The notes under the pieces were generated by a model, which made no database searches, had not been told where the DNA came from, and worked only from the letters and a program-made list of their open reading frames with translations. A stretch of 64,000 nt of DNA from Liolophura sinensis (lineage: Eukaryota; Mollusca; Polyplacophora; Chitonida; Chitonidae), in NCBI RefSeq assembly GCF_032854445.1, contig NC_088300.1, positions 28,687,608 through 28,751,607 of the forward strand, in the 5' to 3' direction. The position numbers and the translations under genes are program-made. The stretch's first letter is position 1, and each line of letters opens with the position of its first letter. Below are positions 1 to 64,000 of this stretch, piece after piece.

Positions 1-900
1 AACTTTAACTGTTATTTTACCTGCACTTTTTGGTCATCCATTACACCAAATTAGGGCACACATCCGAGATTACGGCATCAAACGTCTTGACAATACATTT
101 TATATTTGGCCCCCCTAATTAGTGACGTCACGAGCTGGGACTGACCTGACCTCGTTATCATAATGCATTCATATTACACTTTCTGGCTATGTTTTCTAAC
201 AATATGAACTTCCGATACGCAAACTTTCCTATTCATTTCATCAACGAAGCAGGAGGCGAGTTAGAATTTCTGAGATTCTTAAAATCATGCTGGCGTTTGG
301 TCTAAATGTATCCCAGAATTCCGTTCCACCGGAAGCAGCTGTCAAACTGAAACTCGTGCTCGAGTTAGACATCTGTGGAGGTGTGTGACTTTAATAACAC
401 ACCAAACACCCTATTCTGCTTATTAACGGCTCTAATTTGACCTAATCTACAGTAGGCACACCGATTTTCTTTCTAAAGTAAGTGAATTCGGTGATTGTAA
501 GACCCATACAAGGCTGTAAACCTTAAGTCGCTTTGCCTTATTTGCAGTGAAGTCGGTACTCCAGTTTTGGAGTACCGACTGCAGCTATAACTAAGGAGTT
601 GTACACGTAGTTTTGCGGTACTAAGTAGTGGTAGTGGAAATGAAAGGTTTTAAAAATTAAGTTCAATGACAATAGTGATGTGCAATTTTTATTAACCTGA
701 AGCAAACGGTCAAGATTTCAACATTTATTTTTTTATTTATGTATGTGGCTGCGATAGAAATTTGTCTGCATATAGATATCATAGTCCACTGGGCTATAGA
801 GATTTCGCCGGGGTGTTGTCAGTCATTAGTACAAATGCAAATGGTGACGTTTAAGTTAAACTAGAAGATCTGGGAAGTAAAACTCAAACAGAAGTGGGGA

Positions 901-1139
901 CCATTTGTGGCCAAGGAGGTTAGCATGCCAGCACTGCGCAAGGACGTGAGAGCCTCTCACCAGAGCAGTAGTTTAAGTCAAGCTCATGCTGGCTTCCTCT
1001 TTGGCAGCACATTTCAAGGTCTTCCAGCAACCTTCAGATGGTCCTTAATTCCCCCAGGCTTTGCCCTGCTTCCTCCTACCATAATGTTGGCAGCGGTTGT
1101 ATAAGTGATATATTCTTAAGTACGACATTAAACACCAAT
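901..1139 (+). repeat. Diverged SINE, family A
   Basis: The order of blocks matches the better copies in this window: a head near GGCCAAGGAGGTTAGCATG, the block GAGCCTCTCACC, the block CTCATGCTGGCTTCCTCT, a CAGCAACCTTCAGATGG core, CATAATGTTGGCAGC, and the tail ATTCTTAAGTACGACATTAA ending in CACCAATTCAAT. Members elsewhere in the window are closer to a common consensus. Confidence 0.75.
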
Positions 1140-1235
1140 TCAATATGTTTATCTATAATCCTATAAATTACTAAATCAAACAGAAATGAACAGATTCAAT
1201 GTATTAAATGTTATCAATCCACCAGTATCTATTTA

Positions 1236-1345
1236 CTTATGTTTGTGCCCTATGGTCTGTCCGGTTTCCTCAGATCATAATGCTGGTTGGCATCATATAA
1301 CTGAAATATTCTTGGGTATGGCATAAAACACCAATCAAATCAAGG
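1236..1345 (+). repeat. SINE family A, 3' half only
   Basis: It carries the CGGTTTCCTC core, ATAATGCTGG, and the common tail with ATTCTTGGGTATGGCATAAA followed by CACCAATCAAATCAA. The 5' half is missing, as expected for incomplete reverse transcription. Confidence 0.65.
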
Positions 1346-1589
1346 TACACTGTACATGTGAAACAGGCTGCAAAGCATGGTGTGTTTTATAGGCCTGTAT
1401 CCCTTGCCTTGCCTTGACAGATATTCTTGTCTATGTTAATGAACACTTCTTCAAGGGAACAAAAACCTCATGAACTCTTATACCATCAAAACTATTCAAC
1501 TGTTTGAATTCAGCTCTCTCTGATATAAGTATGGCTTGAGTTCAAGGGGATTGTCAGGTACCTGAAAAAAGAAGGTAGTTTATTGTGGA

Positions 1590-1674
1590 CGCTAATGTCT
1601 CACCCACCCACAAAGCTGACCAAAGAGTGAAGTATTCTTGAGTAACACACCAATCAAATCAATAAATAAATAAA
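1590..1674 (+). repeat. SINE tail fragment
   Basis: Only the shared 3' end is clear: AGTATTCTTGAGTAACACAC, then CAATCAAATCAATAAATAAA. The sequence before it (CCACCCACAAAGCTGACC) fits family B better than family A. Confidence 0.5.
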
Positions 1675-2066
1675 ATGTAAAAGATATATTTTCCATATAA
1701 CGGAACATTGGGCAGTTGTAAAGATTGGTATTAAAGAATTTGTAATTCATTTCCGTGAAAGAAAACTTCCAGAATCTTAGACGTTATACGAATAATATTT
1801 TTTGTGAAAATTGAAAGTGTTGTGGTTTACCTTTACACACTGAACATTTATACACATATGTTCTTTTCATAAATCATTAAAGCCAGATTTCCTCTTCTGG
1901 CTCTTAATTAAGATACTGGTAGAATTTGGTTTACTTTAGTTAAATTCATCAAACCATAAACTACTGTGATAGATGTTCCTTTGATTGATGATGCTTGTCT
2001 GTGAGTGAGCATGAGTTTCATATTGTGTGACATATTTTCCAGGTGTTTTGATGTAAAATCTGTGAT

Positions 2067-5000
2067 ATGGAGCAGGATGAGGTATCTGAGCAATCTGCTG
2101 TCAATGTCAAGCAGAAACCAGGTAAACACACAAAGGAAGGCAGATCACTGTCACAGCAAAGTGTACATATTCCCATACTACAAAGCATCAATGCTCTAAT
2201 AAGTGTCATTTCTGTCCTATCTGTCAATGATAAAACGGGAGTCCAGGTCACCAGCAAAATTAAATGCCTGTGCAAAAAAATTTCATCCAAATCTCTGCCT
2301 ATCTGTGTGTAAAGTTGCTGGCAAACAGACAGATGAACAAACAGACCCTGCCTAGTGGAGGTAACAATGTGATACACCTGATGGCACACTGTATAAAAGA
2401 CATTAACAGTTTTCATCATGCCATGCCTGACATTAAAGTGGAAGTATTCAAGCTGTTGGTACTCTTACCGCAGGGTTTACATGACAGAAGTTGCAAGCCA
2501 TGTGCATTTTCACCAAAGCACAATTGCAGCACTTCCTCAGCATCAGAAAATGTTTCAGCACATCGTCCCCATTTTATACATCCACAACCTTCAATTTCAC
2601 CCTCATTCAGTTATTGACCTGGACACTACATGTATGTCAGAGATGTGATATCAACAGCAATTTGTGGTCTTTCAATTATTAATGAATTTCTCTTCCTCCT
2701 GTAAGAGCAAAAATTAAAGTAGATGTAAATGTAAAAAAAAATATCCATGCACATGTTTCTTTCAGAGTGAGTATATTTTTGAAATGCCCCACTGTAGCAG
2801 ACTTGTTCAGGTGTTTGAATTCATCTGTAAATTTAGCGTAAGCCTGAAAGTTGCTCTTTTGACCAGTGATTGATTTATTAAGATGGAATGAGTATAAAAT
2901 ATATTCTGTTTTCTCCTAGATGTCGGAGTGATCTCTGGCTGTAATTACTGGTGGTTACTGGCTGCTGTCAGCCTATTCATAAGTGCTGCTGGGTTTGTCA
3001 CAATTGGTGTTGTGGAAGTATTTGGCAAGAAAGATGTATATGTGGTAAGTAGATGTATGAGATAGTTTGCAGGATGGCGTAAGCACCTTACATTTTACAG
3101 ATAGAGGAAGTACAAGATGTTTCACATGTGTACTGCACCTAATGACTTCTCGTCATATGACTGAAAAGTTGTTAAAGGAGAAGAAAATTTAAATATCACA
3201 CAAATACCATTGAAAAGAGTAAGCATTTCCTCGCAGGTGCATGCCATAAAAAAAATTCTAATATGTACCTCAAGTTGATAAATTATAAATAAAGTCAGTG
3301 GGTGAATCAATCAGAATAAAGCGAAATGTTTTGAAAAAAATGCTTAACTTCAGGTGAAATACAGTAATTAGTAGGAAACATCTCGTAGGGTGATGTAGTC
3401 TGTATGAAACATCACAAAAAAAGGTGATAAAAGTACGAGACATATCGGTGTAGTGAATACAATACTTCTGAAAGGCTGATGTAGTGAACATGAAACATCT
3501 CACGAGATAGTACAGTAAGTATGAGACATCTCACTTGGTTAGCGCGCTAGCTCCACATAATGACCCAGAAGCCTCTTACCAATGCAGCCGCTGTGATTTA
3601 GAGATCAGCCCATGCTGGCTTCCTCTCCTGCCATAAGTGGGAATGTCTTCAAGCAACGTGCGGATTGTCGTGGGTTTCCACCTGTCTGTGCCCGGTTTCC
3701 TCCTATCTTAACGCTGGCCGCTGTCGTATAGGTGAAATATTCTTGAATACAGCATAAAAACACCAATCAAATAAATATATAAATAAATACAGGCTGGTGT
3801 AGTATGTACGAGACATCTCCCAGGCAGGTGATGTAGTAAGTATGGGACATCTCACAGGCTGGTGTAGTAAGTATGGGACACCTCATAGGCTGGTGTAGTA
3901 AGTAAGAGACATCTCCCAGGCAGGTGATGTAGTAAGTATGGGACATCTCACAGGCTGGTGTAGTATGTACGAGACATCTCCCAGGCAGGTGATGTTGTAA
4001 GTATGGGACATCTCATAGGCTGGTGTAGTAAGTATGGGACATCTCATAGGCTGGTGTAGTAAGTAAGAGACATCTCCCAGGCAGGTGATGTAGTAAGTAT
4101 GGGACATCTCACAGGCTGGTGTAGTAAGTGCAAGACATTTTACATGGTGGTGTAATAAATAAGAGATATCTCACAGGCTGGTGTAGTAAGTAAGAGACAG
4201 GTGAAAGGCTGGTGTAGTGAGTATGAGACATCTTACAGCCTGATGTTTTAAGTAGGTAATACCTCACAACGATGTTAAACAACAGTGTCATTTAAAAGAT
4301 CAATATATGTTTGAAATTGCTTGAGATGAAGTACATGTGTAAATTTCAAAATATACCACAGTTTCATGAGTTTATTCCATTTTTATTTCTCATTTCAGTA
4401 TGGTATTGTTTTTGATGCGGGATCCACACATACCTCTATGTATGTATATAATTGGAAAGGTGGAAAAGTGAATGGCACAGCAGAAGTGAGTCAGATTCAT
4501 TCCTGCAAAGCAACTGGTGAGTGTAGTTTTGTGACTGTACGCTTATATTATTAGTTTAAAGACTGACATGATAGAGAAGTAAATTTATATATGCAAATAT
4601 ACATATTTGATATACATGTGGCCTTTCTGTGCATTGAAGAACATGGTTTGCTGTTTGTTCATTGGGTGTTACTGGTAGTTCATCAGATTCGGGAAGGTCT
4701 TTAAGTGTTTTAACATGCTTTATACACATTTCTCAACCATTTTCTGTCTATATCACATCATCTCTTTGACTTTTCTCAACCTGTGTTTGCCGTTATCCCA
4801 GTCTCCTCTTGTCTTCTATCAACGTTCGTTTGTCTTTATTTAAACCTTTCTTTGTCTCTTTCTCTCTCTGTCTTTCTCACAACCTTTGTTTGCCTTTATT
4901 CAACATTACTTTGCCTTTATCTTAACCTCTATGCCTTTCTGTCAACCTCTCTTATCTTTATCCCAATTTTTCATAGATTTTTGATAGTCTTTCTTTCAGC

Positions 5001-8000
5001 CTCTTTTTATCTTTCTCTTAGCCTCTTTTTTTTCGCACAGCCTTTTTTTGTCTTTTTCTTAATTTCTGTTTGCTTTCTGCTTAACCTGTTCTTTCCTTTC
5101 TGTCATCGTCTGCTTGCTATTACCTCAACCTCTCTTTGTTTCTGTCTCAATTTATGATTCTTGTCTTGCTTTAAATTGGCTGAATTTGTCTTGCTTTAAA
5201 TTTCCTGAATTTGTCTTGCTTTGTTAGCACTCTCCAAATACGAGACGAGGCCCCTGCATGCTGGAAATGCTCTTGCAGGTTGCTTAAACCAAGCCATGCA
5301 GTGGATTCCCTCAGAGGACTACATGAACACACAGGTTTATCTGGGAGCTACTGCTGGCATGCGTCTCCTCAAGTAAGTAGTTTTTGCAGTGTGCTCAGCC
5401 ATTGGTGTTCATTATCACGGAAATTTTTCTCACAAAAATTTTGTATTGTTGGTAGGTTGGAGATGGTGTTTGTCAGTCAGTCATTAAAATTTTCATATCA
5501 TATTTTTTGTGAGGGCCATTCATTTAAAGAGCTACTTCAGCGTTAAGACCTGTTTGTCTTAAAAACAGAGTAAAGTAATAAAGCTCAAGATAATCTGAAT
5601 TCCTTTCATCGTCACCTATTGCTGACACCTATAACATTTTTTGAGGGTTCTTCACTTATTGGGGTAAAATAGTGTTATTCGTTATAAATATATTTGAACC
5701 GCGGTGTTAGTTCTGTTCCATAGGGTATCCTCCATATCATTTTACTATTTCCATCTGGTTTCTCCTTTCACTGAAATAGCAGGTTAGTGAGTGTAGTTTT
5801 CTGCAGGATGGCTTAACATCCTATAAATGGGTTGTGGCAGTTATTGCAAAATAGGGCTTGTTTATACCTGAAACAAATATGGTATACATTTATAGGCTTG
5901 ACTTATTACTCATTTATCAAATCGATATCACGTGGATACACCCTTTACCAAAACATTGTGTCAATACAAAACATAGGGGAAAAGAATTAACTAGTTTGTT
6001 TTAAGAGGGAAGCCCTTTAGCTGGCAATCCTCTCAAGCTAAAGACTGGCCCCGATAGCAAGGTTGTTAGAGCGTCGGCTTCTGGAACAGTAGATCCAGAG
6101 TCAGTCTTGTTTGTTGTATCTTCCTCGCTTGGCGTTCAGCAGTAAGGGGATAGTGCAACGACTGGTTGACCCGTATCAGTATAATGGCTCAAGCAGGGCA
6201 GCTTAGTTGCCTTCAGTAAGTTGTCTCCGTGACGCAGCACTGGATGAAAGAGCGGTGGAAATCTGCCCTACAACAAGGAGGCACATTACACCTACATGCA
6301 CCGTAAGGACTCCTTCGTCGTCACATGACAGAAATAAGTGTTAAATACGACATTAAACCCCAAGCACTCATTCACTCTCAAGGTAGTGACACTTATTTGT
6401 ACAAGTATGGTGCGGCATGTGCTGAGAACAGTTTTGAACTTGACCACCCCTTTAAAAAAGTTTTTATTGGGCTTTCGATGGAAATTGTATTTTCTCTCAG
6501 TGTTTATTTCTTTTTCTCCATCAACCCTATTTTTTTCTCATAACATTCATGATATGACAAATCCTTTTTTTTCACTCTTTTGCAGTGCATCCAATCCAGA
6601 TGCCAGCAAAATAATTTTACACGTTGTCAGAGAGAAAATCATGTCGTATCCGTTTGGGTTTTCTAACCCAAATAAACAAGCACGTATTATCAGTGGCGAG
6701 GAAGAGGGTACATTTTCCTGGGTGACAGTCAACTACTTCGCTGGAACACTTGGAGTGGTTAGTTCTCTTGTTCAGTTAGGTCTTAGTTTGGTTTGTGAAA
6801 TGAAATAAACCCATTCAAAATACAGGTATGGCTTCAAGGAAAAGGCTAGGGAAAGGCTAGAGTTATTTTTCTGGTCTTTCTTTTGAACATATTACTTTGT
6901 GAAGTGAGCTGTCCCTAAAAATAGGAAGAATGCAATTTTTTTTCAAACTTGAAAATTACAGATATGCATATGTATTTGATACATTTATCTCTAGGGACCC
7001 ATTCTTTAGTGTATAAGGGAGAAGCTATGTAAAGCTGTAGCGAATTTAGCAGCAACTACTGTACAAGTGGCATGATAGCATGCCAGCTTTTGATGTGCCT
7101 TATAAAGCAGGAAACTTTTATCCAATCCTGCATTTACGCCTTACAGTATTTTTCCTTGTTAAGCACTTGAGCATAAGGTATACCCAGTGCTGGTCAGACT
7201 GGTGTGAGTTATATAATAGCTGACTGAGGTGTCATGGGCATGGTGTTGGTGTGAGTCAGCATTAGCACTGACCTACTAAATATTCTGTTGAATATGGCGT
7301 CAGACCTATTGCAAACAAACAAACAAGCGCTTTGCCCAAGAATCACAACACAACCGTATACTTAAGACAAAACTTCGGATCATTTTAAAATTGTTATTTC
7401 TTACAATACAAGGTCAAAATATTGCTTGAAAGTGTAAATTCTGGTCAAATCATTGTAAAACAAATTTCAGCTACGTAATGGTACGGAACAGTTGAATAAC
7501 TGAAATTTGGACTTGAGTCTAAGATTGCTTTGTCATCATGCGCCCAGCTGTTTGGTCGATGAACAGTTCAGACTGAAATCTTCTTCAAAGTGATTTTCTT
7601 GTAGAAGCCTGTAGATCAGTTGGCTGCCCCAACTCCAATCACTCACGGAGCATTAGACATGGGGGGTGCCTCCACACAGATCACCTTCACCCCAGAAAAA
7701 CCCGAATCTCTCCCCTCAGGCTACAGTAACCAGCTGCGTCTGTATGGGGTGAACCACACTGTCTACACCCATAGCTACCTCTGCTATGGAATCAACGAAG
7801 GCTTGCGCAGGTTCCAAGCTAACCTTGTTATGGTAAGTATGTGAATGACAGTTAAAGTGAATATAAAGTCAGCCACTAAAGCTGAATTAATAAATAAAGT
7901 AGTATTCCAGAAATGTTCTAAAAATGTTTAATACAGTCTGCGCCGCTTATCAACAAAATAAATAGCATACAATCGCCGCTCATTTGATGACACCATTTTG

Positions 8001-11000
8001 CCATGTTATTGCTATGTTGAGCGTCACAAAACCTACCATCAGTACCTTCTGTATTAAACAATGTGACAGTGACAACAAACAAAAACATCTGCTACCCAAC
8101 CAAGGAGTATCAGCTCTGTTCCATGTTCAAAAGGCCAATTTTTCTTTTGGTTTGGCACTCGGTCAGGGCAATGTTTGTGGACACAATCGTCATGTTTTAA
8201 TGGTCCTGCTGGCCTCGTCGTGCATGGGAGTAAGCGTTTGGCCTAATGAACTGTACCAGCTTCACAGAATTTACGGAATATAGCAGGACCTTCTGATTGA
8301 TAACAGGCTCTTTGATTCAGATTTTGGGAAGATAATTTCATAATAAATCTGACTTCCCTGAGGGAAAATAAGTCACTATAGTTTTCTTCAAGCAATGATT
8401 AACTCTCCTGAGGAGCTTTTCTTACCAGCTCACCTTGACAGTTTACTGCCCAACATGTACGCAATGTGACATGGGCAGCTGTTATCAATACCCTGCTCAT
8501 AAATGTGTGGCCCAAAATCTTTAACACTTGAATTACCTGTAAAATCCAATATGTTGCATTGGTATCTGTCTATCCGCTGTAAGACACCACGCTGACAATC
8601 GCGAGGTAATAGGTTTTTTGACATGATGGCGTGATGCTTTTAGTGCTAGAGATTGACCAAGTTCATAACGGCTTCTACGACATGGCTGCCCGGAGTGAAT
8701 TGTCCGTCAGTGCCATATCCCCAGTGCTGAACATCACATTCTCAGCTTTCAAAACTTTATGTATATTTAGTGGCAGACTTTATGTTCACTTTAAAGGGCC
8801 TCTGACATGATGCAGACGACATCAGGGTTAATTGTTTAAAACAGTATGATGAATTGAAGATCAGGACTTGATAGTCAAGTCTACTGTCCATAAATGTAAG
8901 TTATTTTGTTTTCAATATGATCTTTCAAATTGTGACGTATATAGGCCGAAACCCTGCATAGCACTGATTCACTCAGGAAGTGGTGAAAATCACATTTTGT
9001 GAATGGAATAAACTCATTACAAGAAACCCTTTCATTCAGGGAGCAAAAAAATTATGTGTGCATTCTGCTAGTTTTCATTTTCATCAGGTAATTTTCTTTT
9101 GGCGTTCTAAAAACTGTTTTAGTGACACAGTAAGCGGTTATACACGAACTGTTCTGTGTTCCAAACATGTGTTGATAATAGATATCTCACCTACTTTTTA
9201 ACAAACTAATGACTAATTTTATTTGTTTTACGGGCAGAATAAACCTCTTTTGAATGTCCTATGAAAGTATGAAAAGAAAAATAAAGCTTGAAAATCATCT
9301 AATTTGTGGAAAATGTAAACTCTGCTGGCATTGTATGAAGAGATACCCGAAATGACCATAAATTTCATCCACGATTAACTTGCTCATTTTCCCCCGATTC
9401 TGAGAGTTCCATTGATTTTAGAAAGGTGTTTTGGGATTTGCTTGGAACATGGGATAATGTTCTACTGGAAAATTACAATTTTCAGCACCAAAAATAATAT
9501 TTTGTGATATTTATTTGCCTTTTAAAAAAACACTTTTGTGGGCAAAATTTCATGGTATATGCATGATTAGAAAGCCTTTTAAAAGAGGGAAATAAGGTAA
9601 AACATCATGATTGGACAAAAGTTGGATTTTCAGTTTTATTTTTATCCAATTTTAGGAATTTTATGTGTTTGCTTGCCCATAAAAACGTGACCCTTTAACG
9701 TTGCAAGGTCACGTGACCACAATTTCATGTGATTGAGCATCAAGACGTGTGCAGAATTTGCTGGTGATTAAAAAAAAAATACAGCAATGCTCGAGATAAC
9801 AAATTCTCATTCCACGCCTTGCAAATATTGGACGTGTGATGACACAGGCCGAGCACAATCGAATTGGGATGCATCATTTTTGTAATCCTTTGACGACTAG
9901 ATCATCAACGAGTAACGCATTTTTGGGGAGTTACCTAACTGCCCAGACCATACATAACCGCCTATCTTTGTGCCTGATGTTTTCATGTTGGTCCAATTCT
10001 GACACAGGTAAACTGTAATGAACATCTACACTGGGCAGAATTTCACCTGCATTACATTACATCTGTAAACTAGATCCATCCACTAGCAACACTTTGTTTT
10101 ATAAGGGTATGTTTGGAACATAAAATAGCACATGTGAAGTCTTTTTTTTGTTTTTCTTCCAGTATATCATCAGTTGTAATGCAGTCATAAATTTGTTGAA
10201 GGCCACTTGTCTTTTGGCCAACATGGCATGCTGATTTGTACATCACACTTGGGAAAAGCTGTCAGTAACTTGCCAAAGGTTGGTGGCTCGCTTCACTGTT
10301 GGACACCCGCTGTATAGGTGGAAAATTCTTGTGTATGTGTATGGTATGAAGCAATCATCATTCAGATAACCAGACGATTTTCATTGATGATATTCCTGAC
10401 CATGTATATATGTATGTCTTCGCAATAGACAGCCAAATTACATGTATGTGCATTTTCCAGCTAAAAGGTAACCAGATTCATTGTGTCTGTTGTGCATCTA
10501 GGAATCACAACATACATTTGTACACAAAATCATCAATCACAGTGGACATACATGTCTTCCTGCAACATTCTTGATATGATCTTGTGATAAATGTCTTGTA
10601 AATTGTGTTTTGGACTTGTCAGGACCAAAGAAATACAACAAATACGACCATAGCTAATCCGTGTGGACCAAAAGGTGTTGTAGAAACGGTACCCCATGAT
10701 GAAGTTTTTGAAGCACCGTGTACCAAAGGACCACATGCTCTGGAAGCCTTTGGTTCAGAGATCTACCCTACATCCTACATGGACTCTGTGAGTAGAAACT
10801 GGGCAATTATCTGGCAGAACTGAATAAAAGAGTTGTTTTAAAATGAGACTGGTATATGAATGTAGCTTTAATCTGTCACTTGAAGGTAAAATGCTGAGGT
10901 TTTCCATTGGCTATTGAAATACTATCATGATAAACACTGTGAGATGATTGTTTTGGATTGCCCTGTTATTGTGTGTTTCACCACAATCACCCTAATTCTT

Positions 11001-14000
11001 TAACTTTTTCATCCGCCTCTGCAACCAATATTTTGAAACATTTTGAGAGAACTATGGGCTGTAGAGAACTAATTTGCATAGTTTTATGAATCTTGCATCT
11101 TCATTGACAGAAAGAAAACGTTTTTAAGGTCATTCTCATAATAATTGTATGCATAAATTCCTCTGACAAAAGTGCTTTAGAGGTTAAAAAGATAGAAGGT
11201 TTACAGCAATCTACATTTATTTGGACAGTCTGCAATTTATTTTTAATCAACATATCTCCCTTTGATTTTGGTATATTATAACATAACAGTCATGATCGCT
11301 TATTCATCTGACATAAGACAAACTGTTAAATTCTATGAAATGTGTACTGTATCAGGGTTTGAAAAAACACAGAGATACATTATTACATATGCATATTTTA
11401 CATACAACTATACATTGTATGTGTTGCAAATGTAACGATTTTCATATTTTTCCTATTGTATACAATATTGCTTTACAATTTTCCTGGTGTCGAAACTCAG
11501 CATTCATTGGATAGGAATAATGTGAATATAATCATGGAAAAATTGACGACAAGAATATATGTTCTTTGATTTCATAATTTCAGAATTCAAATTACAGCTT
11601 TGTTGGGGAAAGCGATTCAGAAAAATGTGAACAACAGACACAAAACCTATTCAACTTTACACAACGCTGTGATTTTCCTAGTTGCTCATTTAATGGTGTT
11701 TACCAACCAGCTGTAGCTGGGGACTTTTATGTAAGTACATATTTGTGTGTGTATTTTCCATTATACCTGATTTAAAATAACAACCAAACCAGCGAAACCT
11801 GGATTTAAGCCCGTGACTTTAATTAATCTGACAAGAATTGGAATATTGGGAACATATATATGTCAAGGCATGTTATGTATTGAAAGACACTTGCCAAAGG
11901 TTAGTGGTTTATACCGGGTACCTCGGTTCCCTGCACTAACAAAACTGCAATTGTAGAAATGAAATAATCAGGAGTGTGGCATTAATTTATAGCCAGATAG
12001 ATAAATAAGTAAATATTTAAGACAATCATGTCATTCTGCATTTATCTTGTTTTCCATTCTAAAAACTAAACAATTATAAAAGTGGTGATCTGTATTTTTT
12101 CTTTCCCTCTCTTTGTCAGTGATTTTGAAATTTGACTGTTTTCAGGCATTCTCCAGCTATTTTTACCAAGTACAGTTTCTCAACCTCACTGATGGAAATG
12201 AAACTTTTAGCTTGGAACAGTTCAGAAATGCTGTTACAGTTCTGTGTAACAGTTCCTGGGATGAGGTAGGATAAATGCATGGCATGCGTGTATTTCATAA
12301 TTCATGCCAGCATTCATATTTTTTCAGTTACCATTAACTAGTATAAATTTTATGTTTATTGTCTAATTAACATGTCATCTTAGAAACCCAGTGCCTCTTT
12401 CGTGTAGAGCATGATTTGATTAACAAGAAAGAGATTTGCCCAAATTTGATTTACAAATGGACATCTGTGAAAAAGAACATTCAGAAATGGAACCCTAGGA
12501 AGGTCAGATTAGTTGCTCGTTTGCCAATATTAATCTGCCCGGCAAAAGGAAAAATAAATCCACAAAATTACTCTGCCGGACAGATACAAGTAAAAAGTGC
12601 TTTTTTTAAAGGCATTATACGCCTGAGTAAGGCACCACTAATGAAATGAATTCATTCCATATGCAGCTGTGGTAGATTATAGAATTGTATCATTTTGTTT
12701 GAGAATAGGTGTTGAAGAAGCCTTGTCTTAGTTTGAAGTTTAATCAAACTGACCTTGACAATTTTAGGTAATTTTATTCAAAGGGTCTTCAACCTGGCGT
12801 TCAACCGCTGTTATTCATTCATTAAGATCAGAATTATCTATGGATTTCCTGTAATGCGACAACAGAGGAGAGAAAAATGAGGTGGCAGGAATAATTATGA
12901 GCTTGTTGAAACAGCTCTTTTTCTTATAATAGCTAGTTAAACTGTGCTCCGTTTGACAGTGAAAGTGTGTTGAATACAAAAAGGTCATTTTTTTAAACAT
13001 AGACAAACTTTGTCACCAGATCTTGATTTCGCAACTGAAATCCATTGCAATATTAGTTTATGCCCTGAAGGCAGCTACTGTAAACCTTTGTTGTTAATAT
13101 ATTTTCAAGATCAAAAGAAATGGATGTTATGTTAAAGCTATGTTATCCCATTATCCCATGTGTCTGTTGTGTTATCTTTTCAAAAGTTTCAAATTTTTGT
13201 CCCCAGGTGAAGACAATGAAAACTGATTACTCAGCAGCCTTACCCTGGTACTGTTTTGAGACCAGCTTTGTGCTAACAATTCTTACCAGAGGTTACGGGT
13301 TCAACGCCTCAAACTGGGACTCCATCTCCTTTAAAGAAAAGGTAATCTGCATGTAAGCTCTCTGGTTGGACAGATGTCAGAACAAAGTCCAGTTAACACT
13401 TAGCAAAAATGAGGACTTAACAGAATGTTAATGTCAGTTTCCAGCTTTTGCTCCTTTTTAAACACTCCCGCCAAAAGGAGTTTTAAGTTTTGGTGGATAC
13501 ACAGATGACGACGTGTCACGACTCACATTTGTCCATTTCCACAGTTGTCATGGTGTTGAGACTCACATTTATCCATTTTTGTTTTTGTCTTGGTGAACAG
13601 ATAACCATTTTCCTTATATATTATAATACACTTTATAGATAGATATGATTTCGCGTCCGGGCTATAACTCTGTTTTCATCGTAGAGTTTTTAATTTTGGT
13701 GGATACATACATACACAAAAGACGATGTTTCACGACTCAAATTTGTCCATTTCCATGGTTGTCATGGTTACCAGATCACCATTTCCCTATGTATGATATA
13801 TGAAGAGATATGACTTTGTGGGCTACAACTGCAACTGATTTCCAGGCAGAGTTTTAATTTTTGCTGGACACATTGATACACAGATGACGTGTAACAACTC
13901 ACATTTGTCCTATCATCAACACCCTTGAAGATTCCCCTCAGAGGTTATACTCACCACAACACTGCTGGTATTCCTTTATGCATTTCAAGCAAATGCTTTT

Positions 14001-16339
14001 GGCGCAATAATATATAAAGCTGGTATTCTTTTCTACATTTCAAGTAAATGCTTTTGTTGGGGCATATGTTGTGTTGACCTGAACTCTTGTTGAGTTCTGT
14101 CTTGGAACTTGTTGTTTTAGGAAGAAGTGAGAAGTGCTTTGATATCAGTAACTAAAAATGTGTTGGAGGGCCTCGATGGCCGAGGGGTTAAAACGCCAGT
14201 GTATATGGTGTTCTGAACTCTTGTTGAGTTCTGTCCTGGAGCTTGTTGTGTTAGGGAGAAGTGAGAAGTGCTTTGATATCAGTAACTAAAAATGTGTTGG
14301 GGGCCTCAATGGCCGAGGGGTTAAAATACCAGTGTATGTGGTGTTCTGAACTCTTGTTGAGTTCTGTCCTGGAGCTTGTTGTTTTAGGGAGAAGTGAGAA
14401 GTGCTTTGATATCAGTAACTAAAAATGTGTTGGGGGCCTCAATGGCCAAAGGGTTAAAATGACCGAGGAGCCTCTCACCAACGTGATTGCTGTGAGTTCA
14501 CATGCTGGCTTCCTCTCTAGTCGTTTGTGGGATGGTCTGCAGCAACCTGCTAATGATCGTGGGTTTCCCTCAGGCTCTGCCTGGTTTCATCCGGAAGTCT
14601 AGGGATCTAGCTGTAGTCATTAACGTGTACAAATAAAGTTTGTGTAAAAACCCTTCGATGTTGAGAACTTTATTGATATCAGTAACTTATGTGATGTTAT
14701 ACAGAACAGAGGACTACATGTAATATCAAGTTGCCAGTTCATGGAATTTACTGTGTTGATCGTTAACATTTGTTATGAAATTAATTTGATCATGTGATAC
14801 ACATAAATGAGTGTAATGTGTCCTGGATAAGTTCATGGTTGCCGTATGATCAGTCTAAGTACTTGACACCAGTACTCAATCTCAGATGTTTTCTGGAGGT
14901 TTAATCAGTAGTGTTTATGTGTGCTGTTTTTTCTTGGTAAATGTATTGTTAAATGTACCATGTTTTCTGTGAGATCACACAGACTGGTAATTTTGTCTTT
15001 TTTTGTGGTTTGATGTTTTTTGAACCAATACTCGTTAATTTATGGAAAATTTGTGTGGATTTTGTGAACAGTAGTTTTTCGACAATTGATTCATTCTGAG
15101 TCAGCATCAAGTTCTTTATAAAGAAGATGATACACAGAGCTTGATCAAATCTACCATCCCAGTTTCCAAAAGCTACCTACACAAGTCATGTTTAAGGTGG
15201 AGAAAACATTCAGTTCAGTTCAGAGTTTTCTTTAATGAGAAAACACTCTTGAATGTATTTTTTGTATGTTTGGTATTTGGGACCATGTCTTGGCATATAT
15301 TGTCTTTGCGTAATTATGTTAAAAATGATGATGTACCTCATGCTTAATAAATGTATTTAGAATTTGGCCTATCAGATATATTCAACCTAGATTTTGACTA
15401 ATGTATTCATAAATATTATCATACTTCAGATTAAATGCATGTGTTTGGATATAAAGAAAAAAAATCACATTTCAAAAAATTTATTAGACGTGCATCACAT
15501 CCTTATTTAGAACATTATTATGCAAAGACAAAATATACACCACGAGGAGGTCTCAAATACTCACTATACAAAATATTTTTAAAAACCATTTTCTCCTGAA
15601 AGAAAAAATCGAAAAAATATTAAAGACCATATTTGCAAGTAAGTTTTGATGATCATTTTTATGTTTTATTCTCCTTTAATGTATGTTTGACAATGATTTT
15701 TTATTGTTCATGGGTTGCTTGTGCCGATTGCTATATCAGGTGAGAGCTCTCACCAAGGCAGTTACTGTGAATTCAAATCCAGCTCATGCTTATTTTCCTC
15801 TCCGGTCATACGTGGGAAGGTCTGGCAGCAACCTGCAGATGGTTGTGGGTTTCCCCCGGGTTCTGCCCGGTTTCACCCATCATAATGCTGGCGGCTGTTG
15901 CATCAGTGAAATATTCTTGAGTATGGCGCAAAACACGAATTTATTTATTTATTTATTTGATTGGTGTTTTATGGCGGGAGAGGAAGCCAGCATGAGTTGG
16001 ACTTGAACTCACAGCGATAAAACACCAATTAAATCCACAAAATTCAGTGTGGAGTTTGGGTTCACTTATTGATAGTAATCGTGTGATGTGACGTTTTCTG
16101 TGTTCCAGGTGAACAGCGCTAGCCTTGGCTGGGCCCTGGGATTTATGATCAATGCAAGTAACCTGATCCCTGCAGATTACCCAGAATCCCCTCTGCCCAT
16201 TCTCACTATGGTGTTACTTCTCATTCTCTTTTTCCTGTTCTTGGTTATATCTGTGGGGTTTGCTTACTACGCTATCCAGATACGCAAGGCTCTGCAGAAC
16301 CAAGGCTATGAGAGAATAGGTAGTTACGGCACAGTGTAG
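2067..16339 (+). CDS. ENTPD: Ecto-nucleoside triphosphate diphosphohydrolase, CD39 type (spliced, 11 coding exons)
   Basis: Predicted cell-surface apyrase that hydrolyses extracellular ATP and ADP to AMP. Exons: 2067-2121, 2920-3044, 4399-4516, 5228-5372, 6586-6757, 7605-7832, 10623-10787, 11584-11730, 12146-12265, 13207-13341, 16109-16339. All junctions are GT-AG with matching phases; the total is 1641 nt, 546 aa, close to family length (about 500-530). Apyrase conserved regions are visible: ACR1 VFDAGSTHTS (about 64-73), ACR2 GATAGMRLL (139-147), ACR3 ISGEEEGTFSWVTVNY (about 183-198, with the catalytic glutamate), ACR4 LDMGGASTQI (from 222) and ACR5 SLGWALGFMIN (475-485). Hydrophobic segments at about 29-50 and 500-527 give the two-membrane-span topology of ENTPD1/2/3/8, with many cysteines and N-glycosylation sites between. 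The exact vertebrate paralogue cannot be told. The exon 5 donor is the less common GTTAGT. The last codons and the stop lie in a minisatellite. Confidence 0.94.
3371..4265 (+). repeat. Minisatellite in ENTPD intron 2, unit about 31 bp
   Basis: Imperfect units contain GACATCTCACAGGCTGGTGT followed by AGTAAGTATGG. They run through the intron on both sides of a SINE at 3534-3789. Units before the SINE are more diverged (variants of GAAACATCTC) than those after it. The open frames on the minus strand here only reflect the repeat. Confidence 0.9.
3534..3789 (+). mobile_element. SINE family A, nearly full length, inside a minisatellite
   Basis: The copy begins in the tRNA-like head at TTGGTTAGCGCGCTAGC, runs through AAGCCTCTTACCAATGC, CATGCTGGCTTCCTCTC and CCCGGTTTCCTCCTATC, and ends in ATTCTTGAATACAGCATAAA plus an A/T-rich (AAAT)n tail. 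Flanking sequence ATCTCA on the left and CAGGCTGG on the right rejoin into a normal minisatellite unit, which marks the insertion point. Confidence 0.88.
4740..5160 (+). repeat. Pyrimidine-rich degenerate repeat in ENTPD intron 3
   Basis: Degenerate units of about 25-30 bases resemble CCTTTGTTTGCCTTTATTCA and CTTTATCTTAACCTCT. The long open frame across it is very rich in Leu, Phe and Ser and is a composition effect, not a gene. Confidence 0.65.
5161..5227 (+). repeat. Triplicated 25-bp unit forming the exon 4 splice acceptor
   Basis: TTGTCTTGCTTT recurs at 5161, 5186 and 5211, each preceded by or leading into TGAAT. The third copy diverges to GTTAG, which is the acceptor of ENTPD exon 4 at 5228. 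Confidence 0.85.
6047..6370 (+). repeat. tRNA-derived SINE, family C
   Basis: The head GGCCCCGATAGCAAGGTTG then TTAGAGCGTCGGCTTCTGG looks like a tRNA with an A box; the B box region (AGATCCAGAGTC) is degraded. The body has CTTCCTCGCTTGGCGTTCAG and TCAGTATAATGG, and it ends near GTTAAATACGACATTAAACC. It lies in ENTPD intron 4. Confidence 0.75.
8794..9695. mobile_element. Possible non-autonomous TA-flanked DNA element
   Basis: The left end reads TA then AAGGGCC; the right end in reverse complement reads TA then AAGGGTC. The interior is non-coding and AT-rich. The matching ends are only about 7 bases, so this could be chance. It lies in ENTPD intron 6. Confidence 0.25.
10235..10372 (+). repeat. 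SINE family B copy
   Basis: It contains GGGAAAAGCTGTCAGTAACT, TTGCCAAAGGTTGGTGGCTC and a degraded AAATTCTTGTGTATGTGTAT tail. The same order appears at 11880, 47108 and 51660. Confidence 0.6.
11880..12014 (+). repeat. SINE family B copy
   Basis: It contains CACTTGCCAAAGGTTAGTGG, TACCTCGGTTCCCTGCACTA and a degraded tail ending in AGATAGATAAATAAGTAAAT. It lies in ENTPD intron 8. Confidence 0.6.
13478..13915 (+). repeat. Degenerate tandem repeat, unit about 165-205 bp
   Basis: GAGTTTTAAGTTTTGGTGGA and its variants recur at about 13478, 13684 and 13850, each followed by ACGACTCACATTTGTCC-like sequence. It lies in the last ENTPD intron. Confidence 0.7.
14081..14640 (+). repeat. Tandem triplication ending in a SINE family A copy
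   Basis: A unit of about 133-134 bp starts at 14081, 14215 and 14348. Each unit has GAACTCTTGTTGAGTTCTG, GTGAGAAGTGCTTTGATATC and then a SINE head like GGCCTCAATGGCCGAGGGG. Only the third copy continues into the SINE body (GAGCCTCTCACCAACG, CATGCTGGCTTCCTCTC). Confidence 0.85.
15195..15676. mobile_element. Fold-back TA-flanked element, copy 1
   Basis: About 480 bp in the last ENTPD intron. The left end reads TTTAAGGTGGAGAAAAC; the right end reads TTCTCCTTTAATG, its imperfect inverted match. Internally, GTATGTTTGGTATTTGGGACC on one arm pairs with the reverse complement of GGTCTCAAATACTCACTATAC on the other. The same arms and the loop GTGCATCACATCC occur at 61351-61743, so this is a family. 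No transposase is encoded. Confidence 0.75.
15715..16035. repeat. Tail-to-tail inverted SINE pair
   Basis: A family A copy on the plus strand (about 15715-15940) is followed at once by a minus-strand piece with TTTGATTGGTGTTTTATGGC, GGAAGCCAGCATGAGTTGG and CTTGAACTCACAGCG. The two can pair as a hairpin. The pair ends about 75 bases before the last ENTPD exon. Confidence 0.8.
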
Positions 16340-17300
16340 AAGACTATGAACAATGGTCTGAGGGAATAGGTAGTTACGGCACAATGTAGAAGATTATGAA
16401 CAACGCTCTGAGAGAATAGGTAGTTACGGCACAGTGTAGAAGATGATGAACAACGCTATGAAATAATAAGTTAGTTACGCACTGGGTGCAAGACTATAAA
16501 CAACGCTACAAGAGAATAGGCAGATACGGCTGTGTAGAAGATTATAAACAATGCTGTGAGATAATAGGCAGTTATGGCACAGGATAAAGGACTATGAACA
16601 ACCCTAAGAGAGAACAGGCAGTGCAAAAGATTGAAAACGATGCAGTGAGATAATAGGTGGTTATGGCTAAAGGCCCACTTCACAAAACTTCGCAAATCAA
16701 CTTTTCGTAACTTTTCTTGTAAATAAAGTCACCTTATGGCATGATAACCTAGACAAGGTCTGTTACGAAAAAGTTAAATATGGCATTGCGGAACTGACCC
16801 CGAGGTACAAGACTATGAACAATGCTGTGAGAGAGACAACAGGCAGTTATGGCACAGTGTTGAAGATTATAAAGAACGCTATGAAAATAGGCAGTAGGGC
16901 TCACTTTCACAAAACTTCGTGAATTAGTTTTTCATAACTTTTGTCATAAATAACGCTGCCTTATGGCACAATAACCTAGACAAGATCTATTACGAAAAAA
17001 TTACAAGAAATATGAATTACAATGATAAGACTGTGATAACGAAAGCTATGAGATAGTAGGTAGTTACAGCACAGTGTAGAATATAACCATGCTTTGAGAT
17101 AGTAGGTAGTTACAGCACAGTGTAGAAGATTATATCCATGCTGTGAGATAGTAGATAGTTACAGCACAGTGTAGAAGATTATAACCATGTTATAAGAACT
17201 GCATACAAAACTGTCCAGAAGACTATTAAAGTACCTTGCAAAGGGAGGTACTGGACCGAGGTTTGGACATAGTTATGGCACAGTGTAGAGTATAATAAAG
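16311..17300 (+). repeat. Minisatellite spanning the ENTPD stop codon, unit about 50 bp
   Basis: AGAGAATAGGTAGTTACGGC and its variants start at 16311, 16361, 16411, 16461 and 16511, then at less regular spacing to about 17170. The first unit is the last coding segment (codons for ERIGSYGTV and the TAG). Later units keep a TAG at the same place. Two copies of another block of about 120 bp, with CACAAAACTTCG and ATAACCTAGACAAG, are inserted at about 16675-16795 and 16895-17015. Confidence 0.9.
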
Positions 17301-17554
17301 TACTAGTCCTTTTAGTCCTACATATCTGTGAAAGATTCATCATAAATAACATGACACAGAGGGCATGAATCAAAATATGTGTGATATACTGTACAGCTTT
17401 AATTTGATATCTTTTTCAGTTTTGTCATAACTTTGAGGTGCTTTATTGCCTGATTTTAAACATGACCGATTGTTTTACCCCACTACCAAACTCTGTTGAA
17501 TATGTGTAGGAACTACCATTATTTTAATACAGAGCATACAAGGCATATGTCCTG

Positions 17555-18130
17555 TATATTGGAAATTTAATAGTCTGGTTTTACGTCAGTTGAAGTTATA
17601 TGTTTCATTTGATATGGTTAATTAAAACCAATAGGATTTCGACAACTGGTACAGCCATATTTTACTTGATAAGATTACCAGTTTTAGCTAAAATAGGCAT
17701 TGAAAGGCTGGTATTATATATTAAAATTTAGACATATTTTACTGGATTTGAAATTCTATCCTACATTTGATCTGGTTAATGGTTTAACTAAAACCAAGAG
17801 GCATTAAACAACTGATACTGTACTATATATCTAAATTGAAAATTGTTTTACTTTCTACTTTTACTTTGTTTAACATTCTAATTAAAAACAAAAGCCATTG
17901 AAAAACTGGTACTGTTAATACTTGTATTTAAATTTGGCTTGTTTCATTTGAATTGAAATCAAATTGAAGTCTTACATTTGATATGGGTAACTGCTTCACT
18001 AGAACCAAGTGGAATTTTACTAAATATCTAAGTTTAGACTTGTTTTACTTAAATTAATAAGATTAACAGTGTAACTAAAACAGGCACAACTTAAAAGGCA
18101 TTGAAAATCTGGTACTGCATTATACTGACC
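17555..18130 (+). repeat. Degenerate tandem repeat, unit roughly 150 bp
   Basis: Recurring blocks resemble CATTTGATATGGTTAAT, ACTAAAACCAAGAGGCATT, GACAACTGGTACTG and TTTAGACTTGTTTTACT. About four to five diverged units are present. Confidence 0.6.
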
Positions 18131-19708
18131 TCTACATGGTGTATGTGAGGAGTTTGTCCCCTTAACATTATTGTATTTAGGAAAGGAAGTAAAACTGATT
18201 ATCCCTGATTAAAGCTGTAAATTATGATGAAAATGCTGCTGTAAATTTTTTCCATTCGTTGATAGAGAAATGTTGGAAGTTTCTTATTCTGTGGAGCAGT
18301 ATTGTTCTTTGAAGGTGCTCTGAAGAGTCTTTGTCCAATTCTGAATGCCTGACTGTATGTTCTGGACCAGGTTTTGTTGCTAAGATGACGCACTAGTCTT
18401 TAGAGGGTTGGCTGTGTATTACAGAATTCTTTGTCCTTCAGCCACCAGCGATAACCAAAGCATAAGTAAGGGTGTACATAGTGTGGACAAGTCTTGCCAC
18501 ATTGTTATATTGTTTAAGGGCATTCACCTTGCTGTAGATAGCAGACAGGTATCTGATTATTGTTGTCAATTGATGAACAGAACTATTGAGTGCATGTGCA
18601 CCAAAAGATATTTTTATACTGAAGTTTTGTTTGTCTGGTGTGTATGATGATGGCATTGTAATTGAATTGCACCAGTTTGTACATTTTATGCAGACACATA
18701 TATATGTATATATATATTTTACATGTATAATATGTGGATATTTTCCTGTACATAAAGAGTCCCGAAAGGGTGTATAAAGCAATTTGGCATTCATTTACCA
18801 CTACCAGTTTAAAGTGTTTTTTTAACAGTGTTTTGTGTCTTTGTTAATGCAAAGATAGATTACATTTATTTAAGACTGTGTTAACATGTATATATTTTTG
18901 TTAAACGTTAGATTAGGTTTATGTGTAAATTGTGTTTATCATTAAAAGGGTTCTTTATGTTCACTTTAGTTGCATTAAAAAGATTGACATTGTGTTTTTG
19001 TAGTCTGCATTACTTCTGGAAGCCTGGTGGAATGTTTTAATGAAAATTAAATCTGTAAAATCCAACAAGTAAGGACAGACTGATGTTTCCCTTTATCTGT
19101 TTTTGTGGCATTTGCTAAAAGCTTTCAGTCATTTCACTGTACGTTAATCACTGTTTCAGACTGAAGTACCGGTACATGTACTCATGTATTATGAATTTCT
19201 GTTAAGTTTTATCTTCATGTAATATACTGTAATCAAAACATGCTTGTTAAGTGCTGAAGGAAGGGTTTAAACCAAAATGAATGAATTAATTTATTCAGAT
19301 GTATGGTGGTGCTTCTTAAACTCGCCTGTATAAAGTACAGTACAGTGAGAGTTTATGTCATGTGTGTGTCAGATTCCATGTTAAGGACTTTGAACTGAAG
19401 TTTTGCAAACAGGTAAGCTCTTTGGTAGCCTTACTATCAAATTCAAGTTTCTAGGGTACTGGCTAAATTAGCTTATAACAGCCTAAATGTGTCACCAGAA
19501 GACCCTTTGCTTGCAATAAACCATGTATTATAAGCAGGTAAAGCCTAATGTGTTTTATTCAATTGGACACCGGATGATTAATTTGGCCATCTGACAAGCA
19601 TTTTGGTAAACTGCTCATGGGAAACAGCCTTGAAGCATATGTTGCCAGTAATGTAAATAAAAATGCATCACTGGGTCCTTAAAAAGGCAACTTGGTGTAT
19701 CTAGGTTA

Positions 19709-19889
19709 AAGGGATACAGAATCAACTCTAATTGGCTGACAGTGGAGACAGTGGGGTTTCTCGCGTTAAATCTTGCAGCCTTGGTCACGCTTGAATAAAT
19801 GTCCTGTACTAAAATTCAGCTGAGCCAAGGCATAGCCTGAACTTGCCTATCTCTCACACCAGCCAATCAGAATTAATTCTGTATCCCTT
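19709..19889 (+). mobile_element. 181-bp MITE with long terminal inverted repeats and TA target duplication
   Basis: The left end reads AAGGGATACAGAATCAACTC then TAATTGGCTG. The right end in reverse complement reads AAGGGATACAGAATTAATTC then TGATTGGCTG. TA flanks both ends (19707-19708 and 19890-19891), which is typical of Tc1/mariner-related elements. No coding capacity. A second copy in opposite orientation lies at about 21676-21862. Confidence 0.85.
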
Positions 19890-20424
19890 TACAGCTTCCT
19901 CATTGTGCTTCCACCAATTATGTCTCAGTAACACGCCACATGCCACTTTACCCTGGGCACTGCTGTTTCCACCACCCTAAAAACTGAGTACCATAGCATA
20001 TATGAAATATTCGTGAATATGGTTTGTTCAAAAAACAAACGGGACAAAACGTGGTGATTTCCCTCGGCTGTGCAGAGTTTATCCCTGCCAGTAAATCAAA
20101 AACTCAGTTCACATATGAATACACCAGAAGATACAAGTATGACAAATCAGGCAAAACAGTTGTATTGAATGGACATATCTGTGTAAGTGTGGAGCTCTTC
20201 AAAGTTAAACTGTCGCATACAACTAATGTATTCTACTCAATGTAATGTGGCCTCTTCCCAAATGGAAATTCCGTAGGCTTGAAGAATTACCTTTAATTCT
20301 TTACAATGATCATGATATATCTATTTGTGAAACTTTCGTGTCAACATGAAAATCTTCTTTATCTTATTCTTTTTTTTATTATGTGGTCATGTTCATTATA
20401 TTGATAAACCAGTAGTTGGTTTAA

Positions 20425-20570
20425 GAAGTTGATTTATTTATTTGAATTTTTGAGCCGTACTCATGAATATTTCACTTATACAACTGCCGCCAGCATTATG
20501 GTGGGAGGAAACCGGGCAGAACCCGGGGGAAAACCACTACCATCTGCAGGTTGCTGGCTGAGGAGTTGAT
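20425..20570 (-). repeat. SINE family A, 3' part, minus strand
   Basis: On the plus strand it reads TTTATTTATTTGAATTTTTG, then CGTACTCATGAATATTTCAC, CCGCCAGCATTATGGTGGG and ATCTGCAGGTTGCTGGC, which is the reverse complement of the family A core and tail. Confidence 0.8.
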
Positions 20571-20962
20571 GTAGAGCTGTAAAGATGCTGTATTTGCAAG
20601 TTTATGAATCTTTCATTGGCACTCTGTGGCAATTTATTACATCACTGATAGTTACATGTTCCTCAAGCAAGACATTTCTGTATGCCAGTCATTTGTTATG
20701 TGTCATGTTATGATGTGGCATTGTCCTGCCAACTTGCTGGCTGCCCACAACTTTTTGGTGAGTTAGGATGCGATCTGTAAATCACTTTTAAGTGGAGCTA
20801 AGTTGCTAACCCTCTAAACCAATGTACCCATGACTGGCATAAAACCTGTTCAAAAGGGTGTTTCTTGTTAGCTAATAGTAGATACATAACTGGATATCAG
20901 CATCAATGCATGTGGTACAATTTTCTTTCTTTAAAAATGAATACCTTTCTTTGTGACAGAGT

Positions 20963-23068
20963 CTAATCCTTTGTTATTGAAAATATATCCATGGGTGTGA
21001 GGTCCCTACTGCGGATGTACTGAAACTGCAGGGCCACAGGTGTAGGTTGTACCAGTAGAAAACCATTATCCCAACCTGGATAAAAGTTTGCCCTCCATTC
21101 AACATCAGGCTGGAAGCTGGGGTCATTAGGCTCTGGGTTGCCTTCAGGGGGGTGAAACAAATTGAAATGTAGATTAATGATTTGGGAAGTAATCCAACTT
21201 TGTGGAAACCTAATTAGGCCAAATGTTGTCTTCATCAATATAAATGTTGTACATGACACACAAGTCACATGTACCATGCTCTTTCTCCAACTTGTACAAC
21301 AATGCAGATTTCCTATTCACAAAAATTTCCAAAAATCCTATTCCAAGTTTAGCTCATCATAGACAAAAAGAAATAATCGATCATGTACAGTCAATGTCCA
21401 GAATTTCTTCTATGCATGCACTGCATCTGACAAAGTACCATGCATGTAGAATTCAGCCAATGGGATACTATGCTTCTGAACAAGAAAGAAAACCGTTTAA
21501 TACAATTGTCGGGTTCAGATAACAAAAACCCATACACTATATTGGCCACCAAAAATTGTCCATAAAAAATTCATTTCGTAAGGCAAATAAAAGTCATAAA
21601 ACATTACAGTGCACACTGAGATTTTCCTAGTAGGATAAAATTCTACCTTCCACACAGACCTTAAAACAGGTAAGAGGAATTGAGCTTTAGAATTAGTAAC
21701 TGATGACTGGCTGGTGTGAGATACCGGCAAATCCAGGTTATTTAATGCCCGATCTGAATTTTAGGTATTGTACATTTATTCAAGCATGACTGAGGCTGCA
21801 ATACTTGACCCAGGAAACCCTATATTCACTGTCGGCCAATCAGCATCGATTCTGTATTCCTAAAAGTTTAAAATTTTGGCTCAAATATTGTGTTTACAAA
21901 GTAAACAGTTTCTCATTGGCTGCCACCCACCTGCTTCTCCGTCGACAATGTAGATTGGAGCCTGTGGGTTATGGTAGTCCCTCCGTATCACCCGCTCTCT
22001 GTAGACAGGATAGGTTCTCTCGTAGCTGTGATCATGACCACACAGGTACACATCCACTCTCTGCTGGTACAACAAATCTTCCAGGTAGGACCTGAAAACT
22101 GGGGCGTCGTAGACACACCTGTGCTCAGCAACCAGGGAGGTACAGTACAATGGGCGGTGACCAAACACGATAATCCACGGTACACTGTCACGGTTCCTGT
22201 TGGCCTGAATCAGGTCTTGTTGCATAAAGGCAAACTGGGCGGAGCTCTGGTTAAAGCTGTGCTCCGTGGAGAAGGACAGGAAGTGGATGCCCATGTAGTC
22301 AAAGGAGAACCAGAAAGGGGACTCGGAGTCGCTGGATTTGTACGGCATTGGCAACCAGTTACGATATGCGGCAAAGTCGTACTGAGACTCGTGGTTTCCA
22401 GGAGCCGTCATGTATGGAACCCAGGAAGTAAATTTCTCTATTTGCTTCATGTACTCCACCCAGATGTAGGAGTTGTTGTGATTTCTTTTCCCGAAGTTAT
22501 CCGCATAGCTGATGTCGCCGGCATGGACAACCATCTTGATCAATCCGCTTTCTGCAAACTGCTCTAAGGCCGTGATGGTGTCGGAGCCATTGGTGGACCC
22601 CAGGTCTGCTATCAGGGCAATGTTACCCCTCTGTGTCTGGCTGACCCCTGGGGTCTGGAGCTGTATGCTGTACACAGGGCTCCAACCATAGTTACTGTCT
22701 CCACACTGGTAGTTCACTTGGGTATACCCATCTGGTTGAATGGGCAGCTCAGCTACCACACTGTTCAAGGTCATATTAAACATTCCAGCAGTGTAGGTGT
22801 AAGCCTCTCCTCTGGCGGTGTGGTTAAAGTTGGTTGAAGAGGTGCCATACTTACACCAGGGATTGAACTTTGTATTATCGGGTCCATGGGGGACAGGGTT
22901 TAGCCAGGTATACCGCACAAACCCCTCACCCCACAAGGCAACATGGACTCCCTCCACAGGATTAGAAATTTTCTCCCTTTGAGTTCCCTTTGTTGACAAA
23001 TCTTTAGTAAATACTGCGTCCACTAACCCCAGAGCCAGTACCATGAAACATACACTTATCTTTACCAT
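20963..23068 (-). CDS. ACP7: Purple acid phosphatase, ACP7-like, secreted (2 coding exons)
   Basis: Predicted metal-dependent acid phosphatase of the secretory route. Exons on the minus strand: 23068-21931 and 21141-20963, joined with donor GTGGGT and acceptor GAAG in phase 1; 438 aa. Residues 1-19 form a signal peptide. An N-terminal beta-sandwich domain (about 37-140) precedes a metallophosphoesterase domain (about 148-380). All PAP metal-ligand motifs are present: D155 in IADLG, GDISY (184-188), GNHE (224-227), FGHRP with H304, and GHDH (344-347). The C-terminal segment comes from exon 2. The ATG is the first in frame and begins the signal peptide. The gene is convergent with ENTPD and follows DHX15 on the same strand. 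The intron holds a MITE copy. Family assignment is firm; orthology to vertebrate ACP7 is inferred from length and motifs. Confidence 0.93.
21676..21862 (-). mobile_element. Second, more diverged copy of the 181-bp MITE
   Basis: Its reverse complement aligns with 19709-19889: the middle reads GCTTGAATAAATGTACAATA then CCTAAAATTCAG, against GCTTGAATAAATGTCCTGTA then CTAAAATTCAG. The ends are degraded versions of GATTCTGTATCCCT and ACTGGCTGGTGTGAGA. It lies inside the ACP7 intron. Confidence 0.75.
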
Positions 23069-25481
23069 TTTGACTACAATTGAGCTGTCGTTCAGTTATT
23101 TCCTCACAGATCCCTTACACCGTAATACACTTCCTAAAAAGCATGTACCTCTTCGCTAATACAAATAGCTAATAATTCAAATATCTTAAATATGTCATCT
23201 AAACACAACACATACCTGGTCTTCCTTTCAACCTATTTCATAAATGATTAGATATATTTTACAAATCACAGCACTGTTTTGGGATACCTGTTGTACATTG
23301 CCCCTTGACATTGGCAGCTTATCTGATGTCATAAACGAGAATAACTGCGTATCCACAAAGTGCAAAGTGTTATCAATGAGGATAACAAAACTGATCAATG
23401 TTGGTGAAACTGATTAGCCCCAGGAGCATATCTTTACCTAAATCTATTCAGACATGTACCTGTTTTTTTGTCTTCACACAGCTCAGATATAATTGTACAA
23501 ACAGATTTAAACTGGCTTCATGACTTACTTGCTTTTCTTCTTAAAAGATAACACTTGTAGATAGCAGCATATATGGATCATGCACATTTCATTTTGCTTT
23601 ATATTTTTTTAAAAATAAAATACATTATGGCATCTGTGCTTTATAATTCACCTCTGGCCTTCATGTTAGTTTATGTACACTGGAATAGCGAAAGATCTGT
23701 ACACCTTAACTTCCGCCAATATTGTTCTTTATAAGTGAGTCTCTGTATTATGTATATATTATACTGGTGAATAAAAAAAAAACCTCAACCAATCAATCAA
23801 TAGCAAAGTTCAATGCTTGGCTTTAATTATTTTCTATTGATTTTTGTTCCATGCCATACTAAAGATTTCTCACTGAAATGTTTGCAGTCAGTTTTATGTG
23901 AAGCCTGGGGTAGGGAAACAACCTTTGGCAGGCTTATACTGAAGAACTACCCCAACTGTAAAAGATCAGTGGTCTTGGGATAGTGGAAGACTGCATTAAC
24001 AGCACAATAAGCACTGTCTACTGCTTATTGCCATCAAGGTCTCATTAAGTGACAGCAGATGAATCTACAAAGTCCCTGAACAATGTTGGGATTGAACCCA
24101 CGCCAAGTAGTCAGGTGTTTAACACTGAAGCGCTGTGTCATATTCCATGTCATGCTGAAAAAGATGTATTTCATGAATGCTAAATACCATATATATTTTT
24201 TTACATGTCCAATAGCGTCAGTTGACATAAACATACACACACCGTATTGGTGGAAAACAAACGATGTTCACTGAACTGAGGACTGTACAGCCACACTAGC
24301 ATGGTCGACTGCTTCTGGTCTCCAATATCCCACAATCAGTAAAAACGGGGAGAATCCCTGTCCAAGTGCTAAAGATGAGTCAAATCATTTGTAACTGGAC
24401 TCATTAGAACAGGTAAGACTTGGTCTATGCAAGAAACAAAACAGATGTCAAAAAATTGAACTAGTTTTGATGATGGAATGGCAATCACCTATGCAAGATC
24501 ACCAGATTTATTGTGAAAATAGAGGCATGTACAGTGTGTATGTGACGCAAGCCGCCCACATCATGCAGGTTGACAAAGGTGTAACAATATTGTACTTAAC
24601 TACACTGTATCAAAGATTGTACAAATATTCCAGCAAAGTATTCACAGACATGAAAAAGATGTATGACAGACACAGTGCTATTGTGTTACACCATTGCACA
24701 TTTTGTTAATAAATATAACAGGACTCCTATTTAATCCATTGCTGAAGTGCTTCAAGGGGCGCTTGCCATGGGAGTTTCACTCCTCCATGATCTAACAAGA
24801 TACAAAGATTCCACAAAACTTCACAAAGCTCACTCCTAATTCATGCAAATCACTTTTCTAAAATATACACTGGTAATGACTGGGCACATTTTTTTGAAAT
24901 ATATGAGAATAATTTAGTATAACTGTAGGTAAGGTAATGTTTAGTCATTCCGTATAAATTCCAGTCACTAAATGCATCGGTCGCCATAAAATATCTTGAA
25001 TCTCCCACAGCAAGATGCACACGACCCACAGTTGGTGACATGATGGGAGGGATGCATGGTCTGATGGTTTGATCTGGCAGAGAATGGAAAAGTTGCTTTC
25101 AGGAATCATGGACTGTCCTTAAACGAAGAACCAACAGCACTTTTCAGACTAACCCTGACAATTCAGTATGGGTAATAAGAGGCATATTGCATACAAGAGG
25201 GCCAAAACACCAAGCAGAAAAGCTCAGCTGTGGTAACACAGAGCAGTGATCAACAAATGTAGTCAGTGCTTAACTGTAGTACACTACTTACAAACTCTGC
25301 AAGACTAACACACTTTACACAAGTTCTGTGGATTTCAAAGTCACTGTAAGGAAATCTGGTATTTTCCCCTGCCTCATTTCAGTCTCAGTTTCTGGTCCTA
25401 TAAAATAGCATGTGGTTTGTATATGTCTGCTACAAGCAAATGTTCATATCCCTAACTACATGTAACTGGTCACTTGGCTCA
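23069..25481. other. Spacer between the ACP7 5' end and the DHX15 3' end
   Basis: No convincing gene is seen. The right part should hold the DHX15 3' untranslated region; minus-strand poly(A) signal candidates are at 24729-24734 and 24507-24512, about 750 and 970 bases after the stop. The left part should hold the ACP7 promoter, which I could not define. A tRNA-like fragment sits near 24070-24125. Confidence 0.4.
24070..24125 (-). repeat. tRNA-like SINE head fragment
   Basis: The reverse complement has CGTGGGTTCAATCCC, which fits an RNA polymerase III B box. The A box part is not clear and no tRNA fold is evident, so this is probably a SINE relic. Confidence 0.35.
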
Positions 25482-37459
<11,978 letters not shown>

Positions 37460-37819
37460 TGTGACCGTTTATCACAGTTCAATAATTCACCCAAATATTG
37501 AACTATGGCTTCTTCTATTTTTTCTTCCCTTGTGCGGGAAATGGCGATGGATGAAACACCTTGATCCCAAGGAGATTTCCTGTTTGTGTTTCGAGAATGT
37601 AATACGTAAACACAAGGGAAATTACGCGTTTTTTCATGAATTTAGCTCATGTACTTAAGTTCAAATATCTCGAATATCAAATTTATCTATCAACAGAAGA
37701 TCGTTCTCGCGAAATATGAGTGTTTTCAAAGTATCTACATGGGTTTAAGGTAAACGGAAAAGGCAATGCGGAAGTTGGTGGCCACGTGGGTTTGTTGGGG
37801 GTTAACGCAGTGGGAAGAG
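37460..37819. promoter_or_regulatory. Shared bidirectional promoter of DHX15 and DDX56
   Basis: This 360-bp gap separates the DHX15 ATG (minus) from the DDX56 ATG (plus), so both promoters and 5' untranslated regions must fit here unless an upstream non-coding exon exists. No TATA box is in a clear position. Visible housekeeping-type motifs are GCGGGAAA (37534-37541, E2F-like), ATGGCG (37541-37546, YY1-like), TCTCGCGA (37705-37712, the core of the TCTCGCGAGA promoter motif) and a CACGTG E box (37783-37788). Motif presence is seen; binding is inferred. Confidence 0.7.
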
Positions 37820-40800
37820 ATGGCAGGCACTTCAGATGAGAGCACAAATGTATTGGGTTTTCATGAAATGGGACTGGATGACCGAATTTTGAAAGTGAGA
37901 TGGTGGTAGAACATTCAGTAATTTCTTGTGTCATTATGAAGTGACTGTCGTGTCGCGGAGTAACTTCATGTAGTATTTTCGCTGTAACGCCTAGCTCATA
38001 CATGTAATGATGTAGCTGCCTGTTGATTATATATCGTAGTTGATGTAGCATGTCAGTGTGCTTTTGTCATATATAGTACAGAACATTTTACGTCACCTCT
38101 TTTAGATTAGTCCTGTTTTCCCTCAGTCCATCTAGATAGACTCAGTGTGCTATTTCAAAATTCTGACATTCATTGTAACCCAGAGTCCATCAACGCTTCT
38201 CAAAAACATGGCACATATTTCAAACTCCCATCCCATTCCCACCTCCTCTGCTCATTTATACGTTATGTTATTGTGGAATCTCAAATATTTATTTATTCAT
38301 TTGATTGGTGTGTTACGCCATACTCACGAATATTTCACTTATACGACAGCGGCCAGCATTATGGTGGATGGAAACCGAGGAGCATCTGCAGGCTGCTGGC
38401 AGACCTTCCCATGTGCAGCCAGAGGGGAAGCCAGTGTGAGCTGGACTTGACATCCCAGCAACAGGTGAAAGGCTCTTGGGCCATTAAGCAATGCTGGTGT
38501 GCTAACCCCCTCGGTCATGGAGTCCCCCGAATCTCTAATAATATCCTCCTAATTCACTTTCCTTACTGATGAAACTAATTAACTCGCTGTGTGGTGGACC
38601 CATTGACTGCTTGAACTTTGGGAGTACCAAGTGCCTCGCTGTCAACAGCCATTTTGAAGTGTCATGTGGCAGTCTTTTCAGTTTGAAATGCAGTTTTGGT
38701 ATTGAAATCCTCAAGAAAAGTATTACATTTCGATTGCCATCTGCAAGAACAACTTCAATCTTCCTAATTCAATCCAAAATGGCATAAAAAAGAACTTGTA
38801 TTGTTAGGGTGCAGTGAGTGCAGACCTCATTGAGAATGGTTCCATCGAGTTGGAGTGCGCAAATATGTGGCGATTTGTTTGAGAGTCGGCGATGGATGCA
38901 GTGTTACGATAAATGTCAGAATTTTAAAATGGCACAATGAGTCCATTCAGATAGACTATCTGAATCAGTCATTCCTCTGATTTTTTTTCTTTCTTGTTTT
39001 GATACCTGGTACATGATTTTCATACTCGTGTATATGTGTTAGTGTTATGAATCATGCTGCTTAACAGACTTCAGTTTTTGAAAGGGCAGCTAAATTTAAA
39101 CTATGAGCTGACTTCACTAAAATCAACAAGGACACTGACAGGCCTCATTTCAATTAACTCCTTGTCTCATGAACAGCTATGACGTAACGTGAGGTAAATT
39201 TTTAATTGATTTATTTGATTGGTGTTTTTTTCCTAATACTCAAGAATAAGTGGGACCTCACCTGCTGAATGCAGTGTGTAGCTAGTGTCACAACCGTGGT
39301 AACAATATGTAGAAAAACATGACATCAACCAATCAGAGTCTCAGATCTGAAGTCTCGTGTTTTTCAGGTTAGGTAGAATGAAGGAGTTCACTGAAATTGT
39401 ACATTTGTTGTACATATACAATACAGTACGTGCATTTTCTTTAGGGGATATTTAAATTTTCTCTGAATTGCTGAAAACAATTATACTAACTATATTTTGG
39501 GCTTTGCAAATCAGTTTACAAAATGAAAGTCTGTCTTACAGGTATGCCTTTAACTACCTAATACCACTTTAACTTTGAAACTCTCCATTAGCCATTTTCA
39601 GAGATCCTACATAACCACACCTAAGCAAATACCATTTGAATGGGAGAGTGACCCCAAATGTCTGAGAGGAAATACGTTGCAGCCTTACTTGCTGACTTAC
39701 CTTGTCAGGAGAACACCAACAACCATAAATGCTGTGTCCTGTATGTCAGAATTAAGGACAATTAATAGTGAAGGTGCCTGACTTGCTTATACACTTTGTT
39801 GTTATAATCTGGGAAAATATGCCCTTGTTTGAAAATTATTATCGTTTTATCCCCATTTTGACGTGACAAATCTCAGAACAAGTTTATGAGATATTAAATG
39901 CTCCTCACCTGAGTAGTTTGACACATTAATTTAGGTTTCTCTCAGTATTTCTTGTGATTTTGCTCTTCTATTTTTTCCTACTGATATGTTGCACATAATA
40001 TGTCTGTACTCACCTAAAAAGTTTTTGTTTGTGAAAGGCTGTTGCTAAACTAGGCTGGTCGTCCCCAACACCAATCCAGGAAAGAGCAATTCCTCTTGCC
40101 CTCGAGGGGAAGGATGTTTTGGCTAGAGCACGAACAGGTTCTGGAAAGACAGCAGCTTTCGTGATTCCAGTTGTCCAAAAAATCCTTCTGGCAAAACAAG
40201 TATGTAAATCCAGTTTATATTCAAGAAAGAAATTATTTGTTCCGGAAATTATAAGTCTCAATAACATTACAGGTAGACATATTGTTTGAGGCAAAATTTT
40301 TTTTTTTTTTTTCTGACAGTCTCTTTAATGTAGACAGCCATAGAGCAATGTGTTCACATCATTATACAGTCAGTCTATTATTGTGTCTTGTTATAGTGGC
40401 TTTCCCTGATTGTAGACAGCCTCAGAGCAGTGTGTTCACATCATTGCACAGTCAGTTTATATTATGTCTCATGATCATGACTTTCCCTGATTGTAGACAG
40501 CCACAGAGCAGTATGTTCACTTCATTACACAATCAGGCAGTTTATGTTGTGTCTCATGATCATGACTTTCCCTGATTGTAGACAGCCACAGAGCAGTGTG
40601 TCCGAGCACTGGTCATGACCCCATCCAAAGAACTCTGTAAGCAAGCCTATAACAACATACAGGTAAGACTTTGCTGTTGAGGCTGTCAGGCCAAATTATC
40701 TTGAAAAACAAGAGTTTCAGTAGAATGCAGCTACAGAAATGGGGGTGATTCCACAGTGCCTTTTTGGACTTCAGACAAAATCTGAAGTATGGTATCAAAT

Positions 40801-43800
40801 TTTGACCTCCTAATGAATGCTGACTTAAGACAAAGGTTTTCAAATTTCAAATTTGGTTTTGTGGAGGCAGTGTCTGTTTAGTCAACTTATTCCATGGTTA
40901 GATTATTACATCCAATGGGACTATTGTGATAAAAGGTGATTTCACGTTTGGTCTAAAGGTCAACTGAATAAGTGCTACAGTGAATATACCAATGAAATGT
41001 TTCGTTATCTGTCAAATTTATTTTTATTCCACATGCTTTATGTTGATTTTATGATTTCAGGAATTGACCAGTTATTGTTCTAGAGAAATTAAGTGTACAG
41101 ACATATCCCCCCATGTTCCTCTATTACAACAGAAGTAAGTTCCGCTTTCAGTTTTTCACCACATTTGCCCAATGCCAAACTAAAGTGTTAAGCAATGTAA
41201 TTTGTTCCAGTGCTTCCAGATATCTTTCTGTGTGTAAAAACGGTGATTAGGCATAAAATATAAAGCTATTTGGAAAATTTAAGACAGTTAAAGGCTGCAA
41301 AATGGACCGTTTAGAGAAGGGTAAATGTAGGCTTCTACAAAATTCTCATTTACAGCTGTAGGCCTATTGGTCATTTAATGTTCGTGTTGTTGATGAGTCC
41401 TGTTCTCAGAACACTCAGTGTGGATAGCTGTCACAAAAGTTTTAGTCAGACCTTTACTTTTGTATTAAGTTAAGGCGACACAAGTTTCAATTTTTTGTTT
41501 TATAGGCTCTAAAAAATCCAAAATTAAAAATCAACCTTCTTATATTGTTCGATATCCAAGTTTTTATGATTTTCCAGGGTTTCCAGTCATGTAAATATGT
41601 CTTCAACAGTGAACATAACTCTTATTGATCACATTTACAATAATTATGGGCATCTGAAATAGTTTCTCAAGAAGTGATTTAGAAGAGGCGAACAGGGAAG
41701 AAAATTGATGAGGTGAATGTTGGTGAACTTAAGAAGTTTCTAAAGGAAAGAGGTGTCATTTGTGCCTCTTAGAGACAAGTGATTGGCAAATTAATGTCAA
41801 CAAAGGTTAGTTTACATTTTTCCTCACATCACACAGCAGGACTGTTTTTACCTTTAACAGCAAAAGAGTTCAGACTTGAAACTCCCCTGTTAGGATACTG
41901 TCTGTAGTTCTTTCTGTTGTCTACAGGCCACTGTTAATGGAGAAGCCTGATATTGTTGTTGGCACCCCCAGTCGAGTATTGGCACACTTGACTGCTGGAA
42001 ACCTCAGTGTAAAAGAAACTATGGAGCTATTGGTGATTGATGAAGCAGATCTGCTCTTTTCATTTGGATATGAACAGGATGTGAAGAAACTGCTGGAGTA
42101 AGTAATGGCTTAAGAGAAACTTATGAGAAAACAGGCTTGCTATAGTCTTGCTAAATAAAATTTCTCGTTACATGTATGATGTTTGTGGTATTTAGTTTTT
42201 CACTATACTCTCCTGAACTCCTCTCTATTCAGTTAAACCTTAGCTGTAGCAGATGTCTACAACACAAATTAAACGTTTTTGGTGTTAATGTTCCAGAAAT
42301 TCTATTAAGTTATGCAGTCAGTTTTCTCTTTGTCATGTATCATTGTCGTGAAAGCTCACTAAGTTAGCTTGTTGCATAAACCTCTGGTGTTGAACCAAAG
42401 GCAGAAGACAGACTGCTATTCAAACCACCACACCAAGTGGTTTGAAAAGGCAAACTTTATGGATATCCCTCTGGGTTAAAAACATATGTAGCTGACACCC
42501 AATGCCCCATCAGTATTAGCAGACTAATGGCTATATGGGTATGAGCATATGCCAAATGATGAACTTTATCATGAAGGGTACAGGTGAATCTAGTAAGACA
42601 TGTACCTAAAAATAAGTGACGTAGGCAAAGTACAGTCGTAAATTGAAATTTCTCAGATCTAAGAGAACACAGTGGATTGTAAACCTAGAATATTCTCCCA
42701 TTTGCCCCTAAAGTCTTTGAAGTTTGAAACAAACAAAATGTTTATGGGATTTACTTTGTAGACATCTTCCAAAAATATATCAAGCCTTCTTGATGTCAGC
42801 AACGCTAAGTGAGGATGTGAAAGCCCTGAAGAAGTTGGTTCTGCACAACGCCGTGAGTATGTAGAAGTAGTTTTACAGATGGATACTAAACAAGACTCCA
42901 TGTTACCAAGTATATGGATGCGTCAGTGCAAGTCACAGAACTGCTGTATAGGACAGATGATGTTGAGACAGAGGAATATTTGGCTGGCATACAAACTGCT
43001 CATGTATTATTCATCAATTATCAACTTATTTTCCTCTATATTAATATTTGAAAATGTGCTGGCCTTATTTCAAAAACTCTACATAGAATTACGTAGACAT
43101 AACCACTGTGAAATATGAGTTCAGGGAGCCGGATTACCTTTAATCTGAAACATTAATCTGTTACTTAAATAACCTAAAATTTCTCCCCAAAATACATTTT
43201 TAGAAGCAAATAATGACTTCTTAAAATTTCCTGAAACTTCAATAATACACCAGTATTATTTCAGTAGGATATCATACTACCTTGCAAAAAAAAAGAAAAT
43301 TCTAATCTCTCAGAATCAGGTAAAATGTGTAAATTTTGGGCCACTTAAGTGTAATGGCAGTTGATGAATAGGAATATCTTCATGGATTATAAAAGCTACT
43401 GTCTGAATCAGTTATATATTTGGCTAATTGTTATTTTCTTTACAGGTGATATTAAAATTGGAAGAATCACAACTGCCAGAGGCCACACAACTTACTCAGT
43501 ATCATATCAAGTATTGCATATTGCTTCATTCAATTAAAAAAGCTAATTAACATGTATTTTATTTTATTCACAGTATATCTTATCTAAAAGTGTAGGTCAT
43601 AACTTCTGTTATTTAAATTTTGATATCACAGACTAAAATGAGAAACACATGATAAGCTGGTGTTACCAGTATTTGTTGGAGTTCTTTTGCCTTGCCTACC
43701 GTTGTCATTGTTTTCTACATGTAAGGAGAGGTTTGGGGGTCAGCCCTGTTTTTTATGTTTTTTTTATATATGTACATGATGTAGACATATCTTGACATGT

Positions 43801-46800
43801 AGACAAGAGGGAAAAATCACAGTGAACCCAAAATGTTTCATATCTGTTTCAGATGCGAAGATGATGATAAATTTGCTTTAATCTACACATTGTTGAAACT
43901 ACGATTAATTAGAGGGAAATCCATCATTTTTGTCAATTCTGTAAACAAATCATACAGGTAAGTTTCACTTTTAGAGCTGTATGATACATTGTCTAAAATA
44001 GCATTGTGTATGTAAGTTTTAGCGGTCTACTCTTCGTAATATACATGTAGCATTTTTTAGACCATCAGATTGAAACCGGATTCAGTGTGTCGGCGTCAGT
44101 TTACTGATTTGTGTGTTTCATTGGTGTTTTATGCCTTACTCCCCCTTACCGGGTAAAGCCCTGGCAATTCGCAAACTACTGTGAGCATGAAGCCAGCATA
44201 AGCTGGACTTGAACTCACAGCAACCGCAGTGGTGAGAGGCTTCTGGGTCATTGTGCGGCGCTAGCATGCTAACCTGTAGGCATCATTTTGACTGTACTCT
44301 AATTTAGGGACCAAATTCAATCTTTATACAACCCGCACCATCCTTAAATTAGATATTTATTTGAGAGTGTCATCCCTTACTTGTATCTAGCGTTATACTG
44401 TGTCCGCTTTAATTGACAGGTTGAAGCTATTTTTAGAACAGTTTGGGATTCTGTCGTGTGTATTGAATTCAGAACTTCCCACAGCCTCCAGGTAGGTTGG
44501 CTCTTTTGTTTGATGAGATGAACATGATACATGTAGATGTATGTACCAAACCATTGTCTTATGTAATTCCATAATAGTGTTTATGTGGTTACATTCATAT
44601 TTTCTTTTGTGAAGTCTCCTCAGTAGAATGCAATTAATAGCAGCAATATGATTCATCAAGCCAAATCAAAGCACGGCTCTTAGTGACCGTGTTGTACGAG
44701 GCAACTCTGTCACTTAATATTTGACATTTGAATATTTTCATGCTTGACCCCACTTTGGCCGTTTTACTCGTATTGTGGCGACTGCATGTTTGAATACAGC
44801 GGCAGCTTCATAGTTTATTTCAACTCACAAATCTGACCTGATATGTACATTGTTTCAATAATCTGGCATAAAATGTCCATGAGATCTGAATATATATCAT
44901 GTGGTAGCACAGCTATCAATTGAAGTGTGAGCCAAATCAAACACAGCACTTTTGTTTATCATGGGATGTTTTCTGTATGACATCTTATACCAGAAATCCC
45001 AACTTGTGAACAGATATATTAACTCTATAGTATATCCTGTACTGGTACGTAATAATGTTACAGTAGCGGAGTTTTGAGTTGAAACTCTTTTGTCACTGAA
45101 AATAAATATAGAGTATGACTTGCCTATAATGTAAGGCAACTTTTGTTGACATTAACTCACCAATCACCTGTCTGGCCATGTTGTAGATAATTAAATGACA
45201 TTGCTTTCCTTCAGGAACGTCTTGAGATCACAAGCATTCAGCACCTCCATCCTTTGTCTCTCTAAATAACTGTAAATAACTCTTTGTGAAACTTTGACTT
45301 TCATGTTGAAGTAAATGTAATGGAAGTTAGTTGTGGAACATTTCTGACACATCACATGGTACTGTACGATGTTTTTACCTTCATTGTGAACTCAAAACTG
45401 AGCCATTTCTTGATCTTGAGCATTGAAGATTTATTTATTGTGCCACAGATGCCACATTGTGACACAGTTCAACGATGGTTTGTATGACATCATCATAGCG
45501 TCTGATGAAACCATGTTATCAGATCCCCAGGAAAAACCTCAGCACATCAAGAAGGGCAAAAGGTAACTTGCACATGTGTGAAAAATAATTTATTTATAGA
45601 TGAAAGTATACTGTGAATTTTCAACCTTTTCAAAGTTACACGCTTTTATTCAGTGGAATTTATGCATGCAGTTGTTGTGAAAATGATGCTGAACTGATGT
45701 GTTTGTGTCATTAAAGATGCAAGCTTCATAAAACTGTGCATATTATTTCTCTACACCCCATGGGTCTGTCAGAATGTTTCATAATATTGGTTACAGAAGT
45801 GCTTGAAAAGGTTGAAGAATTAGGGTATTACCATTGTTGGTTGTGGGTTTCCCCCGGGCTCTGCCCGGTTTCCTCTCACCATAATTCTGGCCACGGTGGT
45901 ATAAGTGAAATATTCTTGAGTACGGCGTAAAACACCAATCAAATAAATGAATAAATAAATTACCATTGTATGTGTTGCAGGACAAGTCAGCAGGTGAAAA
46001 TACTTCTAAACATTTATATTGTAGCTGTAGGACAATTGTGCATATGAAAATACATGTAGGTCAATTCTGTATATGAAAATACATGTAGGTCAATTCTGTA
46101 TATGAAAATACATTAGGTCAGTTCTGTATATGAAAATATATGTAGGTCTATTCTGTATATGAAAGTACATGTAGGTCAATTCTGTATATGAAAATACATG
46201 CAGGACAATTCTGTATATGAAAACCCATACAGGAGAATTCTGTATATGAAAATATGTGTAGGACAATTCTGTATATGAAAATACATGTAGGTCAATTCTG
46301 TATATGAAAACACATACAGGAGAATTCTGTATATGAAAATACGTGTAGGTCAATTCTGTACATAAAATACATGTACACGCGTAAATGTTCATGTAATTAT
46401 TTTGAAGCGATGCACAACATTTGTAGACAGAAATGCATAATGGCAGACATAGCTATTAAAACTGTTGTATGACATGTCAGAACTCTACCTGCTGGTATTG
46501 CTCACAAATAATGTTCTCTTTTGCCCTGCAATTTATCCTGAAGTTTCTTGAGAGGCTTATGGGTTATTGTGGCATGCTGACACGCTAACTACCTTGGTCA
46601 TGGAGGCCCCTTTAGATGGCAGAAAACATTACTGTAACATCCTGTGAACACATGAATACATTTATAGAAAAGAGTACCACGACTCTTAGTAAAGGTTATA
46701 CCTTAATTCATTCCTTCTTCTTTTGCAGAGTGGTGATAGGTTAAATATTTACCTGCTATCTTTTTTCACAGAATTCATAAAAAGGATGAAGAATATGGTG

Positions 46801-47734
46801 TATCTCGAGGGATAGATTTCCGGCATGTCTCAAATGTAATCAACTTTGATTTTCCAGTCACTGTTGATGCGTATATACACAGAGTAGGCAGGTAAGCTCG
46901 GGTGTATGGAGTGGTATAATATCTACCAAGAAAGTTGACACAAAAATACTGCCAACTGATACCCCGAAGGTTAGGTGAGCAGAGAAATATGGAAAGCTGT
47001 GAGTTAAATTCATGTTATATACATACTGAAGTGAAACTGAAACTAAAGTTGGTGCTGTGTAACATTTGTTGAAGATCACTTCATATCCACACCTGTAGTG
47101 TGCATATCTGTCACGTGGGAAAGTTTTGTCAGTAAATTGCTAAAAGTCAGTGGTTTATGCCTGTTACCTTGGTTTCCTGAACCCATCAAACTAACCAAAA
47201 ATCAGTGAAAATTCTTGAGCATGGCATGAAGAAACAATCAGATAAATAAATTAAATGCATTTTTACTGGTTACTTGACATGTAATGGTGTGTTATTGATA
47301 TGTTGACAAATAATGTTGTGTTGTCGTGGACATGTTGACAGAACAGCTCGTGGGGACAGTGAAGGGACAGCCTTGTCGTTTGTCAACATGAAAGAGATGG
47401 CGCAGCTAAAACTGGTGGAAGATGCTTTGTCAGATTCCTATGGTAAGTCACGTGGCCAGTCTTCCTTGACCTCTGCTCTGATTCATATCAGAAAACTGCC
47501 ATATCAGCTCTCTACACAAGAACCATATGTGCTCTGAGTGCTCAATTAGAAATTACTTTGTTGTATGAAAAATGCATTTGCATGTTGTATATCTAATTGG
47601 AATTGGCTATTAGAAGTGCACTAAAAAGTTTTAATTTCATGCTGGATGGAGAATCTGTCAGATTGTGATGTAAGCTTACATGTTTGTATGTATGTAAGTA
47701 AGTATGTAAGTAAGTAAGTAAGTAAGCAAGTATG

Positions 47735-47777
<43 letters not shown>

Positions 47778-50700
47778 GCATACATGTATGTATGTATGTA
47801 AGCATACAAGTATGTATGTATGCATACATGTATGTATGTATGTATGTATGTGTGTATGTATGTATGTATGTATGTAAGCATACATGTATGTATGTTTGTA
47901 TGTATGTATGTATGTATGTATGGATGCATTTTTAGCTCTTGTATAGTTATATACATTGATTGAAGGTTAAGCTTTTTCATTTAGCTCTGTGGCCTGAGGT
48001 ATGGTGTGTAAATGCACATACTCGGATGGGAGATTAAGCTTTATTTTCAGCTCTTGTATATTGGGCTATCATACATGGATTAGAGGTTAGGTTTTTTTTT
48101 TGCTCCCAAGTTTAAGGTATGGTGTGTAAGTGTACATTCTCAGAGGGCAGGTTGAGTTTTTTTTTTAGCTCCTGTGTAATGGCAATCATACATGAATCTC
48201 CAGCATACAGCAATAGAAAGTGTTTTTCGTTTGTGGGTTTTTTTTTGTTTTTTTTTTCTTTTTTCGCCTATGTACATCTACAAAGGGCCTACTGATGGAA
48301 GGTTGAACCGTTTTATTGGTTTTTGTTTTATAGGCTTTGTGATGATTTCTTATGATTTTAATTCATAGACTTCAATTCAAAAATTTACCAGTTATATAAT
48401 TGTTTTCTGTATCAAACAGGCTCTCTAGAAATTAAGCCTCTTTGCAGGGCAATATACATTTTCTTGTATACAGGGTTTCTGTGACTTGCTTATGAGATTT
48501 ATGGACTTTGCCAGACTAATCATTTTTGTAATCAAGAAAAGCTTCATATAGGTCTACAGTTTTTAGGCACATGCCTACCTATGTGTAGGAGGACAAGAAG
48601 GCTATTGTACTCCTCTGGCGATTTGAACATTTTCCTGTTTTGTGGACATCATGCTCACATTCAGATTGACTTCATTCTGTTCTGTAAACATGGATTTCTA
48701 CAAGCCTTGCTTTTAGGGCTACAGTTTCTAATGCGGTCACTCATCTGGATAAGCTTTTTTTCTCTCTTTACCAGATTTGTAGAGTGTAAGAGTTTACCTT
48801 GGTGCATACTAATTTATCCGGTATGCACGGTATCTGTAGAAAGATTCCTACATCTGTATTATTGCAGCCTGTGACACTATCAAATGCATGTGCATTCCTG
48901 TACTATGATGAAATGTTTAAACCACAAACATAGACAGTGACAATTGTCAGCTGAGTATTTGCTCAACCAATTAGAAGGCTGCAGTGGCCACCCATATTAC
49001 ACAGATAGCCAATCATGGGAAGTGATTTGCTTATCAAAGACCACCCCACCCCAAATTTTTTTTACTATCATTGCTCAGTATTTGCTCAGCCATTCACAAC
49101 ATTGGAATTGTTCACAGATTGCCGCATGAAGTTCACAATTTGCATATCACAGACCACTGCCTCATTTTGTGCTCGAACTCCCCACAATGACAGCTTTACC
49201 ACCAAAACACTTCACAACTTTTATCTTTATTCTGATTCAATTGTCTACTTGACTGCTAAAGCAGTTGAGCTGGTGGGATTCTCTGAATGCCTTGTTAAAG
49301 TCTTTTTGTATGACCCAACCCGGTTTTGATCTCAGATCTCCTGATGTCGAGGCAGGCTGTCTAACCATTAGGTTACCGAAGCGGTCTAAGCATACAAGTA
49401 TCTTACATCTGTACGGAGGCGTAATTGATCAAAGACAAATAATCTGAGGTAGGTTCTTGATCTTATTAAATGCAGTCGTCTAACCTGTACAGAGAATTAT
49501 CAGTATGCTAATGTTCAGTGTATTCTGTGTGCAGGTGACGGGGAGGATATGTTCAAACCATTTCAATTTAGAATGGAGGAGATCGAGGGCTTCCGGTACA
49601 GAGCCAAGGTACGTCCTTTCTTAGACACAGAAAAGATTTTACAATATAAAATGAAACAGTTACATATGTAACTCTCTTTCACTTCACTGTGTATGTAGAG
49701 ACATACATTTTAATTTAAAAATTTTGTAGGATTAATACTTAATTGCTTTATACAGATGAAATGGTCAAGTACTTGTCAGCCTGGTGTCAGTAATTTTGCC
49801 GGTTTTTTTTTAAAAAAAACGTGAAAGATATAGTTGGAATCTGCATGAAATTGCCATTAAGATATTAATTACTTTATTTAAAGGTGGACAATTCCATTTC
49901 ATCTCACTGAAGGGATTCAGTACTTGTCTGAAAACCCATCAAGACTTTGAAAAGTGCTATTCCGTTTATTCATGAAATACATTGATCAAGTGCATTCAGT
50001 CACTGCATTCAATAATTAAATGTAGTATTGTACCTTCCAAGGATTTGGATCAAACTTGTTAACACCTGTATTTCAGGATGCATTAAGAGCAGTTACAAAG
50101 GTGGCCATCAGAGAAGCTCGTTTGAAAGAAATCAAACAAGAATTGTTGAACTCCAAAAAGTTAAAGGTAATCTTGTTTTTTGTGTAGGCATTTTGAAAAT
50201 GCAAATTGAAGGTTCCACATTGTGTGTTTATGATGTGGGTGACAATCTAAATTCAGTTCTTGTCATCAAAAAACAACCATGTTTTTCTTATGTGGCCATA
50301 AAAAAAATCATGCACCATTTTTCATAAAGAAAAGGAAGTGATAATTACTCATAGGGGGCTTTTAACAACCCCTTACATCCCTAAAATAATAGGTAACTGT
50401 TTCTGTATTAGAAGAGAATGGTGTGATTTTACACAGATCAGAAATGTCTTACCTATGGTATCATACCCATGGTTATCAGCTTATAAGCATTTATTTATTT
50501 ATGTTGTTTTATGTCGTAGTCAAGAATATTTCACTTAAACTTATAGCGGCCAGTATTATGGCTAAGCTCAAAGGAAACTCACAACCATCTGCAGGTTGCT
50601 GCAGACCTTCCCGCGTGCAGCTGGAGAGGCAGACATGAGTGGGAGGCTTCAGGGTCATTGAGTTTACAAGTACATGCAATAGTTTAACATGCAGATGTTT

Positions 50701-53700
50701 TCCTAAGTTGATCCTCATCGTATCACGTCTCGCGTGCAGACCTTCCCGCGCGCAGCTGGAGAGGCAGACATGAGTGGGAGGTTTCAGGGTCATTGAGTTT
50801 ACAAGTACATGCAATAGTTTAACATGCAGATGTTTTCCTAAGTTGATCCTCATCGTATCACGTCTCGCGTGCAGACCTTCCCGCGCGCAACTGGAGAGGC
50901 AGACATGAGTGGGAGGCTTCAGGGTCATTGAGTTTACAAGTACATGCAATAGTTTAACATGCAGATGTTTTCCTAAGTTGATCCTCATCGTATCACGTCT
51001 CGCGTGCAGACCTTCCCGCGTGCAGCTGGAGAGGCAGACATGAGTGGGAGGCTTCAGGGTCATTGACTTTACAAGTACATGCAATAGTTTAACATGCAGA
51101 TGTTTTCCTAAGTTGATCCTCATCGTATCACGTCTCGCGTGCAGACCTTCCCGCGTGCAGCTGGGGAGGCAGACATGAGTGGGAGGTTTCAGGGTTATGA
51201 CTTTACAAGTACATGCAATAGTTTAACATGCAGATGTTTTCCCAAGTTGATCCTCATCGTATCACATGTATGCTATGTTGGTAATTAACACCTCGTGCTC
51301 TCTTCTGTTTTTAGTCCTATTTTGAAGATAACCCCAGAGACTTACAACTGCTGAGACATGACAAAAGTCTTCATACAGTCAAGAATCAGCCACAGTTAAA
51401 AAATGTACCAGATTACCTAGGTATGCGCTTTTTTACGACTTCCAAGATGTAAGCAAATGAGGGGTGTGTCTTAGGTGTGCAGTTTTGATGTTTGGCTTTG
51501 AATTGAACGGACAAGAATTCGGTTCAGTCCCGCCTTAGACAAGAGATTTTCATGACAGCACTGAACAGTGACAGCACTTGCTTGTCCAGTTAGGTGACCT
51601 AACATGAAGTTTGTTGGAAATCACTTGCTGTTATGTCCTAAATGTTGAACTTGGCTCTGTGGTTTGGAAAGTTTGTCAGTTACTCACCAAATTTTGGTGG
51701 TTTACTCCAGGCACTCTGGTGTTCTGTGCTCATGAAACGAACCATGGTATAATAACATTATGTATTCATCATTAATCGTGTTAACCACAAGTTAATGAAT
51801 ATATGCAATTGTGTGGTAAATATGAACTGACTAACTTGACATTGACAGATATCTGTTTAACCTGTGAATTATACGGAGAGGCTTATTATGCAAATTAATG
51901 TGGTTAAAAATGTAGCTATTCAGCGTATTGTGTGTTGTTAGTGTAAAATTACAATTGCTAAAGCATGTTTACTGGTATCGAAAAAGTATTCTAATATTTG
52001 TATAGCTTTCTTATTCCCTCTTTGACTTCATTTAATTCCTAATTTCATAAGTGATATTGAGGAAAAAGTCAGCAGTTGATGGCATATGTTGTGAGAGTCC
52101 TCTTGTGCTTTGTTGTCAGTTCCCCCCACCCTGAAGGGTCTCAGCAGAAATGGCGGTCGCAATAAATCTCGCAGGTCAGGACAGTCTAATGATAGAAAAG
52201 CACCTGCCATAACCCAAGGTCAAAGAAAATTCCAGGTAAAGGACTGTGTGACCTCATTCTGAAGTATGGTAGAGATGGCATCATTGGCTCTTGTGTTCAA
52301 ATATTTCCAAAAAATTCAAAACAGAACACTTATTTCTTGGATGAAAAATGGCAGTTGCTGTTGTTGTTGAATGGAGAGCCACCCTGTTCTGTCTCACTGG
52401 TTCTGTTGCTATATGCTGTATTTCACTTGAAGTATAGCATTTTTCAAGTAACACATTTCACTTGATTGATTCATTCACATTATATTGGCATTATGAGGTG
52501 TTTTTTTCGAAGTTTGAGTAATTTCTTGTTAGAAAAACTTTGGTTGGCATCAATAGTGTCATAATAAAGCCTTTATGTGCTTCTGAAAATGCATTTTTAA
52601 TCTCAAAACCTTAGGTGAAATTTGGTATATAATACAGGATATATTGCAAGAGACCATCAAATGACAACTACACCCGCGTATATTTAAGATTACGGGCATC
52701 TGTTGGCTATCTTGGATTTTTTTTCTTTTAGACATTAGCTCATACTGAAAATGGCTATTTGCTTATTACTGGTACCACAATGACAGGTGACCTGTGAGCT
52801 ACATGTAAAGTCCATGTAAAGTTTTAGGTGTCTCAAAGATTATCTTGAAATACTCAAAATTTTTTGAATTCTGTTACATGTACTGTTGATGATTACAATG
52901 CTTTAACATACGGAAACATGTAGTTGTTTATCTACTCTGGGACATGGATGTATGGTGCACACTGAAAACTGCTATTTGGCTTATTCTGGACATGGATGTA
53001 TGATGTGCACTGAAAACTGCTATCTGGCTTATTCTGGGACATGCCTGTATTATGCACACTGAAAACTGCTATCTGGCTTATTCTGGGACATGCATGTATG
53101 ATGCGCACTGAAAAGTGCTATCTGGCTTATTCTGGGACATGCCTGTATTATGCACACTGAAAACTGCTATCTGGCTTATTCTGGGACATGCATGTATGAT
53201 GCGCACTGAAAAGTGCTATCATTTTTATTTTGGGACATGGATGCATCTTGCGCACCGGAAACTGCTATCTGGCTTATTCTGGGACATGCATGTATGATGC
53301 GCACTGAAAAGTGCTATCAGGTTTATTTTGGGACATGGATGTATCTTGCGCACCGGAAACTGCTATCTGGCTTATTCTGGGACATGCATGTATGATGTGC
53401 ACTTAAAAACTGCTATCTGGCTTATTCTGGGACATGCATGTATTATGCACACTGAAAGGTGCTATCAGGTTTATTTTGGGACATGGATGTATCTTGCGCA
53501 TCGGAAACTGCTATCTGGCTTATTCTGGGACATGCATGTATGATGTGCACTTAAAACTGCCACCTGGCTTATTCTGGGACATGCATGTATGATGTGCACT
53601 TAAAACTGCTATCTGGCTTATTCTGGACATGCATGTATTATGCACACTGAAAGGTGCTATCAGGTTTATTTTGGGACATGGATGTATCTTGCGCACCGGA

Positions 53701-56224
53701 AACTGCTATCTGGCTTATTCTGGGACATGCATGTATGATGTGCACTTAAAACTGCTATCTGGCTTATTCTGGGACATACATGTATGATGTGCACTTAAAA
53801 CTGCTATCTGGCTTATTCTGGGACATGGATGTATGGTGCACACTGAAAACTGCTATCTGGCTTATTCTGGGACATGCATGTATGATGTGCACTTAAAACT
53901 GTTATCCGGCTTATTCGGGGACGTGGGTGTGTGATGTGCATGGAAAACTGCTATCTGGCTTAATCTGGGACATGGATGTAGCATGCGCACTGAAAACTGC
54001 TATCTGGCTTATTCTGGGACATGCATGTATGATGCGCACTGAAAAGTGCTATCTGGCTTATTCTGGGACATGCCTGTATTATGCACACTGAAAACTGCTA
54101 TCTGGCTTATTCTGGGACATGCATGTATGATGCGCACTGAAAAGTGCTATCATTTTTATTTTGGGACATGGATGCATCTTGCGCACCGGAAACTGCTATC
54201 TGGCTTATTCTGGGACATGCATGTATGATGCGCACTGAAAAGTGCTATCAGGTTTATTTTGGGACATGGATGTATCTTGCGCATCGGAAACTGCTATCTG
54301 GCTTATTCTGGGACATGCATGTATGATGTGCACTTAAAACTGCTATCTGGCTTATTCTAGGACATGCATGTATTATGCACACTGAAAGGTGCTATCAGGT
54401 TTATTTTGGGACATGGATGTATCTTGCGCATCGGAAACTGCTATCTGGCTTATTCTGGGACATGCATGTATGATGTGCACTTAAAACTGCCACCTGGCTT
54501 ATTCTGGGACATGCATGTATGATGTGCACTTAAAACTGCTATCTGGCTTATTCTGGGACATGCATGTATTATGCACACTGAAAGGTGCTATCAGGTTTAT
54601 TTTGGGACATGGATGTATCTTGCGCACCGGAAACTGCTATCTGGCTTATTCTGGGACATGCATGTATGATGTGCACTTAAAACTGCTATCTGGCTTATTC
54701 TGGGACATACATGTATGATGTGCACTTAAAACTGCTATCTGGCTTATTCTGGGACATGGATGTATGGTGCACACTGAAAACTGCTATCTGGCTTATTCTG
54801 GGATATGCATGTATGATGTGCACTTAAAACTGTTATCCGGCTTATTCGGGGACGTGGGTGTGTGATGTGCATGGAAAACTGCTATCTGGCTTAATCTGGG
54901 ACATGGATGTAGCATGCGCACTGAAAACTGCTATCTGGCTTATTCTGGGACATGCATGTATGATGTGCACTTAAAACTGCTATCTGGCTTATTCTGGGAC
55001 ATGCATGTACGATGTGCACTGAAAACTGCTATCTGGCTTATTCTGGGACATGCATGTATGATGTGCACTTAAAACTGCTATCTGGCTTATTCTGGGACAT
55101 GCATGTATGATGCACACTTAAAACTGCTATCTGGCTTATTCTGGGACATGCATGTATGATGTGCACTTAAAACTGCTATCTGGCTTATTCTGGGACATGC
55201 ATGTATGATGTGCACTTAAAACTGCTATCTGGCTTATTCTGGGACATGCATGTATGATGTGCACTTAAAACTGCTATCTGGCTTATTCTGGGACATGCAT
55301 GTATGATGCGCACTGAAAAGTGCTATCAGGTTTATTCTGGGACATGGATGTATCTTGCACACCGGAAACTGCTATCAGGTTTATTCTGGGACATGCATGT
55401 ATGATGTGCACTTAAAACTGTTATCTGGCTTATTCTGGGACATGCATGTATGATGCGCACTGAAAAGTGCTATCAGGTTTATTCTGGGACATGGATGTAT
55501 CTTATCACACTTAAAACTGCTATCTGGCTTATTCTGGGACGTGGGTGTGTGATGTGCATGGAAAACTGCTATCTGGCTTATTCTGGGACATGGATGTAGC
55601 ATGCGCACTGAAAACTGCTATCTGGCTTATTCTGGGACATGCATGTATGATGCACACTTAAAACTGCTATCTGGCTTATTCTGGGACACAGAAAATTGTG
55701 TATGAACAGATTTTGAGCTCTTCAGGCTAATGACTTCACTGCAAAATAATTCTGAGCAAACAAAATTCAGAGATACACTGTAGAAATGTACATTCCTTAC
55801 ATACAGCTCACAGCTAGATATCCCTTCTGCTATCTCATTGCAAACTTATGCCTAATGACCAATCCAAAGATCTCAGCCAATTTTTTTTCCAATACATCTG
55901 CACCATATTTCAGGTTTTACTGTACATCTACTAAGCCATCGGGAACTTCCAAACTCCTTCCAGAGCACTCTTTTTGTTCTAGCATTTGTGTAGTATGTCA
56001 CACTTTTCATTGTGTGTGTACTCTGGAAACACTTTTGTAGCAGACAAGCACTGCAATGTTGCAAAAGAAAATGGTGTGTTTTTAACTGAAGTTTGGACTG
56101 CTGTATTTAGCCCATCATTCTCCTGTGAACTTCTTTCTTTGTATTTCAGAAGCGACAAGCAGATCCACTGAAGAGTTTCCAGTTTGCTGGCCTAAGTCAG
56201 AGTAAAAAAAAGAAAAAGAAATAA
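37820..56224 (+). CDS. DDX56: DEAD-box RNA helicase DDX56 (spliced, 17 coding exons)
   Basis: Nucleolar helicase of large-subunit ribosome assembly. Exons: 37820-37894, 40038-40199, 40582-40662, 41061-41134, 41927-42097, 42762-42852, 43446-43510, 43853-43957, 44420-44491, 45449-45562, 46772-46891, 47342-47442, 49535-49608, 50077-50166, 51315-51420, 52120-52235, 56150-56224. Phases match at every junction; 1692 nt, 563 aa, against 547 in human. Motifs: [13 protein letters not shown] leading into a Q motif (to about 39), Walker A ARTGSGKT (56-63), GTPSR (143-147), DEAD (169-172), SAT (200-202), ARGID-type SRGID, and HRVGRTAR (373-380). The conserved [14 protein letters not shown] and [15 protein letters not shown] segments identify DDX56. 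The C-terminus is a basic lysine run that fits nucleolar targeting. The exon 2 acceptor (TTTGTGAAAG) is weak. Several introns carry tandem arrays, and exon 3's acceptor lies in one. Confidence 0.96.
38283..38530 (-). repeat. SINE family A, near full length, minus strand
   Basis: On the plus strand: TTTATTCATTTGATTGGTGT, ACTCACGAATATTTCACTTA, GCGGCCAGCATTATGGTGG, CCAGTGTGAGCTGGACTTG, and a head relic ending CCCCCTCGGTCATGGAGTCC. It lies in DDX56 intron 1. Confidence 0.85.
39203..39252 (-). repeat. SINE tail fragment, minus strand
   Basis: Only TTTATTTGATTGGTGTTTTT and AATACTCAAGAATAAG remain, the reverse complement of the shared 3' tail. Confidence 0.55.
40325..40600 (+). repeat. 82-bp tandem repeat that carries the DDX56 exon 3 acceptor
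   Basis: TGTAGACAGCC followed by an AGAGCAGTGTGTTCAC-like sequence recurs with the TAG at 40331, 40413, 40494 and 40579. The fourth copy is the true acceptor and start of exon 3 (40582). The first three are decoys that would run into in-frame stops. Confidence 0.88.
41683..41805 (+). pseudogene. SAP-domain-like coding relic in DDX56 intron 4
   Basis: One frame reads [20 protein letters not shown], then a TAG at 41770, then [11 protein letters not shown]. The pattern of Leu and Lys with RGV resembles the helix-loop-helix of SAP DNA-binding motifs, which also occur in some transposon-borne proteins. A stop precedes it at 41680. It lies between DDX56 exons 4 and 5 in the sense direction and is too short and broken to be a gene. 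Confidence 0.45.
42378..42445 (-). repeat. tRNA-like SINE head in DDX56 intron 5
   Basis: The reverse complement has CACTTGGTGTGGTGGTTTG (A box-like) and TTTGGTTCAACACCAG (B box-like). No full tRNA fold was found. Confidence 0.4.
44115..44280 (-). repeat. SINE family A, internally deleted, minus strand
   Basis: Tail sequence TCATTGGTGTTTTATGCC joins closely to AAGCCAGCATAAGCTGGAC, CTTGAACTCACAGCAACC and GGCTTCTGGGTCATTGTGC. Part of the core between them is missing or altered. Confidence 0.8.
45838..45958 (+). mobile_element. 5'-truncated SINE family A with target-site duplication
   Basis: The element starts in GTTGTGGGTTTCCCCCGGGC and ends with GAGTACGGCGTAAAACACC and an (AAAT)n tail. ATTACCATTGT flanks it at 45827-45837 and 45959-45969, an 11-bp target-site duplication as made by LINE machinery. 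Confidence 0.88.
46029..46376 (+). repeat. 29-bp minisatellite in DDX56 intron 10
   Basis: About 12 units of AGGTCAATTCTGTATATGAA then AATACATGT. The minus-strand open frame rich in TYFHIQNS is a by-product of the repeat. Confidence 0.92.
46545..46612 (-). repeat. SINE family A head fragment, minus strand
   Basis: The reverse complement begins GGGGCCTCCATGACCAAGG, then TAGTTAGCGTGTCAGCATGC, the tRNA-like 5' end of family A, without the body. Confidence 0.65.
47108..47255 (+). repeat. SINE family B copy
   Basis: It has GGGAAAGTTTTGTCAGTAAA, AGTCAGTGGTTTATGCC, TTGGTTTCCTGAACCCATCA and the tail AAATTCTTGAGCATGGCATG with CAATCAGATAAATAAATT. Confidence 0.7.
47682..47930 (+). repeat. (TATG)n/(TAAG)n tetranucleotide microsatellite
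   Basis: Long runs of GTAT with TAAG interruptions in DDX56 intron 12. The open frames on both strands here (Cys-Met-Tyr-Val or Tyr-Ile-His-Thr repeats) are artefacts of a 12-base reading cycle. Confidence 0.95.
47930..49317. other. Remainder of DDX56 intron 12
   Basis: T-rich stretches and plain AT-rich sequence. No gene or well-defined repeat was recognised before the tRNA-like relic at 49318. Confidence 0.4.
49318..49390 (-). repeat. tRNA-like sequence in DDX56 intron 12
   Basis: The reverse complement reads GGTAACCTAATGGTTAGACA (A box-like), then GAGATCTGAGATCAAAACC (weak B box). It resembles a tRNA gene start but lacks paired acceptor ends, so a SINE relic or tRNA pseudogene fits best. 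Confidence 0.5.
50487..50650 (-). repeat. SINE family A copy feeding a 135-bp array, minus strand
   Basis: TATTTATTTATGTTGTTTTA, AGTCAAGAATATTTCACTTA and ATCTGCAGGTTGCTGCAGAC are family A in reverse. Its 5' part is the start of the tandem array at 50601. Confidence 0.75.
50601..51268 (+). repeat. 135-bp tandem repeat, five units
   Basis: GCAGACCTTCCCGCG recurs at 50601, 50736, 50871, 51006 and 51141, exactly 135 bp apart. Units are almost identical. Each contains a SINE piece (CAGCTGGAGAGGCAGACATG) plus about 85 bp of other sequence. It lies in DDX56 intron 14. Because 135 is divisible by 3, the minus strand stays open for 204 codons. Confidence 0.95.
51660..51748 (+). repeat. SINE family B fragment
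   Basis: GGAAAGTTTGTCAGTTACTC, TTTTGGTGGTTTACTCCAGG and CACTCTGGTGTTCTGTGC match the core of family B; the tail is missing. Confidence 0.55.
52943..55690 (+). repeat. 49-bp minisatellite array, about 56 units, with 931-bp higher-order period
   Basis: The unit is TATTCTGGGACATGCATGTA then TGATGTGCACTTAAAACTGC then TATCTGGCT. Variants (GTATCTTGCGCACCGG, GGACGTGGGTGTGTGATG, TAATCTGGGACATGG) recur in the same order 931 bp (19 units) apart, for example at 53901 and 54832. It fills most of the last DDX56 intron (52236-56149). Confidence 0.95.
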
Positions 56225-56256
56225 ACCTTCAATTGATTATTGTGCATGCATTACTG

Positions 56257-56262
56257 AATAAA
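56257..56262 (+). terminator. Poly(A) signal of DDX56
   Basis: AATAAA lies 33 bases after the TAA of DDX56. Its closeness to the stop implies a very short 3' untranslated region. Confidence 0.7.
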
Positions 56263-57863
56263 TTTTATGCTGATGTAAAGGTAAATGTTTGTCTTTTGCT
56301 TTTTTTTTTTGAGCTCTAGACATATTTTAGAATGTTGATGAAACTAGACCAGAAATGAATAGTTTTGAAAAAAAAAATTTTTTTCCTATGTTCATTGCAG
56401 TACACAATTTGGATAGCATTTGGCTGTAATGTGTGGCTTTAGGCTAAGAAAAATGAGAGCAGAATAACACCTGCTGTGGCATGACAATATGGTTTGTCAC
56501 ATACATACACATTGACCAGTACATACAGTGACAGACATCATCCAAAACCAATGACATCAAACGTCATAAATAAATCGTAAATTTAAGCCATCTCAACACA
56601 TTACTGCAAGTTAAGAATGCAAATTTGAAATGGTGCATTTCCGATTGAGTCACCGACCAGACTAATTGTTGTTTCACAGACGCGGCTTTATAGTAAACTA
56701 TCTGACTAGATAGGCCAAGTAGATTCTTATAATATTTGACAATTTAAAAGTCTTAACCATTTAAAAATCACTTGCAGTTAGTGCTAAATCAAGAAGGATG
56801 TATACATTAGTGTAGTGTGGCCGATTTTACGAGTAATCTACGAATGAGACAAGAGGCATAGGCCTGGCCTATTGGGCGGAAGTTCAATCCTGGCCTTTAA
56901 CAGGGAATCTACGAATTGCAGCGCTCTGAAGTGTTCGTGGGGCCTTTGTGACAGTAAGCGGTCAACGACACTCGTCGGGCCGTTTTCGCACTTCAGTCTG
57001 ACGGCTGTTGAAGACCGCTTGTCTTTCACCAAGAGATGTATGCCACACGTATAGGAAATACACGGAATGCTAAACACTAACTAATTTTCTTACAATGCCA
57101 CTCCCAACTCCCTTTCTCACACAGTTGTTTTACGCAAAGCGTTTAGCAACAATCAAATAAATAACGCGAATGGGAGTGTGGAGCAGGATATTCCATGATG
57201 AAGTGGGGGGGGGGGGAGGGGGAGTACGGTCATTAATCATTTACACCTTTATTGATCGTGAAAGTGGTAGTTACCTAAATTAACTACGGTATTCGCACGT
57301 GTAAATTGAGAACATTTTAACCAGAAATAGTGTGTGGTAATATGGCCATTCATATGTAGGTAAGAGTAGATGAAGAAATAATACGTTTCACATTTGATGC
57401 GAACCTCTTCATTGCGTAATGATGTTTTTGTAAGTATGTTAATGAATGTATGTACTTGTATACCTTGTCTAAATGCCACACTAGACATGTTGTACGTAAC
57501 TTCGTTTTATGGTCAAAAGCCGTGACTTCTTTATAGCTGAGTAATAGCTAGACGTGTTGTTGTAAATGTAGTTTGACTGGTTTTGTGTATATACATGTAC
57601 ATATTACGTGTATATATATTTAACCGTGTATGCTGTGCCCATTACGCTCTGCCCGTACGATTATGTTCTGTCTGTCAACCTAAGGCATGGCTATGGGTAC
57701 TGTATACGGGTGAGTGTCAACAACAAGGGTTAAATTATATCCGGCAGAATTGACGTAAATGATGTGCTCAGTATCTCAATTTGATGCGTAGGAATATAAT
57801 TATGGAAAATTGGGTGGTTTTCGAAAGTTAGGGCGCCTACTGTCACTTGATGCAATCCACTGC
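56263..57863. other. Spacer and presumed promoter region of the LRR receptor gene
   Basis: No coding gene is seen. A run of 12-13 G followed by further G (about 57204-57222) and an AT-rich TATATATATTTAA block near 57609 are visible. I cannot place a transcription start. Confidence 0.4.
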
Positions 57864-57929
57864 ATGCATGAAGATACTCGTATGGAGTGCTTGAGCTCCT
57901 CACAGATTGCGACCGACACGTCAAAATGA
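57864..57929 (+). promoter_or_regulatory. Upstream ORF whose stop overlaps the LRR receptor ATG
   Basis: ATG at 57864 (and again in frame at 57882) opens a 21-codon frame that ends in TGA at 57927-57929. The main ATG is 57926-57928, so the two overlap as ATGA. If the transcript starts upstream of 57864, this would tend to limit translation or require reinitiation. The transcription start is unknown. Confidence 0.5.
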
Positions 57930-60900
57930 GAACTGGGAGATGTGTTGGAGCTCTTCTTTTCTTGGTCTTACATCTTCAGTACGGGTTGACACTTAACTGT
58001 CCAGTCAGTCTGCAATGTGAATGCGGCGACCTCCCCCATGTGGACATTACATGTGACGTCTCTAAGCATGGACCACCCACGTTCAGCAACCGCTCACTCG
58101 GTATCCAGAGAAGCGTCACGGTTCTAGGAACCCATACGTTGTCCAACTTCTTTTTCAGGAATCTGCGCGTTCAAGCTGTTCGCCTGCATGGGCTTAACCT
58201 GACTTCTACTGGCTGTTCTCTGCTCTCAGGATTGCAGTCTACTTTATTAGAGCTTGATCTCAGTGACAATGCTTTACAGATTGTGCCGGCATGCACCCTA
58301 ACAGGACTGACGAAACTTACGTCTCTAAATTTGTCCGAAAACCGGATTGTTACGCTTGCCCAAAATGACTTCCAAGAGGTTCCATCTTTAACTAGGTTAG
58401 ATCTGAGTGGCAATAGCCTGTGTCAGCTGGATGGCTTACCGTTTGCAAGACTTGAGAATCTTGTGTTTCTCAGTTTATCGAAAAATTTATTAACGATTGA
58501 GTCTGAAACATCTGTCCCCATTGTGTTGAAAACTCTGGAAACTCTGGATTTATCTAGGAACCGCCTTACTCACTTCGGGAACAAGATCTTCATCATGCCT
58601 TCTCTGAAATATTTATACCTTGGAGATAATTTGCTGTCGATTTTTGCTTTGAGGAATGTTCGAAACGTTAGAGTGCTGTCTCTTCGAAAGAACAGACTGG
58701 AGAGCCTGTACGAACACGTTTTACGTGAGTACACAGGTTTAGAGGATTTTGATTTGTCGGAAAACTTGTTGGATTCTCTGCCTCCTTATATCTTGGCTCT
58801 GCCATATCTAAAGCGGTTATCCATGGCCAAAAACCAACTGACCTCTCTTGACCTTAAAGGAATTCCGGAACGCCAGAGGTTCTCTTTGCTGAACTTTTCT
58901 GATAATCTCGTCACATTTGTTAACAGCGGTACGATTCCTGCGTTTAGAGAGTTCACTTTGGACATGTCGGGTAACAAAATCACTAACTGGCCCAGTATCG
59001 CAATATCCTATGGTGGGAACGGAACTACTCAGATAACGATCAACTTGTCCAGGAATTTGTTACAACGTGCACCGTATTTCATGTATTTGCGAATGTCTGG
59101 GGAACGAAATATAGTTCACATTGACCTTTCGAACAACAAGATAACATCGTTTGAAAGCACATTGTTATTTACAACAATTCCGACAAGAAGACCAACGAGT
59201 GTTTTTTACAACATGAGGAACAATCTACTGGAAACCTTTCCATCCTGTTATATTGATTTCCTCGTGACTTTCAAAGTTCTAGACTTGTCATTCAACAGGC
59301 TTCAAGGCCTCCCGCCAGTTAGTTGTATTGGCTATGGAGTGAGGGAGTTGCTGCTAGACTATAACAATTTCACCAGACTGAAATGGACAGATTTGGTGAA
59401 AGGAAATTATCATGGGACGAAGCTGGAAAAAATTTCATTTGTGGGTAACCAGATTGCTGTGATTGACCTGGCTTCCGCTGCCCTATTGCCGCGGTCGTTG
59501 CGAGAGATTGATTTCAGTCAAAACCAGCTGAAGACGTTACCAGCCAGCGTGTTCGCGATGCCTTTTCTTCAGGTTTTGCGTTTGAAGGGGAACCCCCTTG
59601 ACTGCGATTGTGCGCGGTTTCTTGGTCTTAGAACGTCTTTTTGCAGAACGGTTCTTGACGAGAGCAGGTGTTCCACTCCAGTACAAGACAGAGGCTATCT
59701 CCTGAAGTGTAGATGGCGTTCATGTAGTTCGAACTGCCATCTCTCAGAGTGTTCTTTAGATCACTTCGTGGAAGTTCGGGTAAACATTAGTCATTTCGAG
59801 TTGGGATTTACGTTAACCTGGGAGCTTTACGGGCCGGGAAAATGGTCTAAGGTTCGGGTGAATGTAACGGGTGTAGGGAGAGACACCCCTACGTCTATCC
59901 ATTTACTCAACCCTGAGGATCGCAGTTATTCATTTGTGTATCCAAATCAGAGCCTCAGTCATGATATTTGTCTGGAGGCTCTGAATGACCATAGTCAGTC
60001 TCTAGGCAGACGCTGTTTCTACGATTATGCACCTGACGTCACGCCAGACGGTGGCAAGACTCCAGGGTTTTCCATGACGACTTGGGATACAGCCACACTG
60101 AACATCTCACCAGCGTCATCGCACAGAGTCTCGCGCTGGGACACCTCATCGCAAAGCCCACCCGTTCATACACCAGTGGATCATCTGAAGACTGGTCTTA
60201 TTATCATCAGCATTATTTGTTTCATCAGCGTTGTTGTTGTTATAGTGGTATGTTATAGACGTTGCAAAAGCAAAGTTAATGCTCCGTCGAGTCGCCTGGG
60301 GCAGAGAAGAGAATTCCATGATGTTAGAACTCTCCGGAGCTTTCTTGAAAGAACATTTCCATGCTTTTCACGCAACAAAGACAATGCCCCTGGTAGGGAG
60401 TCTGTTGTGCTGAGTGATTTGTTACTGAATGATCCGGAACAATACCAAGTTTCACGCGGACAAACATATCAGGACGGAATTCACTTTGCCCAACCATTAC
60501 TGCCTGTTCGGGAGTCTGCTGGAGATGAGGTGGACATCACAGAAGGAGCTGTCGTCCAAGGCGCCGAAGGATATCTATTTTCTCCTAGCGTGACCTCCAG
60601 CAAAGCAACCCCGTCAACCAAAGACAAGAAATATGATTCCAAGGGCACAGGAACAGGTGAGGGGCCAAATGATCAGAGACCGTGTAAAAACCTTTACGAA
60701 ACCAACTTCAGCCTTCAGGTTCGCCTTGATGACAAGTGCAGTTCAGACGACAGTGACATTGACCACATCTACGAGGACACCTTGCCGATCGAGAACCATG
60801 TCAAGTCTAAACAGGACCATTTACAAGGTACAGGTAGTACTCATGACGTTGAGAGTAAGAACTGTAGCGAGTTAAGCAGCAGTGCCAAGCCAAGTGCTCT

Positions 60901-61219
60901 GGTCATGCCTGTGGTTAAGAATGTGCCAACCTGTGACAGTGTGTTAAGTTACTACGAGTGTCCAAGGAGTAGTCGAGTAGTCAAACAGTTGAATAAAAAT
61001 GATCCAACACCAGACACCCATGCTGGGGAGCCAGTAACTTACAAAGCAGATGGAGTTGAGGAAGACGATCTGTCGCCGCCTTCTCCTCCTCCGAAAACCA
61101 AGAAAATTGTAATCGTAGACAATCCAACCTACGATATGGAGCCCGTGGTACTCACCAAAGGGTCTACGCACAGGGATATGACTGATAGTGAACAAAGTGC
61201 TGACGAAATTGAAGTATAA
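57926..61219 (+). CDS. Single-pass leucine-rich-repeat receptor with long cytoplasmic tail (intronless)
   Basis: Predicted 1097-aa type I membrane protein. The ATG at 57926 is the first in frame, has A at -3 and begins a signal peptide (about 1-24). An LRRNT cysteine cluster (CPVSLQCECGDLP, then DITC) leads to about 19 LRRs of the LxxLxLxxN type (about 107-555), capped by an LRRCT (NPLDCDC to about 610). A juxtamembrane region of about 140 aa resembles a fibronectin III fold. A strong membrane helix (about 755-778) is followed by basic CYRRCKSK and a tail of about 318 aa. The tail has no TIR or kinase domain but carries tyrosine motifs (LYETNF, IYEDTLP, YYECPR, NPTYDMEP) and a proline run SPPSPPPKTKK. 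It could be an adhesion or guidance receptor of the ELFN/LRFN or Tartan style; no specific orthologue is claimed. The coding sequence has no introns, unlike its neighbours. Confidence 0.9.
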   Translation: MRTGRCVGALLFLVLHLQYGLTLNCPVSLQCECGDLPHVDITCDVSKHGPPTFSNRSLGIQRSVTVLGTHTLSNFFFRNLRVQAVRLHGLNLTSTGCSLLSGLQSTLLELDLSDNALQIVPACTLTGLTKLTSLNLSENRIVTLAQNDFQEVPSLTRLDLSGNSLCQLDGLPFARLENLVFLSLSKNLLTIESETSVPIVLKTLETLDLSRNRLTHFGNKIFIMPSLKYLYLGDNLLSIFALRNVRNVRVLSLRKNRLESLYEHVLREYTGLEDFDLSENLLDSLPPYILALPYLKRLSMAKNQLTSLDLKGIPERQRFSLLNFSDNLVTFVNSGTIPAFREFTLDMSGNKITNWPSIAISYGGNGTTQITINLSRNLLQRAPYFMYLRMSGERNIVHIDLSNNKITSFESTLLFTTIPTRRPTSVFYNMRNNLLETFPSCYIDFLVTFKVLDLSFNRLQGLPPVSCIGYGVRELLLDYNNFTRLKWTDLVKGNYHGTKLEKISFVGNQIAVIDLASAALLPRSLREIDFSQNQLKTLPASVFAMPFLQVLRLKGNPLDCDCARFLGLRTSFCRTVLDESRCSTPVQDRGYLLKCRWRSCSSNCHLSECSLDHFVEVRVNISHFELGFTLTWELYGPGKWSKVRVNVTGVGRDTPTSIHLLNPEDRSYSFVYPNQSLSHDICLEALNDHSQSLGRRCFYDYAPDVTPDGGKTPGFSMTTWDTATLNISPASSHRVSRWDTSSQSPPVHTPVDHLKTGLIIISIICFISVVVVIVVCYRRCKSKVNAPSSRLGQRREFHDVRTLRSFLERTFPCFSRNKDNAPGRESVVLSDLLLNDPEQYQVSRGQTYQDGIHFAQPLLPVRESAGDEVDITEGAVVQGAEGYLFSPSVTSSKATPSTKDKKYDSKGTGTGEGPNDQRPCKNLYETNFSLQVRLDDKCSSDDSDIDHIYEDTLPIENHVKSKQDHLQGTGSTHDVESKNCSELSSSAKPSALVMPVVKNVPTCDSVLSYYECPRSSRVVKQLNKNDPTPDTHAGEPVTYKADGVEEDDLSPPSPPPKTKKIVIVDNPTYDMEPVVLTKGSTHRDMTDSEQSADEIEV

Positions 61220-61350
61220 CTCGAAAGTCATCTTTGTTACATTATTGACTGGTGCACCGTTGAATAGTTCACGATATTTGTGTAGCCGTTCCTATAGCGT
61301 GAAACGACCTGCATGTTGTCGAATCATTATTGACATCACTGTGCTATTTA

Positions 61351-61743
61351 AAGGTGGAGAAAACATGAAAATTACATAGAGTTCAGATGAAAGATGTGAA
61401 AAGTTAGTTGTGAATATGTCCTTCAATATTTCATTTGATTTTATTAAAGAGAAAAAAACACTTGAAAATAATTTTCGTATGTTGGGTATTTGGGACCACC
61501 TGTTGGTATATACAGTGTATTTATATTTTTAATATATTCATGAATACTATCATAACTCAGATGAAATGTACATGTTTAGATATAAACAACCTATTTACAT
61601 TCATATAAATTTATTTGACACGCATCACATCCATATTGAGAACATTATTATTTAACGACGATAAATACCAAACTGTGGTCCCAAATACCGACCATACGAG
61701 AAAAAAAATATTTTTTATATCATTTTTATGATTTCTTCTCCTT
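61351..61743. mobile_element. Fold-back TA-flanked element, copy 2
   Basis: The left end reads TA then AAGGTGGAGAA; the right end in reverse complement reads TA then AAGGAGAAG. The arm CGTATGTTGGGTATTTGGGA then CCACCTGTTGGTAT pairs with the reverse complement of ATACCAAACTGTGGTCCC then AAATACCGACCATACG. The loop shares GCATCACATCC and GAACATTATTAT with the copy at 15195-15676. Confidence 0.82.
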
Positions 61744-62754
61744 TAAAGATCAGCGCAAATCCAATCGATTTTTTGCCATTATTTTACAATAGTCCAAATA
61801 ATTACCTTTCATAAAATACCAGTCTCATCTGTGAACGTGTTACGGTTCAAGAATTCGTAAAATTTATAGCGCGGGTCGGTTTATTGCTTTTTCAAACTTT
61901 AGAATCATTATACCACACCAAATGGCACAGGTACAAGGAAGGTATTTTCTAAAAGGCAATAATTTGAGCTATCCTTGGCCAGTAGAAAAAAGTTGATTTG
62001 ATAAACGAATATGGCTTTTTGCCAAATATCTCCGGTACCGTATAGCCTCTTTAAGCGCCAAGGAAAAAGTCGTCTTTGAACAATGATGTGGGGTGTTGGA
62101 ATCAAGTCCCTCTATATTCAAGGTTTCCACTGTCGTAGGAAAACCTGAATATTAATGAATAAATGTTCACGCCATAGAGTCACAGATTTTGGAGAATGTC
62201 CTGAAAAAAGTCCGGGCATCTACATATGGCTATGTTGTTTGTATTATGACATTTACCTAGCTAGCTCGCATGAACAGTGCATTTGTATGTCTCTGTTATC
62301 CCAATCTGGCGGTGAAACCTCTGAGCTACATAGTTTAAAGGTGCAATATTAATCTTCATATTTTGACATATTTGGGTATAGAAATAGTTAACTATTGTCA
62401 CATTTGGTCATGAAAAGTCACGAATGCTTGTTTTGAAACATCTGTGCAGACGTGCATGTGGATGAGTGTGACTGCGTGCCTTTTCTAAAGCTGCGTGTTG
62501 CACGAAATAAATTAGTTTGAATAAAACAGAAGTTTTATCTTCTTGGCCAATCAAGAATCCTGATTGCATCACATGTGTTAGAAGACTTAGAGAAAACTCA
62601 TTGAAGCATAAGATTTGCGTACATCTTTATACTTGATTTTGGTCTCTTCCTAAAACTGAACATTCCTTAATTTAGTTGTAAGACCTATAGTCACAACTCG
62701 ATGTGCCTGTCGTGATCTAGCCACAAGTCTAAGATACATGTAGTCCCTTGGCCT

Positions 62755-62965
62755 ACCATGCGGGTTTTCACATCCACTGCTAAACCTGACTGAGAGAAAA
62801 ACGTGTGGAACAGGGCAGAGCCGGGAGAACCCCCACGACCATACGCTGTATGGTAGACCGCAGAGTGAAGTTGGATATGAGCTGGACTTGAACTCACAGC
62901 GACCGCGTTGTTGAGAGGCTCCTGCGTCATTGTGCCGCTGTAACACGCTGAGCACTCGGCCACAG
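62755..62965 (-). repeat. SINE family A, minus strand, tail missing
   Basis: GGGCAGAGCCGGGAGAACCC, CCACGACCATACGCTG, GAGCTGGACTTGAACTCAC and GAGAGGCTCCTGCGTCATTG follow the family A order in reverse, ending in a degraded head (CTGAGCACTCGGCC). Confidence 0.8.
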
Positions 62966-63466
62966 GTCACATACAAAGTAATAGCGAGAACCTGAGAATC
63001 TGACTTGATTGAATAACTGATTAGAGTTTAAAACCCCATATTTAGACGAAGGCGGTCAGTTCCTTTGGTACAGATAACTAGGCAGAGTGTCCCAAGTAAA
63101 CCACACATTTCCTTGACGCACGGATATGATCATCGTGCAGTTTGTATACTATGTTGTTGGAAATGTGTGTTGATGTTTGGGTTGTATTTATATGCATGTA
63201 GATGTGAGAACCTCAGATAAGAGACTTCAATCACTAACCTGGAAATGTTAAGCTATATACACATCCATAACATACTAACGCCGCCACACTTTTTTCCTCA
63301 CAGGAATGTATTTATATATGGAGAGAATGAGAATAAATTTGAAGGAGAAATTATGTTTTTTTTATGTGTGATGCTGATATAAACTTTATATATATATACT
63401 TAAACGTATATTTAAGGCCTACAGCCAGTACACCACGTAATACTGTAGAGGAGTGCCTTGTATATA

Positions 63467-63711
63467 CACTCAAAAAATTAATCTCTTAATTTTAACAGAA
63501 AGTCTAACAAGAGTGACGTTAGAGTGTATTCTGCTATTGCAGCAGATTATTCCGTTAAACCTAACACACATATTCTGTTAATTCAACATAAAGATTCTAT
63601 CAGGCGTACAGGATGTTACGTTGAACCCATGAAAGAATATGTATCCTCTCATCAATCAGACAACAGACTTTGTTAAAATTAAGGTTATTATTATTTTTTT
63701 TTTTTTGGAGT
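63467..63711. mobile_element. MITE-like element with terminal inverted repeats
   Basis: Left: CACTCAAAAAATTAATCTC then TTAATTTTAACAGAAAGTC. The right end in reverse complement has ACTCCAAAAAAAA, then CTTAATTTTAACAAAGTC. The interior (about 200 bp) is non-coding. Confidence 0.55.
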
Positions 63712-64000
63712 AATGTCTGCATGTCGTTAAAAAGTGGCCTACATCAGCAATTAGGCCACTTTATATATACATGTATATAGAAGCCTGTGAAGATTTTCGC
63801 CAACATATGCAGGGCTTCGCCAAATGTACATAACACAAGTATCAACTACATATGTATATCAGATAGGCAAATATAATAAATATGTGTTTGACGTGATTGT
63901 CAAAGTTGGTGTCGGAATATAATCGGCAGGAAGTGGACAATTGCAATTTCCTCTGCCACAATCGACATACGTGAGTTTACATTTGGGTGTGAGACTTACA

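Follow-up and report, generated by a model that had tools for sequence, protein, structure and literature searches.

A 360-bp gap between the divergent helicase genes DHX15 and DDX56 of the chiton Liolophura sinensis, read as a likely bidirectional promoter

Two essential RNA helicase genes of the chiton Liolophura sinensis, DHX15 and DDX56, were claimed in a preliminary description of this locus to diverge from start codons only 360 bp apart, which raises the question of whether the short stretch between them is one promoter that serves both. In the window (the whole stretch of 64,000 nucleotides that we analysed, scaffold C6:28687608–28751607, to which coordinates refer unless otherwise labelled), the ATG of DHX15 occupies 37459-37457 on the minus strand and that of DDX56 occupies 37820-37822 on the plus strand, leaving a gap of exactly 360 bp (37460-37819), as had been claimed (Table 1). 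A shared bidirectional promoter for DHX15 and DDX56 is the likeliest reading of this sequence, and below we set out the evidence that points to it together with the alternatives.

In order to establish what flanks the gap, we modelled both genes in full by spliced alignment followed by manual checking. All 27 introns are of the GT-AG type, the frame is kept at every join and there are no internal stops. The gap separates two protein-coding genes on opposite strands. The short first exons had been said to join their next exons in the right phase, and they do: in phase 2 to position 34269 for DHX15, where the junction reads as a continuous peptide of 11 residues, and in phase 0 to position 40038 for DDX56. 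The human-guided alignment had also placed two N-terminal DHX15 exons (36856–36783 and 36638–36431) because the human N-terminus is longer; these were rejected as false, and the in-phase exon at 34269–34166 was preferred. The gene identities proposed earlier were upheld too. Chiton DHX15 matched human DHX15 in the PDB at 1395 bits versus 761 bits for the best human paralogue (DHX8), its best match among DEAH helicases thus being DHX15 (DHX15/Prp43), and it is 87% identical over 680 aa to human DHX15. In DDX56 we found DEAD and Helicase_C domains, and alignment with the human protein gave 58% identity over 529 aa, a comparison in which the full-length similarity is to DDX56/Dbp9 and not to other DEAD-box proteins; the PDB matches to this query included no DDX56/Dbp9 chain.

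Table 1 Features of the DHX15–DDX56 locus, in window coordinates.
Feature	Position	Strand	Basis
DHX15 coding span, 13 exons, 728 aa, complete	25482..37459	-	spliced alignment, GT-AG check, PDB match
DHX15 exon 2, 35 residues; starts 34269	34166..34269	-	phase, splice sites
DHX15 coding exon 1, 17 residues + AG, GT donor, phase 2	37407..37459	-	in-frame stops directly upstream of ATG
Inter-ATG gap, proposed bidirectional promoter region	37460..37819	.	ATG positions, CpG observed/expected, single CpG peak
E2F-type site GCGGGAAA (TTTCCCGC on minus), then ATGGCG (YY1 core) at 37541	37534..37541	-	
Only AG in the gap, upstream of DHX15 ATG, that scores well as an acceptor (8.1)	37687	-	
TCTCGCGA, 8/10 bases of the CGCG element TCTCGCGAGA	37705..37712	+	
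Acceptor-like AG (5.1) and strong donor-like AAG/GTAAAC at 37750 (9.3), upstream of DDX56 ATG	37749..37750	+	
Possible in-frame DDX56 N-terminal extension, MRKLVATWVCWGLTQWEE, 18 codons	37766..37819	+	open frame, without homology support
ETS/GABP-type site GCGGAAGT, absent from the preliminary description	37768..37775	+	
E-box CACGTG	37783..37788	.	
DDX56 coding span, 16 exons, 553 aa, complete	37820..52262	+	spliced alignment, GT-AG check, domains
DDX56 coding exon 1, 25 codons ending GLDDRILK, phase 0 donor; exon 2 at 40038	37820..37894	+	

Because part of the Liolophura genome is duplicated (PMC12005716), we searched the whole genome (609,464,459 bases, 632 contigs) for ohnologs and found no close second copy of the gap, of DHX15 or of DDX56, the gap sequence itself occurring a single time; a scan of viral contigs with DDX56 found no relative. 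Elsewhere in the genome, two loci about 17 kb apart and opposite in orientation hold long uninterrupted DEAH helicase frames (L003, G000:C10:22362245-22364125, plus strand, 1757 aa in total; L004, G000:C10:22381046-22382926, minus strand, 1579 aa in total), and L003 also has an RNA recognition motif and a weak DEAH11-like RNA-binding domain.

The wider neighbourhood contains further genes and repeats. Downstream of DHX15 lies a purple acid phosphatase-like gene in a single open frame (21884-23095, minus; Metallophos plus N-terminal domain), and downstream of DDX56 a CpG-rich leucine-rich-repeat protein gene with one open frame of 1115 aa (57872-61216, plus), while 13084-16336 (plus) probably holds the C-terminal exons of a nucleoside phosphatase of the GDA1/CD39 type (the Pfam match at 13084-13353 being weak and below cut-off). 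Large tandem arrays are found just downstream of DDX56 (52936-55688) and within its 3' part (50600-51265), with a 49-bp unit in 56 copies and a 135-bp unit in five copies at 97% matches. Intron 1 of DDX56 holds a dispersed repeat (38280-38530) with 4,807 first-look candidates genome-wide, of which 40 were scored and were mostly 77-86% identical. Elsewhere in the window a similar peptide-like string turns up in translations (for example at 15680-16003 and 45794-46060), which suggests one abundant short repeat.

The gap itself carries the sequence signature of a putative housekeeping promoter, namely a CpG peak, a skew switch and clustered E2F-, ETS-, E-box- and CGCG-type motifs. Its CpG observed/expected ratio is 1.12 versus 0.45 for the window, a level reached by 1.1% of 360-bp windows, and the profile forms one peak of ~1.2–1.3 across the gap and drops to 0.2–0.5 within about 800 bp on either side. 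With a G+C content of 39%, the gap is thus CpG-rich relative to the genome, yet no classical vertebrate CpG island. It is also TATA-less (TATAAA is absent), and no Rfam RNA was found in it at gathering thresholds. The GC skew changes from negative on the left to positive on the right, and its cumulative minimum at 37529 places the switch between the two start codons; the contrast ranks among the top 0.4% of positions in the window, although several further positions show an equal or larger one and the gap is not unique in this respect.

The E2F-like and CACGTG motifs reported earlier were found in the gap, at 37534 (GCGGGAAA) and 37783, respectively. The third reported motif, TCTCGCGA, is present at 37705 but is followed by AA and is hence an incomplete TCTCGCGAGA: the sequence reads TCTCGCGAAA, without the final GA of the ten-base palindrome. 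Certain imperfect palindromes of this CGCG element are reported to be active (PMC6192621). Genome-wide there are 4,202 TCTCGCGA sites, and the idea that this is an abundant chiton promoter word was dropped, as ~3 full palindromes TCTCGCGAGA among the first 100 sites listed gave no sign of enrichment. BEN-domain genes are present in the genome, one of which may be the chiton BANP. Using a panel of 11 promoter motifs (mostly vertebrate-based), we found four in the gap, and at least four were reached in 0 of 5000 first-order Markov shuffles and with 0 of 2000 CpG-matched permuted panels, a significance that is overstated because the panel was partly chosen after the gap had been read. Nowhere else in the window does a 360-bp stretch hold four panel motifs. 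A published list of factors with enrichment in human bidirectional promoters includes E2F, GABPA and MYC (PMC10887517).

Taken on its sequence, the gap is probably a compact housekeeping promoter, rich in CpG and lacking a TATA box, that fires both ways, probably from two divergent core promoters. One of these would lie close to the E2F/ATGGCG cluster (about 75-90 bp upstream of the DHX15 ATG) and the other close to the ETS/E-box cluster (about 30-50 bp upstream of the DDX56 ATG); the CGCG-type element would separate them, and all would share one predicted region of open chromatin. Ubiquitous, growth-linked factors of the E2F, ETS/GABP and E-box types may then drive both genes in proliferating tissue. 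We infer that the transcripts of both genes would start inside the gap, with shared activity and co-regulation; if both starts do fall inside the 360 bp, they are less than 1 kb apart.

The motifs form two clusters ~230 bp apart, each close to one ATG, a layout that would also suit two independent core promoters, each with its own elements, that came to abut by chance after a chromosomal rearrangement and work without meaningful co-regulation. This alternative draws further support from a survey of bidirectional genes, in which co-regulation hardly explained the retention of pairs and partners were often functionally unrelated (PMC3403606). Against it, one CpG peak and one skew switch span the entire gap, rather than two peaks, and starts less than 360 bp apart would be expected to share one nucleosome-free region. 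We therefore regard an accidental abutment of this sort as possible, though unlikely.

How far the spacing itself calls for explanation can be judged from a chance model in which 28,010 genes are placed uniformly at random in 609.5 Mb. Under this uniform placement any given gene would meet a divergent start within 360 bp with a probability of 0.008, which corresponds to ~115 pairs genome-wide; for a single gene such spacing is unusual, yet each genome should contain it many times. Divergent pairs closer than 1 kb account for 11% of genes in human, 18% in worm and 32% in fly, with enrichment of the spliceosome pathway among divergent-pair genes in all eight species studied (PMC3403606), and of the human housekeeping genes analysed, ~23% have another gene starting divergently within 300 bp (PMC10887517). 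That a spliceosome helicase should be paired with a divergent housekeeping gene is in line with expectation, and the arrangement is of a common kind for animal housekeeping genes, with no new mechanism. In human, DHX15 and DDX56 are on different chromosomes, from which it had been suggested that the pairing may be lineage specific. This is little informative, since the identity of divergent partners is reported not to be conserved and to be generally reshuffled between invertebrates and vertebrates (PMC3403606); chiton genomes are, moreover, highly rearranged (PMC12005716). It is doubtful that the pair is an old, selectively kept chiton or mollusc unit that would couple DHX15 (Prp43, splicing/ribosome) to the nucleolar DDX56 (Dbp9) through one promoter.

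The promoter would not be common to the pair if one gene, more likely DDX56, started at a distant non-coding exon, and we scanned the gap for splice acceptors with a scoring matrix built from the 27 acceptors of DHX15 and DDX56, in which 26 of the 27 true sites score above 1. Within 225 bp of the DHX15 ATG there is no plausible acceptor (no AG scores above −0.6), the one candidate for this gene being the AG at 37687 (8.1). On the DDX56 side, the AG at 37749 scores in the range of true acceptors (5.1), and its use would place the ATG in an exon that begins with a 70-nt leader. These scores make a distant leader exon unlikely for DHX15 and leave a non-coding leader exon, spliced to the candidate acceptor at 37749, possible for DDX56. 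Given the promoter-type composition and motifs of the gap itself and the lack of an acceptor close to the DHX15 ATG, we consider a distant start for either gene highly improbable. The position of the DDX56 start codon bears on the size of the gap as well: an in-frame ATG lies upstream at 37766, with no stop before 37820, and could, if used, shorten the gap to 306 bp. Human DDX56 has just a few residues ahead of LGFEHMGLD, which favours 37820 as the predicted start over 37766.

An assembly or annotation artefact as the cause of the adjacency has next to no probability, since we found no point in its support, the assembly is HiFi-based (609.5 Mb, 632 scaffolds and 28,010 protein-coding genes; PMC11068029; first published as Liolophura japonica and later corrected to L. 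sinensis, PMC12441733), the window is free of N bases, and the gap is unique and flanked by intact genes with correct splice phases.

If the pair, read as served by a shared bidirectional promoter, is common to molluscs, it would offer a natural example of two RNA helicases, each with a role in ribosome assembly, under joint regulation, and if limited to chitons, it would exemplify how housekeeping genes come to lie side by side in fast-moving chiton genomes; in both cases it is one more instance of a well-known class. A literature search for both gene names with "bidirectional promoter" returned no paper joining them, and a broader search returned nothing on the pair, which is apparently undescribed.

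Compared with known systems, the locus most resembles the bidirectional promoters (<1 kb) of animal housekeeping genes, being divergent, CpG-rich and TATA-less, with E2F/ETS/MYC-type motifs and presumptive starts inside the gap (PMC3403606, PMC10887517), and including a spliceosome-class gene in the pair (PMC3403606). It differs from them in its gene combination, which we did not find described, and in a gap of 39% G+C. A second likeness is to promoters with the CGCG element (TCTCGCGAGA), which drives divergent transcription in reporter constructs and whose conservation has been shown in vertebrates (PMC6192621): the TCTCGCGA core likewise lies within a TATA-less divergent gap, although the gap matches 8 of the 10 bases only and the core occurs 4,202 times in the chiton genome. 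Finally, the RecQ helicase genes have gained divergent partners, each independently (PMC2688522), and thus also place a helicase gene opposite a divergent neighbour; the chiton pair belongs to other helicase families, and in contrast to the RecQ pairs both of its partners are helicases.
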